Source: Afipia sp. GAS231 (GTDB lineage Bacteria > Pseudomonadota > Alphaproteobacteria > Rhizobiales > Xanthobacteraceae). Taken from it: a stretch of 64,000 nucleotides of DNA. The notes below the pieces were generated by a model. The model searched no databases, was not told the DNA's origin, and was given only the letters and a program-made list of their open reading frames with translations. Below, piece by piece: positions 1 to 64,000 of the stretch (positions are counted from its first letter, which is position 1; the number at the start of each line of letters is the position of its first letter). The stretch lies in the NCBI RefSeq assembly GCF_900103365.1, contig NZ_LT629703.1:1364001-1428000 (forward strand), given 5' to 3'. A program made the translations under genes and the position numbers.

Positions 1-1096
1 TCCGTTGCGCCTCGATCGCAATCTCGCGCAGTTGGCCCGTCGGCACCGTGATCTGACCGCAAAAATAAAGGCCCGGCGCAGCGGTGACCTGTCCCGTCAA
101 CAGCGGCATGCCGTGTTGATCGAACACGCCCTGCACATCCGGGATTAATCGCCGCAGATCGGGCCGGAAACCCGTCGCCAGAATGACGGCATCGAACGGC
201 TCGGCGCGCGCATCGGTGAACGTGACGCCATCAGCCGTAAAGCGATCGATGCCGCCGCGTATCCTGATCGAACCGTCGCTGATGCGGGCGAGCGTGCCGA
301 TATCGATCAGCGGTACGCGCCCATCCTCTTCGACCATCTGCCGCGGTCCCTTCGCGGCACGCCGGAGGCCGAGTTTTTCGAAATCGCCCACGGCCAGCCG
401 CAGCACCGGCGCGTTGATGAAATCCACCAGACGTGCCGGCAGCCGCCGATACAGGATCGCCCACGACAGAATCGGAAATCCCAGCAGGTCGCGCGGCAGA
501 ATCTGGACGGGCCCCCGCACCGCTAACGCGACGTCGATGCCGGCATTGGCAAGCTCGAGCGCGATCTCGCCGCCGGAATTACCGAAGCCGACCACCAATA
601 CGCGCTTGCCCGCGAAGGAATCCGGATTGCGGTATTCACTGCTATGGATCACGCGACCAGCAAAGGTCTCCGATCCGGGCCATGACGGACGATACGGCGC
701 GTCCGCAATCCCTGTCGCAATCACCATCGCGCGCGCGTTGATCGGGCCTTGAGCCGTATCGGCGTGCCATCGCGCGCCGTCGCGGTGAATCCGCGATACC
801 TCGGTGTCGAATACCGGACTGATATCGAAGCGAGCGGCATAGCTTTCGAGATAGGCGACCATCTGCCCACGGGAGGGATAGGCCGGATAGTCTGACGGCA
901 TCGGCATTCCCGGCAAGCCGGAATGGCCGCGGTCGGTGTGGAGGTGGAGCCGGTCGTAGTGCCGCCGCCAGACTGCGCCGACGCTATCGGCTTTTTCGAA
1001 GACCGTGACGGACAACCCCGCAGCTCGCATCGTCGCCGCGCAAGCAAGCCCCGCGGGGCCTGCGCCGACGATGATGGCATCGAGATCGAGCTTCAT
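1..1096 (-). CDS. Flavin-containing monooxygenase / NAD(P)-binding FAD oxidoreductase (3' end beyond window)
   Basis: This is a minus-strand reading frame starting at the ATG at 1096-1094 and still open at base 1, so the C-terminus is missing. The protein begins with an FAD-binding Rossmann motif (VGAGPAGLACA), has the FMO fingerprint FxGxxxHxxxY as FAGRVIHSSEY, a second nucleotide-binding motif (VGFGNSGGE) for NADPH and a late ATGFRPD motif. These are the marks of class B flavin monooxygenases of the YUCCA/FMO type, which oxygenate small nucleophilic or keto substrates in the cytoplasm. It is the last visible gene of the livKHMGF operon and lies about 50 bases after the MetE-like gene, so it probably acts on the imported compound. 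The substrate cannot be read from the sequence. Confidence 0.8.
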   Translation of the reverse strand, partial: MKLDLDAIIVGAGPAGLACAATMRAAGLSVTVFEKADSVGAVWRRHYDRLHLHTDRGHSGLPGMPMPSDYPAYPSRGQMVAYLESYAARFDISPVFDTEVSRIHRDGARWHADTAQGPINARAMVIATGIADAPYRPSWPGSETFAGRVIHSSEYRNPDSFAGKRVLVVGFGNSGGEIALELANAGIDVALAVRGPVQILPRDLLGFPILSWAILYRRLPARLVDFINAPVLRLAVGDFEKLGLRRAAKGPRQMVEEDGRVPLIDIGTLARISDGSIRIRGGIDRFTADGVTFTDARAEPFDAVILATGFRPDLRRLIPDVQGVFDQHGMPLLTGQVTAAPGLYFCGQITVPTGQLREIAIEAQR

Positions 1097-1148
1097 GTTA
1101 TCCACCCTGCCCGCGCGAACGCGACAGCCGGAAGGAACGAGGGAAAGT

Positions 1149-2267
1149 CTACTTCCCCCACACCTCGTTCGCGACTTCGACCGCGAGCCGCAGCTTGGCC
1201 CACTGCTCTTCTTCGGACAGGATGTTGCCTTCCTCGGTCGAGGCAAAGCCGCATTGGGGGGATACCGCGAGCTGGTCGAGCGGAGCGAATTTGGCGGCTT
1301 CCTCGAGCCGGCGCTTGATGTCGTCCTTCTTCTCGAGCTCGCCGAATTTCGAGGTGATGACGCCGACCACGACGATCTTGTTGCCCTTGGGCAGATAGCG
1401 CAGCGGCTCGAATCCGCCGGCGCGGTCGGAATCATATTCCAGGAAATAGCCGTCGTAGTTGGTACCGGCCAGCATGGTCTCGGCCACCGGCTCGTAGCCG
1501 CCGGACGAAATCCAGGTGGAGCGGAAATTGCCGCGGCAGACATGGGTGGTGACGACCATGTCGGCAGGCTTGTCGGCCAGCGCGTAGTTGATGACGCGCG
1601 CGTAGATCTCCTGCAAGCCGTCCGGGTTATCGCCGCGCTCGCGGGCCTTGTGCAATTCTTCCTGCGAGCAGAGATAGGCCCAGACTGTATCGTCGAACTG
1701 CAGATAGCGGCAGCCGGCGTCGTAGAACGCCTTCACCGCCTTGCGGTAGGTCTTGCCGAGATCCATGAAGAACGATTCGAGATCGGGATAGACGTCCTTT
1801 GAGATCGCCTTGCGACCACCGCGGAAATGCAGCACCGCGGGCGACGGGATCGTCATCTTGGCGGTGACATGCGCCGTATCGGCATGCTTTTTCAGGAACC
1901 TGAAATGATCCAGCATCGGATGGTTGTCGGGAAAGTCGAGCTTGCCGATGACGCGGATGGCATCATGCCGGGTCTGCACGCCGGCGAACTGGATCCCCTG
2001 ATCGGGGTGGTACAGTTCGCAACCGGTGAGATGGCTGAGGAAATCGAAATGCCACCAGGAGCGGCGGAATTCGCCGTCGGTCGCTAGCTTCAGACCAGTC
2101 GAGGCCTGCCGGTGCACGACCTTTTCGATCTCCATATCCTCGGCCTTGCGCAGATCTTCAGCCGTGATCTCGCCCTTCTCCAGTCTGGCCCGCGCTTCCT
2201 TGATGCGCGGCGGCCGCAACAGGCTGCCGACCTCGTCGGCGCGGAAGGGGGCTTTGGTTCTCTGCAT
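1149..2267 (-). CDS. MetE C-terminal-like cobalamin-independent methyltransferase
   Basis: A 372-residue protein matching the single C-terminal catalytic domain of cobalamin-independent methionine synthase (the YxjG/YxjH type), which moves a methyl group to a thiol such as homocysteine. The zinc ligands are in place: H242 and C244 in THVCRG, E277 in FLEYDSD and C339 in SPQCGF. The N-terminal half of full-length MetE (about 750 residues) is absent, as is usual in this subfamily, so methyl donor and acceptor may differ from classical MetE. The gene starts about 24 bases after livF in the same operon. Its presence there hints that the transported compound is sulfur-containing or methylated, which is inference. 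Confidence 0.8.
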   Translation of the reverse strand: MQRTKAPFRADEVGSLLRPPRIKEARARLEKGEITAEDLRKAEDMEIEKVVHRQASTGLKLATDGEFRRSWWHFDFLSHLTGCELYHPDQGIQFAGVQTRHDAIRVIGKLDFPDNHPMLDHFRFLKKHADTAHVTAKMTIPSPAVLHFRGGRKAISKDVYPDLESFFMDLGKTYRKAVKAFYDAGCRYLQFDDTVWAYLCSQEELHKARERGDNPDGLQEIYARVINYALADKPADMVVTTHVCRGNFRSTWISSGGYEPVAETMLAGTNYDGYFLEYDSDRAGGFEPLRYLPKGNKIVVVGVITSKFGELEKKDDIKRRLEEAAKFAPLDQLAVSPQCGFASTEEGNILSEEEQWAKLRLAVEVANEVWGK

Positions 2268-2291
2268 GGTCTCAACTCCCGAGAATTTTAT

Positions 2292-3008
2292 TCAATGTGC
2301 TGCGGCACCCGCAACGCCGAGATAGCGCTCGAGCACAGCCGGATCGGCCTTCAACGCGGCACTTGCCGCATCGTGAACGATCGCGCCGCGTTCCAATATC
2401 ACAACACGATCGGCCAGCCCCAGAATCTTTTGGGCATTCTGCTCGACGATGATGGAGCAGATGCCTCCGGCCCGGGTGATGGTGCCGAGCGCCCGCAGCA
2501 ACTCCTCGACGATGATTGGCGCCAGCCCCTCGGTCGGCTCGTCCAGCAGCAGTACTTTTGGATTGAGGGTCAGCGCCCGGCCGATCGCCAGCATCTGCTG
2601 CTCGCCGCCAGACAACTGGTTGCCGAAATTGCCGCGGCGTTCCCTCAGCCGCGGAAACATCTCGTAAACCTTTTCGACGGTCCAGGGTCCCGGCTGGGCC
2701 ACCGCAGTCATGTTCTCTTCAACTGTGAGCGAGCGGAAGATATTGCGCTCCTGTGGCACCCAGCCGATCCCGGCGCGCGCCCGCTGGTCCGGCCGCATCG
2801 TGGTGATATCGAGCCCTGCCAGCGCCACGGTGCCGCCGAAGCGACGGGTGACGCCGACGATCGAGTTGATCAGGGTGGTCTTGCCGGTGCCATTGCGTCC
2901 CAACAGTGCCAGCACCTGGCCTTCGCCTAGCGTCAGCGACATCGAGGGCAACACCACGGCTTCGCCGTAGCCGGCGCGCAGGCTGTCGATGGCGAGCAGA
3001 TCAGACAT
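2292..3008 (-). CDS. livF: LIV-type ABC transporter ATP-binding protein LivF (operon 1)
   Basis: This cytoplasmic ATPase pairs with LivG to power uptake of branched-chain amino acids or related carboxylates. Walker A is GRNGTGKTT, the ABC signature is LSGGEQQ, and Walker B is VLLLDEPTEGLAP, whose tail is typical of LivF rather than LivG. The ATG at 3008 gives 238 residues, the usual LivF length; a GTG at 3020 would add four residues. Either start overlaps the livG stop, implying translational coupling. It is the last transporter gene before the methyltransferase and monooxygenase genes. Confidence 0.92.
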   Translation of the reverse strand: MSDLLAIDSLRAGYGEAVVLPSMSLTLGEGQVLALLGRNGTGKTTLINSIVGVTRRFGGTVALAGLDITTMRPDQRARAGIGWVPQERNIFRSLTVEENMTAVAQPGPWTVEKVYEMFPRLRERRGNFGNQLSGGEQQMLAIGRALTLNPKVLLLDEPTEGLAPIIVEELLRALGTITRAGGICSIIVEQNAQKILGLADRVVILERGAIVHDAASAALKADPAVLERYLGVAGAAAH

Positions 3009-3753
3009 CGGCGGCCTCACCGAGATAGACCGCCTTGACCTGGGGATCCCGCGCCACTTCGTCCGGCGGGCCTTCCACCAGCATGGCGCCGTTGACCAGC
3101 ACCGAAATGCGGTCGGCGAACGAGAACACCAGATCCATGTCGTGCTCGATCAGCAGCACTGTAACGTCGCGCGGCAAAGCCGCAACAGCAGCCAGGATGT
3201 CGTGGCGCTCGCTCGCAGGCACGCCGGCGGCGGGCTCGTCGAGCAGCAGCACACGCGGTTTGGTCGCAATCGCCACCGCGATCTCGAGCAGGCGCTGCTT
3301 GCCGTAAGGCAACGTCGCGGTGCGTTCGTTCATGACGTCGAGCAGATGAAAACGATCCAGCGTTTCCGCGATCTCCTGATTGACGTCGCTGCGCGTCCCC
3401 ATCCGTCGCCACCAGTCGCCGCCGCGACCGAGCCGCTCCGAGACCGCCAGCCCGACGGTCTCTAACGGCGTCAGGTCGGCATAGAGCTGATTGATCTGAA
3501 AGGTGCGCGACAGCCCGCGCAGCACCCGCGTGTGAACCGGCAGATCGGTGATGTCGTTACCTTCCAGCAAAATTCGCCCCGCATTGGGCTTCAGCACGCC
3601 GGTGAGGAGGTTGATCACGGTGGTCTTGCCGGCGCCGTTCGGTCCGATCAGCGCATGGCGGGCGCCCTGCTCGACCCGCAGCGACAGGTCACGCGTGACG
3701 CGAAGCCCGCCGAAGGACTTCTCCAATCCTTTTGTTTCCAGCGCAGTTGTCAT
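3001..3753 (-). CDS. livG: LIV-type ABC transporter ATP-binding protein LivG (operon 1)
   Basis: A 250-residue ABC ATPase with Walker A GPNGAGKTT, the LivG-type signature region LPYGKQRLLEIA (in place of LSGGQ) and Walker B VLLLDEPAAGV. The C-terminal BCA_ABC-type tail, ending in VYLGEAADV, is typical of LivG. The ATG at 3753 overlaps the livM stop codon as ATGA, a coupling arrangement seen through this operon. The frame is open further upstream, but that stretch only shadows livM, so the ATG is preferred. The protein works with LivF, LivH and LivM at the inner membrane. Confidence 0.92.
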   Translation of the reverse strand: MTTALETKGLEKSFGGLRVTRDLSLRVEQGARHALIGPNGAGKTTVINLLTGVLKPNAGRILLEGNDITDLPVHTRVLRGLSRTFQINQLYADLTPLETVGLAVSERLGRGGDWWRRMGTRSDVNQEIAETLDRFHLLDVMNERTATLPYGKQRLLEIAVAIATKPRVLLLDEPAAGVPASERHDILAAVAALPRDVTVLLIEHDMDLVFSFADRISVLVNGAMLVEGPPDEVARDPQVKAVYLGEAADV

Positions 3754-4781
3754 GACGCATCGCTTTCGGGAACGGCCACGACGGCCTTGCGTCCGGCAAA
3801 TTGCCGGATCACGAGGTTGGGCAACCACAGCGCCCCGCGATGGATGCGGTCGCGGCCGACCAGCACGATCACGACCAGCACGAGGCCGATCCAGAACTGC
3901 CAGTATTGTGGCGTGATAGTCGAGAAGAACTCCTGCAGCATCTTGAACACGACGGCGCCGATCAGCCCGCCATAGAGATAGCCGGTGCCGCCGATGACCA
4001 GCACCAGCATCAGGTCGGCTGAGCGCTCGAACGAAAACACGTCGAGCGAGGCCAGCGCCGTGGTCTGGGTGAACAGCGCGCCGGCGATGCCGGCATAAAA
4101 TGCCGCTACCGTATAGATCGCAATCAGGCGGTGATTGACCGGAACGCCGATGGCAGAAGCCCGCAACGGATTGTTCTTGATGGCGCGTAACGACAACCCG
4201 AACGGCGAGTGCACGATCCGGCGCGCCAAAAGGAACATCAGAAACAGCACGATCAGCGAATAGAAGAAGCCGGTCTTGCCGAACATGTCGAAGGCAAACA
4301 GGCCGAGGATCGGCGCCATCTCGATGCCCTGCAGCCCGTCGGTACCGCCGGTGATGTTGGAGAAGCGTTCCGCCAGCGCTTCCAGCAGCAGCGCGATGCC
4401 GAGCGTCACCATCAGCCGGGTCAGGTCGACGCCCCGGATCACCAGAAAACTGGTGAGGAAGCCGAGCACCATGGCGACCAGACCTGCCGCGACCAGCGCC
4501 AGCACCGGCTCGGTGATGATGCCATGCAGCGCCAGCAATCCCGCGCAATAGGCGCCGACGCCGAAGAACGCGGCGTGGCCCAATGAGACGATGCCGGCAT
4601 AACCGAGGATCAGGTCGAGCGACAGCGCGAACAGCGCCAGCCGGACGATGTCGGTCATGATCAGATAACGTGACGGAAACAGGAACGCGCAGGAAGCCGC
4701 GAGAATCCAGAACGCGATCTCGGCCGGACGCCAGCGCGCGCTGGCGATCGCATGGGATGAGACGTCGAGAAGCGTGGTCAT
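3750..4781 (-). CDS. livM: LIV-type ABC transporter permease LivM (operon 1)
   Basis: A 343-residue hydrophobic permease with about eight to ten predicted membrane segments. It carries the LivM fingerprint LGYAGIVSLGHAAFFGVGAY near residues 60-80 and a later cytoplasmic coupling loop with the pattern RAIKNNPLRASAIGV. The chosen start is the ATG at 4781, which gives the family length; upstream frame extension overlaps livH and lacks family sequence. It forms the inner-membrane channel with LivH. The gene sits 8 bases after livH and overlaps livG by 4 bases. Confidence 0.92.
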   Translation of the reverse strand: MTTLLDVSSHAIASARWRPAEIAFWILAASCAFLFPSRYLIMTDIVRLALFALSLDLILGYAGIVSLGHAAFFGVGAYCAGLLALHGIITEPVLALVAAGLVAMVLGFLTSFLVIRGVDLTRLMVTLGIALLLEALAERFSNITGGTDGLQGIEMAPILGLFAFDMFGKTGFFYSLIVLFLMFLLARRIVHSPFGLSLRAIKNNPLRASAIGVPVNHRLIAIYTVAAFYAGIAGALFTQTTALASLDVFSFERSADLMLVLVIGGTGYLYGGLIGAVVFKMLQEFFSTITPQYWQFWIGLVLVVIVLVGRDRIHRGALWLPNLVIRQFAGRKAVVAVPESDAS

Positions 4782-4789
4782 CGCGGGGC

Positions 4790-5659
4790 TCAACGCGCGG
4801 CGGTGCGGCCGAACAGGCCGTTCGGACGCCAGATCAGGATCACGATCATCATGGTGTAGATCACGAACGGCCCCATCTTGGGAACGTAGTATTTCCCCGC
4901 GACGTCGCCGATGCCGAGCAGCAGCGAGGCCAGGAACGGCCCGGTGATGCTGGAGGAGCCGCCGACGGTCACCACGATCAGAAAGTAGATCATGAATTTC
5001 AGCGGGAAGTACGGATCGAGCCCGAGGATCTCGGCGCTGAGCGCGCCGCCGAGGCCCGCAAGGCCGCAACCGAAGGCAAACGTGAACGCAAACACCTGCG
5101 GCACGTTGATGCCGAGGCCCGATGCCGCACGGGGGTCATCGACCGCCGCGCGGAGCCGGCTGCCGAAGCGCGTGCGCGCCAAAATCAATTGCAGTGCCAC
5201 CGTGAGCAGGCCGCAGATCACGACGATCATCAGCCGGTAGCGACCGATGCCGACGCCGAAGAAATCGAACTGGCCTTCGAGGGCCGCCGGCAGCTTGATG
5301 AAGATCCGCGACGATCCCATGATGTAGTCGACCGCCGCCACCGACATGAAGACGAGGCCGACCGAGAACAGCACCTGGTCGAGATGGCTGCGGGTGTAGA
5401 GATGGCGGTACAGCGCGCGTTCCAGCACGATCCCGATCAGCGCGCTTGCAACAAAGGCCAACGGCAGGGACGCAAAGAACGGCCAGCCGGACTGGTTGAC
5501 GAGAACGGCACAGACATAGCCGCCGGTCATGGCGAAGGCGCCATGGGCCAGGTTGACGAAGTTCATCAGCCCGAGCGTCACGGCAAGCCCGCAGGCCAGC
5601 ACGAACAGCAGCATGCCGTAGGCAACACCGTCGAACAGGATGGTGAACAGGGTTGTCAT
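4790..5659 (-). CDS. livH: LIV-type ABC transporter permease LivH (operon 1)
   Basis: A 289-residue integral membrane protein beginning with the LivH-type stretch FDGVAYGMLLFVLACGLA, followed by LGLMNFVNLAHGAFAM, a family hallmark. The EAA-like coupling region is RAAVDDPRAASGLGINV. It forms the heterodimeric channel with LivM. It is separated from the upstream livK gene by about 180 bases that contain a long palindrome, while downstream genes are packed tightly. That spacing fits separate control of the abundant binding protein and the membrane components. Confidence 0.92.
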   Translation of the reverse strand: MTTLFTILFDGVAYGMLLFVLACGLAVTLGLMNFVNLAHGAFAMTGGYVCAVLVNQSGWPFFASLPLAFVASALIGIVLERALYRHLYTRSHLDQVLFSVGLVFMSVAAVDYIMGSSRIFIKLPAALEGQFDFFGVGIGRYRLMIVVICGLLTVALQLILARTRFGSRLRAAVDDPRAASGLGINVPQVFAFTFAFGCGLAGLGGALSAEILGLDPYFPLKFMIYFLIVVTVGGSSSITGPFLASLLLGIGDVAGKYYVPKMGPFVIYTMMIVILIWRPNGLFGRTAAR

Positions 5660-5700
5660 CGAGTCAGCTTGGCCTGCATGGCGATACGAAAACTATAGAT

Positions 5701-5792
5701 CGTCATGGCCGGGCTTGTCTCGGCCATCCACGTCTTCCCGACGTTCGGCAGCGAGAAAGACGTGGATGCCCGGCACAAGGCCGGGCATGACG
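5701..5792. repeat. Long imperfect palindrome (Bradyrhizobium-type interspersed repeat)
   Basis: Bases 5701-5736 and 5757-5792 form inverted arms of 36 bases that match at 31 positions, with a 20-base spacer. The arms read CGTCATGSCCGGSCTTGT at the outer end and ATCCACGTCTT at the inner end. Transcribed, this would fold into a strong hairpin between livK and livH. I recall near-identical elements scattered through Bradyrhizobium genomes. Likely effects are stabilising upstream livK mRNA or partly terminating transcription; the role is inferred, the palindrome is read directly. Confidence 0.85.
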
Positions 5793-5837
5793 TGGAGAGA
5801 GGCGAGCCAGAACGCGTCCGAAGAGACGACTTCGTCG

Positions 5838-7010
5838 TCACTTCTTCGTCTTGCCGGAATCCTTCACCGCCTCGAAGGTCGCGAATTCGACGTTGTAGAG
5901 TTCGCCGTCGACCTTCTCGACCTTGCGGATATAGATGTTCTGCACGATGTCGCGGGTTTCCGGATCGATCGAAATCGGACCGCGCGGGCTTTCCCACTTC
6001 ATGCCCTTCATCGCCTCGATTAGCGCATCGCCGTCGGTCTTGCCGCCGGTCTTCTTCAGCGCCTCGTAGATCAGGCGGATGCCGTCATAGCCGCTCACCG
6101 CCATGAAGCCCGGACGCGAACCGAACGCCTTCTTGTAGGCGGCGACGAATTCCTTGTTGGCGGCTGACGGATGTGCTGCGGAATACAAATGCGCGGTGAC
6201 GGTGCCGAGTGCCGCATCGCCCATGCCGTTGAGCAGGTCGTCGTCCATCACGTCGCCGGGGCCAATCACCTTGATCCCCGATTTGTCGAGCCCGCGCTCT
6301 GCATATTGCTTCATGAAGTTGCCGCCCTGGCCTGCCGGCACGAACACGAACACGGCGTCCGGCTTGGAGTCCTTCATGCGCTGCAGGAACGGCGCGAAGT
6401 CCGGATTGGCCAGGGGCACCTTGACCTCTTCGACAATCTCGCCGCCGCCGGCGGTAAAGTTCTGCTTGAAGAAGGTCAGCGCGTCATTGCCCGGCGCATA
6501 GTCGGAGGTCAGCGTCGCCACCTTCTTGATGCCGTTCTTGGCGGCCCAATCGCCGATGATGGTCGACGACTGCGCCAGCGTGAAGCTGGTGCGCACGATA
6601 TAGGGCGAGCGCTCGGTGATGATCGAGGTGCCCGCCGCCATCACGATTTCGGGAACCTTGGCCTGGGTTGCCAGCGGCGCCGCCGCAAGGGCTGCCGGCG
6701 TCACGCCGAAGCCGGCGATGAAGCTGACCTTGTCGTTGACGATCAGTTCCTGCGCGAGGCGCTTGGTATTGTCGGGAACCGCAGCGTCGTCCTTGAGGAT
6801 GACTTCGATCTTCCGGCCGGCGACGGTATCGCCGTTCTGCTGCATGTAGAGCTTGACGGCGTTGTCGATCTGCTTGCCGGTCGAGGCTTGGCCGCCGGTC
6901 ATCGGCAGAATCAGGCCGATCTTGACCGCATCTTCGGCTTGCGCCGGTGCAAGGGCCAGAATGCCGGCAACGGCACTTGCGGCCAGCAATAGTTGACTGC
7001 GAATGGACAT
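5838..7010 (-). CDS. livK: LIV-type ABC transporter periplasmic substrate-binding protein (operon 1)
   Basis: A 390-residue periplasmic binding protein of the Peripla_BP_6 (Leu/Ile/Val-binding) family. It has a clear signal peptide with a hydrophobic core from residue 6 and predicted cleavage after PAQA near residue 25. The mature protein opens with VKIGLILPMTGGQAS, the ligand-domain start of this family. A purine-rich ribosome site lies just before the ATG at 7010. It is the first gene of operon 1 and defines substrate choice. LivK relatives also bind aromatic acids, urea or amides, so leucine-type specificity is not assured. Confidence 0.9.
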   Translation of the reverse strand: MSIRSQLLLAASAVAGILALAPAQAEDAVKIGLILPMTGGQASTGKQIDNAVKLYMQQNGDTVAGRKIEVILKDDAAVPDNTKRLAQELIVNDKVSFIAGFGVTPAALAAAPLATQAKVPEIVMAAGTSIITERSPYIVRTSFTLAQSSTIIGDWAAKNGIKKVATLTSDYAPGNDALTFFKQNFTAGGGEIVEEVKVPLANPDFAPFLQRMKDSKPDAVFVFVPAGQGGNFMKQYAERGLDKSGIKVIGPGDVMDDDLLNGMGDAALGTVTAHLYSAAHPSAANKEFVAAYKKAFGSRPGFMAVSGYDGIRLIYEALKKTGGKTDGDALIEAMKGMKWESPRGPISIDPETRDIVQNIYIRKVEKVDGELYNVEFATFEAVKDSGKTKK

Positions 7011-7203
7011 AAAATTGGTCTCCCCCTGATCGGTCTTGTGCCTCGAACCGAGTCCCCGGCCCTTGCCTCACCATAGCCCAGATTTTTCGGCCGTGTAGCG
7101 CCGCGACATGACGTCCTCCGGCGGCGTATTGTCCAGTCAGACTAAGGGCGTGCCCCTGCCGCAAGGCAGACTTTTCGCCCGTAACGGTACACGCAGGTGT
7201 TAG

Positions 7204-7215
7204 GTATCATGATAC
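7204..7215. promoter_or_regulatory. 12-bp perfect palindrome, possible operator
   Basis: The sequence GTATCATGATAC is a perfect palindrome about 195 bases upstream of livK. Short AT-centred palindromes like this are typical binding sites for dimeric helix-turn-helix regulators such as the GntR family. No regulator gene lies next to it, so the binding protein is unknown. Confidence 0.35.
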
Positions 7216-7267
7216 AATCGAAGCCACCACCTGCTCGGCCTGTCGCTTCCGGATAAGCGCTCCGGCA

Positions 7268-7285
7268 TTTGTACGATTGTACAAA
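7268..7285. promoter_or_regulatory. Inverted repeat TTTGTAC-N4-GTACAAA, possible operator
   Basis: Two perfect 7-base arms, TTTGTAC and GTACAAA, are separated by GATT, about 55 bases from the 12-bp palindrome. The spacing and symmetry resemble operators for dimeric GntR- or TetR-type repressors. It lies in the divergent region between livK and the lipoprotein gene and could control either one. Confidence 0.4.
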
Positions 7286-7380
7286 TAAAATGGTCCTGTC
7301 AACGGAAACGCCAGGGTCTGGGCCGGCGCCAAGGCGCGCAGTCCATCATCCGTAAAGATCAAAGTTGTAATTTGCCGCCG

Positions 7381-7659
7381 ATGCCGATCAGAGCCCGCCA
7401 TATCGCCGCACTCGTTGCCGTTGCCCTGGCATGCCTTGGCTTGAGCGGGTGCGGGACCATCAACGAAAAACTCGCCGCCGGCATGAGCGACTCGATCCCG
7501 GCATGGGCCGGTGGCCTGCCCGCGGACGCACCGCCGCGCCCGGGCACCGCGAAATACGACGAGTACATGAAGGAGCGCGAGCGCAAGCGCCTGATGCCGG
7601 CAGCGGAACGCCCGGAGGAGGCCAAGCCTGTTTCCTCTTCGAATGATGCGATTCACTGA
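7381..7659 (+). CDS. Small predicted lipoprotein
   Basis: A 92-residue protein from the ATG at 7381; an in-frame ATG at 7372 would add three residues. It has a basic N-terminus, a hydrophobic stretch and a lipobox LSGC near residue 21, so the cysteine should be lipidated and the protein anchored in the envelope. The remainder is short, charged and proline-rich, with a KYDEYMKERERKR segment. I recognise it only as the type of small conserved Bradyrhizobiaceae lipoprotein with no known function. It stands alone, divergent from livK. Confidence 0.7.
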   Translation: MPIRARHIAALVAVALACLGLSGCGTINEKLAAGMSDSIPAWAGGLPADAPPRPGTAKYDEYMKERERKRLMPAAERPEEAKPVSSSNDAIH

Positions 7660-7866
7660 CATTCAAATCGCACTGATTGCAGCGTCGCCGGGAACTGGTT
7701 CCAGCAGGGAACACACCACAAAATCGCCGCTGGCATCGTGCCGTCACGCATGCAATACCGCGTCGTCGCCTTTGCGGCATTTCTTCAACATTAGAACAGT
7801 CTCGCACGGCGACCGTCGTTGCGCCGCCGGTAACGGCACCGCACGCTGTGCGAACAGGATTTTCCG

Positions 7867-8454
7867 ATGCGCTGGTTTCTCAGCACGATTGCCGCTCTCA
7901 TTGTCGCCGTTGCGATCTATCTCGGACTGGCGGCGTCCTCGCTCACCACGCTGGCGTCGGCCGCACGCGCCGGCGATATCACGAAGATCCTCGAGAAGAC
8001 CGACGTCAAGGCGGTCAGCCGATCGCTGACCAACCAGATCGTCAACGCCTATCTCGATCGCATCGGCGCCACGCGCAAGGTCGGCGCGATGGAAAAGATG
8101 CTGATCAACACCTATGGCGCGACCATCGCGGATGCGATGGCGGCCAAGATGCTGACGGCCGACAACCTCACGCAGATATTGAAAAACGGCAAGGTCGACG
8201 CTTCACAGGGACTGCCGTCGTTTGCCGGCCTGCCGGCCTTGGGCGATTTGCACACCGGAAACTGGCTGGCGCTGCTCGGACGGGTCAATTTCATCCAGCC
8301 GGTGCTGCTCGGCATCCGCGTCAGCGAAAAGTCCGACCCGGAAAGCTACGCCGCGATCAACCTGCACTTCGAGGGAACCGAATGGCGGCTTTCCGGCATC
8401 GAATTGCCGAAGCCGATCGTTCGCACCCTCGCCGCGAGCCTGCCGGTCAAATAG
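7867..8454 (+). CDS. DUF2939-like membrane-anchored or exported protein
   Basis: A 195-residue protein with one N-terminal hydrophobic segment (residues 4-22) acting as signal or anchor, then a soluble alpha/beta domain. The pattern of an early LASAARAGD segment with a final EWRLSGIELP strand fits DUF2939 proteins of alphaproteobacteria, whose function is unknown. It lies about 200 bases after the lipoprotein gene and converges with purU. The family name is from recall and is moderately certain; the membrane anchor is seen directly. Confidence 0.6.
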   Translation: MRWFLSTIAALIVAVAIYLGLAASSLTTLASAARAGDITKILEKTDVKAVSRSLTNQIVNAYLDRIGATRKVGAMEKMLINTYGATIADAMAAKMLTADNLTQILKNGKVDASQGLPSFAGLPALGDLHTGNWLALLGRVNFIQPVLLGIRVSEKSDPESYAAINLHFEGTEWRLSGIELPKPIVRTLAASLPVK

Positions 8455-8473
8455 ACGCGGATCACAACTCGCA

Positions 8474-9337
8474 TCAATCCATGAACACCACGGTCTTGCG
8501 GCCGTTGAGGATGACGCGGTCCTCGAGGTGGTGGCGCATCGCACGCGCCAGCACGCGACGTTCGATGTCGCGGCCCTTGCGCGACAGGTCTTCCGGCATG
8601 TCGCGGTGGCTGATGCGCTCGACGTCCTGGTCGATGATCGGGCCTTCGTCGAGATCGCGGGTGACGTAATGCGCGGTGGCGCCGATCAGCTTGACGCCGC
8701 GCTCATGCGCCTGGTGGTAGGGACGCGCGCCCTTGAAGCCCGGCAAAAATGAGTGATGGATGTTGATGCAGCGTCCCGACAGGCTTGCCGACATCTCGTC
8801 CGACAGGATCTGCATGTAGCGCGCCAGCACCACGAGATCGGTATGGCTGTCCTGAACCAGTTTCAGGATCGCCTGTTCCTGCTCGCGCTTGGTTTCCTTG
8901 GTGACCGGCAGATAGTGAAACGGAATTTCGCCGAAATCGAGCGAGCCATAGGCCTCACGCGGATGGTTGGAGACAACAGCGGTCGGGATCATCTGAAGTT
9001 CGCCGGTGCGCCAGCGGTAGAGAATGTCGACCAGGCAGTGATCGGATTTGGAAACCAGCAGCATCACACGGCGGTTATTGGCGCGGTCGCGCATCTGCCA
9101 GTCCATGCTGAAACGATCGGCAATGGCGGTAAAGCCGGTCTGCAACGCCTGCAATTCCACTGCGAGATCGGCAGCGGCAAAGACCACCCGCATGAAGAAC
9201 TTGTTGGTCTCGACGTCGTCGAACTGCTGGGCATCCAGGATGTTCTGGCCGTTATGCGCAAGAAAGGTCGATACCGCGGAAACGATGCCGGGGCGATCCG
9301 GACAGGACAGGGTCAGGACGAACTGATGATCGGGCAT
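8474..9337 (-). CDS. purU: Formyltetrahydrofolate deformylase PurU
   Basis: A 287-residue enzyme that hydrolyses 10-formyl-THF to THF and formate, balancing one-carbon pools. The N-terminal ACT domain begins with [16 protein letters not shown], which marks it as PurU rather than PurN. The C-terminal formyltransferase-fold domain carries [17 protein letters not shown], with the catalytic Asn and His, and a downstream [10 protein letters not shown] with the catalytic Asp. The ATG at 9337 gives family length; an in-frame start at 9397 would add 20 residues that do not look like PurU. It stands alone, divergent from the hemD-like gene. Confidence 0.93.
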
Positions 9338-9436
9338 GGCTGATTTGATTACAATTAAGGCAGAGAGGAAGCGGCAATTTGCGCCCTGCTCTATCACCGC
9401 CGACGCGCTTGCGCCAATCCCGAAAGGAGGGTCAGG

Positions 9437-9490
9437 ATGAACAAATCGCGGACGATTTGCGTTAGGATTCGATCATGGCTGACAGACTGA
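9437..9490 (+). CDS. Possible 17-codon leader ORF overlapping the hemD start
   Basis: An ATG at 9437 follows a strong AGGAGG at 9425-9430 with a 6-base gap and opens a frame of 17 codons ending in TGA at 9488-9490. It overlaps the start of the hemD-like gene at 9475 in another frame. The hemD ATG itself has no comparable ribosome site, so ribosomes could be delivered by this leader through coupling. There is no protein-level support, and it may be chance. Confidence 0.3.
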
Positions 9491-10323
9491 ACGGGTACCG
9501 CATCCTGATCCTGGAAACGCGTGAAGAGGCGCAGTTTTCGCGACTGCTCACCGAGCAGGGCGCCGACGTCTTGCAATGCCCGATGTTCACGATTCACGAC
9601 GCGCCTGATCCGGCGCCGATCGAAGCCTGGATCGGGCGATTCATCGCAAAACCCTGCGACGACATGGTGCTGATGACCGGCGAAGGCTTGCGCCGGCTGA
9701 TGAAGGTGGTGCGGCGCATCGGCGTCGAACCGGCCTTCGTCACGGCGCTCGGAAGCGCTCGAAAATTCATTCGCGGTCCGAAGCCCGGCAAGGCGCTACG
9801 CGAAATCGGGCTGGAGCCGCAGGTGACGACGGAAAAGCCGACCTCTGAGGGCGTTGCCGAAATGCTGTCGCGCCACGATTTGCGCGGCCGACGCGTCGGC
9901 CTGCAGCTCTATCCGGACAAGGATCACGGGGTGCTGATCGGCGCCATCAAGGCCCAAGGCGTGTCTGAAATCGATACTGTGCTGCCCTACGCCTATGACG
10001 CGCAGGCCGCCGACGCCAATATCGTTGTTGCCATCGACGAAATGGCCGAGGGGCGGATCGATGCGATCGCGTTGACCAACCTCGGTCAGGTCCGCCGCCT
10101 GGTCGAAGTCGCCCGCGCCCGCGGCTGCGAGGACCGCTTGCGGCAAGGACTTGGGCAAACCCCGATCGCCTCGGTCGGACCGGCGGTGTCGGATGAACTC
10201 AAGGCGCAGGGCTTGCGCACCGATATCTATCCGGCCGACGACGCCTTCTTCATGCGGCCGCTGATCTCGGCGATGGCGACCGCGCTGGCGAAACATCCGC
10301 CGCGGGCTGTCGGATCACGCTGA
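9475..10323 (+). CDS. Uroporphyrinogen-III synthase family protein (HemD-like)
   Basis: A 282-residue two-lobed protein with the HemD pattern: an N-terminal LETREEAQFSRLL start, a central LGSARKFIRGPKPGKAL segment, a TSEGVAEML helix and a C-terminal IASVGPAVSDELKAQG motif. HemD cyclises hydroxymethylbilane to uroporphyrinogen III in tetrapyrrole synthesis. The family is weakly conserved and no other heme gene is nearby. It may be a paralogue rather than the housekeeping hemD, so no symbol is given. Confidence 0.75.
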   Translation: MADRLNGYRILILETREEAQFSRLLTEQGADVLQCPMFTIHDAPDPAPIEAWIGRFIAKPCDDMVLMTGEGLRRLMKVVRRIGVEPAFVTALGSARKFIRGPKPGKALREIGLEPQVTTEKPTSEGVAEMLSRHDLRGRRVGLQLYPDKDHGVLIGAIKAQGVSEIDTVLPYAYDAQAADANIVVAIDEMAEGRIDAIALTNLGQVRRLVEVARARGCEDRLRQGLGQTPIASVGPAVSDELKAQGLRTDIYPADDAFFMRPLISAMATALAKHPPRAVGSR

Positions 10324-10335
10324 CTCTCGTGCAGC

Positions 10336-11010
10336 CTACTCGCCGTAGTGTCGCAAGCGTTCGAGGTCGAGGACGGTGACGCCGCCATATTCCAAGCGCA
10401 GCAGCCCCTGCTGCTCCAGCCGCTTCAGGCACTGGTTGGCATTCTGCCGGGAGATGCCGGAGAGCGCCCCGATCTCTTCCTGCGTGATTTCGAGATGCGG
10501 CGTCAGGTCCGGATAGAGAATCGGATTGAACAGCGAGGCGATCGAGCGGGCCAGCCGCGCGGTCGCATCGAGCGTGCGGCCATATTCCAATAGCCCGATG
10601 AACTGCCCGAGACGTTCGTTGAGCTGTCCGACCAGGAAGCGATTGAAGCCGACGCTGTTCTCGAACAGCCACAGGAACGTGCTGCGGTTCATCATCGCAA
10701 TCCTGGTATCGCGCAGCGCCACCACGTCGTAGCGCCGCGGCTCGTTCTTCAGCACGGTGCCCTCGCCGAACCATGCGCCGGCGGTGAGACCGGCAAAGCT
10801 CGCGGCCTTGCCGCCGCGGGAGACGATGCCCATCCGCGCCAGACCGCTGACGACGCCGGTCCAGTAGTCGAACTGATCGCCGCGCATGAAGATGAATTCA
10901 TCGGCGCGGTAGGATTTTTCGACGATACCGGCGCGCGCGATCTCGATCTCGCGCTCGCTGAGCTCGCGCGACCACGCCGCTATCCGCTTCAGATAATCCG
11001 GGGCAATCAT
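10336..11010 (-). CDS. Crp/Fnr-family transcriptional regulator
   Basis: A 224-residue regulator from the ATG at 11010; a TTG at 11040 would add ten residues. The N-terminal half is a cyclic-nucleotide-binding-type beta barrel containing FIMRGDQFDYWTGVVSG. The C-terminal half is a winged helix with the recognition helix in SGISRQNANQCLKRLEQQG. No FNR-type cysteine cluster is seen, so oxygen sensing by an iron-sulfur cluster is unlikely. It is divergent from the second liv operon with about 340 bases between starts, which makes it the best candidate regulator of that operon (inference). Confidence 0.85.
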   Translation of the reverse strand: MIAPDYLKRIAAWSRELSEREIEIARAGIVEKSYRADEFIFMRGDQFDYWTGVVSGLARMGIVSRGGKAASFAGLTAGAWFGEGTVLKNEPRRYDVVALRDTRIAMMNRSTFLWLFENSVGFNRFLVGQLNERLGQFIGLLEYGRTLDATARLARSIASLFNPILYPDLTPHLEITQEEIGALSGISRQNANQCLKRLEQQGLLRLEYGGVTVLDLERLRHYGE

Positions 11011-11349
11011 TGCTTCATCGACCGTCGCCCGTGGCCCCAACTCTCATATTGCACTGCAACAATCACCCGTACGCGCATCCGACTTCACGAAATTTGCTGG
11101 CCAATTGTCAGCCACAAGACATTTCAACGTATCGCTTTCCCTTATTGAGGGCCACCTCGTGCCGGCTCGCCGATGGTCCCGTCTGATGGCACGGGAACGG
11201 CCGGTATGCGGGGTGCGGCGTTACCGCGCAGCGGCTTCGGTCCGACGTCAATAGTCGGATGGCCTCGCGGGTGCCGCCGATGTAGGATCGCACCATCGTG
11301 TGCAAACATAGATAAAGAGCGCGCAAAGCGCCGTATCTGGAGGAATGGG
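11011..11349. promoter_or_regulatory. Divergent regulatory region between the Crp/Fnr gene and liv operon 2
   Basis: About 340 bases with no convincing gene; reading frames here only extend the flanking genes. It contains TTGCACTGCAA at 11049-11059, a small dyad with arms TTGC and GCAA, close to the regulator gene. The region must carry the promoter of the second liv operon and could bind the Crp/Fnr protein encoded beside it. Confidence 0.45.
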
Positions 11350-12174
11350 TTGGCTTACTCTTTGGAAGTGCGCGGGGTGTCACTGCGCTTTGGTGGCGTC
11401 CGTGCGCTGACCGAAGTCAGTTTCGGCGTCAATGATGGCGAGCTGTTCTCGATCATCGGGCCGAACGGCGCCGGCAAGACCTCGATCGTCAATTGCATCT
11501 CGGGCCGCTACAAGCCGACCGAAGGCCAGTTGTTCTATCGCGGCAAGGACATTACGGGCCTGAACCCGAACGCGCGTCCGTCGCTCGGTATCGGCCGCAC
11601 CTTTCAGAATCTGGCGCTGTTCCACCACATGAGCGTGCTCGACAACATCATGGTCGGGCGGCACCACCTGCTGAAGAACAATTTCATCACGGGATCGCTG
11701 TACTGGCTGACCGGCGCGCGGCGCGAGGAGCTTGAGCACCGCCGCAAGGTGGAGGAAATCATCGACTTCCTCGACCTCCAGTCGGTCCGCAAGGCGACCG
11801 CCGGCACCCTGCCCTACGGCCTGCGCAAGCGCGTCGAGCTTGCCCGCGCGATGGCGCTGGAGCCGCAGTTGATCCTGCTCGACGAGCCCATGGCCGGTAT
11901 GAACTTCGAAGAAAAAGAGGATATGGCGCGCTACATCGTCGATCTCAACGAAGAGTTCGGCATGACCGTGATGATGATCGAGCACGACATGGGCGTAGTC
12001 ATGGATATCTCCCATCGCGTCATGGTGCTGGATTTTGGCCGCAAGATCGCCGAAGGCGATCCGGCTGCCGTGCTGGCCGATCCCCATGTCAAGCGCGCCT
12101 ATCTCGGCGAAGAGGACGAGGTCCTCGTCGATCCCGACGACAAGCCCGCCGCCGCTCCGGAGTGCGCGGCATGA
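11350..12174 (+). CDS. livG: LIV-type ABC transporter ATP-binding protein LivG (operon 2)
   Basis: A 274-residue ABC ATPase with Walker A GPNGAGKTS, the LivG-style signature region LPYGLRKRVELARA and Walker B LILLDEPMAGM, followed by the H-loop MIEHDMG. I place the start at the TTG at 11350 because a GGAGG ribosome site ends 6 bases before it and the ATP-binding domain begins at once (AYSLEVRGVSLRFGG). The longer frame from 11173 has no family sequence. It is the first gene of operon 2 and overlaps the next gene by ATGA. Confidence 0.88.
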   Translation: MAYSLEVRGVSLRFGGVRALTEVSFGVNDGELFSIIGPNGAGKTSIVNCISGRYKPTEGQLFYRGKDITGLNPNARPSLGIGRTFQNLALFHHMSVLDNIMVGRHHLLKNNFITGSLYWLTGARREELEHRRKVEEIIDFLDLQSVRKATAGTLPYGLRKRVELARAMALEPQLILLDEPMAGMNFEEKEDMARYIVDLNEEFGMTVMMIEHDMGVVMDISHRVMVLDFGRKIAEGDPAAVLADPHVKRAYLGEEDEVLVDPDDKPAAAPECAA

Positions 12175-14102
12175 TGGATTACGCGGGCCGTGTCGCCCAA
12201 GCCGACACCTATCCGAAAATGTTGCGCCTCAACGCCAAGGAGCACGGCGGCGAGATTGCGCTGCGCGAGAAAGATCTCGGGCTGTGGCGCATCTTCACCT
12301 GGAACGATTATCAGACACGCGTCCATGATTTCGCGCTCGGCATGGTCGAACTCGGCCTCGGGCGCGGCGACGTCATCGGCGTGATCGGCGACAACCGGCC
12401 GGATTGGGTCGCGGCCGAAATCGCAACCCACGCCATCGGCGCCATGAGCCTCGGCCTTTATCGCGACGTGCTCGACGAGGAAGCGGCGTATTTGCTCAGT
12501 TACGGCGAGGCCAAACTGGTATTTGCCGAGGACGAAGAGCAGGTCGACAAGCTGCTGGCGCTGGCCGAGCGCGTGCCGAACCTCAAGCACATCGTCTATT
12601 CCGATCCGCGCGGCATGCGGAAGTATGAAGATCCGCGGCTGATGGAAGCCGGGAAGCTGGCGGATATGGGTCGCGAGCGCGCCGCACGCGAGCCCGGGCT
12701 CTACGACCGCCTGGTCGATCAAACCAAGGGCGAGGACGTCGCGATCCTCTGCACCACTTCGGGCACCACGGCCAATCCGAAGCTCGCGATGCTCGCTGCC
12801 GGTCGTGTGCTGAAACATTGCGCGACGTATCTCTCGTTCGATCCGAAGGGACCGGACGACGAATACGTCTCGGTGCTGCCGCTGCCGTGGATCATGGAGC
12901 AGGTCTACGTGCTCGGCAAAGGCCTGCTGTGCCGGATGAAGGTCAACTTCGTCGAAGAGCCCGACACCATGATGAACGATTTCCGCGAGATCGCGCCGAC
13001 CTTCGTGCTGTTCGCACCAAGGGTCTGGGAATCGATCGCCGCCGACGTCCGCGCCGGCGTGATGGACTCCTCACCTCTGAAACAGAAGCTCTACAACCTC
13101 GGCATGAAGACCGGCCTCTCGGCGCTTGTCGAAGGCAAGCACTCGATGCTGGCCGACAAGGTGCTGTTCCGCGCGCTGCGCGACCGCCTCGGCTTCACGC
13201 GGCTGCGCTCAGCGGCGACCGGAGGTGCTGCGCTCGGGCCTGATACCTTCAAGTTCTTCCAGGCCATGGGCGTGCCGCTGCGCACGCTCTACGGCCAGAC
13301 CGAACTGCTGGGCGCTTACACGCTGCACCCGGCCGGCAAGGTCGATCCGGACACGACCGGCGTGCCGATGGCCGCCGATATCGAGATCAAGATCGACAAG
13401 CCCGACATCGCAGGGGTTGGTGAAATCGTGGTACGCCATCCCAACATGTATCTCGGCTATTACAAGAATCCGGAAGCCTCCGCCGCCGACATGAAGGACG
13501 GCTGGATGCATTCCGGCGACGCCGGCTATTTCAACGACAACAAGCAGCTCGTCGTCATCGACCGCATCAAGGATCTCGCCGAGACCTCGCGCGGCGAACG
13601 CTTCTCGCCGCAATATCTGGAAAACAAGCTGAAGTTCTCGCCCTACATCGCCGAGACGGTGGTGCTGGGCGCCGGCCGCGATGCGCTGGCGGCGATGATC
13701 TGCATCCGCTACTCGATCATCTCGAAATGGGCGGAGAAGAACCGCATCTCGTTTACCACCTATACCGACCTCGCCTCGCGCCCGGAGGTCTATGATCTCG
13801 TGCGCAAGGAAGTCGAGACCGTCAACGCCACGCTGCCGCCGGCGCAACGCATTTCGCGCTTCCTGCTGCTCTACAAGGAACTCGACGCCGACGACGGCGA
13901 GCTGACCCGCACCCGGAAAGTCCGCCGCAGCGTCATCAATGAAAAATACGCCGGGATTATCGATGCGATCTACGGCGGCAAGCGCGACATCCCGGTCGAT
14001 ACCGTGATCCGCTTCCAGGACGGCACCACCCAGCGCATCCGCACCACGCTGCGGGTGGTCGATCTCGCGCATGATATGCCGGTCGCGGAGGCCGCGGAAT
14101 GA
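12171..14102 (+). CDS. Long-chain acyl-CoA synthetase-like AMP-binding enzyme inside the liv operon
   Basis: A 643-residue adenylate-forming enzyme of the FadD15 / long-chain acyl-CoA synthetase type, which activates a carboxylic acid with ATP and CoA. The phosphate-binding loop reads TSGTTANPK, with Ala replacing the usual Gly after TSGTT. Other landmarks are the YGQTE motif, the SGDAG motif and the C-terminal TRTRKVRR, whose Lys is the expected catalytic residue. The ATG at 12171 overlaps the livG stop, and the stop overlaps the livH ATG, so the gene is locked between transporter genes. This implies import is coupled to CoA activation of a fatty, aromatic or similar acid. Confidence 0.88.
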   Translation: MMDYAGRVAQADTYPKMLRLNAKEHGGEIALREKDLGLWRIFTWNDYQTRVHDFALGMVELGLGRGDVIGVIGDNRPDWVAAEIATHAIGAMSLGLYRDVLDEEAAYLLSYGEAKLVFAEDEEQVDKLLALAERVPNLKHIVYSDPRGMRKYEDPRLMEAGKLADMGRERAAREPGLYDRLVDQTKGEDVAILCTTSGTTANPKLAMLAAGRVLKHCATYLSFDPKGPDDEYVSVLPLPWIMEQVYVLGKGLLCRMKVNFVEEPDTMMNDFREIAPTFVLFAPRVWESIAADVRAGVMDSSPLKQKLYNLGMKTGLSALVEGKHSMLADKVLFRALRDRLGFTRLRSAATGGAALGPDTFKFFQAMGVPLRTLYGQTELLGAYTLHPAGKVDPDTTGVPMAADIEIKIDKPDIAGVGEIVVRHPNMYLGYYKNPEASAADMKDGWMHSGDAGYFNDNKQLVVIDRIKDLAETSRGERFSPQYLENKLKFSPYIAETVVLGAGRDALAAMICIRYSIISKWAEKNRISFTTYTDLASRPEVYDLVRKEVETVNATLPPAQRISRFLLLYKELDADDGELTRTRKVRRSVINEKYAGIIDAIYGGKRDIPVDTVIRFQDGTTQRIRTTLRVVDLAHDMPVAEAAE

Positions 14103-14992
14103 ACATCCATTTCCTGATCCAGCTTCTGGTCAACGGCCTCGTGGTCGGCACGCTCTATGGCGTAGTCGCGATGTCGTTCGTGCTGATCTACAAGGCGACG
14201 CAGGTGGTGAATTTCGCGCAAGGCGAATTGCTGCTGATCGGCGCATGGGTGTGCTGGGCGCTGCTCGCGAAATACCAGGTGCCGTTCTGGATCGGCATGC
14301 CGCTGACGCTGGTGTTCATGTTCGTGTTTGGGATCGCGATCCAGATCCTGATCCTGCGCCCGATGATCGGCGAGCCGATCATCTCCGTCATCATGGTCAC
14401 CATCGGTCTCTCAACCGTGTTCCAGGCCGCATTGAAGTGGATGTTCGGCGTCAACCCGCAGCCGTTCCCGCGCGTGTTCGAGAGCCAGTCCGTCAGTTTC
14501 CTCGGCCTGCAGATCCAGACCGTCTATGTGATGAGCCTCGTGGTATCGGTCGCGATGATGATCGGCATGGCCTGGTTCTTCCGCGCCTCCAAATATGGCC
14601 TCGCGATGCGTGCCACCGCCTTCAACCAGCAGGTGGCGCAGTCGCTGGGTATCTCGGTGAAAAACGTGTTCGCGATGGCCTGGGCGATTTCGGCCATGGT
14701 ATCGGCGGTCGCGGGCGTCGTGGTCGCCGTCGTCAACGGCGTATCCTCCGGCCTCTCCGCTTACGGCATCAAGGTATTTCCGGCCGCGATCCTCGGTGGC
14801 CTCGATTCGATCGGCGGCGCCGTGGTCGGCGGCATCATCATCGGTCTCTTGGAAAACGTCGCGCAATATGTCGACAGCGAATATCTGCACTGGGGCAATC
14901 TCTACGAAATCGCGCCGTTCTACGTGCTGATCATTATCCTGATGATCAAGCCCTATGGGCTGTTCGGCACCAAAGACATCGAGCGGGTGTAA
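14099..14992 (+). CDS. livH: LIV-type ABC transporter permease LivH (operon 2)
   Basis: A 297-residue membrane protein with the LivH start pattern LVNGLVVGTLYGVVAMSFVLIYKAT followed by VNFAQGELLLIGA, a signature of this permease group. The coupling loop is RATAFNQQVAQSLGISV. It overlaps the ligase gene by ATGA and ends 3 bases before livM. It forms half of the inner-membrane channel of transporter 2. Confidence 0.92.
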   Translation: MNIHFLIQLLVNGLVVGTLYGVVAMSFVLIYKATQVVNFAQGELLLIGAWVCWALLAKYQVPFWIGMPLTLVFMFVFGIAIQILILRPMIGEPIISVIMVTIGLSTVFQAALKWMFGVNPQPFPRVFESQSVSFLGLQIQTVYVMSLVVSVAMMIGMAWFFRASKYGLAMRATAFNQQVAQSLGISVKNVFAMAWAISAMVSAVAGVVVAVVNGVSSGLSAYGIKVFPAAILGGLDSIGGAVVGGIIIGLLENVAQYVDSEYLHWGNLYEIAPFYVLIIILMIKPYGLFGTKDIERV

Positions 14993-14995
14993 TTC

Positions 14996-16069
14996 ATGGC
15001 TGGCCCTTCCCTCATCCCGTCCGGCGACTTCCGCACCACCTATGCGGCGGACACCACGATCTTTCCGACCACGACCAGTCGCAACTTTGCGATTGCCGGC
15101 ATCATCCTGGTTTGTTTCGCGCCGCTGGTGTTCAGCAACTACTGGCTCAGCATATCGATCCAGATCGGCATCTTTGCCATTGCGGCGCTCGGCCTCAACA
15201 TCCTGGTTGGATTCACCGGCCAGATCTCGATCGGCCACGCCGCGTTCTTCCTGTTCGGAGCCTTCACCTCGGCCTACATCTCCAACACTGTGCCGATCCC
15301 GGTGTTCTTCGCCATTCCGCTTGCGGGTGTCATCACCGCGCTGGTCGGGCTGATCTTCGGCCTGCCGGCGGCGCGGCTGAAGGGGCTTTATCTCGTCATC
15401 GCAACGCTCGCCGCGCAATACATCCTGCTGGATTTCTTCTCGCGCGCCGACTGGTTCTCCGGCGGCTCGGTGCCGGCCAGCGCCAATCCGTTCTCGATCT
15501 TCGGCTATACGTTCCGCGGCGATAAACAATATTTCTACGTGGTGCTGGCCTATCTCGTGATCAGTTTTCTGCTGGTGACCAACCTGATGCGCACCCGCGA
15601 CGGCCGCGCGCTGGTCGCGATCCGCGATCATTATCTCTCCGCCGAGATCATGGGCATCAACCTTACCAAATACCGCACGCTGTCGTTCGGGCTCGCCGCC
15701 TTCTTCGCCGGCATCGCCGGCGCGCTGTACGCGCACTATCAGCTCGTCGTCTCCAATGAAGGTTTCGGCATCGAGCGCTCGATCCTGTTCCTGGCGATGA
15801 TCATCATCGGCGGTACCGGATCGGTGATGGGCACGCTGATGGGTACCGCGTTCGTGGTGTTGCTGCCGGAATCGATGGAGTGGCTCAGCTCCGGCCTGAA
15901 GGGCAGCGCGATCGACAAGGCGCTGTCGCTCAACAACAACATCACCTTTTTGCGCGAGATCACGATCGGGCTGATCATCATCGGATTCCTGATGTTTGAG
16001 CCGGACGGGCTTGCGCATCGCTGGCGGCAGATCAAGACCTACTGGAAACTCTACCCGTTCTCGCATTGA
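14996..16069 (+). CDS. livM: LIV-type ABC transporter permease LivM (operon 2)
   Basis: A 357-residue permease with a 35-residue hydrophilic N-terminal extension before the first membrane segment. The hallmark LVGFTGQISIGHAAFFLFGA lies near residues 70-90, and the coupling loop has VAIRDHYLSAEIMGIN. It pairs with LivH. It starts 3 bases after the livH stop and is followed after about 50 bases by the binding-protein gene, which has its own strong ribosome site. Confidence 0.92.
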   Translation: MAGPSLIPSGDFRTTYAADTTIFPTTTSRNFAIAGIILVCFAPLVFSNYWLSISIQIGIFAIAALGLNILVGFTGQISIGHAAFFLFGAFTSAYISNTVPIPVFFAIPLAGVITALVGLIFGLPAARLKGLYLVIATLAAQYILLDFFSRADWFSGGSVPASANPFSIFGYTFRGDKQYFYVVLAYLVISFLLVTNLMRTRDGRALVAIRDHYLSAEIMGINLTKYRTLSFGLAAFFAGIAGALYAHYQLVVSNEGFGIERSILFLAMIIIGGTGSVMGTLMGTAFVVLLPESMEWLSSGLKGSAIDKALSLNNNITFLREITIGLIIIGFLMFEPDGLAHRWRQIKTYWKLYPFSH

Positions 16070-16118
16070 GGCGGGAACTGGAGCGACGACAACGAACTCA
16101 ACAAAAGACCGGAGGAAA

Positions 16119-17408
16119 ATGTCTATGACGATGAAATCCCTTTTGAGCACCGTTTCACTGGCGCTGCTGATCGGCGGCGCTTCCGCAACCGCTCAGGCGC
16201 AAATTGCGATCGGCCATCTGCAGGATCTGTCGGGCGGCACCGCCGACGTCGGCACCCCCTACGGCCAGGGCGTCGCGGACACCTTCGCTTGGGTCAACAA
16301 GAACGGCGGCGTCGGCGGCAAGCCGCTCAATGTCGACAGCAACGACTACGGCTACCAGGTGCCGCGCGCGATCGCGCTCTACAAGAAATGGTCGGCACCC
16401 GATGCCAAGGTCGCCGCGATCATGGGCTGGGGCACCGCGGATACCGAGGCGCTCACCGGCTTCCTCGCGCAGGACAAGATCCCCGACATCTCCGGCTCCT
16501 ACGCCGCCGCACTGACCGATCCGGAAGGCACCAGCGGCAAGGCCAAGCCGGCGCCGTATAATTTCTTCTACGGCCCGAGCTATTCAGATGCGCTCCGTGC
16601 CGAATTGACCTGGGCGGCCGAGGACTGGAAGGCCAAGGGCAAGCCCGGCAAGCCGAAGTTCGTCCACATGGGCGCCAACCACCCCTACCCGAACGCCCCG
16701 AAGGCCGCCGGCGAGGTGCTCGCCACCGAACTCGGCTTCGAGGTGCTGCCGCCGCTGGTGTTCGCGCTTTCGCCGGGCGACTACAGCGCGCAGTGCCTCA
16801 GCCTGAAGAGCGCCGGCGCCAATTACGCTTATTTGGGCAATACCGCCGCCTCCAATATCTCCGTGATGAAGGCCTGCAAAACCGCTGGCGTCGACGTTCA
16901 GTTCCTCAGCAACGTCTGGGGTATGGACGAGAATGCCGCCAAGACCGCGGGCGATGCGGCCGACGGCGTCATCTTCCCGCTGCGGACCGCCGTAGCGTGG
17001 GGCGGCAATGCGCCGGGCATGAAGACCGTGATCGAAATCTCGAAAATGTCCGACCCCTCAGGCAAGGTCTATCGTCCCGTGCACTACATCGCCGGCGTCT
17101 GCAGCGCGCTGTATCTGAAGGAAGCGCTCGACTGGGCCGCCAAGAACGGCGGCGCCACCGGCGAGAACGTCGCCAAGGGCTTCTACCAGAAGAAGGATTG
17201 GGTGCCGGCCGGCATGGAGGGGGTCTGCAATCCCTCGACCTGGACCGAAAAGGATCACCGCCCGACCACGAAGGTCGATCTGTATCGCTCGAAAGTATCG
17301 GGCGCGACCGATGGCGACATCAACGACGTCATGGCCAAGGGCACCATCAAGCTCGAGAAGGTCAAGACCGTCGAACTGCCGCGCAAGCCGGAATGGTTTG
17401 GCTGGTAA
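16119..17408 (+). CDS. livK: LIV-type ABC transporter substrate-binding protein (operon 2)
   Basis: A 429-residue periplasmic binding protein of the Peripla_BP_6 class. The ATG at 16119 is preceded by GGAGG at 16111 and starts a signal peptide with a core TVSLALLIGGAS and cleavage expected after AQA near residue 28. The mature part begins IAIGHLQDLSGG. It belongs to the longer type often found with acyl-CoA ligase genes. Two repeat elements follow it before livF. The ligand is not evident; an aromatic or aliphatic acid would suit the operon. Confidence 0.9.
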   Translation: MSMTMKSLLSTVSLALLIGGASATAQAQIAIGHLQDLSGGTADVGTPYGQGVADTFAWVNKNGGVGGKPLNVDSNDYGYQVPRAIALYKKWSAPDAKVAAIMGWGTADTEALTGFLAQDKIPDISGSYAAALTDPEGTSGKAKPAPYNFFYGPSYSDALRAELTWAAEDWKAKGKPGKPKFVHMGANHPYPNAPKAAGEVLATELGFEVLPPLVFALSPGDYSAQCLSLKSAGANYAYLGNTAASNISVMKACKTAGVDVQFLSNVWGMDENAAKTAGDAADGVIFPLRTAVAWGGNAPGMKTVIEISKMSDPSGKVYRPVHYIAGVCSALYLKEALDWAAKNGGATGENVAKGFYQKKDWVPAGMEGVCNPSTWTEKDHRPTTKVDLYRSKVSGATDGDINDVMAKGTIKLEKVKTVELPRKPEWFGW

Positions 17409-17439
17409 GCTGAGACTGAACGTCACGAACACAGGACGT

Positions 17440-17560
17440 CATCCCCCGCCTCGTACGCAATTGCACACTGGAGCGGGGGATCCAGTACGCCGCGCCATCG
17501 CGGAATAACTCAGACGTCAGTGGAATACTGGGTCACCCGCCTTCGCGGGTGACGACAGCG
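17440..17560. repeat. Two adjacent hairpin-forming intergenic repeats between livK and livF
   Basis: The first pair is ATCCCCCGC at 17441-17449 with GCGGGGGAT at 17473-17481. The second is GTCACCCGC at 17532-17540 with GCGGGTGAC at 17545-17553, around a CTTC loop. Both resemble REP-type elements I recall from rhizobia, where CGCCTTCGCGGG cores are frequent. As in operon 1, the palindromic DNA sits next to the 3' end of the binding-protein gene, fitting a role in mRNA stability or partial termination. Confidence 0.75.
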
Positions 17561-17573
17561 AGAGTGAACGGAC

Positions 17574-18416
17574 ATGATTGAAACCGTCGATACCGCCCGC
17601 CCGGCGCCAGCCGTCGCCACCGCCCCCGCGCCGCTGCTCAGCGTGCGCAACATCGAGGTGGTGTATGACGACGTCATTCTGGTGCTGCGCGGGCTGAGCC
17701 TCGACGTGCCCAAGGGCGCGATCGTGGCGCTGCTGGGCGCCAACGGCGCCGGCAAGTCGACGACGCTGAAGGCGATCTCGGGCCTGCTCAAGACCGAGGA
17801 CGGCGAAGTCACCCGCGGTGAAATCGTGTTCGATGGCGAGCGCATCAACGGCATCGATCCCGACAAGATCGTCCGCCGCGGCATCTTCCAGGTGATGGAA
17901 GGCCGCCGCATCATCTCCGACATGACGTCGCTGGAAAACCTGCGGCTCGGCGCCTTTACCCGCAGCGACAATGAGGTCGGCGACGACATCGACATGGTCT
18001 TCAAGTATTTCCCGCGCCTGAAGGAACGCACCGGCCTCGCCGGCTATCTCTCCGGCGGCGAACAGCAGATGCTGGCGATCGGCCGCGCGCTGATGGCGCG
18101 CCCCAAGATGATCCTGATGGACGAGCCGTCGATGGGGCTGTCGCCGCTGCTGGTCAAGGAAGTGTTCGCCATCATCAAGGAGATCAACCGCGACCTCGGG
18201 GTCACCATCCTGCTGGTGGAGCAGAACGCGCGCGCCGCACTTTCGGTCGCCAGCCACGGCTACATCATGGAACAGGGCAAGGTGGTGCTCGACGGCTCGG
18301 CCGACGAACTGCGCGACAACGAGGACGTCAAGGAGTTCTACCTCGGCGGCGCCGGCGACCAGCGCAAGAGTTTTAAAAACCTGAAGAGCTTCAAACGGCG
18401 GAAGCGGTGGCTGTGA
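17574..18416 (+). CDS. livF: LIV-type ABC transporter ATP-binding protein LivF (operon 2)
   Basis: A 280-residue ATPase with Walker A GANGAGKST, signature LSGGEQQMLAIGRALMARP and Walker B ILMDEPSMGLSP, all LivF-like. It has an Ala/Pro-rich N-terminal extension of about 20 residues and a basic tail (SFKNLKSFKRRKRWL) beyond the normal LivF end. It is the last gene of operon 2, set apart from livK by about 165 bases of repeats, and converges with the AGE-family gene. Confidence 0.9.
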   Translation: MIETVDTARPAPAVATAPAPLLSVRNIEVVYDDVILVLRGLSLDVPKGAIVALLGANGAGKSTTLKAISGLLKTEDGEVTRGEIVFDGERINGIDPDKIVRRGIFQVMEGRRIISDMTSLENLRLGAFTRSDNEVGDDIDMVFKYFPRLKERTGLAGYLSGGEQQMLAIGRALMARPKMILMDEPSMGLSPLLVKEVFAIIKEINRDLGVTILLVEQNARAALSVASHGYIMEQGKVVLDGSADELRDNEDVKEFYLGGAGDQRKSFKNLKSFKRRKRWL

Positions 18417-18423
18417 AGGCTAC

Positions 18424-18480
18424 AGAGCGTTTTCAAGCGAAGTGGGAACCGGTTCGCGTCAAGAAAACGCGTCAAAACAA
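18424..18480. repeat. Palindromic interspersed repeat between convergent genes
   Basis: Nested inverted arms GCGTTTTC (18428-18435) and GAAAACGC (18463-18470) enclose a further GCGAA / TTCGC pair around GGAACCGGTT. The whole block matches a very common intergenic motif I recall from Bradyrhizobium and relatives. It lies exactly between the 3' ends of livF and the epimerase gene, where its hairpin could end transcription from both sides. Confidence 0.8.
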
Positions 18481-18487
18481 AAGGCGT

Positions 18488-19639
18488 TTACCCGAGCACC
18501 TGCTCTGCCTCCGTCACCGCGCAGAGCACGTGATAGAACGACGACGCGGGAATCGTGGCGACCAGCGAGTTGCCGTCGCGGTCGAATTGATCGTACCAGC
18601 CGCCGGCCACGGGATGGCAGAGGTAATGCCGCTCCAGCCGCACCAGCGCCATCAGCGCCTCGTCGGCGGCACCGGCCTCACCTGCCTCCGCTTGCGCGAT
18701 CCACGCTTTGGCAATTTCGGTCTGCGGCCACAGCCGTCGCGTATGACGCTTGACGTTGCCGGCGGTGTCGCCCTCGTCGACCAGACAGCCCGTCGCCTCG
18801 TCACGGTAGCGCAGCGCCGACGCCAAGAGCTCGCCGCGAAAACGTGCGGTCGGACAGCCTGTGATGCGCTCGAATCCTTTCAGCAGCCAGGCCCATTCCG
18901 CCTGATGTCCGGGCTCGATGCTGACAGGCTCGATCCTCGACCAGTCCTCTTCAAAATATTCGCCGAGCAGTTGCTTCTGCTTGTCGTAGAGGTTGGCGAG
19001 AAACAGCGCGAAGAAATCACCGGCGCGGTTCTGGAACACCGGCTCGTGGGTCGCGTCGAACACCGCGATCATCGCCTCGAACAGATGCATCTGCGGATTC
19101 TGCCGCCGCGGCATCGACGCCGGCAAGCCTTCGTGAAAGCCGCCGTTCGGCGAGCGCAGCTGGGTATCCAGGAAATAACAGAGCGCGTCGATCTCGGCGC
19201 GAACCTGCGCGTCGCGATCCAGCGCGTAGACCGTCGCAAGCGCCAGCAGCACGAAGGCGTGGTCATAGGTATCGCGCAACGGCTTGAGCACGGCGCCTTC
19301 AGGCGTCAGGACATGGACGAAGCCGGGCTTGCCGTCGGGGCTTTTGGCCTTGGTCAACAGGTAATCCAGCCCCTTCAGCGCCACCTCGCGGCCTTGCGAA
19401 TACCAGCCCATCTGTGCGGCCTTGGCGAAACAGTAGATCTGCCGGGCCTGCACCAGAATACGGCGTGGCGCTGCGACGTCGGCACGTCCGTCCGGCGTGA
19501 GCCGGTCGATAAAGCCGCCCGTCTTCGGATCCCAGCCTTCGCCAGACCACAGCGGCAATGCATGGTCGATCATGCGGCCCTTCAGCCGCGCGATGACGTC
19601 GACCGAATCCTCCGCCGCAGCAGTTTGTGCATCAGCCAT
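18488..19639 (-). CDS. AGE-family sugar epimerase/isomerase (N-acylglucosamine 2-epimerase or mannose isomerase type)
   Basis: A 383-residue protein with the (alpha/alpha)6-barrel pattern of the AGE / YihS / mannose-6-phosphate isomerase-like family. Landmarks are DPKTGGFIDRL, TYDHAFVLLALA, NPQMHLFEAMIAV, EPGHQAEWAWLL with the catalytic-type His, and the C-terminal PASSFYHVLCAV. The family interconverts aldose and ketose sugars or epimerises at C2 in the cytoplasm. The ATG at 19639 gives family length; the longer frame is the antisense of the PaaK-like gene. It is convergent with livF and divergent from the ligase gene. The exact sugar is unknown. Confidence 0.85.
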   Translation of the reverse strand: MADAQTAAAEDSVDVIARLKGRMIDHALPLWSGEGWDPKTGGFIDRLTPDGRADVAAPRRILVQARQIYCFAKAAQMGWYSQGREVALKGLDYLLTKAKSPDGKPGFVHVLTPEGAVLKPLRDTYDHAFVLLALATVYALDRDAQVRAEIDALCYFLDTQLRSPNGGFHEGLPASMPRRQNPQMHLFEAMIAVFDATHEPVFQNRAGDFFALFLANLYDKQKQLLGEYFEEDWSRIEPVSIEPGHQAEWAWLLKGFERITGCPTARFRGELLASALRYRDEATGCLVDEGDTAGNVKRHTRRLWPQTEIAKAWIAQAEAGEAGAADEALMALVRLERHYLCHPVAGGWYDQFDRDGNSLVATIPASSFYHVLCAVTEAEQVLG

Positions 19640-19734
19640 CGCGTTCTCCGAGGCAACTCCAACACCGATAGAAGCCGCCGTCTGATAGCACGTCACAGGC
19701 GGCGCGCAATGAGCCCTAACCTGACGGATCAGCC

Positions 19735-20952
19735 ATGACCGACCACTACGACGCCCTCGAAACGCGCGAGCCGGCCAAGCGCGAGGCGGAGCTGTTCGCC
19801 AAGCTCCCGGATATTCTCCGCAAGGCCATGGCGGCGTCCGCCTATGCCGAGCGCCTGAAGGGCATCGATCCCGCTTCCGTGACCGACTGGGCCGCGCTGG
19901 CGCGGCTGCCGGTGCTGCGCAAGTCGGAACTGCCTGCCCTGCACAAGGCATCACCTCCTTTTGGCGGCTTCGTGGCGGGGCCGCTGGGCTCGTTCGGGCG
20001 CCTGTTCACTTCGCCGGGCCCGATCTTCGAGCCCGAGTCCGCCCACGCTGATCCCTGGCGGGGCGCGCGGGCGCTGTTTGCTGCCGGCTTCCGGCCCGGC
20101 GACGTGGTGCTGAACACCTTCAGCTATCATCTGACGCCCGGCGGCTTCATTTTCGACGCCTCGGCGCGGGCGCTGGGCTGCGCGGTGATCCCGGCCGGTC
20201 CCGGTAATACCGAGCAGCAGTTCGAGCTGATCGAGGCCTACCGCCCGGTCTGCTATAGCGGCACGCCGGATTTTTTGAAGATCCTGCTCGATGCCGCCGG
20301 CGGGCGCGACGTGTCATCGATCAAGCGCGCGCTGGTCTCAGGTGCAGCATTTCCGAAATCACTGCAGGACGAGGTCAAGGCGCGCGGCGTCGATGCCTAT
20401 CAGGCGTTCGGCACCGCCGACCTCGGCATGATTGCTTTTGAGACCCCGGCGCGCGACGGCATGACCGTCAACGAGGATCTGATCATGGAGATCGTCAAGC
20501 CCGGCACCGGCGATCCCGTCGTGCCCGGCGACGTCGGCGAGATCGTCGTCACCTCGCTCGATCCGCAGCATCCCTGGATCAGGCTTGCGCTTGGCGACCT
20601 CACCGCGGCGCTGCCAGGCGTCAGCCCGTGCGGGCGCACCAACATGCGCATCAAAGGCTGGATGGGACGCGCCGACCAGACCACCAAGGTCAAGGGCATG
20701 TTCGTGCGGCCGGAGCAAATTGCCGAGATCGGCAAACGCCATCCCGAACTCGGACGGCTGCGACTCGTCGTCACGCGCTCCGGCGAAGCCGACCTGATGA
20801 CGCTGAAAGCGGAAACGGCCTCTCCGGCCGAAGCCCTTCAGAGCGAACTATCGGCGACATTACGTGCGGTGACCAAGCTCGGCGGCAATGTCGAACTGGT
20901 CGCGGCCGCCTCACTGCCGAACGACGGCAAGGTGATATCCGACGAGCGGTAG
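19735..20952 (+). CDS. Phenylacetate-CoA ligase-like (PaaK-type) AMP-binding enzyme
   Basis: A 405-residue short adenylate-forming enzyme of the PaaK class. It has the SYHLTPGGFIFD and AFGTADLGMIAFE regions (the latter in the position of the YGxxE motif), RLALGDLTA, and a C-terminal domain with GRADQTTKVKGMFVRPEQ that ends in GKVISDER. PaaK enzymes couple aryl or aliphatic acids to CoA. No other phenylacetate genes are nearby; the link may be to the acid-uptake operon upstream. A decayed second copy of its 3' end lies at about 26.9-27.1 kb in the same orientation. Confidence 0.82.
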   Translation: MTDHYDALETREPAKREAELFAKLPDILRKAMAASAYAERLKGIDPASVTDWAALARLPVLRKSELPALHKASPPFGGFVAGPLGSFGRLFTSPGPIFEPESAHADPWRGARALFAAGFRPGDVVLNTFSYHLTPGGFIFDASARALGCAVIPAGPGNTEQQFELIEAYRPVCYSGTPDFLKILLDAAGGRDVSSIKRALVSGAAFPKSLQDEVKARGVDAYQAFGTADLGMIAFETPARDGMTVNEDLIMEIVKPGTGDPVVPGDVGEIVVTSLDPQHPWIRLALGDLTAALPGVSPCGRTNMRIKGWMGRADQTTKVKGMFVRPEQIAEIGKRHPELGRLRLVVTRSGEADLMTLKAETASPAEALQSELSATLRAVTKLGGNVELVAAASLPNDGKVISDER

Positions 20953-21461
20953 AACCGCGACCGCCTTCGCCGATTGGTTTTGGGGCGGCGTGCGTGCTCG
21001 CAGGTCGAGCGATGGGGTGGGGGAAGCCGTCCGGCTAAACCGATCTCCGACGCCGAATTCCCTGCAAATAGGGAAAATTAAAGGGAATTTCTAAAAAATT
21101 GCCCTCTAAGCGACTTCTCATACGCGGAAAACCGCGCGCTTTTTTGCGACTCGGTATCGATCACCTCCTCAAAATAACAGGGAAATCATTTACGGGATCA
21201 GGGGGGCGCGTTGCTATGTCCATCCATTCGCACGGCTGTAATCATCAAACTTGGGGTGGCGAAGCTGTGGCCCGTTGCTTTGATCGGACCAGCACGCGTA
21301 GAGCGCCTAGCGGTTGAATTGAAGGAAGCAGCCATTGCTGCAAAGCAGCGGAAGTGAAGCCATAGCAGCGGAAGTGAAGCCATCCACCGGCTTGTCGAAC
21401 TCGGACTGAGAGCGAAGGGTAAGCAACTTGGAAACCAACGAGGAGCGCGACGCCCGCGGCA
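20953..21461. other. Gene-poor stretch with a 20-bp tandem duplication
   Basis: About 500 bases without a convincing gene and visibly richer in A and T than the flanks. A perfect 20-base tandem duplication (AGCAGCGGAAGTGAAGCCAT) occupies 21344-21363 and 21364-21383. Between 21.32 and 21.42 kb, translated fragments such as EAIHRLVELGLRAKGK resemble the tail of small ribbon-helix-helix-like proteins, but stops interrupt the frame. It looks like decaying DNA downstream of the ligase gene. Confidence 0.5.
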
Positions 21462-21760
21462 ACACTGGCATCTGGTAGGTCTTCTATGGTGATGTGCACG
21501 TCGCGCACGATCGCGCGCCGCGTCGGCCAGCCGCACGAGAAGATCCTTGAGAATTGCGCTGTGGCTTCTATCCGGGCTGTCACCCTAGGGAGCACAGCAA
21601 CGGCTCGGCCACCAAGTTCGAGACTGCCCGTCTTCTTTCGAAGAGGCGTGGAGGCTTTTCTATCCAACCGCATCGACGCCGATTTTCGGACGTGGCGCCA
21701 CCACCGCGACTTCACAGCGTGGAAGTATGCGATGCGAGGCGCCGGCTATCCGGGTGTATA
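21462..21760 (+). pseudogene. Frameshifted remnant of a small Bradyrhizobium-type hypothetical protein
   Basis: No single frame is open, but consecutive fragments in two alternating frames join into one protein: VFYGDVHV, then TIARRVGQPHEK, then CGFYPGCHPREHSNGSATKF, then FLSNRIDADFRTWRHH and FTAWKYAMRGAG. I recall the combination CGFYPG...GTAATF...ADFQAWRDQRDWTAxKYAMW from a family of short hypothetical proteins abundant in Bradyrhizobium, function unknown. At least three frame changes and stops at the TAG near 21474 and a TGA near 21550 mark it as dead. Confidence 0.6.
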
Positions 21761-21955
21761 TCGAATCGGCTGCAGCTCAAGACGCCGCGCGCCTTCACGC
21801 CAAATTAACGCTAAGGTACGAATCTGCCAGTTCGTTAAAGTCGGTCGGATGGCATTCATGGTCGAGTTAGTCCCAAAACACCATCCTAGCGCCCGAAACA
21901 TGCAGGAGCCTGGAAGGGGTCTGAGAGTTCTTTCTGAGGTGCCAAAGGCTAAGAG

Positions 21956-24619
21956 ATGAAGTCTAATTTCCTCCTCGGTCTGCAAGATACGTCTGACGGC
22001 TTTTTTAATGCTGGCTGGGCCCCCCCTGACTATACGAATTTCCTTCCCTCCACCACGCTTGGCACACCGTTAGCGCCGACGCCGCCATTGGTCAGCGAAG
22101 CTGTCCAATCCTCAGGCGCGCAAGCCGGAGCTACTACCTCGGTCGCCGTGACAACGGGGGGCATTACGTTCAATCTTTTATTCGACGCCGCGGCTATGGC
22201 CGCTCCGGCAAGCTTCCGCGCGGGCATCGAGCAGGCGGCGGCCTTGATTACCGCTTCGATCACCGACAAGATCACCGTAAACATCAAGATTGATTATAGC
22301 GGCACCGGTGGCGGCGCGGCCGCTGGCCCAGATAATGGCGTCTACGAAAGTTATTCTTCTGTCAAAGCCGCCTTGGTCAATAACGCGACTTCTGGAGATA
22401 CGACCTTCAACGCGTTGCTCAGTGGCACAACGATCCAGGGACAGTCCAACGTCGCGGTCTGGAATGCACAGCTAAAGCTTTGGGGGGTGATCGGAGCCAA
22501 CGACACCACCACCGACGACGGCAGCGCTACCTTCGCGACCGATATCAATCCGAACCTGCTGGTCGGCGTCGCCCTTCATGAACTAACACACGCGCTGGGC
22601 CGCGTCCCATATGGTCAGCCCCAAAGTTCTTCACCAGATATTTTCGACCTCTTTCGTTTTACCGGCGCCGGGACGCGACTGATTTCGGGCGGATCCACAG
22701 CTCCTGCCGCTTATTTCTCCGTCGATGGCGGCAATACAAAGATCGCCGACTACGGTCAGAATTCCGATCCCAGCGACTTCCTCAATAGCGGCGTGCAGGG
22801 ATCAACCGATCCCTTCAATGAATATTACGGGTCTGGCACCATTCAACAACTTTCCGCGATTGACCTCAAGCAGATGGATGCGCTCGGCTTTCACATATCG
22901 TCCGGCACTTCGGCGCCCGTCGTCAATCATGCCCCCGTACTGACGATAACATTGGCCAATGTGGCTGCAACGGCCGGACAATCCATCGCGGCCTCAAGCC
23001 TGTTCAGCGCGACCGACGCCGACGGCGACCCCCTGACCTATTACCTCTATGACAACACCCCTGACGCCAGCAGCGGCCACTTCGTCGTCAATGGCGCTGT
23101 TGTGTCGGCAGAAACGCCTTACGGGGTCACCGCTGCCCAACTGGCGCAGACCACGTTCGTCGCCGGAACTTCTGGCGTCTCCGACGATCTTCTCGTGATC
23201 GCCTACGACGGCAAGGCCTACTCCAACGGAGGCAACTACAGCGAATTTCACGTCAACGTTGCAGCAAACCACGCACCGCTGTTGACTGTGGCGTCGGCCA
23301 ATGTGGCTGCAACGGCCGGACAATCCATCGCGGCCTCAAGCCTGTTCAGCGCGACCGACGCCGACGGCGACCCCCTGACCTATTACCTCTATGACAACAC
23401 CCCTGACGCCAGCAGCGGCCACTTCGTCGTCAATGGCGCTGTTGTGTCGGCAGAAACGCCTTACGGGGTCACCGCCGCCCAACTGGCGCAGACCACGTTC
23501 GTCGCCGGAACTTCTGGCGTCTCCGACGATCTTCTCGTGATCGCCTACGACGGCAAGGCCTACTCCAACGGAGGCAACTACAGCGAATTTCACGTCAACG
23601 TTGCAGCAAACCACGCACCGCTGTTGACTGTGGCGTCGGCCAATGTGGCTGCAACGGCCGGACAATCCATCGCGGCCTCAAGCCTGTTCAGCGCGACCGA
23701 CGCCGACGGCGACCCCCTGACCTATTACCTCTATGACAACACCCCTGACGCCAGCAGCGGCCACTTCGTCGTCAATGGCGCTGTTGTGTCGGCAGAAACG
23801 CCTTACGGGGTCACCGCTGCCCAACTGGCGCAGACCACGTTCGTCGCCGGAACTTCTGGCGTCTCCGACGATCTTCTCGTGATCGCCTACGACGGCAAGG
23901 CCTACTCCAACGGAGGCAACTACAGCGAATTTCACGTCAACGTCGCAGCAAACCACGCACCGCTGTTGACTGCCACATCGCCGAATATCTCCGTGACCGA
24001 GGGGCATTCGATCGCCGCAACCAGCCTGTTCAGCGCGACCGACCTCGACGGCGATACGCTGTCCTTTTATCTCTATGACAGTAACACGAGTCCGAACAGC
24101 GGCCACTTCGTAGTGAACGGAACGACGATTCCGGACGGCACCAATTACATGGTGACCGCCGCACAACTCGCGCAGACCTCTTTCGTAGCAGGCACCGCAG
24201 GTACGACAGATAACATCGTCCTAACAGCCTTCGATGGAACGGCTTTCTCCAACCATCCAACTCTCAACATAACTGCGACGCCGAACCATGCCCCGGTGCT
24301 GACCGTACCCTCGACCAATGTCGCTGCAACCCAGGGACAGTCCATTGCAGCATCCAGCCTGTTCAGCGCGACCGACGCCGACGGCGACTCGCTAATCTAT
24401 TACCTTCTTGACAACACCTCCGCGGCGAACAGCGGTCACTTCGTAGTCAACGGAATCGTGCAGTCCGCCGGAGCGGTACATATGCTGACCGCCGCGCAGG
24501 TCGCGCAGACCACGTTTGTCGCAGGGGCTCAAGGCAGCAACGACGATCTTTTCGTAATCGCCTACGACGGCAAGGCCCTCTCGGGCCACGACTACACTGA
24601 ATTCCACATCTTTGTGTGA
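21956..24619 (+). CDS. Large secreted-type zinc metalloprotease with C-terminal cadherin-like tandem repeats
   Basis: An 887-residue protein. Residues 1-320 form a metalloprotease domain with HELTH at 208-212, followed by ALGRVPYG; the position where matrixins carry a third His is Pro (218). This matches the NF038122-type metalloproteases found in Bradyrhizobium (from recall). From residue 324 there are five repeats starting NHAP, of 114, 114, 114, 111 and about 111 residues, with the SLFSATDADGD pattern of cadherin-like/VCBS-like adhesin modules. There is no N-terminal signal peptide, which suggests type I or similar secretion, but no RTX nonapeptides or transporter genes are seen nearby. 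The first three repeats are almost identical in DNA. Confidence 0.8.
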   Translation: MKSNFLLGLQDTSDGFFNAGWAPPDYTNFLPSTTLGTPLAPTPPLVSEAVQSSGAQAGATTSVAVTTGGITFNLLFDAAAMAAPASFRAGIEQAAALITASITDKITVNIKIDYSGTGGGAAAGPDNGVYESYSSVKAALVNNATSGDTTFNALLSGTTIQGQSNVAVWNAQLKLWGVIGANDTTTDDGSATFATDINPNLLVGVALHELTHALGRVPYGQPQSSSPDIFDLFRFTGAGTRLISGGSTAPAAYFSVDGGNTKIADYGQNSDPSDFLNSGVQGSTDPFNEYYGSGTIQQLSAIDLKQMDALGFHISSGTSAPVVNHAPVLTITLANVAATAGQSIAASSLFSATDADGDPLTYYLYDNTPDASSGHFVVNGAVVSAETPYGVTAAQLAQTTFVAGTSGVSDDLLVIAYDGKAYSNGGNYSEFHVNVAANHAPLLTVASANVAATAGQSIAASSLFSATDADGDPLTYYLYDNTPDASSGHFVVNGAVVSAETPYGVTAAQLAQTTFVAGTSGVSDDLLVIAYDGKAYSNGGNYSEFHVNVAANHAPLLTVASANVAATAGQSIAASSLFSATDADGDPLTYYLYDNTPDASSGHFVVNGAVVSAETPYGVTAAQLAQTTFVAGTSGVSDDLLVIAYDGKAYSNGGNYSEFHVNVAANHAPLLTATSPNISVTEGHSIAATSLFSATDLDGDTLSFYLYDSNTSPNSGHFVVNGTTIPDGTNYMVTAAQLAQTSFVAGTAGTTDNIVLTAFDGTAFSNHPTLNITATPNHAPVLTVPSTNVAATQGQSIAASSLFSATDADGDSLIYYLLDNTSAANSGHFVVNGIVQSAGAVHMLTAAQVAQTTFVAGAQGSNDDLFVIAYDGKALSGHDYTEFHIFV
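22925..23950 (+). repeat. Three near-identical 342-bp tandem repeats
   Basis: Units start at 22925, 23267 and 23609, each exactly 342 bases (114 codons). Most of each unit, including synonymous positions, is identical; one visible difference is GCTGCCCA versus GCCGCCCA. Two further, clearly diverged units follow at 23951 and 24284. Identity at silent sites points to recent unequal crossing-over or gene conversion, and the unit number probably varies among strains. Confidence 0.93.
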
Positions 24620-24643
24620 AACTGGACGGCGCACGCCGGCGCA

Positions 24644-25588
24644 TCATTTGGATTCTAAGAGGAACGCCCGATAGGCCCGCTTGATTCCGTCTTCGAGCGT
24701 CGTTTGTGCGCGCCATCCAAGCTTGGCGAGGCGGCTGACGTCAAGCAACTTGCGTGGCGTGCCATCGGGCCTCGATGAATCGAAACTGATATCGCCGATA
24801 TATCCAACTGCGGCGGCAACCACTCGCGCGAACTCAGCGATCGTGATGTCCTCACCGGTACCGATATTGACCAGCTCATGGCTGGAGTAGATCTTCATCA
24901 AATGAATGCATGCGTCCGCAAGATCATCAACAAAGAGGAATTCCCGGCGTGGGGTACCGGTACCCCAAACCACGACGTTGCTGGCGCCAGAAGTCTTCGC
25001 ATCATGAAACCGGCGAATCAGCGCGGCGACCACGTGGCTGTATTCGGGATGATAGTTGTCTCCCTGCCCGTAGAGATTTGTCGGCATCACGCAAACGAAA
25101 TCGGAGCCGTATTGGCTGCGATAGGCTTCGGCCAGTTTCAGACCAGCGATCTTGGCAATCGCATAGGGCTCATTGGTTGGCTCAAGCGGTCCTGTTAACA
25201 GCCGATCCTCACTCAACGGCTGTGGTGCATGCTTAGGATAAATGCAGGAAGAACCGAGAAACATCAGTTTCTCTGTGCCATGGACATGGGCTGCATGGAT
25301 GACATTGGTCGCCACGATCAGATTGTCGTAAATGAACTCGCCACGGAGCGTGTTGTTTGCGGCTATCCCGCCGACCTTGGCCGCCGCCAGGAAAACCACC
25401 TGCGGGCGATTATCAGCGAACCAGCGATTTACTGCCGATTGATCACGCAGATCGACTTCGGTTCGTTTTGCCGACAACAACTCGACATTCTCCCGCTCCA
25501 GCCGTCGCACGAGCGCGGATCCGACCATGCCCCGATGGCCAGCGACGTAGACAGTCTTACCGGCCAGATCAAACGGTATTCTTGCCAT
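24644..25588 (-). CDS. fcl: GDP-L-fucose synthase
   Basis: A 314-residue extended SDR enzyme that epimerises and reduces GDP-4-keto-6-deoxy-mannose to GDP-L-fucose with NADPH. It has the Rossmann motif GHRGMVGSA near the start, [14 protein letters not shown], the catalytic YAIAKIAG (YxxxK), and [15 protein letters not shown], which is specific to the GMER family. It overlaps the end of gmd by 20 bases and clearly forms a two-gene unit with it. The product feeds fucose into surface glycans made by the region to its right. Confidence 0.94.
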
Positions 25589-26660
25589 TGGCGACCTCGC
25601 GTTGGGTCATTGCGATATCGGCTATCACCATTTCCCTTACAAGTTCGGCAAAGGTAGTTTTAGGCTTCCAGCCGAGCTTGCGGTGCGCCTTGCTGGCGTC
25701 GCCGATCAAGAGATCGACCTCGGTCGGGCGAAAATAAGTCGGATCAATCCGCACAAGGGTCTTGCCGGACTTGCATTCGACACCGGTTTCCTCGACTCCC
25801 TTGCCGCGCCACTCGATGCGGCGGCCGACTTCGGCGAATGCCAGTTCAACGAATTCGCGCACTGAGTGGGTCTCGCCGGTTGCCAGCACAAAATCTTCGG
25901 GCGCTTCTGCCTGCAGGATCTTATGCATACCCTCGACATAATCCCTGGCGTGACCCCAGTCGCGCTTGGCCTCGAGATTTCCAAGGTAAAGCGACTCTTC
26001 TAGTCCGGCTTCGATGCGGGCAACGCCGCGCGTGATCTTGCGCGTCACGAAAGTCTCGCCGCGGATCGGGCTTTCGTGATTGAATAGGATACCGTTCGAG
26101 GCATAAATGCCATAAGCTTCGCGATAGTTTACGGTGATCCAGTAGCCATAGAGCTTGGCGACTCCGTAGGGCGACCGCGGATAGAACGGGGTCGTTTCTT
26201 TCTGCGGGACTTCCTGCACAAGGCCGTACAGCTCAGAGGTCGAGGCTTGATAGAACCGTGTTTCCTTCTCCATGCCCAGAATTCGGATCGCTTCCAGCAG
26301 ACGCAGCACGCCGATCGCGTCGGCATTGGCGGTATATTCCGGGCTCTCGAAACTCACACCGACGTGGCTCTGCGCGGCGAGGTTATAGATCTCGGTCGGC
26401 CTGATCTGCTGCACCAGCCGGACCAAATTGGTTGAATCTGTCATGTCGCCGTAATGAAGCAAGAACGGCACGTTGCCGGAATGGGGATCCCTGTAAAGGT
26501 GATCGACCCGCGAAGTGTTGAAAGACGACGATCGCCGCTTGATGCCATGGACGATATAACCGAGGCCCAGCAAATATTCGGAGAGATATGCGCCGTCCTG
26601 GCCAGTGACACCAGTAATCAGCGCAACGCGTCGTTTTGGATCCTGTACCGCCATTTTCAC
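25569..26660 (-). CDS. gmd: GDP-mannose 4,6-dehydratase (copy 1)
   Basis: A 363-residue extended SDR enzyme converting GDP-D-mannose to GDP-4-keto-6-deoxy-D-mannose. Seen are [12 protein letters not shown] (residues 15-26), [11 protein letters not shown] for nucleotide binding, [19 protein letters not shown], and the catalytic [12 protein letters not shown]. It is full length. An ATG two codons in (26654) is an alternative start. It is the first gene of the gmd-fcl pair. A second Gmd-like gene at 57.1-58.1 kb is more divergent. Confidence 0.95.
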
Positions 26661-26890
26661 TCCACACTGCTGCGGCTAAGCCCCCGGAAGATGCCCCCGG
26701 GCGGTAAACGAGCCTTTGCCAGGCCAATGTACCGTCCCTCCCCGTTCTCCCAGCCTAATCGGGGGTACCAAGGAGCTTCTGCAGGCGGCGCAGGCCATAG
26801 CACCCAGCCGAAACGAAGTCTAATCCCAAAGTCATCTTAAATCAGAACCTTAGACTCCGGATCAAGCACTCGATTGCTGCCCCCGCGGAT
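26661..26890. other. Intergenic DNA upstream of gmd
   Basis: No gene is seen. This stretch should hold the promoter for the gmd-fcl unit. It runs directly into the PaaK-like remnant. Confidence 0.4.
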
Positions 26891-26899
26891 CGGGGGCGG

Positions 26900-27085
26900 C
26901 TTGGCCAGGGCTACCCGCGGCGATCGCTCCAGATCAACAATGGTCACGCCACCATTTTCGAGCCAAGGCAGACCATGCCGTCGCCGCAACGCTGCCCGCG
27001 CCTCAATCAAGCTCAGGGGCTAGGTCGAATGGTCGTTGTCGGCTAACTGCCCAATGACGGCAAGGCGATATCAGACGAGCGCTAA
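26900..27085 (+). pseudogene. Decayed 3' fragment of a PaaK-like CoA ligase gene
   Basis: The last 80 or so bases, ending in a TAA at about 27083-27085, align with the end of the intact PaaK-like gene (20871-20952). Both carry AAGCTC, GTCGAA, TGGTCG, then ACTGCC, GACGGCAAGG, GATATC and GACGAGCG just before the stop, with single-base deletions in this copy that break the frame. Weaker similarity can be followed left to about 26.9 kb. The copy has the same orientation as the intact gene and its tail overlaps the 3' end of the aminotransferase gene on the other strand by a few bases. The alignment was done by eye. Confidence 0.7.
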
Positions 27086-28179
27086 AACGCATGGACGCGA
27101 TCGATAACCTCGTCCTGCTGCTTGCGCGTGATCTCCGCAAACATCGGCAGCGAGAGAACTCGGCCCTGATCGCCGAATGCATTGGGAAACTGCTCAAGAC
27201 GGTGACCAAGCCGCTGGTACGCGGCGAGGAACGGCAACGCGGTCGGATAGTTGATCGCAGTCTGCACGCCATTGGCGTTCAAATACGCTGCCAGCGCATC
27301 GCGGCGCGGATGCTTGATGGTGTAGAGATGATAGACATGGGTGCGGTCCGGCGCGACCTGCGGCACGATTACATCCTCGATCTGATTGAGGCCGGCATTG
27401 TAGACGTCGGCGGCCTTCTGGCGCGCCGCGGTCCAGTCCACGAGATGCGGCAGTTTGGCCGACAGGATCGCCGCCTGCATGCCGTCGAGCCGGCTGTTGA
27501 TACCCTCAATCCGATGCTGGTGCTTTACTAGGCCGCCGTGGCGCGCCAGTATGGTCATATGCTCGGCCAGTTCGTCGTCGTTGGTGACGACGGCCCCGGC
27601 GTCGCCCATCGCACCGAGATTTTTTCCCGGATAGAACGAATAGGTCGCCGCGCTGCCGAACGTCCCGACCATCTGACCCTTGTAACGCGCCAGATGCGCC
27701 TGCGCGCAATCCTCGATCACCCAAAGCCGGTGCTTGCGTGCGATCGCCATGATCGCGTCCATTTCTGCGGGCTGTCCGTACAGGTGCACGGGAATGATGC
27801 CGACGGTGCGCGGCGTGATCGCGGCCTCGATCGCCTTCGGATCGATCGTGAATGTGCGGCCGTCGGTGTCGCAAAACACCACGGCCGCGCCGGCGTGGGT
27901 AATCATCGCGGACGTGCTGATCCAGGAATGCGCCGTGGTGATGACCTCGTCGCCCGGACCGACCTTCAACGCCGCCATGGCGAGATAGAGCGCATCGGTG
28001 CCGTTGGCGCAGGACACGCAACACTTGACCTCGGCGGCGGCGGCAAATTCATGTTCGAAAGCATCGACATAGGACCCGCGAATGAACGCGTTGTCGCGAA
28101 TCACAGCGGCGATAGCTTCGTCGATCTCCGGCTTTATGTTCCGGTATTGGAGCTGCAGATCGGCAAAGGGTACTGGCAT
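27082..28179 (-). CDS. wbpE: PLP aminotransferase of the DegT/DnrJ/EryC1/StrS family, WbpE/WlbC-like
   Basis: A 365-residue sugar aminotransferase. It has the PLP-lysine segment SFYPGKNLGAMGDAG with K186, the cofactor pocket CANGTDALYLA and VIEDCAQAH, and ends at the usual family length. As the third gene of a WbpB-WbpD-WbpE set it most likely aminates C3 of UDP-2-acetamido-3-keto-glucuronic acid using glutamate, giving UDP-GlcNAc3NA. Spacing to the preceding acyltransferase gene is 12 bases. A related 3-amino sugar route is possible, but the dehydrogenase partner argues for the uronic acid. Confidence 0.85.
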   Translation of the reverse strand: MPVPFADLQLQYRNIKPEIDEAIAAVIRDNAFIRGSYVDAFEHEFAAAAEVKCCVSCANGTDALYLAMAALKVGPGDEVITTAHSWISTSAMITHAGAAVVFCDTDGRTFTIDPKAIEAAITPRTVGIIPVHLYGQPAEMDAIMAIARKHRLWVIEDCAQAHLARYKGQMVGTFGSAATYSFYPGKNLGAMGDAGAVVTNDDELAEHMTILARHGGLVKHQHRIEGINSRLDGMQAAILSAKLPHLVDWTAARQKAADVYNAGLNQIEDVIVPQVAPDRTHVYHLYTIKHPRRDALAAYLNANGVQTAINYPTALPFLAAYQRLGHRLEQFPNAFGDQGRVLSLPMFAEITRKQQDEVIDRVHAF

Positions 28180-28191
28180 CGTTGGTGTTCC

Positions 28192-28659
28192 TTATTTTTC
28201 CGCCAACAGCCGTCGTGCTGGATTGCCTGCATAGGTTCCGGCCGAAGTAATGTCCTTGGTCACCACCGAGCCCGCTCCGATCACGACGTCATCAACGATC
28301 TCGACTGGCATAATCGTAGCATTTGAACCGATCGAGACGCGGTTGCCGATCAGCGTCTTGCGCCAAAGTTCTCTTCGGCCACGGGCCGGCCCGCCGGTCG
28401 CAAACGTGTCGTTGACGAACATCACGCCATGACCGACGAAGCAATCTTCGCCGATCGTGACGAACTCGCAAATGAACGCATGCGATTGCACCCGCGTACG
28501 CGCACCTATCGCCGCACCTTTCTGGACCTCCGTGAACGGACCGACAAAACAGTCATCGCCGATCCTACAACCGTAAACGTTGCACGGTTCAACAATCTTG
28601 ACCCGCTGGCCGAACTCGACGTCGCGCACACCGGCCTGATGTACTTCTGGCCGATTCAC
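28192..28659 (-). CDS. wbpD: Left-handed beta-helix N-acetyltransferase, WbpD/WlbB-like
   Basis: A 155-residue hexapeptide-repeat acyltransferase with VKIVEPCNVYGCRIGDDC and SHAFICEFVTIGEDCFVGH, sequences typical of WbpD/WlbB enzymes. These acetylate the 3-amino group of UDP-GlcNAc3NA with acetyl-CoA to give UDP-2,3-diacetamido-2,3-dideoxy-glucuronic acid. The gene overlaps the end of the dehydrogenase gene as ATGA and precedes the aminotransferase by 12 bases. The protein should be a soluble cytoplasmic trimer. Confidence 0.87.
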   Translation of the reverse strand: MNRPEVHQAGVRDVEFGQRVKIVEPCNVYGCRIGDDCFVGPFTEVQKGAAIGARTRVQSHAFICEFVTIGEDCFVGHGVMFVNDTFATGGPARGRRELWRKTLIGNRVSIGSNATIMPVEIVDDVVIGAGSVVTKDITSAGTYAGNPARRLLAEK

Positions 28660-29717
28660 GATGCGATACCTAACCGGCTCAACCGTGGGGTGAAGCGAAG
28701 TGAAACTTCCGCGCCGGTCTCGATCGATTCATAGAGTGCGGAGATCAATTCTAGGCTTTTGCGACCCTCAAGCCCATCAACCAGCGCCGCGCGCTGGTTG
28801 ATGAGGCAATCGATCACGTGCTGGTAATAGGCATAGTGGCCGAAACCGTAGACGTTCGGCGGATTGACGGAGAATTTTTCGATCACATCCCTGTCGGAAG
28901 GCAGTTCATCGACGAACCGCCAGTGCCTGATCTGGTTGACTGCGAACCCTGCTATTTCGACGGTACCGTTGGCGCCCAGGATCGAGAGCGAACCTTCGAG
29001 GTCGGTCGGCCGGGCCGCCGTCGTTGCCTCGATCACCCCAAGCGCGCCGTTGCGGAACTTAAGCGTCGCGACCGCCGTATCCTCGGTTTCGATCCTGGCC
29101 AGCGCCGTGAACGCGCGGGCATGGACGCTCACGACGTCGCCAAAGAACCACTCCAGCATGTCGACGTGATGGCTGGCCTGATTGGTGAGAACGCCGCCAT
29201 CATAGGCCCAAGTGCCTCGCCAAGCGTCCTGATCATAATAGGCTTGATCGCGGCACCATCGCACCCGCACCGTGCCCAGAATGAGGCGGCCAAACCGGCC
29301 AGCCTCCAGCGCCTCGCGCGCTTTGACCACCGGAACGTTGAAACGGTTCTGCTTGACGATGAAGAGCTTCACTCCGGCTTCGTCGCAGGCGCGGATCATG
29401 TCGTCGGCGTCCTGAAGCCGCAGGGCCATCGGCTTCTCGACCACGACGTGCTTTCCGGCCTTCGCGCAGGCGATAACATGGGCGGGATGCATTCCGCTCG
29501 GCGTCAGCACCGCCACGGCGTCGATGTCCCTGCGTGCGAGAAAGTCGTCGATGTCGTAATGGGCGGGCACGCCGAATTTCAACGCGATCACGTCGGCGCG
29601 CGCGCGAACGGGATCACACACCGCGACGAGGCTGGCTCCCTGCACGTGATTGCCACCCAACAGGTCGGAATGACGCTTGGAGATGCGCCCGCACCCGAGG
29701 ATACCAAATCTGATCAT
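28656..29717 (-). CDS. wbpB: Gfo/Idh/MocA-type dehydrogenase, WbpB/WlbA-like
   Basis: A 353-residue NAD-dependent oxidoreductase from the ATG at 29717; the frame runs 26 codons further up without family sequence. The Rossmann start is FGILGCGRIS, the catalytic-type lysine region is VVVEKPMAL, and VKQNRFNVPVVKAR plus RVRWCRDQAYYDQDAWRG are hallmarks of WlbA/WbpB. The enzyme oxidises C3 of UDP-GlcNAcA, and the cofactor is recycled with 2-oxoglutarate in the family. Neither the UDP-GlcNAc 6-dehydrogenase WbpA nor the 2-epimerase WbpI is in the window, so the substrate must be made by genes elsewhere. Confidence 0.88.
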   Translation of the reverse strand: MIRFGILGCGRISKRHSDLLGGNHVQGASLVAVCDPVRARADVIALKFGVPAHYDIDDFLARRDIDAVAVLTPSGMHPAHVIACAKAGKHVVVEKPMALRLQDADDMIRACDEAGVKLFIVKQNRFNVPVVKAREALEAGRFGRLILGTVRVRWCRDQAYYDQDAWRGTWAYDGGVLTNQASHHVDMLEWFFGDVVSVHARAFTALARIETEDTAVATLKFRNGALGVIEATTAARPTDLEGSLSILGANGTVEIAGFAVNQIRHWRFVDELPSDRDVIEKFSVNPPNVYGFGHYAYYQHVIDCLINQRAALVDGLEGRKSLELISALYESIETGAEVSLRFTPRLSRLGIAS

Positions 29718-30107
29718 GGGATGAACCTCTGTTCCGGTTGACCGTTGCTCGATCGCGGCCAAAACGTCGGGACGGCCAACGAAGACTACAAGCACGCAAA
29801 TACCGCTGTCCTATATTAACAAAAATCCATGCAAATCAAGGCGTTTCCGCCCATCCAACCCAACTTGGGCGTCGGTTGTGGCGGAAATTCTGACCTCCGA
29901 GCTGCCCAGGCGCGAGAAATCCGACTTCGCCTGGACGCAGGGACCGCGACCTTCGCCATCCGCCATCCGCCATCACATTTGTTTTCGGATCGCATTCAGA
30001 ACCTGTTGCATCTCGCTGCGGGCAGCAGAGACCCGGCGGAATTCCGGCTTGTGGGCACCAGTCGGTTCGGATACAAACGCGCTGGCGCTGGTGGATGACA
30101 ATAGACT
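29718..30107. other. Divergent intergenic region between wbpB and the polymerase-like gene
   Basis: About 390 bases with only short, featureless reading frames. It should hold divergent promoters for the wbpBDE unit and the membrane-protein gene. I see no strong repeats. Confidence 0.4.
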
Positions 30108-31448
30108 ATGACCGATCGATCTCAGTTGATCCGGACACGCGCCGGATTGCAATTGCTGATCTGCATTCATATTCTAGCGTGCTGTGTCTCCCTCATTTAC
30201 GTTTCAAAATTCTATCCTGACTACCATATTCACTTTCAACCGGCCGGCCTGCCTGGCCTAGTCGCGATAATCGCGGCGTTTGCACTGGTCTCTGTCGTCT
30301 TTGTGTATGCCGAATTCAGCTTCGGCTACTTGGTCGGCTTTCATTTTTATATCATGGTCACTGGCTATCTTTGGCTGAACTGGTTCTCCGAATTCAACTA
30401 TGACCATCGACTGACCGGGCTGTCCGCTACGGCATCGGCGATTTCGTTTTTGGTGCCCGCGCTGTTCATCCGTTCGCCACTGCCGCAAGTCTGGATACCA
30501 TCGCCGCGCACCTTCGACAGATTCCTCGATCTCATCCTTCTGGTCGGCGCTCTGACTGTCGCCATCGGTGCGACCTACAACTTCAAGCCGGTCGCGCTCG
30601 GCAACGACGTCTACGCCTTTCGCGGCATGCTGAACTTCCCGACAGCCCTGAACTATCTCCTCGGGATAACATCGAACGCGCTGTTGCCATTCGCATTCGC
30701 CTGCTTCATCGAACGCAAAAGCTTGGGGCGCGCCGCCGTTGTCCTAATTCTCCTGTTGTTGTTTTATCCGATAACCTTGAACAAGCTCGCCTTGTTCAGT
30801 TCGGCTTGGATCGCCGGCATGGCTCTGCTCTCAAGAATTCTCAGCATCAGAATCGCCGTTGTCCTGCCGTTGTTGGTGCTGCTGCTGATCGGGATCGTTG
30901 CCGCTGCCCTGTATCTTGGCGGCGCCATACCGGAAAACGCCGCGATACCTTACTTTTGGCTTATCAATTTTCGAATGCTGACCATCCCCTCCATGGCGAT
31001 GGACTACTACAATGACTTTTTCTCCAGAAATGATCTAACGCATTTTTGCCAGATAAGGCTGTTGAAGCCGCTTATCGACTGCCCCTATCGAGAACAGCTC
31101 GGGCTGGCGATCTACAAGGATTTCGGGATCGGAGGAAACTTCAACGCATCGCTTTTCGCGACAGAGGGCATCGCATCAGTTGGTGCGCTGTGGGCACCCG
31201 TTGCGGTTTTCGCCTGCGGACTGGTAATCGCCATGGGTAACCGCCTGTCCGCCGGCCTGCCAGCGCGCTTTGTTTTCATATCTGCGGCGATCTTCCCACA
31301 GATCCTGCTCAACGTTCCCCTGACTGTGACGCTGCTGACGCACGGCGCCGCATTTCTCTTTTTGCTCTGGTACATCACGCCACGCACCATGTTCGAGCCT
31401 CTCGCAAGTCGTGCGGTCGATAAAGCGAAGAGCACCTCGACCGCGTAA
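30108..31448 (+). CDS. Polytopic membrane protein, Wzy-like polysaccharide polymerase candidate (1)
   Basis: A 446-residue inner-membrane protein with roughly ten to twelve hydrophobic segments and a large loop between about residues 290 and 345 containing FFSRNDLTHFCQIRLLKPL and YKDFGIGGNFNASLFATEG. The layout of many helices with one long periplasmic loop, plus the motif pattern of Asn-rich loop then SVGALWAPVAVF, suits O-antigen or exopolysaccharide polymerases, which are poorly conserved. It has no operon partner on its strand and is followed by nearly 1 kb of gene-poor DNA. The function is inferred from topology and context. Confidence 0.6.
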   Translation: MTDRSQLIRTRAGLQLLICIHILACCVSLIYVSKFYPDYHIHFQPAGLPGLVAIIAAFALVSVVFVYAEFSFGYLVGFHFYIMVTGYLWLNWFSEFNYDHRLTGLSATASAISFLVPALFIRSPLPQVWIPSPRTFDRFLDLILLVGALTVAIGATYNFKPVALGNDVYAFRGMLNFPTALNYLLGITSNALLPFAFACFIERKSLGRAAVVLILLLLFYPITLNKLALFSSAWIAGMALLSRILSIRIAVVLPLLVLLLIGIVAAALYLGGAIPENAAIPYFWLINFRMLTIPSMAMDYYNDFFSRNDLTHFCQIRLLKPLIDCPYREQLGLAIYKDFGIGGNFNASLFATEGIASVGALWAPVAVFACGLVIAMGNRLSAGLPARFVFISAAIFPQILLNVPLTVTLLTHGAAFLFLLWYITPRTMFEPLASRAVDKAKSTSTA

Positions 31449-32387
31449 GGGAAGCGCCCTTTCGGCCCAGCCAATTCACTAATGAGAGTATAAGGCTCCT
31501 TGTGTAGCTCTTGATCAAGGCAAGGTCTTGTCCTGAGGTGGAAGATGCATCACCGGTAACTTTTTGAGCATTCCAGCAGAGTCTGCGACTCGCACACGAG
31601 AATTAATTTTCGGCACATTTCTCGTCGTTTTTGTCTCACTGCAATCAGTCCTTGTTCTGTTTTTTTGGATTGAATGGAACATCGGGAAAAAAAGTACTTT
31701 CGCCAGCGGTTTTTTCTCTCACTCAGTACCGCGGCTATGTTTTCTGACGTATCACCACGGCTATGTTTTCTGACGTATCGTCGGAATCTTCATTGTGGCT
31801 ATGCGATCGGCCGCTCGTTTGCCAAGAATGGATCAACAAGTGAGCCAAAGGAAATTGCGCCGCTTTTGCTTTCGCTGGCGACTTATGCATCCTGTCGATC
31901 CATAACAACCTTGGACCACCTTGTCCTGGCTCGGCCTGCATTCGTTTTGGACCGACGTTTCTGGCCTTGGTTGTAACGACGGTCACGGGTTGGAGTGTGA
32001 TTGACCATTGGGATTATTGGAGCGGGAAACCGCTGGTCCTGGGCTTTCACGGGCTGCGTCCTATCTCCTGAGTTGCTCAGTTTTACTCGCGTTGGCTATT
32101 TGCGATCGGGCAAAACTCGGCCGCCAAGGCGCTCGAATTGTCCTTACCCATTTTATGCCGTCTTGATCTTCGCAACTGCGCAGGCCCGCTTGGCGCTTGC
32201 AGTATCCCGGTTGTTGCTGCCTTTATTCAGCGAGTTGTGAATTTGAAGGGGCCACGCGGGGCCCGGTTTGGGGCATCTGGAAGCTGAAACCGCGTCCGCC
32301 GCCGCCAAGATTGCCCTCGTCAAATGCATTTAGTAAGGGGTAGCAGCATGGCGTGTCAGTCCGGATGTGCGAACAGGAGCCTTTCCG
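31449..32387. other. Gene-poor, relatively AT-rich region with a short tandem repeat
   Basis: About 940 bases with no convincing gene. A short TTG-started frame at 31564-31773 encodes one hydrophobic helix (FGTFLVVFVSLQSVLVLFF) and then loses sense, and could be a relic of a membrane protein. Later fragments in different frames do not join into a family I know. Base composition differs from the GC-rich flanks, suggesting old insertion or decay. Confidence 0.5.
31732..31779. repeat. 22-bp direct repeat, two copies
   Basis: CGGCTATGTTTTCTGACGTA plus TC occurs at 31732-31753 and again at 31758-31779, separated by ACCA, giving a 26-base period. It lies within otherwise featureless DNA. Two copies are too few for a CRISPR array, and no cas genes are present. 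Confidence 0.9.
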
Positions 32388-33338
32388 ATGCAGGATCGTC
32401 GAATTCTCGTGACCGGAGGAGTTGGATATGTGGGACGCGAACTCGTCCACCAGCTCGTCACGGCGGGAGACGGCGAGATTCACGTCCTCGACAGTCTCGC
32501 CTGCGGCGAACAGCGCCTCGACTTCATGGATCGAGACAAGTTCGTGCTGCACCGTTGCGACGTGCGCGACGACGAGGCGGTGTCCGCGGTCATGAAAAAG
32601 GTCGCTCCCGAAATCATCCACCATCTGGCTGCGATTCATTTCATTCCGACCTGCGAGGCGCATCCCGGCAGTTCGAACAGCATCAACGTATCGGGCACGG
32701 TCAATCTGTTGAATGCGGCGCCGCCGAAGGCCCGGTTTGTTCTCGCCTCCACGGCCGCGGTATATCGTCCCTTCTCCGGCGAGCACGTCGAGCTTGATGA
32801 AGCGCTGGGTCCGGTCGATATCTACGGACATACCAAGCTTCACGCCGAGCACTTCGTCCGGTATTTTCACGATCAGAACAGGATTCGCGGCGTCATCGTG
32901 CGGCTGTTCAACGTCGTCGGGCCCGGCGAAACCAATCCCCATCTGGTGCCCGCAATCATCGGGCAGCTCGCGCGGGGAAAGACCAGCATTTCGCTCGGCA
33001 ATCTTTTCCCGCATCGCGACTACATCGACGTGCAGGACGTCGCACGCGGATTCAGGGCCCTGGCGGACCATGCCGCATTTGACGGTGGGCCCGTGATCTC
33101 GAACCTGGGAACCGGCGTCACGCACGCGGTGGGCGATGTCGTCCGCCTGATCGCCGAGGCGGCCGGCGTCAAGCTCGACATCCTGCAGGATCCCGCGCGC
33201 GTTCGCGCCGTGGACAGGCCGATGCTGCGGGCATCGACCGAGAAGCTCAAGCAGATAACGAACTGGGCGCCGGCAATGACGCTAGATCAAAGTATGCGCC
33301 GTGCCTGGAATAGCCGCGTGCAGGACGGCTTTGCATGA
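32388..33338 (+). CDS. NAD-dependent sugar epimerase/dehydratase (extended SDR, GalE-like)
   Basis: A 316-residue nucleotide-sugar epimerase-type enzyme. The start is the ATG at 32388 with AGGAG upstream. It has the Rossmann motif VTGGVGYVGREL, the AAIHFIPTC region, the STAAVY serine, the YGHTK catalytic Tyr/Lys pair and RLFNVVGPGE. The fold epimerises or dehydrates UDP-hexoses. The glycosyltransferase gene follows with an ATGA overlap, so the two are co-translated and probably make and use the same sugar. The exact sugar is unresolved. Confidence 0.82.
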   Translation: MQDRRILVTGGVGYVGRELVHQLVTAGDGEIHVLDSLACGEQRLDFMDRDKFVLHRCDVRDDEAVSAVMKKVAPEIIHHLAAIHFIPTCEAHPGSSNSINVSGTVNLLNAAPPKARFVLASTAAVYRPFSGEHVELDEALGPVDIYGHTKLHAEHFVRYFHDQNRIRGVIVRLFNVVGPGETNPHLVPAIIGQLARGKTSISLGNLFPHRDYIDVQDVARGFRALADHAAFDGGPVISNLGTGVTHAVGDVVRLIAEAAGVKLDILQDPARVRAVDRPMLRASTEKLKQITNWAPAMTLDQSMRRAWNSRVQDGFA

Positions 33339-34540
33339 GACAGCCTCGTGTCGCGGCGGTCGCGATCACGCCGCCAACGTTCAAGGCAAGCGGCGGGGTG
33401 TCGGCGGCAATCCAGCTCACCAGGGAGATCGCTGGGATCTGCGATGCCACGCTGTTCGTCATGGCGGAGAATGACGGGACCGAGATCGAGGATGGGCTTC
33501 GCATCGTTCGGCGCAAGGCCAGGAACATCCTGCTGCCGATCCAGCGGTTTCTTCCCCGGCAGGCGACGACGATGGCCTGGCGCGCGGACCTTCTGGAATT
33601 GCTGCGCGATGGAAACTTCGACGTCGTCCACCTGCACAATCCGCACCCGCCCGGCGCGCTGCGCGAGGTGGCCGGCATCTGCGCGAAGCTGAAGATTCCA
33701 TACGTCATTTCGACCCACGGCTTCGTCGAATTCAACGATTTTTCCCGGGGGTTCGAATCGCCAAACTGGCAGAAGCCGTTGCTGCGTTGGCTGGTTCGGC
33801 AACCGGTCGTGGAAGTCGCACGAGGCGCCGCCCGCGTATTGATGCTGTCGCCATGCGAGGCGCCGATCCTGTCGGCCATGGGGGTGCCGGCCGAGCGGCT
33901 GCGGGTTGTCACCAACGGGGTGGATCCCTATTTTTCGGAAGCACTGCCGGACGCCGAGCGGCAACGCCTGGTGCAGCGCTTTGCGCTGCCGAGCGGCAAG
34001 CCTTTGATGTTCTTCGTCGGCAATCATACGCCCAACAAGGGCATCGACACGCTATTAAAGGCCCTGCCGCTGATGCGCGAAGGCGCGGTCGCCGTGATCG
34101 CCGGCCAGATCCGCTCCAGGGACGAGCACCTGAGGCTGCTGGCCGGTTGCGGCCTGACGCCGGACGATCCACGCCTGCGATTTACCGATTTCATCACCAG
34201 GGATGAACTGCGCGCGCTGTACCGGAGCGTCGACCTGTTCGTGTTTCCGTCGCGAGCAGATACGCTGCCGCTCGTGGTCCTGGAGGCGATGGTGAGCAGC
34301 CTGCCCGTGGTTTCGACACGGGTCGGGGGCATTCCCTTTGAAGTTACTCCCGAGACTGGCCTTCTGGTCGAACCGAGCGATCCGGACGCCCTCGCCAAAG
34401 CCCTGGATAAGGCCTGCGCGGATGCCGCGATGCGCGCGCGTCTGGGAGCGGCCGGACGATCGCGCGCCATCGAAACCTTCAACTGGAAGAAATCCGCCGA
34501 ACTCGCCGTCGCGATCTACCGCGAGATCATCCAGCCCTGA
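33335..34540 (+). CDS. Glycosyltransferase family 4 (GT-B) enzyme
   Basis: A 401-residue retaining GT-B glycosyltransferase. The N-terminal part contains FKASGGVSAAIQLTREIA for the acceptor lobe. The C-terminal lobe has FFVGNHTPNKGIDTLLKAL and FPSRADTLPLVVLEAM with the E-x7-E-type motif, then TRVGGIPFEV and ETGLLVEP. It would add a sugar to a lipid-linked oligosaccharide at the inner membrane's cytoplasmic face. It overlaps the epimerase gene by 4 bases. Confidence 0.88.
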   Translation: MRQPRVAAVAITPPTFKASGGVSAAIQLTREIAGICDATLFVMAENDGTEIEDGLRIVRRKARNILLPIQRFLPRQATTMAWRADLLELLRDGNFDVVHLHNPHPPGALREVAGICAKLKIPYVISTHGFVEFNDFSRGFESPNWQKPLLRWLVRQPVVEVARGAARVLMLSPCEAPILSAMGVPAERLRVVTNGVDPYFSEALPDAERQRLVQRFALPSGKPLMFFVGNHTPNKGIDTLLKALPLMREGAVAVIAGQIRSRDEHLRLLAGCGLTPDDPRLRFTDFITRDELRALYRSVDLFVFPSRADTLPLVVLEAMVSSLPVVSTRVGGIPFEVTPETGLLVEPSDPDALAKALDKACADAAMRARLGAAGRSRAIETFNWKKSAELAVAIYREIIQP

Positions 34541-34561
34541 AAATCGCAACCATCGGCAAAT

Positions 34562-35413
34562 TTAGGCTGTGGCCTTGCGACCAACGAATGAATAGAGCCG
34601 TCCGGGACGGTTGTCGAAGCGTTCAGCGCCAGCAAGCAGCGCCGAGAATATCAGATCGGATTTCAGGGCGAGCCGCCATCCCGGCACAGGAACCTTGCGC
34701 GACAACAACGTCACGATGGCGTCGCGCAAGCTTTCCAACGTATAAGGGTGCAGATTGATCGGGCTGCGCAGCGGCGTCAGAACGTCCAGCGAAAAGCCGG
34801 CGCCCTTCAGCGCGGTCAAATACTCGTCGAGCAGAAACGCATGCTCGCCGCCGTAGACATGATGCAGGGGGTGGCGATCCAGGAACCTCCCGAGATCGGC
34901 TTCCCTGCTGATCACGTGCTCTCGCGCGGCGACAAATATCCCGCCGGGCTTCAGCACCCGGTGAATTTCGCGACAGGCGCCTTTGAGGTCGCGGGTGTGA
35001 TGCAGGACCGCACGCGCAATGACGACGTCGAAGCTCGCATCAGCGAACGGCAGTCGCTCGGAAACCTCCTCCACGACATTGATCGGGAGCGATGCTTCCC
35101 GTGCCAGCGAGCGGATGGCGGCGGCGCCGACGATCGCGCTCGGATCCGGCTCGAGTGCCGTGACCGCAAAACCATCCTTCGCCAGCGCGAAGCTCGTAAT
35201 GCCGCGCCCGGCACCGACGTCGAGGGCGGTTCCAGATCGCCCCCGCAACAGCGCCGCGATGCTGTGCCATTCCGGCGAGCCGTGGTAGCGCTCGGCGGCG
35301 GCGGTGAGCGGGTCATCATAGAACGCGTCCATCACCATCTGCCGCCGGTCCGGGTGGTTGCGCAGCCAGACCACGGCATCTTCCCACGTCGGCAATTTCG
35401 GATCAGCGCTCAT
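34562..35413 (-). CDS. Class I SAM-dependent methyltransferase (1)
   Basis: A 283-residue methyltransferase with the SAM-binding motif [16 protein letters not shown], an acidic residue at the end of strand two (ALEPDPSAI), and motif IV-VI sequences [18 protein letters not shown] and [21 protein letters not shown]. The C-terminal third is longer than the minimal fold and may bind the acceptor. It is the last of four minus-strand genes and overlaps the acyltransferase gene by 11 bases. Likely role: O-methylation of a glycan residue (inference from the neighbourhood). Confidence 0.82.
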
Positions 35414-35972
35414 CGGCTGTCAATTCCCTGACGACAACCGCGGGGTTCCCGGCCACGATCGTATATGGCGGCACGTCCTTGGTGACCACGGCGCCGGCGG
35501 CCACGACGGCCCCTTCGCCAACGACCACGCCGCGCAGCACAAACGCTCCCGCACCGATCCAGGCGTCGTCGCAAATCCTGACCGGACTTTCGCCCAGGGA
35601 GATCTGGCGCGGATGTCCGCTTTGATAGATCTCCCTGGTCTGCTCGTGACGGTCCGCGGCCCGGATCGGATGCGTCAGACTGTCGAAAATATTGGCGGCG
35701 TGCGAAATTAGAACCCGGTCGCCAATCGCGATCGAGGCCGCCGACCAGATTCGCGTCCCTTCGCCGACATAGCACCATTCGCCGATCGTGATTTCGCCGC
35801 CGTGGGCGAACGTCAGCAGTTCACCCCGAATGCGGGTGTGGCGGCCGACCACGATCGCACGGCTTTCACCCCGGATGTTCCTGATTCTGGCCGACCAGGC
35901 CAGAACCGCATCCTCGTGCATAACGCAGGTAGCGCGGCCAATGAGACGCTGGATCAGGTAGTGGATGTTCAT
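35403..35972 (-). CDS. Left-handed beta-helix acyltransferase (WbbJ-like)
   Basis: A 189-residue hexapeptide-repeat transferase from the ATG at 35972, which overlaps the upstream methyltransferase stop by ATGA. The LbetaH repeats run from residue 45 ([13 protein letters not shown]) through [11 protein letters not shown] to [44 protein letters not shown]. The catalytic-type His is in [16 protein letters not shown]. It probably O-acetylates a sugar. The longer frame to 36095 has no family sequence. Confidence 0.85.
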
Positions 35973-36808
35973 GCCGTCAACTGCAGGCACGCGATCGCGC
36001 GGGAAGATGCGGCCCGGTCCTCGCCCCATCCCTTTCCGGAATGGACGTCGTAGACGGTCGCGTTCGCGAGTTCGTCCGCCGACGCCCTCGTCCATCCATC
36101 CCTGCGGTAGCCGAAATAGTCGATCCGGTGGGATGCGGGAGCGAACGCCTCGACGATCCTGTTCACCTTGGCGAGATCGAACACCTGATACCAGCCGAGA
36201 TTATCGCGCTTGCCGAACGGAACCGAAATGAAGCAGTTTCCGCCCGGTTTAAGAATCCGCTTGAATTCCTGCACAGCGGGAACAAAGCCGCCCTCGTCAT
36301 TCTCGGCGTCGGCGGATTTTCCGGTGTAGAGCATCGCATTGTCCAGACCGATGTGCTCGATGGTCGAAATGCTGACGACGGTATCGAAGGTCCGGTCGGC
36401 AAACATGGTCTTTCTGAGGTCGCCGAACACGTAGGAATAGCCATCGTGCCAATAGCAGCGCTTCTCGGGCGCTAGCGTCATGATGGTGAGATCGGCGCCT
36501 TTGAGCGGCGGCCGTCGCAGCAGGAAATCGTGGTTGAACGTGGATCCCGCATCCAGCATTTTGCCGACATCGCCCAATCTTGCGAACACCCATGGGTATT
36601 CCACGACACGTTCGTCCATGGCGATCCCGTAGCCCGCCGGCAGAGTCTGCTCGCCACGAAGCAGGCCCTGATCGATCGCGGAGGTGATGAGCTCTACCCG
36701 TGCGGCCTGATATCCCGGGCTGAAAGGCTGACGGCGCATTTTGAATACCGGCGCGGCGGCATTGTCGAGCAACCATTTGAATCGATAGATCAGTTCGTCA
36801 GTGCGCAT
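35969..36808 (-). CDS. Class I SAM-dependent methyltransferase (2)
   Basis: A 279-residue protein from the ATG at 36808, with a GTG one codon earlier. Motif I is degenerate ([16 protein letters not shown]), but the later motifs [18 protein letters not shown] and [20 protein letters not shown] are clear. [12 protein letters not shown] segment follows. The set resembles methyltransferases found in polysaccharide loci. It is the second gene in the four-gene minus-strand unit. The weakly conserved motif I means the SAM site should be checked. Confidence 0.72.
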
Positions 36809-36889
36809 CACCTGGACCTATCGTCCGCCGATCATCCGGCGGGCTTGCGATGTTGGGCGTATCGTCGTTGGCGACGGCTTCTAGCACAG

Positions 36890-37978
36890 CTAAGCCTGCG
36901 CGACGAGATCGATAAATCCGTTCCATTGCAATGACTTGGAATACAATTGGGAGACTTGGCGCCGTCCCTCGGCCGCCATCGCCGCCCGCTCTGCCGCTTG
37001 ATCGAGGCAAGCTTCGACAAGCTCCACGGCATGGACCGCGGAGTCATAGACCTTGATGGTCACATCAGGTTCCATGCCCGGTGGGTAACTGCCGGCGTCG
37101 GATACCAGCAGCGCCCCGCAGCCCATCGCCTCAAAGCAGCGCATGTTGCCACGGTCCCTGCCCGCCATGTCGATGGCGCCGTTGAGCACGATCTTCGATC
37201 GTCCGATCAATTCATAGAGCTGTCGTCCGAAAACCGGCGGCCGCGCCAGGTGGGAAACAGCGGCCGGTCGGCGGTGTTTTCGGAGCGGCAAGAGACGGCC
37301 GAAGGGGCTCTCCGCAAGGCGCGTCAGACGAGAAGCATCGAGGCAATAGACGACTTGCCGCGACGCCCCAAGACCGGCGATCCGCTCGAGGATCTTCGCG
37401 CGCGTGGCATGATGACGGGAATATCCGCCGACAAAGAGAATATCGATCGGCCGTTCGTCGGCACCATACTCGTCCATCACCGGATCGATCGCCGGAAAGA
37501 AGGTTTGGACGCGGCATCCCTTGGCCTTCCAGTCCGCCAATATCGACGGAAAGTTGCACACCAGCAGATCGTATGCCGAGAGGTCGGCGCCTCCGGAAGG
37601 TGCGGCGCGCCAGCAGATTGTCTTCTTCACACATCCCGGCAAACTGCCGACGAAGCGGCTCGGATATCGAACCGGATCGAGATTGTAGAATACTTCCGTT
37701 CCGTGGTGCTCGATCTGCGCCAGCAGGATCTGCTCGAGCGAGCTTGCCGCCGCCATGCCATTCTCGTGCGCCCAGTATTTCTGGAGAACCTCGTCATCTC
37801 CGTTGGTGAAGAACGCATCTGGCTCGCCACCAAGCACCGGCTGCAGAAAATGCAGCGCACCGAACCGGTCGCTCAGGAAGACCCGGCGCCGCTCGTCGAA
37901 GGAGGTCGCGCGCGCTGCCAGACGATTCAGATGATGCAAATAGGAGGGATAGATCCCGCTATTCTGGAACAGGCGCAT
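36890..37978 (-). CDS. GT-B glycosyltransferase, CgeB/DUF3880-like
   Basis: A 362-residue protein with a C-terminal glycosyltransferase lobe: IDILFVGGYSRHHATRAKIL, then KIVLNGAIDMAG and MRCFEAMGCGALLVSDAGSY, as in CgeB-like family members. The frame immediately before the first ATG reads KVISVSN, which looks like the first beta strand of the GT-B fold, yet there is no standard start codon between it and an in-frame TGA at 38057-38059. The true start may be non-standard or lost. It heads the four-gene minus-strand unit. Confidence 0.72.
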   Translation of the reverse strand: MRLFQNSGIYPSYLHHLNRLAARATSFDERRRVFLSDRFGALHFLQPVLGGEPDAFFTNGDDEVLQKYWAHENGMAAASSLEQILLAQIEHHGTEVFYNLDPVRYPSRFVGSLPGCVKKTICWRAAPSGGADLSAYDLLVCNFPSILADWKAKGCRVQTFFPAIDPVMDEYGADERPIDILFVGGYSRHHATRAKILERIAGLGASRQVVYCLDASRLTRLAESPFGRLLPLRKHRRPAAVSHLARPPVFGRQLYELIGRSKIVLNGAIDMAGRDRGNMRCFEAMGCGALLVSDAGSYPPGMEPDVTIKVYDSAVHAVELVEACLDQAAERAAMAAEGRRQVSQLYSKSLQWNGFIDLVAQA

Positions 37979-38239
37979 GTTGGAGACCGAGATGACCTTG
38001 CAATTCGAACCCGCGGCAGATCGAGGCGATCGAGCCGGAATTTGACGACAACCTGCTCACCCGCCGCTTCGGACAGTTCAATCGCGAATGGAGGGCAACC
38101 GTTCGCACCAAATGCCCCATCGCGCGGGAATCTGCAATGATTGACATCCAGGCGCCGCTCCTGCCAGACATTGGCCCGGCCAGCCCCCAGGACAGCCATC
38201 CGATTGCATGCGCCGGAAGCGTCGATCAAGGAGCAGGAA

Positions 38240-38965
38240 ATGACCGACGATGCAGAAGCGAAGCACTCTCTAAATGATGCGTCCATCTATGACAATGCCG
38301 AATACCTCGCCCACAACCCGTCCTGGCACGTCGAAGACTCGGCCTGGAAGGCCGCGAAGATTTGGGAGATTCTCGACCGCAATTCGATCAAGCCCGCACG
38401 GATCACGGAGGTCGGCTGCGGCGCCGGAGAAATTCTCGTTCAACTGAAGACGAAGCTGCCCGACAGCGCGTTCGTCGGCTACGAGATGTCGAGCCAGGCG
38501 TTCAAGCTTGCGTCTGAGCGCGAACGTCCCGGCGTGCATTTTGTCAACAAGAGCATCTTCGAGGATGACGTTCGTTTCGATCTGCTGTTGTGCATCGACG
38601 TCTTCGAGCACGTCGACGACTATATCGGCTTTCTTCGTTCCCTGAAGAAATTGGCCGACTACAAGATATTTCATATTCCGCTGGATCTTTCGGTGCAGTC
38701 CGTATTCAGGGATCAGGCGCTGCTCCACGCCAGAAAGAGCGTGGGACATCTTCACTACTTCACCAAGCAGACCGCGATAGAGACCCTCAAATACGCCGGA
38801 TACGACATCATCGATTGTAACCTGACCGCGCTGACGATGGAGCTTCCCAATCGGGGATTGAGGGCAAACCTCATGAACGTGCCGCGCTGGCTGGTCTCGC
38901 GCCTATCGCCTGATCTGGCGTCGCGCCTGCTCGGAGGCTGGTCGCTGATGGTGTTGGCCAAATAA
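38240..38965 (+). CDS. Class I SAM-dependent methyltransferase (3)
   Basis: A 241-residue methyltransferase from the ATG at 38240, preceded by AAGGAGCAGGAA. Motif I is ITEVGCGAGEILVQL near residue 55, strand two ends in GYEMSS, and motif IV is LLLCIDVFEHVDDY. A HLHYFTKQTAIETLKYAGYDI segment is typical of Methyltransf_23-type enzymes in glycan clusters. It stands alone on its strand between two minus-strand units. The glycan target is inferred. Confidence 0.85.
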   Translation: MTDDAEAKHSLNDASIYDNAEYLAHNPSWHVEDSAWKAAKIWEILDRNSIKPARITEVGCGAGEILVQLKTKLPDSAFVGYEMSSQAFKLASERERPGVHFVNKSIFEDDVRFDLLLCIDVFEHVDDYIGFLRSLKKLADYKIFHIPLDLSVQSVFRDQALLHARKSVGHLHYFTKQTAIETLKYAGYDIIDCNLTALTMELPNRGLRANLMNVPRWLVSRLSPDLASRLLGGWSLMVLAK

Positions 38966-39002
38966 TCCGCCGGCACCGCTGGCCACGATTGCGCGGGCGT
39001 TG

Positions 39003-40841
39003 CTACGCCGACCGCGCCAGCATCCACTTCATATGAAGATACGGCCAGATGCGCCCGACCGTTTCCCAGTCCCAGGCCTTGGTCCGGTCAAGCCGCAGCA
39101 CCGCATCGCGCAGCCGGGCTTCGTCGACGATTTCGGCGAATGCCGGAACCTTGCGATCGAGCAGCGCCACAGTCCAGCCGGAGAGCGGCCCGTTCAGCCA
39201 TTCCGGCATCGGCGAATTGAAACCCACTTTCCGACGCCCCGTCCGGATCGACTCCGGCATCCGGCCTTCCATCGCCCGCCGCGCAATCACCTTGGTGTAA
39301 CCGTTCGAGGACTTGATCTCGTCCGGCAGCGCCATCGTGTAGGTGACGAGACGCCAATCCATGAACGGCATTCGCACTTCGATGCCATGGGCCATCGACA
39401 GGCGATCAAAATTCCGCAGAATCGTTGGCAGCACCGTACCGTGAAACATGCGATAGAGACGCCGATTCAACGGCCCCCAGTTACGCGGCAGCACGTCGTC
39501 GTCGCCGACAAGCGCAAACTGCGCGGGAACGTTGCGCAGTCCGCCGCGGAGGAAATAATTGCGCTGCCGCTTGATCATCATCGCCCGCAACAGATCGACG
39601 CCGCGTCTGGCCAGCGCCGAGTTGGAAGAAAGCCCCGCCAGCGCATTGCGCAGCCGGAACGCCCCCGATTGTCCCTCCTGGAAATAAGCTCCCATCAGTT
39701 CGTCCGCGCCATGGCCGTCCAGCGACACCGTGACGTTCTGGCGGCGGAGTTCCCGATAAATCAGCCAGACCGCACTGGGAAGCGCGATATAGACGTCGTC
39801 ATTGTCGTCAAGGATGCGGTCGAGTTCCGACAACGCGTCGCTCTCGCCGATCTCGAGAAACGTTGGATCGACGTTCGCCCAGGCGGCCGCCTCCTCGGCC
39901 ATCGGCCGCTCGTCGTTCAAGGCGCCGGGAAATGTCGCGACGAAGGCGTGACGCCATGAACTACTGTCGCGCGGTCCCATTCCGGCCTTTTCGTGAGCGG
40001 ACATGGTGCAGATCACCGCGGATGAATCGAATCCGCCCGACAGGCAGGTTCCGATCGGCACGTCGCTGCGCATCCGCAGCGCCACCGCATCCTCGAACAG
40101 TTCGTGAAAGCGTTCCACGCGCTCGGCGTCGCTCTCCGGTATCGCCGGGAGATGATCCACGGTCCGCCACCAGCGGGTGATCGCCACGCGTCCCTCGCGC
40201 AGCCACATGTAGTGGCCGGCCTGCAGGCGGCGCACCTCCCGACAAAGCGTCCGCTCGCTTCCCTCGACGCCGAAGGCATCGAGTAGCAGCCGCCGCGCCA
40301 CGTCGACGTCCAGCGACGTCTGGATCAGCCCGCTTCGTACCATTGCGCGCTGTTCGGATGCGAACACGAAGCGTTCCGGCGACATCGCGTACAGCAGCGG
40401 TTTGATGCCGAAGCGGTCGCGGGCCAGGAACAACTCTCTCGTTTGGGTATCAAAGATCGCCAGCGCCCACATTCCGTTGAAGCGCGACAACATCCCTTCC
40501 CGCCAGGCCTGCCAGGCGGCAAGAATGACTTCGGTGTCGGACTGGCTGCGGAACACAGCGCCCCGCGCCTCAAGTTCGCGCCGAAGCTCCAGGAAATTGT
40601 AGATCTCGCCGTTGAACACGATCACATGACGGCCATCGGCCGAATGCATCGGCTGATAGCCGCCTGCGCCGGGATCGATGATCGCCAGCCTGCGGTGACC
40701 AAGGGCCAGATCGCGATCGGCGCTGAACCAGCTTCCCTCACCAACGGGGCCGCGATGGGCCAGCAGTCCGGTCAGCCGCGAAATTTCGACCGGGTCTACC
40801 GGCTTGCCAATGATGTTGTAGATGCCCGCAATCCCACACAT
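39003..40841 (-). CDS. asnB: Glutamine-hydrolysing asparagine synthase-like amidotransferase
   Basis: A 612-residue AsnB-type enzyme. Met1 is followed by the nucleophile Cys2 (MCGIAGIYN), with RLAIIDP and the glutamine site VFNGEIYNF in the N-terminal Ntn domain. The synthetase domain has the PP-loop LSGGFDSSA and SLDGHGADELMGAY. Homologues in exopolysaccharide loci often amidate sugar uronic acids rather than make asparagine. That would suit the diacetamido-uronic acid made by WbpBDE (inference). It starts 2 bases after the flippase stop. The long open frame upstream only shadows the flippase. Confidence 0.88.
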   Translation of the reverse strand: MCGIAGIYNIIGKPVDPVEISRLTGLLAHRGPVGEGSWFSADRDLALGHRRLAIIDPGAGGYQPMHSADGRHVIVFNGEIYNFLELRRELEARGAVFRSQSDTEVILAAWQAWREGMLSRFNGMWALAIFDTQTRELFLARDRFGIKPLLYAMSPERFVFASEQRAMVRSGLIQTSLDVDVARRLLLDAFGVEGSERTLCREVRRLQAGHYMWLREGRVAITRWWRTVDHLPAIPESDAERVERFHELFEDAVALRMRSDVPIGTCLSGGFDSSAVICTMSAHEKAGMGPRDSSSWRHAFVATFPGALNDERPMAEEAAAWANVDPTFLEIGESDALSELDRILDDNDDVYIALPSAVWLIYRELRRQNVTVSLDGHGADELMGAYFQEGQSGAFRLRNALAGLSSNSALARRGVDLLRAMMIKRQRNYFLRGGLRNVPAQFALVGDDDVLPRNWGPLNRRLYRMFHGTVLPTILRNFDRLSMAHGIEVRMPFMDWRLVTYTMALPDEIKSSNGYTKVIARRAMEGRMPESIRTGRRKVGFNSPMPEWLNGPLSGWTVALLDRKVPAFAEIVDEARLRDAVLRLDRTKAWDWETVGRIWPYLHMKWMLARSA

Positions 40842-40843
40842 CG

Positions 40844-42397
40844 CTAGGAGGCCCTCATCGGCAGGAAGCGGCTGGCGATGACACGAAGATCCCGCCAGCA
40901 AGCGTCGCCATAGGGGCCGATCCGCGATGCTGCGACCACGACGACAAAAATGATACCGGCCGCCAGCAAATAGATTCCTCCCACGTACCACCAAGCCGGC
41001 GCATGGTCGGACAGGGCATCTCGGCCGATATAGCGCAAGACCAGCGCCGTCGCGATGCCGATCCCAAGTGGCATCAAGACAAAATGGAGAACACGCGACC
41101 ACATGCCGGCGAGACCAAAACCTCGACGCAGCAGGATGACGGTGGTGACCATCTGGGCGATCATGCCGACGCAGGCGCTCCAGCCCGCCGCCTGCCATCC
41201 GAAAGTGGGCAGGGTCACGGCGCTGGTGGCAAGCGTGAATACGGCCGTCACCATCGAGATCAAGGCGTTGGACTGGGACCGACCCTGCGCCAGCAGATAG
41301 AACGCGAAAACATTGGCGCTGCATCCGATCATGCCGGCGACGGCGAGCACGACCAGTACCTGCTGGGCTTCGGTCGCCGCTTCGCGACCGGTCCATACAT
41401 CGAGCAGCGGCCCGGCGACGGGGATCAGTGCTCCGAGCGCGCTCGCGGCGAGCAGGTTCAATATCCAGGAGGATCGGAACAGCAGATCGGCCTTGCGATC
41501 GATGGACTCCCTCTGCATCGTACTGAAGAGCGGGAACAGGATTTCGCCGACTTTCAGGATGCCGACATACATCGCCTCTTCCAGCCGCTGCGCGACGGTA
41601 TAGAACCCGACGAACTGCGGCGGCATCAAGGCTCCGAGCAGGTACCGATCGGCTTGCCCGGCAATGAGGCCGCCGCCTTGAGCGGCGAGCTGCCAGGCTC
41701 CCAGCCTGACGAGCTGACCCAGCGGACCTCGATGAAAGGCGGGAGGCGCCAGCCACTGACGGATCGTCCGGAGCGACAGCGCGAACGCTGCGACCAGGCT
41801 CGCGGCAAAGCCCAACGCCTGGCAGCCGAGAAATGTCGAGGCCAGCGGCCAGCGGGGGATCAGCACCAGCATGGCCCCCGTCGCCATGACCGTACTGACG
41901 ATGTTGATCGAAGCGATGCGCCGGTAATCCTGCCGGGCCGTGAACAGGGCCAGAAAGACCGCGGACAGACACTGACACAGCCAGCCGAGCGCACCGAGAA
42001 CAAAGGCAAGCGTGAGATCGCTGCCGTCCATGCCGTTCAGATGGAACGCAAGACGCGCGAGCGGCGGACCGGCGAGCGCGAACAGGATCACGATCGCCCC
42101 GCCCGTCGCGATCGCCAGTAACAATGCCGCCGCGAAGAAACGTCGTGCATCATCGCGCTCGCTTGCCGCCAGCCGCTGGGCCAATTCGCGGGTCGTCGAC
42201 AATGCAAGCGTATTGCTGAAGGCCAAGGCAGGCGCAATGCAGGCGGTCACCAGGCCGGCAATTCCGAACACGTTCGCTCCCAGGCTCAACAGGACGAATG
42301 GAAGGATGATCAGATTCAATCCGACGCTCACGAGGAACGCCGTCGCGTTCCACGCCGAATTTCCCAACAGATGATAACTGCGTTTTTGTGCCGTCAT
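40844..42397 (-). CDS. Wzx-like polysaccharide flippase (1)
   Basis: A 517-residue membrane protein with about 14 hydrophobic segments. It begins with LLGNSAWNATAFLVSVGLNLIILPF and an SLGANVFGIAGL pattern, typical of the MATE-like polysaccharide transporter (PST/RfbX) family. An AGQADRYLLGALMPPQFVGFY segment is a common Wzx landmark. It would flip undecaprenyl-linked oligosaccharide across the inner membrane. It is co-transcribed with the asparagine-synthase-like gene 2 bases downstream. A second flippase is at 48.4 kb. Confidence 0.87.
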   Translation of the reverse strand: MTAQKRSYHLLGNSAWNATAFLVSVGLNLIILPFVLLSLGANVFGIAGLVTACIAPALAFSNTLALSTTRELAQRLAASERDDARRFFAAALLLAIATGGAIVILFALAGPPLARLAFHLNGMDGSDLTLAFVLGALGWLCQCLSAVFLALFTARQDYRRIASINIVSTVMATGAMLVLIPRWPLASTFLGCQALGFAASLVAAFALSLRTIRQWLAPPAFHRGPLGQLVRLGAWQLAAQGGGLIAGQADRYLLGALMPPQFVGFYTVAQRLEEAMYVGILKVGEILFPLFSTMQRESIDRKADLLFRSSWILNLLAASALGALIPVAGPLLDVWTGREAATEAQQVLVVLAVAGMIGCSANVFAFYLLAQGRSQSNALISMVTAVFTLATSAVTLPTFGWQAAGWSACVGMIAQMVTTVILLRRGFGLAGMWSRVLHFVLMPLGIGIATALVLRYIGRDALSDHAPAWWYVGGIYLLAAGIIFVVVVAASRIGPYGDACWRDLRVIASRFLPMRAS

Positions 42398-42764
42398 CTC
42401 AGCGTTTCAAGCCTGTTACGGTCTGATCGGCCGGGGTGCCAACCTGCGGCCAGCTCAGCAATATACGGTTGGGCAAGCCGGAGCGACTATCCGCGATGCG
42501 TCCGTATCCAGGCAGGCAAGATCTGATCACAACAGCATTCATAGACCAAAAGCCGGGGTCAAGCGACCCAGGAACCGGAGCCTGTGACTACGCAAGCCTG
42601 CGCCCCTTGTAAACAGGCCGGGTGCCCGGCCCGGATCCGGTACGGCGGTTGTGCCGGCTGCCGAGTTGTTTTATGGGTCTGATGCGTCTTAGATCGATGT
42701 CCGTTTGCCGTCCGCGAGACAGGCAGCTTTTCATCGCCCGGCGGATTTTCGGAAGCAAGAGTTG
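42398..42764. other. Divergent intergenic region with a GC-rich dyad
   Basis: About 370 bases between the flippase and a glycosyltransferase operon. No gene is supported; an antisense frame overlapping the next gene is a shadow. A compact dyad GGCCGGG-TG-CCCGGCC lies at 42616-42631, without a T-run, so it is not a classical terminator. Promoters for both directions are expected here. Confidence 0.45.
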
Positions 42765-43973
42765 ATGCAGCGCGCGAGAAGAATTGTCGTGGTGACCCAG
42801 CACTACGCGCCGGATCCAAACACAACCGCGATATTCATGACTGCCATTGCCGAGCAACTGGCGCTTGAATCTCCTGTCGTGGTTTTTTCCGGCTGGAGCG
42901 GGTCCGCGGCCGCCGCTTCGCAGCGCCAGGGTGGTCCGCATATCATCGAAATTAGGAACTGGATGCCGGCGAAGGCCGCGCTGGTGAAACGGGCAGCCGC
43001 CGAACTCTGGTTCAGCATCCGCGTGTTCTTTATCCTGCTGATGCGCCTGCAACGGGGAGACGTCGTCGTTACCGTCACGGCGCCGTTCATGCTGCCCTAT
43101 TCGGTCGCCGCCGCGGCGTGGCTGCGCCGCGCCCGGTCCGTGCTGATCCTGCACGATCTGTTCCCGGACGTCCTGGTGATGGCCGGACTGATGCGGCCGC
43201 GCTCGATCGCGGCGACGGCCATTCACGCAGCGAACGCCCTGATGTACCGTGCGCTCAGCGCGGTCATTGTTATCGGGCGCGACACCACGCAGCTCCTCAA
43301 GCGATACAAGGGCGTGACACCGGACAAGATCTGTTTCATCCCGAACTGGGCAACCCTCCCCATCGGTCTGCGGCCGATCGAATCGAACAACAGCTACCGA
43401 CAAGTGTGCAAGCGTGGCTTCATCGTGGGCCTTTCCGGCAACCTCGGATTTACGCACGACCCGCTGGTAGTGTTCGAGGCAGCCCGAATGCTTCTGGATG
43501 CGGACGATATCGGTTTTCTGCTGTCCGGCTGGGGAACGGGCTTTGAGAGTCTGCAAGCCTTGCAAGCGGAGGCCAAGCTACCAAATGTCGTGATGATGGG
43601 CCGCGTCCCCGAGACCGATCTGGCCGAGTTTCTGGCGTCCGCCGACCTGTGGATCATTCCATATCGCAAGAACGCTGCCGGGGTGTCCGTTCCGAGCCGA
43701 TTTTACAATCTGCTGGCGATCGGCCGCCCTGTCGCGATCGTTTCCGAGGCAAATGCTGAAGCCGCGGTAACAATTAGGGACAACGATATCGGCTGGGTAG
43801 TGCCACCAGGCAATCCCGCAGCGCTGGCTGCAGCGATCAGGGCCGCCGCATCTTCGGGGCAGGCTCGGGCAAAGGGCATGCGCGCCGTCGAAGTCGCGGG
43901 GCAATACAGTTTTAAGCAAGCGATGACAAGATATCGCAATCTCGTGCACCGGCTGCTAGAGAAGCCGGTATGA
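42765..43973 (+). CDS. WcaI-like glycosyltransferase family 4 enzyme
   Basis: A 402-residue GT-B enzyme from the ATG at 42765. It opens with RIVVVTQHYAPDPNTTAIF, has TAPFMLPYSVAAAAWLRR and VLILHDLFPDVLVMAGL, and in the C-terminal lobe GLSGNLGFTHDPLVVFEAA and SVPSRFYNLLAIGRPVAIVS. This pattern is that of WcaI/WbuB-type transferases, many of which move N-acetylfucosamine-type sugars. It heads a four-gene plus-strand run. The donor is unknown. Confidence 0.85.
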   Translation: MQRARRIVVVTQHYAPDPNTTAIFMTAIAEQLALESPVVVFSGWSGSAAAASQRQGGPHIIEIRNWMPAKAALVKRAAAELWFSIRVFFILLMRLQRGDVVVTVTAPFMLPYSVAAAAWLRRARSVLILHDLFPDVLVMAGLMRPRSIAATAIHAANALMYRALSAVIVIGRDTTQLLKRYKGVTPDKICFIPNWATLPIGLRPIESNNSYRQVCKRGFIVGLSGNLGFTHDPLVVFEAARMLLDADDIGFLLSGWGTGFESLQALQAEAKLPNVVMMGRVPETDLAEFLASADLWIIPYRKNAAGVSVPSRFYNLLAIGRPVAIVSEANAEAAVTIRDNDIGWVVPPGNPAALAAAIRAAASSGQARAKGMRAVEVAGQYSFKQAMTRYRNLVHRLLEKPV

Positions 43974-43989
43974 TCAGGGGATTGGTATC

Positions 43990-44946
43990 GTGAAAGAGGG
44001 TCGGCCGGTCGTCCTTTTGACGGGGGCCAGCGGTTTTATCGGTCGTCATCTGGCACCTGCGCTCAGAAGCCAAGGCTGGATCGTTCGGAGCGCCTTACGC
44101 AGGCCACCACTCGGCGCCGATGACGCGCTGATCCCGTCCATCGACGGCGAGACGAACTGGGACGCCGCACTGCGCGACGTCGATGCCGTGGTGCACCTGG
44201 CTGCCCGTGTCCATCACCCCGAATCCGATGGCGAGCACAGCCTTTACCATTCGCTCAATCGGGACGGGACGGTCAGGCTCGCTCAATCCGCGGCAAAGGC
44301 GGGCATCGGTCACTTCATCTACATGAGCACGATTCTTGTGAACGGCAGCAAGACGGACGGGCAAGGACCGTTCCGGGAGGATGATGTTCCCGCACCGAAG
44401 GGCCTCTATCCAATTTCGAAGGCCGAAGCCGAGAAAGGTCTCGCGATCGTCGCACAGACAACAAACCTGAAGATAACAGTCATTCGCCCACCGTTGGTTT
44501 ACGGACCGGCGGCGCTCGGCAATTTCCGTCGGTTGTTCGGCGCCATCAAGGCCGGGCTGCCGCTGCCGCTCGCCGCCATTCGCAATCGCCGCGCTTTCGT
44601 GGGCATCGAAAATCTGGTGTCGTTCATCACGCTCCGGCTTACCCATCCCGGGAGATCGTTCGAGGTGTTCCTGATAGCCGACGACGAGCAGCTTTCGACA
44701 CCCGAATTCGCGCGCCGGATCGCGAAGGCCTGCGGCGGGCGGGCCTACATGTTTCCATTGCCCGATGCCGTACTCCGTCTGTTCTTCAAGATCACAGGAC
44801 GGCCCGAGTTCGGCGACAGCCTGCTGGGCTCCATGGAGATCGACATTACAACGGCGCGCAAAACCGGGTGGACGCCGAAGGTGGCGCTCGACGACGGCCT
44901 GCGGTTCGCCGTTGAAGGCTCAGAGCCCGGTTCCTGCGAATCCTGA
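43990..44946 (+). CDS. NAD-dependent epimerase/dehydratase (WbpV-like extended SDR)
   Basis: A 318-residue SDR enzyme starting at a GTG (43990), 16 bases after the glycosyltransferase stop. Motifs: LLTGASGFIGRHLAPAL, VVHLAARVHH, YMSTILVNGSKT, YPISKAEAEKGL (YxxxK) and VIRPPLVYGP. The VHHP motif after the AAR and the ILVNG segment match WbpV/WbnF-like 4-epimerase or 4-reductase members found beside WbuB/WbpL-type transferases. It likely prepares the sugar used by the adjacent transferase. Confidence 0.82.
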   Translation: MKEGRPVVLLTGASGFIGRHLAPALRSQGWIVRSALRRPPLGADDALIPSIDGETNWDAALRDVDAVVHLAARVHHPESDGEHSLYHSLNRDGTVRLAQSAAKAGIGHFIYMSTILVNGSKTDGQGPFREDDVPAPKGLYPISKAEAEKGLAIVAQTTNLKITVIRPPLVYGPAALGNFRRLFGAIKAGLPLPLAAIRNRRAFVGIENLVSFITLRLTHPGRSFEVFLIADDEQLSTPEFARRIAKACGGRAYMFPLPDAVLRLFFKITGRPEFGDSLLGSMEIDITTARKTGWTPKVALDDGLRFAVEGSEPGSCES

Positions 44947-45128
44947 CTCTCCCCCCTCCAGAACTGCGGACGGCCGTCACATTACGTCAAAGTTTGGATT
45001 CTGCAGCTCCGGGCGTGAGTTGCCGCCAATTGCCGTAATCGGCCTGCATTGACCACTTGCCGGGCTGTTGATATCAGTGCGCACCCTCTAAAATCCCTCA
45101 GAAATCGTTGGTTCCGGAGTCTGTCTCC

Positions 45129-45866
45129 ATGGATAATCCCGAACTTCGTACCGATGATCGAGAGTTTTATGCCGGAGCGGTAGATTACTTCGATACTGAA
45201 AACGTACAGCAGATCGGAAAGCATCTCGAGATCGTCCAATCGTATATCGCCGCCATCGCGGATAGTTTGGACGAGTTCTACGCCCACAAAAACGGCAACG
45301 TCCGCTTTGTCGAGATTGGCGCCGGGACTTGCCTCACGTCACTCTCGCTCCGAAAGATGTATCCAAAGGCCAGATTCACATGCGTCGACATTTCGATGTC
45401 GCGGATGCAACAGTTGATTGAAAACTCTGCCAGGCTCGTCGGCGTGGACGGCGGCGATATCGAATTCGCCGAATGCGACATGTCCAACAAGCTGCCGTTC
45501 GGCGACGGCCAGTTCGACATCGTCGTATTCGATGCATCGCTGCATCATTCGCGCAACATGTGGCTCACGCTTTCGGAGTGCAAGCGAATCCTGGCGCCCG
45601 GCGGCGCCGTGGCGGCCTTCCGCGAGCAATATCTGGCGCCGATTTCCGCGAGCTACGCGCTGAAGCGCCTGCTGCTGACGAAAGAAGTTCAATCGGGGGT
45701 GGCCGAAAATGCATATCTGAAGGAACAGTACGCATATTATTTCCTGGCCAACGGCTTTTCGCCGCAGTTCCGTGGAGTCACGCCGGGCGCAAAATGGCGT
45801 TTGCTTTCGCCACTGAATGGCCTGCTTTTTTCCAAGTGGTCGATCTGGGCGCCCGTCACCCGTTGA
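45129..45866 (+). CDS. Class I SAM-dependent methyltransferase (4)
   Basis: A 245-residue methyltransferase from the ATG at 45129. Motif I is FVEIGAGTCLTSLSL near residue 60, with FTCVDIS closing strand two. PFGDGQFDIVVFDASLHH and CKRILAPGGAVAAFRE provide the later motifs. A longer frame from 45108 is possible. It is followed after about 35 bases by an acyltransferase gene, so methylation and acylation of the same glycan are plausible. Confidence 0.83.
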   Translation: MDNPELRTDDREFYAGAVDYFDTENVQQIGKHLEIVQSYIAAIADSLDEFYAHKNGNVRFVEIGAGTCLTSLSLRKMYPKARFTCVDISMSRMQQLIENSARLVGVDGGDIEFAECDMSNKLPFGDGQFDIVVFDASLHHSRNMWLTLSECKRILAPGGAVAAFREQYLAPISASYALKRLLLTKEVQSGVAENAYLKEQYAYYFLANGFSPQFRGVTPGAKWRLLSPLNGLLFSKWSIWAPVTR

Positions 45867-45900
45867 CTTCGTCCGGACGCGAGGCGGTTGGGAGGTTTGT

Positions 45901-46437
45901 TTGAAGGAAGCAATCCGCAAGCTGGTACGCCTTGCGCCGGTAACAATCCTGGTCCGTCTTTCGATGTGGGCGATCGGGGCGGCATTACGCGCTGCGAGCG
46001 TCCTGAAAACCGCGGCGCTGTTTCCGCATGCTGCCGAATTGCCGTATTGTCACTGGTCGGTCACCGTGAAAAACGCTGAAAACATCCGGCTTGGACAGGG
46101 TGTCGTGATCGGACCGAAATGCACGCTCGGTGCCACCGGCGGAATTACGCTCGGCGATCATGTCCGGCTTTCGGAAGGAGTCATGATCGAAAGCGCCGGA
46201 CTGGATTTTACCAGAGATCCTCCCTACCCGCACGTGCACCGGCCGATCTTCATCGAAGAGGGAGTCTGGATCGGCGCCCACGCGGTGATCCTGGCGGGCG
46301 TCACCGTGGGCGCCCGCAGCATCGTCGGCGCCGGCGCGGTCGTCAGCCGCTCCGTTCCTGCTGACACGATTGTTGCCGGCACCGGCGTCAACCAGTGGCC
46401 GCGGCAGGAAGGCCGCACTCACCGCGGCGAAAGATAG
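45901..46437 (+). CDS. Left-handed beta-helix acyltransferase (maltose/galactoside acetyltransferase-like)
   Basis: A 178-residue protein that I start at the TTG at 45901, since GGGAGG lies 6 bases upstream and the domain begins directly (KEAIRKLVRLAP). The N-terminal 45 residues include a hydrophobic stretch, perhaps a membrane association helix. LbetaH repeats run from ENIRLGQGVVIGPKCTLG to EEGVWIGAHAVILAGVTVGARSIVGAGAVV. It likely O-acetylates a glycan. Its end overlaps the convergent PhyH gene by about 19 bases. Confidence 0.8.
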   Translation: MKEAIRKLVRLAPVTILVRLSMWAIGAALRAASVLKTAALFPHAAELPYCHWSVTVKNAENIRLGQGVVIGPKCTLGATGGITLGDHVRLSEGVMIESAGLDFTRDPPYPHVHRPIFIEEGVWIGAHAVILAGVTVGARSIVGAGAVVSRSVPADTIVAGTGVNQWPRQEGRTHRGER

Positions 46438-47333
46438 ACCCGGTTGATGAAGGGATCGATGCCGGCGGGCACGCCATTCGCACCGATGCGTCCGACGGGT
46501 TTGTCCGGTCCGTAGATCGAGTTGCGGAGCGAATACAGCACCTGGAACAATAGGCGCGGCTTCCGCGTCGGCGGAACTCCGCGATGGAAACCATAGGTAT
46601 TTTCGAGAAACGCGGTCCCCGCCTTGCCGGTGAACGTGGTGACGCTGGTTTCACCGAAGGCATCCAGGATTTCACTGTCCTGATAGCGGCGGATCTTGGT
46701 CAGCCTGTCGATGCTCTGCGATCCCGGCACGAACATGTGCGGACCCGAAACCTCGTCGACATCGGTCAGATAGCAGAACAACTTGACGAAGCGGATGTCA
46801 TCGACGTCGCGATGAAACAGCTCGGCCTCTTCAGCTTTGCCGTCCTTGTGCGGCATCGACCACCACGCGGTGATCAGGCTGATCGTGGGTTTGGCACCCA
46901 GAAATCCGGAAACGATGCTCAGCACGTTCGGGTCGTTCGCGATATCCAGTACATGCGGCGCGCGAATGATGGCCTCGTTCGAAAAAAAGGCGACATGGGT
47001 CTGCGGCGGCGCATTATCAGGCGCGACAAACTTGCCGAACTCCGGCCGGTAGGGGTCGGCGCATTCGTTGACCGAAAAGAAGGCGTGCATGGCCTGCAGC
47101 TGGTCCGGCTTGATCAGATTGTTCAGAAACAGATAGCCGCGATCTTTCAGGATGGCCGTCTGGGCCGACGTCTCCCCGGTGCCCCTAGCTTCGAAGACCG
47201 GTAATCTGCTGGCGAGACTGTTGGCCTTGCGTTCGCGCGACGGCACGCCGAGAATTTGCCGCTGCGCATAGAACTGCCGATAGCGCTTGTCGGTCAGGAC
47301 TTTCAAACCCCGTGCGAGCTTTTCTTTCAGCAT
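46419..47333 (-). CDS. Phytanoyl-CoA dioxygenase (PhyH) family Fe(II)/2-oxoglutarate oxygenase
   Basis: A 304-residue non-heme iron oxygenase. The iron triad is H174 and D176 in FHRDVDD and H250 in GFHRGVPP, with R260 placed for 2-oxoglutarate. Such enzymes hydroxylate C-H bonds. In a polysaccharide locus the target may be a sugar, a lipid carrier or an acyl substituent; I know of no defined reaction for this one. The gene is convergent with the acyltransferase gene and is preceded by a methyltransferase on the same strand. Confidence 0.8.
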   Translation of the reverse strand: MLKEKLARGLKVLTDKRYRQFYAQRQILGVPSRERKANSLASRLPVFEARGTGETSAQTAILKDRGYLFLNNLIKPDQLQAMHAFFSVNECADPYRPEFGKFVAPDNAPPQTHVAFFSNEAIIRAPHVLDIANDPNVLSIVSGFLGAKPTISLITAWWSMPHKDGKAEEAELFHRDVDDIRFVKLFCYLTDVDEVSGPHMFVPGSQSIDRLTKIRRYQDSEILDAFGETSVTTFTGKAGTAFLENTYGFHRGVPPTRKPRLLFQVLYSLRNSIYGPDKPVGRIGANGVPAGIDPFINRVYLSPR

Positions 47334-47480
47334 TCCGCCTCACCTTGAAAAGTAAAATCCGGGAAGTGAATCTTCCAGCAATCAACCCAGGTTGGCCGCT
47401 TTAACAACGATCGCGCCGAGCCTGTCAATGCGGCGCAACAACCAGAGCACGCGCTCTCCGATACCCCGCCTTGAGCCATA

Positions 47481-48146
47481 TCAAACCGACAAATAAGGGT
47501 TCGGTGGAAAGGCCGTGGCATCGCTCTTGCGGAGCACATCGACCCCGATGGTCTGGTCCGGCTTTGGCACGCCATGCGCCGACGGCGCCATGTTGCGACG
47601 CAGCAATCTATAGGCGGGACTGGCAAGGAAGAAGCGCGAGAATTCCATCTTGTACGACCGTATTCCCGGCCGGTGCGCATAGTCGTTGTAATAGGGAACC
47701 GGTTCGATGAAGTCGTAGATGAGCAGCAGGCCACCTTCCGCCAGCACCCGGTCGGCTTCGGCGACACACCGCAGATGCAGGCGTGGATCGACCAGATAGA
47801 AACAGAAGCCAAACACGACTAGGTCGAACTGCCCGTCCGAGAACGGCAACGCATCGGCGGTCCCGACTTCGAGTGACAGCGATGGAAACCGGGTACGGCC
47901 GTCGGCAACGGCGCTGGCGGAGGGCTCGACGCCAGATCCGGTCGCGCCAAACCGCTCGCAAATGCTGGCGACCCGATATCCGTTGGCGCAACCGATCTCG
48001 AGGACCGATTTTGGCGCAACCCCCATTTCGTCCAGCGTGATGAGGACGATGTCCGGACCCGGTTCGCGCAGATGCTGCAGATTTCGCCCATACCAAGCGT
48101 CGCCCTCGCTGCTGAGAAAAACGTCCTTCTGGCTGCGCTCTGTCAT
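47481..48146 (-). CDS. Class I SAM-dependent methyltransferase (5)
   Basis: A 221-residue methyltransferase from the ATG at 48146. It has the N-terminal segment FLSSEGDAWYGRN, motif I VLEIGCANGYRVASI, GVEPSASA and PFSDGQFDLVVFGFCFYLVD, then LAEGGLLLIYDF. The SSEGDAWYxRN start is often seen in methyltransferases near PseI/NeuB-type genes (from recall), so it may act on the nonulosonic acid pathway to its right. It lies about 150 bases before the PhyH gene on the same strand. Confidence 0.83.
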   Translation of the reverse strand: MTERSQKDVFLSSEGDAWYGRNLQHLREPGPDIVLITLDEMGVAPKSVLEIGCANGYRVASICERFGATGSGVEPSASAVADGRTRFPSLSLEVGTADALPFSDGQFDLVVFGFCFYLVDPRLHLRCVAEADRVLAEGGLLLIYDFIEPVPYYNDYAHRPGIRSYKMEFSRFFLASPAYRLLRRNMAPSAHGVPKPDQTIGVDVLRKSDATAFPPNPYLSV

Positions 48147-48403
48147 GCGTTCCGCGAATTCAACAAATCGAAGGGTTAAGATCGGCAAACCGGTTTCCAA
48201 GCCCGACCTGACCAAATTCTTGTGCCATTTGGGTCATGTTTTGCCAAGCGCCGGAAATACCTATAGGTCACGCAACGCTGCCCATAAACCGGGTTTCGAT
48301 GAAGTCCAGACCGCCTCACCAGCCTCGTACCGCGAGCCAACCGAATGACGCCGACAAAGGCTGTCCCAGTTGAGACCGATGCTTTGACCAGGAGACGCTG
48401 CTC

Positions 48404-49747
48404 TTGAACGGAGACGGCCGATCAGACCACAGGTCGAACGAGGCCGCCCGGACCGTTGCCGGCAAGCTTGGCGGCGTGCCCGATGGGAATACCCTCGTCA
48501 GAATAGCGGTATATTTTGCAAATTTCGGGTTGTCGAAGGCGGCCGCCTATTTGGCGCCGCTGATTCTGGCCGCCTGGCTCGACAGTTCGTCCTATGGCAT
48601 CATCGAATATGCGTGGTCGTGGGCAGCGCTGGTGGCTACGTTGCTAACGTTCGGGATACCCGCCGCAACACCGCAGCTTTCGCTGTTGCGGCGCCCTGTT
48701 CCGGTGTCGGACATACTCGCGCTTTGCGTGGTCGGCCCCGGCCTGCTGCTGACAACGGCAGCGGTGATTGTCATGCTTGTCGCCAAATCGCCAGCGCAAG
48801 CGGTCGTGCTGAGTGCGTGCACCATCGCACTCGCGCAGATAACGCTGAGCTCCTATAGCCGAACGTTCTCGCATCGAAATCTGGCGCTATGGTTCGAAGG
48901 TCTTTCGATCTTCGGAATCGCCGTCGTCGCGCTTTGCCTCGCATTAACTGGAACTGCGGGCCTGTTGCCGCTCGCCATCGTGTCGGCGCTGGTCGCCGTT
49001 GTTTTCGTGATCGGCGCGTTGGCCCTGTTCGCGCGGCTGCGGCAGACCGAACTGACGACCAGGCTGCGCAGCGCCGCCCGCATCGGACTGCCGCTGCTGG
49101 CATTCACGCTCTCTTCGATCTGGGCCTCCGTCTGCGGTCGCGTCTATATCGGCGCATTCCTCGGAACCGAGGACCTCTCGGTTTATTCCGTCGACTTCCG
49201 TGTCGCCTCCGCGCTGCTGATCGTGCACAGCGTCATCGCGACCGGCCTGTTCGCACGTCTCTACAGCATGCCGTCGCGGCAATACGACCGCTTGCTGAGT
49301 TACTATCTCGCGGCCATCGCGTTGGTGGCCGTTGCGATGATTGGGGTCTTCCCCTTGGTTGTCGGCACCTTTCGCTTCCGCTCGATCGGAACGGACAATA
49401 TCAACGCGGCGATCCAGCTTTTTCCGATTGTAATGCTGCAGGTCTACGCCTGGGGAGCCTGGGCATCGCTTGAGATGCGGCTTGCGCGGACCAGACGGTC
49501 GTCACCCGCTGCTCGAAAGACCATCACCCTCATGCTTGCGATTGCAGCGATACTGGCCGGTCTCGGCACGCAGGGACTGCTCACGCTAACGCTCTGCACG
49601 TTCCTGGTTGCCTTGCAGATGCTGGGCGGCGTCGCGGTTCAACTCTGGACGCTGTGGCGGCGCGGCGCAAAAATGCCTTTTTCAGCAATTGTGTTCGCGT
49701 TTGGTGCGGTTGTGATCGCACTCAGCTCCCAGATTGCCGCAAAATGA
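48404..49747 (+). CDS. Wzx-like polysaccharide flippase (2)
   Basis: A 447-residue membrane protein with about 12 hydrophobic segments, such as FGLSKAAAYLAPLILAAWL followed by GIIEYAWSWAALVATLLTFG, in the pattern of Wzx-type transporters. The frame starts at a TTG (48404), with AGGAGA about 9 bases upstream. It is shorter and unrelated in detail to the first flippase at 40.8-42.4 kb. It heads the plus-strand run that makes the nonulosonic acid, so it may flip that glycan. Confidence 0.82.
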   Translation: MNGDGRSDHRSNEAARTVAGKLGGVPDGNTLVRIAVYFANFGLSKAAAYLAPLILAAWLDSSSYGIIEYAWSWAALVATLLTFGIPAATPQLSLLRRPVPVSDILALCVVGPGLLLTTAAVIVMLVAKSPAQAVVLSACTIALAQITLSSYSRTFSHRNLALWFEGLSIFGIAVVALCLALTGTAGLLPLAIVSALVAVVFVIGALALFARLRQTELTTRLRSAARIGLPLLAFTLSSIWASVCGRVYIGAFLGTEDLSVYSVDFRVASALLIVHSVIATGLFARLYSMPSRQYDRLLSYYLAAIALVAVAMIGVFPLVVGTFRFRSIGTDNINAAIQLFPIVMLQVYAWGAWASLEMRLARTRRSSPAARKTITLMLAIAAILAGLGTQGLLTLTLCTFLVALQMLGGVAVQLWTLWRRGAKMPFSAIVFAFGAVVIALSSQIAAK

Positions 49748-49845
49748 GCTGACTAAATTCCAACGAAGCCAGTCGGGATCGATACATTTCAGCTTTCAAA
49801 GCGCGAAAATCGGCAATAGTACTTTCGTGCCCCGCTGGTCAGGGG

Positions 49846-50937
49846 TTGGGCAACAACATTCGCAACTCAACGGTGTCTTGTTTGCAAACTAGTCGGGTCG
49901 GTATTCGGGCCAGCGCCAGCAACAAGATTGGTGGCGGGCACATCGTGAGGTGCACGACGCTGGCTTCGGCGCTCGCAAGATTTGGCGCGTCCTGCAGCTT
50001 CTATTCGGATACCGAGACGCTTGGATTTATCCCGCAGGAACCGGCAATCGAGCTCATTGGCGACAGCCAGATCGACGACAAGCTGGTCCATGGCCGGTTC
50101 GGAAAATTCGATATCTTCATCTGCGACCACTACGGACTGGATGCAAGGTTCGAGCGCGCCCTGCGCCCCAATGCTGGGGTATTGGTCGTCATCGATGATT
50201 TGGCCGATCGGCCGCATGATTGCGATTTGCTGGTCGATATGACGCTGAACCGGCCAGGTTCCGTTTACGACGGCCTGCTTCCAAGGTACGCATCCGTACT
50301 CGCGGGGGTCCGGTACGCTCTGGTCCGGGAGGAATTTTCGGCACTTCGCCCGCAAAGTCTCGCCCGTCGCGGCAGCGGCAGAGTCGAACGTATTCTGATT
50401 TCGTTCGGCTTGACGGATCCGGACGGCCTGTGTGCCCAGACTGTCGACCTCGTTCGCGAGATTTGCAGCAAGCTGCCGGATTTCAAGACCGCAGACATCA
50501 TGATCGGATCGCAATCGGATCAGCTTGCCGACTTGCACCGGCACATAAACGGCGACGCGCGCTTCAACGTTCATGTCGGCGCCAGGAATCCATCCGCTAT
50601 CATGGCGCAGGCGGATATTGCGATCGGTGCCGGCGGGACGACGTCGTGGGAACGCTGTTGCCTGGGTTTACCGACAATTCTCGTCTCGATTGCCGATAAC
50701 CAGCAAGCCATCGCAGCGGCCCTTGAGGCAGCCGGCGCCGTGGTTCTGCTGCCTTCGCGTGAATCCTTTCGCGCCGATCTTCCGACGGTGCTGGCGGGGC
50801 TTGCACGAAGTCCCGCCGCAGTCTTGGATCTGGGTGTTGCGGCGGCCGGAATATGCGATGGACGCGGCGCCGAGCGCGTTGCCGAATACATTTTTGATCT
50901 CTATGAGCGCAAGCGCACGCGCGCCGAAAGGGACTAA
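49846..50937 (+). CDS. pseG: UDP-2,4-diacetamido-2,4,6-trideoxy-beta-L-altropyranose hydrolase, PseG/SpsG-like
   Basis: A 363-residue GT-B-fold hydrolase that releases UDP from the altrose-configured intermediate in pseudaminic acid synthesis. Seen are the glycine-rich loop with catalytic-type His (GGGHIVRC, H32), ICDHYGLDA, VVIDDLADR, DLLVDMTLNR, ILISFGLTDPDG and AIGAGGTTSWERCCLGLPTI. The frame starts at a TTG (49846) following AGGGG. The next gene is only 3 bases away. If the 7-position carries formyl rather than acetyl, this hydrolase must accept that variant. Confidence 0.88.
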   Translation: MGNNIRNSTVSCLQTSRVGIRASASNKIGGGHIVRCTTLASALARFGASCSFYSDTETLGFIPQEPAIELIGDSQIDDKLVHGRFGKFDIFICDHYGLDARFERALRPNAGVLVVIDDLADRPHDCDLLVDMTLNRPGSVYDGLLPRYASVLAGVRYALVREEFSALRPQSLARRGSGRVERILISFGLTDPDGLCAQTVDLVREICSKLPDFKTADIMIGSQSDQLADLHRHINGDARFNVHVGARNPSAIMAQADIAIGAGGTTSWERCCLGLPTILVSIADNQQAIAAALEAAGAVVLLPSRESFRADLPTVLAGLARSPAAVLDLGVAAAGICDGRGAERVAEYIFDLYERKRTRAERD

Positions 50938-50940
50938 GAA

Positions 50941-51585
50941 ATGCCGCTGAGGGTTCACGTACTTTGTGCAGAAGGACACCCGGTCGTAGCGTCTCTTCTA
51001 CGTTGGAAAGAAAATCAGGAGACGAACAAAGTCGACGTGATCTTTCGGCCCGAGGATGCGCGAGGCGGCGACATCCTCTTCCTGATTTCATGCCCTTTCA
51101 TCATCGATGACAATATCCGCTCTCGATACGGAAAAACACTGATCGTTCATGCCTCCGATCTTCCGATTGGACGAGGATGGTCGCCGATGGTCTGGGAGGT
51201 GATTCAGGGTGCCAAATCAATCACCGTGACGCTGCTCGAAGCTGCGGAAAAGATCGATAGCGGCGCAATCTGGAAGAAGCAGAACTTTCAGATCGCAGAT
51301 CATGAACTATACGACGAGATCAACGAAAAGCTTTTCGGTATTACATGCGAGTTGATGAACTTTGCAGTCGTCAATTTCCGTACCGTCATTCCAGTCCCGC
51401 AGGATGATCGAGCCCCCTCCTACCATCGCAAACGAACGCCTAACGACAGCAAAATCGATCCGGATCGAAGCATTCGGGAACAGTTCGATCTACTGAGAAT
51501 TTGTGACCCTTTGCGCTTCCCCGCATTCTTTGAACTGAATGGCCAAATGTATGATATCGAGATACGAAAACGACCGCGAAGCTAG
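50941..51585 (+). CDS. Formyltransferase-family protein in the PseH position
   Basis: A 214-residue protein with the N10-formyl-THF-dependent formyltransferase fold. The core is IVHASDLPIGRGWSPMVW, with H70, and later KIDSGAIW, with D106; these fit the catalytic His and Asp of methionyl-tRNA or sugar N-formyltransferases. The Asn of the usual N-x-H motif is replaced by Ile68. The gene is 3 bases after pseG and before pseI, exactly where PseH (N-acetyltransferase) is often found. I infer formylation of the 4-amino group of the PseC product, giving a 7-N-formyl pseudaminic acid. It is too short and differently placed to be tRNA formyltransferase. Confidence 0.75.
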   Translation: MPLRVHVLCAEGHPVVASLLRWKENQETNKVDVIFRPEDARGGDILFLISCPFIIDDNIRSRYGKTLIVHASDLPIGRGWSPMVWEVIQGAKSITVTLLEAAEKIDSGAIWKKQNFQIADHELYDEINEKLFGITCELMNFAVVNFRTVIPVPQDDRAPSYHRKRTPNDSKIDPDRSIREQFDLLRICDPLRFPAFFELNGQMYDIEIRKRPRS

Positions 51586-51740
51586 GACCAGCGCCTCAAA
51601 ACAGTTGGTGTCTCCGGGCTAAAGAGGTATAAGTGCCGAACATGAAATGAACTCCATGTCAGCGCACCCGGAATCTAGCTACCGAAGCGAGTAGAGTTTG
51701 CCGGGAGTCGCGTTGTCATCGATATGACGCGGTATCCTCG

Positions 51741-52799
51741 ATGGCTTCCAAAACTGCGACGTTTGAGATAGCGGGACGGCCGATAGGCCCAGACTACCCA
51801 CCCTACATTATTGCAGAGATATCGGCGAACCACCAAGGAAAGTTGGAGAAGGCTCTCGACTTGCTGGAGGCTGCGGCTGCGACCGGAGCCGACGCGATCA
51901 AGATTCAAACCTACACGGCCAACACCATCACCATCCCTCACGAAGGCGACGACTTTCGTATCAAGGGAGGGCTATGGGACGGATATCTGCTTTACGATCT
52001 CTACAAGGAAGCGGAAACGCCTTACGAGTGGCACGCGGCCTTGTTTGCCAAGGCGCGTCAGCTTGGTATCACGCTGTTCTCGACCCCGTTTGACGAGACG
52101 GCAGTCGATCTGCTCGCCGGCCTTGATGCGCCTGCCTACAAGATCGCTTCCTTCGAAGTCATCGATCTGCCCTTGATCGCGTATGCGGCAAAGCATGGCA
52201 AGCCGATAATCATCTCAACCGGCATGGCCGATCTCGGCGAGATCCAGGAAGCCGTGGAAACCGCGAGAAGCAATGGCGCCGGCGGGGTTGCGCTGCTGCA
52301 TTGTACAAGCGCCTATCCCGCGCCGATTGAAGAGGCCAACGTGCGTACTGTCGCACATCTCGGAGCGGCGTTCGGCGCCGTATCGGGGCTTTCCGATCAC
52401 GCACCAGGGTCGGCCGCTTGTGTCGCATCGATTGTGCTGGGCGGTTCCATCATCGAAAAACACTTTACGATTTCACGCGCCGAAGGCGGCCCGGACGCTG
52501 CGTTTTCACTTGAGCCACACGAATTCAGGAGGCTTGTCGATGATTGCAGGTCCGCTTGGTCTGCGCTCGGCACGGTCGGCTACAGTCTGACCCAAAGCGA
52601 AAAAGGCAGCACACGATTTCGCCGGTCGATCTACGCGGTCAAGCCGATCAAGGCGGGGCAACTTCTGACGAACGAGAACGTTCGTTCGATAAGACCGGGA
52701 TTCGGGCTTCCGCCAAAATATTTGCCTGAGATTATCGGACGCACGGCCGCCCGTGACATAGCCTATGGCGAACCGCTAACGTGGTCGGCGATCGCTTGA
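51741..52799 (+). CDS. pseI: Pseudaminic acid synthase (NeuB family)
   Basis: A 352-residue enzyme condensing the 2,4-diamino-altrose sugar with phosphoenolpyruvate. The TIM-barrel part has IIAEISANHQGKLEKAL, KIQTYTANTITI (the QTYT pattern is PseI-like, while NeuB has QTFK), STPFDETAVD, YKIASFEV and LSDHAPG, then EKHFTISR. The C-terminal SAF/antifreeze-like domain runs from about residue 290 (RRSIYAVKPIKAGQLL). It lies about 155 bases after the formyltransferase gene. Confidence 0.92.
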   Translation: MASKTATFEIAGRPIGPDYPPYIIAEISANHQGKLEKALDLLEAAAATGADAIKIQTYTANTITIPHEGDDFRIKGGLWDGYLLYDLYKEAETPYEWHAALFAKARQLGITLFSTPFDETAVDLLAGLDAPAYKIASFEVIDLPLIAYAAKHGKPIIISTGMADLGEIQEAVETARSNGAGGVALLHCTSAYPAPIEEANVRTVAHLGAAFGAVSGLSDHAPGSAACVASIVLGGSIIEKHFTISRAEGGPDAAFSLEPHEFRRLVDDCRSAWSALGTVGYSLTQSEKGSTRFRRSIYAVKPIKAGQLLTNENVRSIRPGFGLPPKYLPEIIGRTAARDIAYGEPLTWSAIA

Positions 52800-52855
52800 T
52801 AACAACAACGTAACTCCCGCACTCGTCCGGACCTCGTAGTCTTCGGTGGATCAAC

Positions 52856-54145
52856 ATGTCAATTCGCTACGCCAAATCGGAAGAATTTCTTGCCCGCGCC
52901 CGGCACTCGATACCTCTGGGAGCGCAGACCTTCTCGAAGAGCGTTACCCAGTATCCGTTCGGCGTATCGCCGTATTTCGTTACGCGCGGAAAAGGATCGA
53001 AGGTTTGGGACATCGATGGCAACGAATACATCGATTTCATCAATGGGCTCTGTTCCGTGACGCTTGGCTATTCCGATGCGGACGTCAACGCAGCCGTGGC
53101 AACCCAGCTTGAGGACGGCACGATCTACTCGCTCTCTCACCCGCTCGAAACCGAAGTCGCCGAGCTGTTGTGCGAGATCATTCCAAGCGCGGAGATGGTT
53201 CGCTTCGGAAAGAACGGATCCGATGCGACCGCCGGCGCCGTGCGCATCGCCCGCGCTTTCACCGGTCGCGACCACGTGCTGACCTGCGGCTACCATGGCT
53301 GGCAGGACTGGTACATTGGCGGGACCGCCCGCAACAAGGGCGTGCCGCAGGCGAGCCGCGACCTGACGCACGCCTTCCCCTACAACGACCTGCCTGCCCT
53401 CGAGAAAATGCTCGCGCAGTTCAAGGACGGGGTTGCCGCGGTCATCATGGAGCCGATGAACGTGGCGCAGCCCGAGCCCGGGTACCTTGAAGGCGTAAAG
53501 GCGCTCACGCACGCCGCAGGCGCGCTTCTGGTGTTCGACGAGACGATAACGGGCTTTCGCTACGCGCTCGGTGGCGCGCAGGAACTGTTCAACGTTGCCC
53601 CCGATATCACGACTCTCGGCAAGGGCATTGCGAACGGCTTTCCACTCTCGGCCGTATGCGGCCGCCGCGACGTGATGCAGGAAATGGAAGAGGTGTTCTT
53701 TTCCTTCACCATGGGCGGCGAGACCCTGTCGCTGGCCGCCGCCAAGGCAACGATCGCAAAACTCCGGCGCGAGCCCGTCATCGCAACAATGCGCAAGCGC
53801 GGATCGCGCATCCTGACCGAGGTGACGAAGCTGATCGACAAGCACGGCATCGGTCACTTCACCTCAACGAGCGGCGATCCCACATGGTCGTTTCTGTTGT
53901 TCAGGGATTTGGAGGGAACCAACGCGTTCGAGATCAAGACGCTCTGGATGCAGGAGATGATGGAACGCGGGCTCCTATCCGTCGGCACGCACAATATCAG
54001 CTATGCCCACAGCGAAGCGGACGTCGATGCGCTGGTCGCGGCTTACGACGCCATCTTCCCCATCCTGCGGCAAGCCGTCGATCACCGCGCGATCCGTCAA
54101 TACCTCAAATGCGAGCCGCTGGAGCCGCTGTTCCGCGTTCGCTGA
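52856..54145 (+). CDS. Class III PLP aminotransferase (glutamate-1-semialdehyde aminomutase-like)
   Basis: A 429-residue fold-type I aminotransferase of class III. Seen are DIDGNEYIDF, VRFGKNGSDATAGAVRIAR, the pyridoxal pocket YHGWQDWY, FDETITGFR and the lysine in TLGKGIANGFPLS (K256). It is not likely the heme-pathway HemL, as it lies inside a pseI-spsF operon and differs in its C-terminal part. It may aminate a carbonyl made by the aldo/keto reductase that starts 16 bases later. The actual substrate is unknown. Confidence 0.82.
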   Translation: MSIRYAKSEEFLARARHSIPLGAQTFSKSVTQYPFGVSPYFVTRGKGSKVWDIDGNEYIDFINGLCSVTLGYSDADVNAAVATQLEDGTIYSLSHPLETEVAELLCEIIPSAEMVRFGKNGSDATAGAVRIARAFTGRDHVLTCGYHGWQDWYIGGTARNKGVPQASRDLTHAFPYNDLPALEKMLAQFKDGVAAVIMEPMNVAQPEPGYLEGVKALTHAAGALLVFDETITGFRYALGGAQELFNVAPDITTLGKGIANGFPLSAVCGRRDVMQEMEEVFFSFTMGGETLSLAAAKATIAKLRREPVIATMRKRGSRILTEVTKLIDKHGIGHFTSTSGDPTWSFLLFRDLEGTNAFEIKTLWMQEMMERGLLSVGTHNISYAHSEADVDALVAAYDAIFPILRQAVDHRAIRQYLKCEPLEPLFRVR

Positions 54146-54161
54146 CGGCAACGCTCCCGGC

Positions 54162-55052
54162 ATGATCGCGCAGCGCGATACCAAAATCTCCTCCGTGCCC
54201 AGAATTGGACTGGGCACGGTGCAATTTGGAATCGACTACGGCGTTTCCAATACGGCCGGCCAGGTTTCGCCGTCCGAAGTATCCGGCATTCTTGTGACCG
54301 CTGGTGATGCCGGCATCAAGGTGCTCGACACCGCCGCCAGCTATGGCAATGCGGAAGAGGTTCTTGGGCGCGCGCTACATCCCGGTGATCGCTTTACCAT
54401 CGTGACCAAGACGCTGCCGCTGAGCCACGGTCTCGAACAGGTCGAAAGCCGGGCGCGGCGTTCGCTGGAATTTCTCGGCACGAAAACGGCCGACGCCATT
54501 CTCGTGCACGCCGCCCAGGACCTGTTGGGGCCCGATGGACCTCGCCTCTGGGCGATGCTGCAGCGGCTGCGCGACGAAGGCCTGTTCAGGCGGATCGGCA
54601 TCTCCGCTTACTTCGCCGATGGCCCGCTGCAACTGGCGCGGCAATACCGGCCCGACCTCATGCAGATTCCCTTCAGCCTGCTCGATCAGCGCCTGCTGCA
54701 GAACGGCGAGATGGCGTCGCTGAAAGAGCTCGGCGTCGAAATTCACGTCCGCTCGATCTTCCTGCAGGGGCTCCTGATGATGGATCCTGCAAAACTCCCG
54801 GCCAGCCTGACCCACGCCGGCCCCGCGCTGGCGGCCACCCGCGCCCGGATCGGGGAGGCTGGGCTCACCCCGGTGACGGCGGCGATCGGATTTACGCTTG
54901 CCCGCCGCGAGGTCGATATCGCCGTCGTCGGCGTCACCAAACGCGACGAACTATCGGAGATCGTGACCGCGGCAGCCGCAGACCTTCCCGAGTTCGACTG
55001 GCCGGCCTGCGCGATCGACGACGCGATCACCCTCACCCCATCCCGCTGGTAG
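54162..55052 (+). CDS. Aldo/keto reductase in the nonulosonic acid operon
   Basis: A 296-residue TIM-barrel oxidoreductase from the ATG at 54162. The N-terminus has RIGLGTVQFGIDYGVSN, then the catalytic Asp and Tyr pattern DTAASYGNAEEVLG, FTIVTKTLP with the catalytic-type Lys, and ILVHAAQDLL. The C-terminal VVGVTKRDELSEIV binds NADP phosphate. It lies between the class III aminotransferase and the cytidylyltransferase. I infer a ketone or alcohol conversion on the nonulosonic acid or its precursor. Confidence 0.82.
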   Translation: MIAQRDTKISSVPRIGLGTVQFGIDYGVSNTAGQVSPSEVSGILVTAGDAGIKVLDTAASYGNAEEVLGRALHPGDRFTIVTKTLPLSHGLEQVESRARRSLEFLGTKTADAILVHAAQDLLGPDGPRLWAMLQRLRDEGLFRRIGISAYFADGPLQLARQYRPDLMQIPFSLLDQRLLQNGEMASLKELGVEIHVRSIFLQGLLMMDPAKLPASLTHAGPALAATRARIGEAGLTPVTAAIGFTLARREVDIAVVGVTKRDELSEIVTAAAADLPEFDWPACAIDDAITLTPSRW

Positions 55053-55071
55053 CCCGAATACGAGAACGCCC

Positions 55072-55782
55072 ATGATCCTCGCCATCCTCCAGGCCCGCAT
55101 GTCCTCCACCCGGTTGCCCGGCAAGGTGCTGCGGCCGATCCTCGGCCGTCCGATGCTGGGCTGGCAAATCGAGCGCATCCGGCGGTCGAGGACCATCGAC
55201 AGGCTGGTGGTGGCAACGAGCGAGGAAGCTTCCGACGATGCCATCCAGGCGTTCTGCGACGCCAATGGCGTGTCGTGTTATCGCGGCGCGCTGCATGACG
55301 TGCTGGCGCGCTTTCACGGCGCCGTGAAAGCGTTCGGGCCGGCCGAGCAGGTGATCCGGCTGACCGGCGACTGCCCGCTGATCGACTGGACCATCATCGA
55401 CGCCGCCGTCGACCTGCAGAAGCGCGAGGGCTCCGACATCGCCGGCAACGGCATCAATCGCACATATCCCGATGGCCTCGACGTTGAGGTGGTTTCATTT
55501 TCGGCGCTCGACCGCGCCCATCGCGAAGCGACCGAACCGGGCCATCGCGAGCATGTGACCCAGTATATCTACCACAATCCCCAGAAGTTCCGGCTGGCGC
55601 ATCTGACCCAGACGCCGGATCTCGGCCTGTTGCGCTGGACGGTGGATACCCCGGCCGATTTCGAGATGGTCGAGAAGGTGTTCGCAGGACTGGCCGGCCT
55701 CAACAACAATTTCTTGCAGCAGGACGTGCTTGGGTATCTCGACCAGCATCCCGAAATCGTCGCGATCAACGCGCCGGCCTGA
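55072..55782 (+). CDS. SpsF-type cytidylyltransferase (probable CMP-pseudaminic acid synthetase)
   Basis: A 236-residue protein of the CTP_transf_3 group. The nucleotide-binding loop is ILQARMSSTRLPGKVL at residues 4-19, followed by RLTGDCPLIDW and the DLGLLRWTVDTPADFEMV region characteristic of SpsF. SpsF-like proteins take the place of PseF/NeuA in many clusters and activate the nonulosonic acid with CTP. No other cytidylyltransferase is in the window, so this is the best candidate for the CMP-activation step. It is the last gene of the run. Confidence 0.82.
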   Translation: MILAILQARMSSTRLPGKVLRPILGRPMLGWQIERIRRSRTIDRLVVATSEEASDDAIQAFCDANGVSCYRGALHDVLARFHGAVKAFGPAEQVIRLTGDCPLIDWTIIDAAVDLQKREGSDIAGNGINRTYPDGLDVEVVSFSALDRAHREATEPGHREHVTQYIYHNPQKFRLAHLTQTPDLGLLRWTVDTPADFEMVEKVFAGLAGLNNNFLQQDVLGYLDQHPEIVAINAPA

Positions 55783-55830
55783 TGCCCTTCCCCGCGCCTA
55801 AGGCGAATATTGGCTCCAAAGACGTGCTGT

Positions 55831-56964
55831 TCAGGACAGGGCTTTGCGCCGGGAAAATGCCTGGTGATATTGTTCGGCAACGTCGGAGGCGAATTTACGC
55901 CACCCAAAAAGGCTGACGGCGCGCGCCTTGCCGGCCGCCCCCAGACGCGTTGCGAGGTCGGGGTCGTCGAGTAGCCGTGAAATGGCGGCAGCCAGTGCAG
56001 CTTCGTCGCGCGGAGCGACGGTCAGACCTTCCAGACCGTCCCGGGCAACCCAGGGAACTCCAGTGGGCAGCTCCGTATTCACTACGGGAATACCGCTGCA
56101 CATAGCTTCCAACTGGACTATTCCGAATGCTTCGGCTTCGTTGACCGACGGAAGGACGAACAGATCGGCGGCGCCGAAAGCCTGCCGTTGCTCTGCCCGC
56201 GACAGATATCCGGCAAAGGTCACGCGATCAGCCACGCCGGATGCGGTCGCGATGCCCCGTAATTCGGCTTCGAGCGGGCCGGTACCAGCGATCAGGAGGT
56301 GTGCGTCGACATGCCTGAGCGCCTTCAGGAGGACGTCGAAGCCCTTGTACGGCACCAGACGTCCGCAGGCGACAATCAGGCGCGAATGCTTCTGCCTGAG
56401 CTCGCTGATTGGCGCGGCGTCTTCCGGGGCCTGGTTGCACCAGAAATCCGTGTCGATGCCGTAGGGCGCCACCACGCATTTGCTGCTGTAGTTCGCCAAA
56501 TACTCCGATTGCTCAACGATCGAGGGATGGGAGACGATGATGCAATCGGCCCGCTCGACAGATTTTTTCAGCAGCGGATGAAAAATCGGACGAAAGAGGT
56601 TCCTGCCGGTGATCTCCGCATGCCAGTGGATCACGAGAGCCTTGCTGTCGGGGATCCCGAGCAGCCCGATATCGACGAATGGAAAAGGCGCGTGAAATGC
56701 GATGACGTCGGCGTCTCTGACGCGCCGCAGGAACACTGGAATAAACCCCGGCGAGATGGGCAGCGAGCTGAATTGCGCCAGCGTTGTCGTCCGCTCGACC
56801 GGAAGACCGTCGACCTCAACCGTGTTCCCTAATCCGAAATAGCGGCAAACCAGCAATGAAGACGAATCGCCGTCAGGAGTTCCAGCCGTAATGCGCGCGA
56901 TTGCTTCCACAATACCCCCGTGATGATCGGGCGTATAAACCTTGAAGGCGTGAAGAATTCGCAT
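55831..56964 (-). CDS. Glycosyltransferase family 4 (GT-B) enzyme
   Basis: A 377-residue retaining glycosyltransferase from the ATG at 56964. It starts RILHAFKVYTPDHHGGIVEAI, and the donor lobe has IVACGRLVPYKGFDVLLKAL, LLIAGTGPLEAELRG, VTFAGYLSR and LPSVNEAEAFGIVQLEAM, a standard GT4 E-x7-E region. It is convergent with the cytidylyltransferase gene. The donor is unknown; the neighbouring Gmd suggests a 6-deoxyhexose. Confidence 0.88.
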   Translation of the reverse strand: MRILHAFKVYTPDHHGGIVEAIARITAGTPDGDSSSLLVCRYFGLGNTVEVDGLPVERTTTLAQFSSLPISPGFIPVFLRRVRDADVIAFHAPFPFVDIGLLGIPDSKALVIHWHAEITGRNLFRPIFHPLLKKSVERADCIIVSHPSIVEQSEYLANYSSKCVVAPYGIDTDFWCNQAPEDAAPISELRQKHSRLIVACGRLVPYKGFDVLLKALRHVDAHLLIAGTGPLEAELRGIATASGVADRVTFAGYLSRAEQRQAFGAADLFVLPSVNEAEAFGIVQLEAMCSGIPVVNTELPTGVPWVARDGLEGLTVAPRDEAALAAAISRLLDDPDLATRLGAAGKARAVSLFGWRKFASDVAEQYHQAFSRRKALS

Positions 56965-57083
56965 GAGATAAGCACACCATTCGCATCGCAAATGCGGTCT
57001 AATGCACATGATTCCAAATTCGACGCAATCAAAATCGGCTAGTTCCGACTATACAACCAAGGTCGCCCGGCCTCTACCGAAGG

Positions 57084-58103
57084 TTAGCGCTGCGCGAGTT
57101 TCAAGTCTCGCTCGGCCATCGTTCGTGCCAGTTCCGAAAAGGTCATGGCGGGACGCCAACCAAGTTCCCGCTGGGCTTTCGTCGCATTTCCCACCAGCGG
57201 CATTAGTTCGTTCGGACGATAAAAGTCCTTGTTGATCCGGACGATCGTGCGGCCTGTTTTGATATCGATCGCCCTCTCATCGATACCGACACCCTGCCAC
57301 GCGAGATCGAGGCCAACCGTTTCGGCGACGATCTCGCAGAAGTCGCGCACCGAATGCGAACGGCCGGTCGCAAGCACGTAGTCGCTAGGCTTCTCGCTCT
57401 GCAGCATGCGCCACATTCCCTCAACGTAGTCAGCCGCAAAACCCCAATCCCGGCGGGCGTCCAGATTTCCGAGTTCGATGCAATCACGATTGCCCAGCGC
57501 AATTGCCGCGAAGCCGTGGGTTATCTTGCGCGTGACGAATTCAAGGCCGCGCAACGGACTTTCGTGATTGAACAGGATACCGCTGCAGGCAAACACGCCG
57601 TCGACATTGCGGAAATTGACCGTCATCCAGTGTGCGTAGAGCTTTGCCACTCCGTATGGACTTCGCGGACAGAAGGGAGTGGTTTCGGACTGCGGCGACT
57701 CGTTGGCGTCACCGAACATTTCCGATGTCGACGCCTGGTAAAACCGGATCAACGGGTTGAACTTGCGTACCGCCTCGAGGATTCGGGCCGCGCCCAGCGC
57801 GTCGGCGTCGCCGGTCAGGACCGGCGTTTGAAATGACGAACTCACGACGCTTTGCGCAGCCAGATTATAAATCTCGTCCGGCCGTTCGCGTTCAATGACC
57901 GAAAGAATGTTCGATGAGTCCAACAACTCAAGATCAGCGATCTTGACGTCACGATCGACACCGACCTCTCTCAGTCGCCAGATATCCCTTGCGGCAGCTG
58001 GACGCGATCCGCCGACGACGGCGTAGCCCTTACTCAGGAGAAGCCGCGCAAGATACGCGCCATCCTGTCCGGTAACACCTGTTATGAGCGCTCGCCGCGT
58101 CAT
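57084..58103 (-). CDS. GDP-mannose 4,6-dehydratase-like SDR (copy 2)
   Basis: A 339-residue Gmd-family enzyme: [16 protein letters not shown] near the start, GGSRPAAARDIWRL at the site where Gmd copy 1 has [31 protein letters not shown], and the catalytic [12 protein letters not shown]. The altered nucleotide-binding segment and shorter length separate it from copy 1. It may supply GDP-4-keto-6-deoxymannose for rhamnose or another 6-deoxyhexose; no Rmd or second Fcl is present nearby. It is divergent from pseB. Confidence 0.82.
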   Translation of the reverse strand: MTRRALITGVTGQDGAYLARLLLSKGYAVVGGSRPAAARDIWRLREVGVDRDVKIADLELLDSSNILSVIERERPDEIYNLAAQSVVSSSFQTPVLTGDADALGAARILEAVRKFNPLIRFYQASTSEMFGDANESPQSETTPFCPRSPYGVAKLYAHWMTVNFRNVDGVFACSGILFNHESPLRGLEFVTRKITHGFAAIALGNRDCIELGNLDARRDWGFAADYVEGMWRMLQSEKPSDYVLATGRSHSVRDFCEIVAETVGLDLAWQGVGIDERAIDIKTGRTIVRINKDFYRPNELMPLVGNATKAQRELGWRPAMTFSELARTMAERDLKLAQR

Positions 58104-58326
58104 CCTCTCAGATCGCTACGAGTGTTACTGGCCGCAACCAATCGCGGGGCAGGCATTCGTCAAATCGACGGCCGACCTCGTTCAGCAGTTGCGCAATGGA
58201 GCAGGTCGTCATAATTCTCGCTCTTTAAGCAACCTCGAACCATCGCGCAACCACCAAGCGCCCTCTTTTCCTTGCAATATCGGCTCGAACTGACTACTAC
58301 CGGGCGAATTTTTCAATAACCCCGAA

Positions 58327-59328
58327 ATGGAACGTATGCTTCAACAGAAGTCAATCCTGATCACGGGCGGCACCGGCTCGTTTGGTACCGAACTCGTCAA
58401 GGTTCTGCTGCGGGATCACGATCTCAAGAAGATCATCATCTATTCGCGCGACGAATACAAACAGGCGATGATGGCCCAATCATTGCCTGACAGCCGACTT
58501 CGCTTTTTCATCGGTGACGTGCGCGACCTCGCCCGGTTGACGATGGCGATGCGCGAGGTCGACTTGGTGGTTCACGCGGCCGCGATGAAGCATGTGCCGA
58601 TCGCCGAATATAATCCTATGGAATGCGTGAAGACCAACATCATCGGTGCCGAAAACGTGGTCCAGGCCGCGATGAGCAATCGCGTTCCAAAGGTCATCGC
58701 GCTGTCCACCGACAAGGCCTGCAATCCGGTGAACCTTTACGGCGCCACCAAGCTCGCCTCGGACAAGATCTTCGTCGCGTCGAACAATCTGTCGGGCAGC
58801 ACGGGAACCAGGTTTGCGGTCGTCCGCTACGGCAACGTGGTGGGATCGCGCGGCTCCGTCGTGCCGTTTTTTCGCGATCTCATCGCCAAAGGCACCGACC
58901 ATCTGCCGATCACCGATCCGCGAATGACCCGCTTCTGGATCACGCTAGACAAGGGCGTCGATTTCGTTCTCAACAGCGCGGAGATGATGCAGGGCGGCGA
59001 GCTGTTCGTGCCGAAGATCAAATCGATGTCTATCGTCGATCTGGCGAAGGCCATGGCGCCCGGCATCCCGCAACGGGTCGTTGGCATCCGGCCGGGCGAA
59101 AAGCTCCACGAGGTGATGATCACCGAGGACGACGCACGCTTCACGGTCGAGATGGCGGACCGCTATATCGTTCAGCCGGCGCTTGCATGGTGGAGCTACA
59201 AGGGCTACGATGACAAGGGCAAAGCGGTCGCTGAGGATTTCCGATACGCCAGCGACAACAATCCGGACTGGCTCGACGCTGATGCGCTGAAGGTCATGCT
59301 CGACAATCCGACAAGCGTTCATGGCTAA
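58327..59328 (+). CDS. pseB: UDP-GlcNAc 4,6-dehydratase (inverting), PseB
   Basis: A 333-residue enzyme that makes UDP-4-keto-6-deoxy-L-IdoNAc, the first step to pseudaminic acid. Motifs: ITGGTGSFG (residues 12-20), SRDEYKQ, FFIGDVRD, HAAAMKHVP, the catalytic set STDKA (D129, K130) and LYGATK (Y138, K142), and VGSRGSVVPFF. This layout without a long membrane domain marks PseB/FlaA1. An ATG at 58336 is an alternative start. It overlaps pseC by 8 bases, so the two enzymes are made together. Confidence 0.95.
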   Translation: MERMLQQKSILITGGTGSFGTELVKVLLRDHDLKKIIIYSRDEYKQAMMAQSLPDSRLRFFIGDVRDLARLTMAMREVDLVVHAAAMKHVPIAEYNPMECVKTNIIGAENVVQAAMSNRVPKVIALSTDKACNPVNLYGATKLASDKIFVASNNLSGSTGTRFAVVRYGNVVGSRGSVVPFFRDLIAKGTDHLPITDPRMTRFWITLDKGVDFVLNSAEMMQGGELFVPKIKSMSIVDLAKAMAPGIPQRVVGIRPGEKLHEVMITEDDARFTVEMADRYIVQPALAWWSYKGYDDKGKAVAEDFRYASDNNPDWLDADALKVMLDNPTSVHG

Positions 59329-60472
59329 GCCTTCCATTCCCTACGGCAAGCAGGTTATCGACCACGACGACATCGCGGCGGTAGACGAAGCCTTACGGTC
59401 GGCATGGCTGACCACCGGTCCCCGGGTCGGCGAGTTCGAACGTGCATTTGCAGAGTTTTGCGGAGCCGCGGAAGGCGTCGCGGTCAACAGCGGAACCGCG
59501 GCACTCCACGCCGCGATGCGCGCCCTCAAGATCGGCGCCGGCGACGAAGTCATCGTCCCCGCGATCACATTCGCCGCCTCCTCCAACGCAGTTGTCTATG
59601 AAGGCGGCACGCCGGTTTTCGCCGATATCGAGACCGATACGCTGCTGATCGATCCCGCCGACGTCGAAGCGAAGATTACCCCACGCACCAAGGCGATCGT
59701 TGCCGTCGACTATGGCGGACAGCCCGCCGATTATGATGCCCTGCGCGCGCTGGCGGCCAAGCGCGGCATCAAGATCGTGTCCGATGCCTGTCATGCACCG
59801 GGCGCGACCTACAAGGGCCGCCAGGTGGGAACCATCGCCGACCTCTCGGCCTTCTCGTTTCATCCGGTGAAACATCTCACGACCTGCGAAGGCGGAATGA
59901 TCCTGACCGAGGATGCCGGGATGGCGCAGCACATGCGGCGCTTCCGCAATCATGGCATCGATTCCGACCATCGATCGCGGGAAAAAACCGGCACTTTCGC
60001 CTACGACATGGTCGAGATCGGCTACAATTACCGGCTGCCGGACATTCAATGCGCGCTGGGAATTTCGCAGCTGAAGCATTTGCCGCAGTGGCTGGTCAGG
60101 CGGCAGGCGATCGCTGCGCGGTATGACCAAATGTTTGCCAGCCTGCCGTTCGCGCGGCCGCTGGTGACGCATCCGGACCGTACCAACGCCTATCATCTGT
60201 ATGTCATCCGCCTCGACCTCTCGGCTCTGAAGATCGACCGCCGCCGCGCCTTCGATCATCTCAGGGCGTCCGGGATCGGCGCCAACGTGCACTACGCCCC
60301 GGTCTACCATCACAGCTTCTATCGCGAGCGGTTTGGCTACCAGATTGGCCTGTGTCCTCGCGCCGAGGCGGTTTATCAGGAAATCCTGACATTGCCGATG
60401 TTCCCTACCATCACCGATGCAGAGATGGATTACGTCGTCGGGACCGTGAGCGAGCTCAGGAACCTTTCCTGA
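59321..60472 (+). CDS. pseC: UDP-4-amino-4,6-dideoxy-N-acetyl-beta-L-altrosamine transaminase, PseC
   Basis: A 383-residue PLP aminotransferase of the DegT/DnrJ/EryC1/StrS family. Seen are IPYGKQVIDHDDIAAV at the start, VNSGTAALHAAMRAL, VSDACHAPGATYKG and the lysine in FHPVKHLTTCEGG (K184), which fits PseC closely. It aminates C4 of the PseB product. The next expected enzyme, PseH, is missing in the window; a formyltransferase-family gene lies in the pseG-pseI unit instead. Confidence 0.94.
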   Translation: MAKPSIPYGKQVIDHDDIAAVDEALRSAWLTTGPRVGEFERAFAEFCGAAEGVAVNSGTAALHAAMRALKIGAGDEVIVPAITFAASSNAVVYEGGTPVFADIETDTLLIDPADVEAKITPRTKAIVAVDYGGQPADYDALRALAAKRGIKIVSDACHAPGATYKGRQVGTIADLSAFSFHPVKHLTTCEGGMILTEDAGMAQHMRRFRNHGIDSDHRSREKTGTFAYDMVEIGYNYRLPDIQCALGISQLKHLPQWLVRRQAIAARYDQMFASLPFARPLVTHPDRTNAYHLYVIRLDLSALKIDRRRAFDHLRASGIGANVHYAPVYHHSFYRERFGYQIGLCPRAEAVYQEILTLPMFPTITDAEMDYVVGTVSELRNLS

Positions 60473-60488
60473 CCCTAGGAGGCTCGAC

Positions 60489-61910
60489 GTGCGCGCATTG
60501 TTCGTCACGAACCAGCTTAAGACCGAGTTTTATTCGCCGTGGGCGCGCGGCATGGAAGCTGCCGGCGCCGACATCTTCTGGATCAGCACGGGCGAACGCT
60601 GGACCAATTATCTCCTGGGCCAGGGCTGGGACCGCTCCAGCATCCTCGATCTGTCAGGACTGGGTTCGCGCTGGACCTCCCCCTTCAAGCCGACCGTGGA
60701 ACAAAAATCCCGCATACAGCGCATCGACCAGGGCGCCGAGATCGGGCTCAAGAATGCGTTGATCATGGACCGCGAACTCGCCCTTAATCCAGGGTGGGAC
60801 ATCGAGGCCTACGGACAGGTCACCGCGCTGGAGATCGAGCGCTTCGTTCTCGACAACGACATTCGCTTTGCATTTGGCGAGGACACCTGGGCGCCGGAGA
60901 TCATCACCTCGGCGGTGATGCGCGCCAACGGCAGACACTTCCACGCGCCTCATACGATCCGGATTCCGTCGGAGCGTTTTGCATTCTTCCCCGGTGTCTT
61001 TCAGAAGCGCATCGACGTTTTTTGCGAGCAACCGGGCGAAGAGCATCGGGCCATTGCGCGGCAGGCGCTCGAGAATTTACGAGAGCGCGGCGAACGTCCC
61101 TACTACTTTGCGCTCAACATGAATCAAAACCGGTTGCGCAAACACTGGCTCGACGAAGCCCGGCAAGCCATCATGCGGCCGGCGGCCGCGCGTTTCGATC
61201 ACACCATGCCCTCGTTGCAGACGCGGATCGCGCGACGGCTCGCTTCCGTGCTATCCGAGACACTCGTAAGACGGCCTAGTACGTTTGATATCCCCCCGGA
61301 AACCGCTGAACGGCCGTTCGCGCTGTTTCTCTTGCAGAAACAGCCGGAGTCTTCCGTCGACGTCATCGGCGCGCCATTCACGAACCAATACGAGATCATT
61401 CAGGCACTGACCCGGCTGCTTCCGTTCGACTGGGAAATGTGGGTGAAAGAGCATCCGAACGCCATCGGCGATCGCACGCTCGCTTACTACCGCAATCTCA
61501 GGCGATTGCCGGGGGTACGCCTGATCGATCCGTTCGCCGACACCCATCGGCTGATTTCACGCGCGGGACTGACCATATCGATTTCCGGAACGGCGTGCCT
61601 CGAAGCCGGGCTATTGGGCAAGCCGGCTATCACGATCGCCGAGATGTACTTCGACAAAGTTCTGCTGCGCAACGGCTTCAATCCGTTTAAGGCCAGCCAC
61701 GGCGACTTCGCGGGGATAGTCGATGAAGCCGCCACCATGATGGGATCGCCGACCGACGGCGGAATCGAAGACTATCTGGCCTGGAGTGTCGCGCAGTCCT
61801 TCCCGGGGATAATATCGGATCCCGCCAATGTCCCCTCGGTCATCAATCAGGAAAATATCCGCAACGTCGCGGATGCGACAATGAAGTTCCTGCAACGACT
61901 TTCACGATAG
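60489..61910 (+). CDS. Capsule-synthesis-like (KpsS/GT-B) protein, candidate nonulosonic acid transferase
   Basis: A 473-residue protein starting at a GTG with AGGAGG 5 bases upstream, 16 bases after pseC. The C-terminal part has WVKEHPNAIGDRTLAYY, GVRLIDPFADTHRLI and ISISGTACLEAGLLGKPAIT, the pattern of capsule biosynthesis proteins of the KpsS/KpsC type, which transfer Kdo-like acids. The N-terminal part (RALFVTNQLKTEFYS) looks like a GT-B acceptor lobe. Next to PseBC, a pseudaminic acid transferase is an attractive inference. No firm family assignment is claimed. Confidence 0.6.
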   Translation: MRALFVTNQLKTEFYSPWARGMEAAGADIFWISTGERWTNYLLGQGWDRSSILDLSGLGSRWTSPFKPTVEQKSRIQRIDQGAEIGLKNALIMDRELALNPGWDIEAYGQVTALEIERFVLDNDIRFAFGEDTWAPEIITSAVMRANGRHFHAPHTIRIPSERFAFFPGVFQKRIDVFCEQPGEEHRAIARQALENLRERGERPYYFALNMNQNRLRKHWLDEARQAIMRPAAARFDHTMPSLQTRIARRLASVLSETLVRRPSTFDIPPETAERPFALFLLQKQPESSVDVIGAPFTNQYEIIQALTRLLPFDWEMWVKEHPNAIGDRTLAYYRNLRRLPGVRLIDPFADTHRLISRAGLTISISGTACLEAGLLGKPAITIAEMYFDKVLLRNGFNPFKASHGDFAGIVDEAATMMGSPTDGGIEDYLAWSVAQSFPGIISDPANVPSVINQENIRNVADATMKFLQRLSR

Positions 61911-61979
61911 CCCGCCGTTGTGGCCGTGACCGACTTGTCTGCGCCGGCTGCTTCAACGCACAACAAGCAGAGCGAAAGA

Positions 61980-62912
61980 CTAGTCCGGCCTCATTTTCCG
62001 AATGGCAAACGCAATCAGGTAGGTTGCGAGGCCTGCCACCAGACCAACGAGCACCACCACCAGCCCAGGCTTGGTCGACGAAGCGCTCCGCACCACGAAT
62101 TGCGTCACGGCCGGTTCACGCAAGACTGCAAGTTGACCGGTCAAATCCGCGATCGTCCGCCGCGATTGCGTCACGGTCTGGCCTAAGCTCAGATAGGTCC
62201 GGGCGATGTCGGCCCGCAATTGTGGGAGCTCGACCATGCCGAGCCTCTGAGACAGGGCAAGTTGGCCACGTCTGCTCAAACCCATCCCCATATTGATCAT
62301 CGTTTCGCCGGCGCCGGCGGAAGACGGCGAACCTTCAATCTGGTCAAGCCGCACGATTTCATCGGCAAGGTGGCGCGCCATCTCCTGGATCTTGACTTCG
62401 GACTTCTTCGCATCCGACGTGATTTCGGAGAAAACGGGCATGCTACTCGAAGCGAGCTTGAGCACCTCTTCTTCTGCCGCAAGCTTGTTTCTCAACCGCA
62501 CTTTCGTGTGCTCGGACCGTGGCTTGATCCGATCGAGGATGCCATCCGCGATGAAACGATGAACAGCTGTGATACGTTCGATGCGGCTCTCTTCCGCCAC
62601 CGACAGAATTCGGACGGTTCTTCCCGTGTCGACGACTGTGACGATCGCTTCCAACCTGAGCTGTATTACGCCCAAATTCTTGAGATCATCCGGCACCGGC
62701 GCGACAAGAACCTTGTCGCGAACATATTGCTCCGTCGATGCGACCGGCTCGAAAGTCTGAAAACCATCTTCGACTGCGTACTCGCCCACGGAAACGTCGG
62801 TCCGATACTCGTAGGTCGGAATTATTCCGACAGCATAATATGCGAGCGCTGCAGCGAGCCCGACCGTGCCCGCGATCCAGATAGATCTCCGTTCACTCGA
62901 ATCCATCATCAT
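61980..62912 (-). CDS. Wzz-like chain-length determinant / polysaccharide co-polymerase
   Basis: A 310-residue inner-membrane protein with two membrane segments, residues 11-28 near the N-terminus and about 282-302 at the C-terminus, and a large helical periplasmic domain between. EYRTDVSVGEYA follows the first helix, in the manner of Wzz proteins that set polymer length. The charged helices around residues 140-190 suggest coiled coils. It is 60 bases downstream of the polymerase-like gene on the same strand, which supports the role. Confidence 0.75.
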   Translation of the reverse strand: MMMDSSERRSIWIAGTVGLAAALAYYAVGIIPTYEYRTDVSVGEYAVEDGFQTFEPVASTEQYVRDKVLVAPVPDDLKNLGVIQLRLEAIVTVVDTGRTVRILSVAEESRIERITAVHRFIADGILDRIKPRSEHTKVRLRNKLAAEEEVLKLASSSMPVFSEITSDAKKSEVKIQEMARHLADEIVRLDQIEGSPSSAGAGETMINMGMGLSRRGQLALSQRLGMVELPQLRADIARTYLSLGQTVTQSRRTIADLTGQLAVLREPAVTQFVVRSASSTKPGLVVVLVGLVAGLATYLIAFAIRKMRPD

Positions 62913-62972
62913 CTGTTACGGCTCGCTACCATACCCGCCAGATCGACGCGCTCTCACTTCGATGCGCCCTAG

Positions 62973-64000
62973 TCACGCCACCACCTGGACCGCGGCTGTC
63001 CGTCTTCCGAGATACCATCTCGTTAGCAGCCAAATCCCGAAAAACCCAATATTGAGGATAACCGACGATGCCAAAAGGATGCCATTGACGATCGGAACCA
63101 GAAATATCTGGAAAATAAGAAGCGTGTAGAGAGGAAGCGCAAACAAGTCGCCGCGCTCGATGAGCCTGCGAATGCGCCCCGTGACGTACCCGAACGCAAA
63201 ACCGTAAACGACGATCAGATACCCGAAGTCGATATAGGCGGGTCCCCAGAACGTGCTGAACAGTCCGGAAGTCGGATTGTGCGTCTCCAGATCGGAAACG
63301 GAGCCTGGACCCAGAATCGCCCGCTGCACCTGATCGTAAAGCGTGAATTGGTATTTGCCCCACAGCAAACTCGCGTCGGGACCTTTGGCCTGGACCAGAT
63401 AAAAGAACTCGAACACGCCGTGCAGCGTGTATTGACCGACGCTCGTCACGTAGTAGAGGGCGTATCGTCCAAGATCGGGCAAGTCTCTCATGGTGGCGAT
63501 AGTACCAGCGTCGAGCGGAACGAGCTTGGTATAGCCGGACATGCTCGCCAGCCTGTCCACCTGCACGCCCACGCTCTCGATGGCGCGTGACACAAAGAGA
63601 TACATGGTAACCACGAATACAGCAGACACCAAGCCGAGAACACAGAGCACGTGTCGCCGCGAAACCGTGGGAACGGTTAGCAGCCAGCTGATGATCGCCA
63701 GCCCGGCGACGAGGAACAGGACCGACCGGCCGCCATAGACAAATGAGAAAAGTGGATTGATGCAGAACGGGATCAGGGCTGCGACCAGCATCCCATTGTA
63801 ACGCCCGCTCCGAAACAGCACCACGGCCACAACTCCGCCCGTCAGGATTGCCGGCGACAAGCCAAAATAGAGCCCGGAGAACAAATTCGAACCGTTGACT
63901 TCCATTTTCAGGCGCGCGTCGGCGAGGGACGTAGCTTGCAGAATGCCGCGATAGGCCACCAGATCAACCGTCTTGGCGACGATCGCCACCGCTCCGGCGA
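62973..64000 (-). CDS. Wzy-like polysaccharide polymerase candidate (2), 5' end beyond window
   Basis: The frame ends at 62973 and remains open to the right edge; a GTG at 63989 exists, but codons upstream are also open, so the gene probably begins outside the window. The visible part of about 340 residues has eight or more hydrophobic segments and a long loop with VDRLASMSGYTKLVPLDAG and LETHNPTSGLFSTFWGPAYID, close to patterns in O-antigen polymerases. The Wzz-like gene follows at 60 bases. It is the second polymerase candidate in the window. Confidence 0.72.
   Translation of the reverse strand, partial: AGAVAIVAKTVDLVAYRGILQATSLADARLKMEVNGSNLFSGLYFGLSPAILTGGVVAVVLFRSGRYNGMLVAALIPFCINPLFSFVYGGRSVLFLVAGLAIISWLLTVPTVSRRHVLCVLGLVSAVFVVTMYLFVSRAIESVGVQVDRLASMSGYTKLVPLDAGTIATMRDLPDLGRYALYYVTSVGQYTLHGVFEFFYLVQAKGPDASLLWGKYQFTLYDQVQRAILGPGSVSDLETHNPTSGLFSTFWGPAYIDFGYLIVVYGFAFGYVTGRIRRLIERGDLFALPLYTLLIFQIFLVPIVNGILLASSVILNIGFFGIWLLTRWYLGRRTAAVQVVA

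Follow-up and report, generated by a model that had tools for sequence, protein, structure and literature searches.

The replacement of the acetyltransferase PseH by a formyltransferase is an idea already known from PseJ, for which structures have been solved. The Protein Data Bank entries named 'formyltransferase PseJ' (6ci2, 6ci4, 6ci5 and 6edk; chains of 192 and 217 residues) are presumably those of the Anoxybacillus enzyme. PseJ reportedly takes over the step of PseH by adding formyl to the 4-amine of the UDP-sugar, in a pathway leading to 7-formamido-pseudaminic acid. The N-terminal domain of ArnA, the UDP-Ara4N formyltransferase, also 4-N-formylates a UDP-4-amino sugar.

The nearest precedent found is a paper on Geobacillus flagellin islands. 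The excerpts of it that were available describe pseudaminic acid (Pse) enzymes without PseH in island types II–IV, a formyltransferase in type III strains, and another formyltransferase that replaces an acetyltransferase for a different sugar; formyltransferases are also mentioned for an island of Alteromonas macleodii (PMC5109656). Formyltransferases are likewise contained in enterobacterial flagellin islands, according to the available part of a second paper (PMC4875605). Within the portions of open-licence PubMed Central literature searched, no description was found of a role for the family reported here.

We identified a member of this family, which we call clade A, in the PseH position of a Pse gene cluster in Afipia. 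With a probability of roughly 0.8, judged from sequence and gene context, it encodes an N10-formyl-THF-dependent sugar N-formyltransferase that replaces PseH and leads to Pse acetylated at N5 and formylated at N7.

The Pse gene cluster

The window, the 64-kb stretch of Afipia sp. GAS231 DNA that was analysed, contains matches exceeding the NCBIfam cut-offs for PseB, PseC, PseG and PseI (Table 1). This bears out an earlier note on the same DNA, which had listed these four enzymes and an SpsF-like cytidylyltransferase, also present. The formyltransferase-fold gene that the note had placed between pseG and pseI does begin three bases downstream of pseG. The single NeuB-family (PF03102) match in the 7.58-Mb genome is pseI itself. 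The cytidylyltransferase of the cluster is of the SpsF-like type instead of PseF; the PseF model TIGR03584 (cut-off 206 bits) gives 30 bits in the window and 31 bits elsewhere in the genome. Next to the Pse genes lie glycosyltransferase genes and one for a flippase-like protein.

Table 1. Positions of the Pse genes and neighbouring features in the window.
Feature	Position	Strand	Evidence or remark
Hexapeptide acyltransferase	45817-46437		Window gene, candidate rival acyltransferase
Wzx-like flippase (weak match), bordering the swapped segment on the left	48404..49747	+	PF13440 20.4 bits, below gathering threshold of 23
Swapped segment (pseG and formyltransferase)	49678..51781	+	blastn against same-genus locus L197
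pseG, UDP-sugar hydrolase	49846..50937	+	TIGR03590 229 bits, cut-off 154
Clade A formyltransferase, 214 aa, PseH slot	50941..51585	+	H70, S72, D106 kept; Ile68 at usual Asn position
pseI, pseudaminic acid synthase	51741..52799	+	TIGR03586 485 bits, cut-off 340
Class-III (glutamate-semialdehyde-like) aminotransferase	52856..54145	+	PF00202 166 bits; PRK06209 402 bits, below cut-off of 486
Aldo/keto reductase	54159..55052	+	PF00248 108 bits; start 54159 chosen within longer ORF
SpsF-like cytidylyltransferase, probable CMP-Pse synthetase	55072..55782	+	PF02348 120 bits
pseB, UDP-GlcNAc 4,6-dehydratase (inverting)	58327..59328	+	TIGR03589 523 bits, cut-off 408
pseC, aminotransferase giving the C4 amine	59321..60472	+	TIGR03588 445 bits, cut-off 424

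As in the cluster, no PseH exceeds its cut-off anywhere in the genome, where the best match to TIGR03585 scores 35 bits against a cut-off of 93. In the class sample, this model exceeds its cut-off in only 2 of 289 genomes compared with 51 for PseI, and a PseH too divergent for TIGR03585 may be encoded elsewhere in the Afipia genome.

The clade A family

The names clade A and clade B are our own labels for two formyltransferase lineages. Compared with profiles of the formyltransferase and PseH families, the clade A protein of the window passes PF00551 (Formyl_trans_N; 26.8 bits, gathering threshold 26.1), no PseH cut-off, and no NCBIfam formyltransferase equivalog cut-off (Fmt, 56 of 201.5 bits; ArnA, 57 of 777; PRK06988, 51 of 316). 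In the fold comparison, each of the 50 matches listed is a formyltransferase, a domain of formyl-THF dehydrogenase or HypX. Relatives were obtained by an alignment-based search of genome contigs, from which the best 80 of 159 were kept; a single-protein search of genome contigs gave no relatives, and a plasmid search gave no match. In the databases some members are named 'methionyl-tRNA formyltransferase' or 'UDP-glucuronic acid dehydrogenase'.

The family is strongly conserved. Among these 80 relatives the catalytic His and Asp are invariant and the Ser is found in 79, and the Asn position is occupied by Val, Ile or Leu in every one, which departs from the canonical Asn-x-His...Asp motif. The earlier note was right about His70, Asp106 and the Ile at position 68, but this substitution is family-wide and not a peculiarity of the window gene. 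A protein from one genome of the phylum sample (G527) that scores 77 bits against the clade A profile keeps the Asn; it is of another type and has no PseI match.

The best sequence match of the clade A protein is the N-terminal domain of ArnA (E 3e-9). ArnA is longer, has a fused second domain and acts on a different sugar. It retains the catalytic Asn, as stated in the available part of PMC4388273. The same source describes the hydrolase domain of 10-formyl-THF dehydrogenase as having Ile104 at the Asn position, matching Ile68 of the window protein, together with the His, the Asp and a triad Ser, although this is a hydrolase and carrier-protein formyl transfer enzyme and not a sugar enzyme. 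Clade A probably uses Ser-His-Asp for catalysis as in formyl-THF dehydrogenase, and not the Asn-His-Asp of Fmt and ArnA. Asn-less catalysis by a sugar formyltransferase would, if true, be mechanistically unusual.

The protein might also be a hydrolase of formyl-THF or a relic that has lost its activity, in which case N7 of Pse would be free or otherwise acylated. The shared Val, Ile or Leu resembles formyl-THF dehydrogenase, in which changing Ile104 to Asn leaves less than 10% of hydrolase activity (PMC4388273, in the part available). We regard this as very improbable given the strong conservation of the family, its invariant His and Asp and its constant place in Pse loci, where a hydrolase has no evident use.

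Clade A and PseJ share a proposed job and a similar size, but their kinship is weak (E 0.04–0.05 from a single sequence, approximately 1e-5 from the family profile). Against the clade A profile, PseJ scores below 1zgh, ArnA, several Fmt proteins, formyl-THF dehydrogenase and VioF, and clade A is probably a lineage separate from PseJ. The structure 1zgh, a 'methionyl-tRNA formyltransferase' from Clostridium thermocellum, falls in clade B (E 5e-63 to the protein of locus L105), which unlike clade A accompanies a PIG-L deacetylase in the Pse loci examined. PseH itself (TIGR03585, GNAT) occupies the same slot between pseG and pseI, for example in loci L156 and L160–L163, and has the same proposed acceptor amine; however, its fold is unrelated and its donor is acetyl-CoA.

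Distribution of clade A and GNAT genes

PseI is encoded in all 80 clade A loci (the best 80 of 159) and PseG in 78, and in 79 of them PseI starts at most 150 bases from the end of the clade A gene. In 71 of the 80, no GNAT, PIG-L or clade B gene lies up to 3.5 kb from PseI, so the only free amine to be expected in them is the one made by PseC. The clade A profile finds matches in 3 of 289 genomes in the class sample and in 7 of 349 in the phylum sample, six of the latter within 1.5 kb of PseI. PseH does not exceed its cut-off in any of those six genomes, and clade A is absent from the 11 PseH-positive genomes of the phylum sample, which is too small for a strong test.

A GNAT gene lies within 3.5 kb of PseI in 9/80 clade A loci versus 32/49 alphaproteobacterial loci without clade A (Fisher p 2e-10, with loci treated as independent of kinship). 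The alphaproteobacterial set of 51 loci comprises 50 with PseI over the cut-off and one (L147, from genome G105) included because clade A matched there. Since the GNAT profile was built anew from the matches it had given, part of its scoring arises by construction; with just the seed profile, GNAT is seen in 8 of the 80. Both 3.5-kb flanks are complete in 62 clade A loci, one or both being short in the other 18, and with full flanks only the counts are 7/62 versus 30/40. Correction for kinship, with a PseI tree that left out 18 short or truncated loci and one without a usable PseI frame (L033), yields seven independent pairs, which differ in opposite directions in 4.3 on average and never in the same way (median p 0.125). 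Avoidance of GNAT by clade A is therefore no more than suggestive after correction. Over the whole fetched flank the two occur together in 12/80 loci, and in one (L051) they are fused in a single ORF whose GNAT part, at 117 bits, is over the PseH cut-off.

A natural swap between collinear loci

Another locus of the same genus (L197) is collinear with window positions 44488-49677 and 51782-59819 at approximately 70–80% DNA identity, short unaligned stretches aside. Using blastn, collinearity is seen at 48508-49677 and 51782-58104, and the intervening segment gives one 139-column match only. Here L197 carries pseG, GNAT, clade B and PIG-L genes where the window has pseG and the formyltransferase, so the swap is not one-for-one. 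The two PseG proteins are only 38% identical, compared with 65–87% for the other shared proteins. In a second pair of loci (L193 and L196) the genes are ordered alike, and where one has clade A the other has GNAT. Such swaps suggest that surface sugars change through the exchange of one small cassette.

Given the swap, which is the strongest evidence, 4-N-formylation of the PseC product, yielding 7-formamido-pseudaminic acid, is very probable. Formylation at this amine had been predicted in the earlier note, and it gains support from the position of the gene and the rarity of GNAT as well.

The window also encodes a class-III aminotransferase, an aldo/keto reductase and a hexapeptide acyltransferase, and hexapeptide enzymes that acetylate UDP-4-amino sugars exist. 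The PseC amine could thus be acetylated by the hexapeptide enzyme or a distant GNAT, with the formyltransferase acting on another amine such as the aminotransferase product. GNAT is seen in 8/14 clade A loci with the class-III aminotransferase versus 4/66 without it, which hints at a further amine, and the genome contains three weak GNAT matches. However, these matches look general or RimJ-type, and in the 64-kb window the GNAT profile has no match. The hexapeptide gene is shared with L197 (71% identical), where it lies beside the GNAT gene and does not track the swap; a similar gene occurs in just 10/80 clade A loci. Because the fetched DNA of 66/80 clade A loci shows no class-III aminotransferase, clade A cannot generally depend on this enzyme. 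We consider this alternative unlikely.

Predicted pathway and acylation pattern

The reaction, formylation site, order of steps and glycan are predicted as follows. PseB and PseC would convert UDP-GlcNAc to UDP-4-amino-4,6-dideoxy-L-AltNAc, and the clade A enzyme would formylate the new 4-amine. PseG would then take off UDP, and PseI would join the sugar to phosphoenolpyruvate in a condensation, before activation to the CMP sugar by the SpsF-like enzyme. The product would be N5-acetyl, N7-formyl Pse, probably bound for a surface polysaccharide given the adjacent flippase-like and glycosyltransferase genes.

Formylation might instead occur at N5, after loss of the acetyl group derived from GlcNAc. 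In one locus (L037), which has GNAT and clade B genes as well, clade A and PIG-L form one ORF, and in L147 a divergent clade A is paired with PIG-L. This possibility appears remote for the window, where no PIG-L-like frame is found at the thresholds used. Over all of the fetched DNA, PIG-L occurs in 2/80 clade A loci, one of them within 3.5 kb of PseI, and it accompanies clade B in 11/11 clade B loci examined at length.

The odds seem to us even that the genes around pseG and pseI form an exchangeable module of Pse loci that sets N-acylation at two sites. N7 would receive acetyl from a PseH-type GNAT or formyl from clade A; on N5 the acetyl would be kept, or exchanged for formyl by PIG-L deacetylase and clade B. 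Both clades would transfer formyl without the canonical Asn. The window would hold a module with clade A only (N5-acetyl, N7-formyl), L197 would produce N5-formyl, N7-acetyl Pse, and three loci with clade A, clade B and PIG-L (L191, L192 and L193) are predicted to make the diformyl form. If such a code is true, glycan acylation would be readable from the genome. What antibodies, phages and hosts recognise includes the acyl group. For the large clade A family, the proposed role can be tested and foretells which acyl group a widespread surface sugar of bacteria carries.

Reported glycans

Pse with a 7-formamido group is present in Pseudomonas aeruginosa O-antigens, for which the literature search gave only a marine review. 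The O-antigen of the Aeromonas bivalvium strain with a clade A locus (L040) was considered as a carrier of formyl-Pse and rejected; it is described as lacking Pse in the available part of PMC8835325, so in that strain Pse would either end up in another product or not be synthesised. Psychrobacter marincola Pse, considered as support, bears a lactyl group at N5 and an acetyl group at N7 in the source text available and provides none. Among the clade A proteins, P0195 bears the species name Pseudoalteromonas distincta, and the polysaccharide of P. distincta KMM 638, a link at the species level, has 7-formamido-Pse, as cited in the available parts of PMC3210612 and PMC7281560.

Genomic context and distribution of the formyltransferase

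The formyltransferase-like gene that an earlier note on this DNA had placed between pseG and pseI belongs to a family, here termed clade A, that recurs at this position. With an E threshold of 1e-3, a single-sequence protein database search returned 1649 relatives; among the best 120, which were listed, the closest named relative is a Bradyrhizobium sp. protein (P0002, 80% identical). An alignment scan with one genome per species confirmed 159 loci, and the best 80 of these were kept. PseI is found in all 80, PseG in 78, PseC in 71 and PseB in 69; in 79, no more than 150 bases separate the end of the clade A gene from the start of PseI. A frequent order is PseB-PseC-(gap with a weak cytidylyltransferase match)-PseG-formyltransferase-PseI, and in loci L156 and L160-L163 the same slot is filled by PseH. 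In a sample of 40 genomes from the genus, four carry the clade A gene, each with PseI, and a fifth has PseI without it. The clade A proteins P0121, P0142, P0143, P0241 and P0352 are publicly named 'UDP-glucuronic acid dehydrogenase' and further members 'methionyl-tRNA formyltransferase'; these names are probably wrong.

Features of the window in and around the pseudaminic acid (Pse) genes
Feature	Window position	Description
Pse block	49846-60472	PseG, 214-residue formyltransferase-like protein, PseI, class-III aminotransferase, aldo/keto reductase, SpsF-like cytidylyltransferase, two minus-strand genes, PseB, PseC
Clade A formyltransferase	50941-51585 (+)	in PseH slot
Class-III aminotransferase, aldo/keto reductase	52856-55052	near Pse genes
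Two minus-strand genes between SpsF-like cytidylyltransferase and PseB		glycosyltransferase; GDP-mannose-dehydratase-like
Two methyltransferases, hexapeptide acyltransferase, PhyH-like oxygenase	45108-48215	beside Pse block
Hexapeptide acyltransferase	45817-46437	non-GNAT candidate acyltransferase

PseB, PseC, PseG and PseI of the window each reach their NCBIfam cut-offs; PseF does not, in either the window or the genome profile search. Beside the Pse block lie glycosyltransferases and a Wzx-like gene, the latter recognized by a weak Pfam match; this setting suggests a surface polysaccharide as the destination. It is possible that the methyltransferases, hexapeptide acyltransferase and PhyH-like oxygenase add further decoration to the glycan. 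The class-III aminotransferase and aldo/keto reductase, also found in 14 of the 80 clade A loci, may place a further amino group onto the nonulosonic acid. GC content is 0.518 at 51000-51999, compared with 0.60 and 0.58 in the preceding and following kilobases.

Replacement of PseH by a formyltransferase is a known idea, embodied by PseJ, which was reportedly described in PseH's place in ACS Chem. Biol. in 2018 and has entries in the PDB. Clade A fits this idea but is, judged by sequence scores, probably a separate lineage. As far as our literature searches go, what is new is this lineage, its breadth and its natural swap, the family-wide lack of the active-site Asn, and a second lineage (clade B) linked to PIG-L.

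No PseH above its cut-off in the genome

The earlier note had also found no PseH and proposed a genome-wide search, the outcome of which agrees with it. In the genome, a single contig (7,584,136 bases, 99.99% complete), no PseH scored above the cut-off; the PseH model TIGR03585 matched only three proteins, at 26-35 bits (cut-off 93), although this model is narrow, exceeding its cut-off in 2 of 289 genomes of the class versus 51 of 289 for PseI. All three look like general GNATs or RimJ, and the weak GNAT match at L003 is flanked on one side by a processing-peptidase-like gene and on the other, from reading of the frames, by an apparent ATP synthase subunit. An iterated GNAT profile found no match in the 64-kb window. 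The NeuB family and the formyltransferase family profile each match once genome-wide. The hexapeptide acyltransferase is not associated with the formyltransferase, as its counterpart in L197 (71% identical) accompanies a GNAT and a similar frame is present in only 10 of the 80 clade A loci.

Clade A and GNAT genes across loci

Gene content within 3.5 kb of PseI was compared between the 80 clade A loci (best 80 of 159) and 51 alphaproteobacterial loci. Clade A stands alone in 71 of the former, with a GNAT in eight, and with clade B, PIG-L and a GNAT in one. It is absent from 49 of the 51 alphaproteobacterial loci, 32 of which contain a GNAT (alone in 28, with clade B and PIG-L in three, with PIG-L in one); the other 17 have none of the four genes (15) or clade B and PIG-L only (2). 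Where the full 3.5 kb is available on both sides, a GNAT occurs in 7/62 clade A loci versus 30/40 others. Fisher's test gives p = 2e-10 (9/80 versus 32/49), a value that ignores the kinship of these related loci. The PseI tree (113 rows) yields seven independent pairs; on average 4.3 of them are opposite and 2.7 equal, and none is the same (median p 0.125). The clade A label requires at least seven changes on starred branches of this tree, so that gain, loss or exchange of the gene has occurred repeatedly. The partner of the window's PseI is the PseI of Methylobacterium locus L024, which also has clade A, within a group of 21 that includes 13 GNAT-only loci.

A strict either-or rule is not followed. 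In L051 (7995-9212) clade A is fused to a PseH (117 bits, above the cut-off) in one continuous reading frame, L037 contains clade A, clade B, GNAT and PIG-L, and 12 of the 80 clade A loci carry a GNAT when their entire fetched flanks are counted. Such GNATs may act on another amine, because they are concentrated in loci with the class-III aminotransferase, which is present in 8 of these 12 versus 6 of the 68 without a GNAT (conversely, a GNAT is present in 8/14 loci with the aminotransferase versus 4/66 without). Some alphaproteobacterial loci, among them L104, L110 and L140, have one long frame in which both an SpsF-like and a class-III aminotransferase match appear, and the PseG frame often continues into a GNAT match.

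A natural swap between collinear loci

Locus L197, from the same-genus genome G642, reads PseG-GNAT-clade B-PIG-L-PseI where the window reads PseG-clade A-PseI. The flanking proteins are similar (PseB 87%, PseC 84% over part only, SpsF 83%, PseI 83%, class-III aminotransferase 86%, aldo/keto reductase 70% and Wzx 65% identical), whereas PseG is only 38% identical. The DNA is collinear at about 70-80% over window positions 44488-44900, 45047-48146, 48508-49677, 51782-58104 and 58266-59819, where the outermost positions mark the limits of the fetched L197 DNA, and from 49677 to 51782 a single piece of 139 columns matches. The difference looks like the exchange of one cassette, which would place GNAT and the clade A formyltransferase in the same role, though clade B and PIG-L accompany the GNAT. 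A cleaner contrast is provided by L193 (PseG-clade A-clade B-PseI-PIG-L) and L196 (PseG-GNAT-clade B-PseI-PIG-L).

Clade B and PIG-L

Clade B includes PDB 1zgh (E 5e-63 with L105), which was deposited as a methionyl-tRNA formyltransferase and groups by sequence with formyltransferases of Pse loci. Eleven clade B loci were examined at length (L037, L097, L105, L107, L118, L119, L191, L192, L193, L196 and L197), a non-random sample in which L118 and L119 are near-copies. All 11 contain PIG-L, recognized with Pfam PF02585 in the two loci to which that model was applied and with a home-made profile in the other nine; five have a GNAT without clade A, three clade A without a GNAT, one both and two neither. 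L113 has PIG-L and a GNAT without clade B.

PIG-L proteins are de-N-acetylases, and on the simplest reading PIG-L would therefore expose the GlcNAc-derived amine (N5 of Pse) for formylation by clade B, while GNAT or clade A would acylate the PseC-made amine (N7). The pairing of clade B with PIG-L is suggestive of formyl replacing the acetyl at N5.

Known formylated Pse

Formylated Pse occurs in O-antigens of Pseudomonas aeruginosa, and the clade A protein P0352 is named from this species. According to PMC3210612 and PMC7281560, which cite Muldoon 2001, Pseudoalteromonas distincta KMM 638 contains 7-formamido-Pse. Clade A protein P0195 is named from P. distincta at species level. PMC9966250, on the P. 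distincta genome, reports PseG on genomic islands in strains KMM 3548 and 2-2A-13, and not for KMM 638. Locus L040, of Aeromonas bivalvium CECT 7113, shows the PseG-formyltransferase-PseI arrangement, but according to PMC8835325 the O-antigen of this strain contains no Pse.

Fold and active site of the formyltransferase

The window protein passes PF00551 by a narrow margin. Its structure is confidently predicted, and the 50 matches listed in each fold comparison are all N10-formyl-THF enzymes (1zgh, HypX, Fmt, ArnA, WbkC, formyl-THF dehydrogenase and others). The His and Asp that the earlier note had recognized (His70, Asp106) are invariant in the 80 relatives (best 80 of 159), and Ser72 is present in 79. 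The note was also correct that Ile68 replaces the usual Asn; however, this is a trait of the family rather than of this gene, as position 68 is Val in 75, Ile in three, Leu in two and Asn in none of the 80. The Asn is held to be crucial in Fmt, ArnA and GART, while formyl-THF dehydrogenase carries Ile104 at this position and is proposed to rely on His106, Ser108 and Asp142 (PMC4388273); in this it resembles clade A. HypX retains the His and Asp of that triad, with a second Asp standing in for Ser (PMC6802093).
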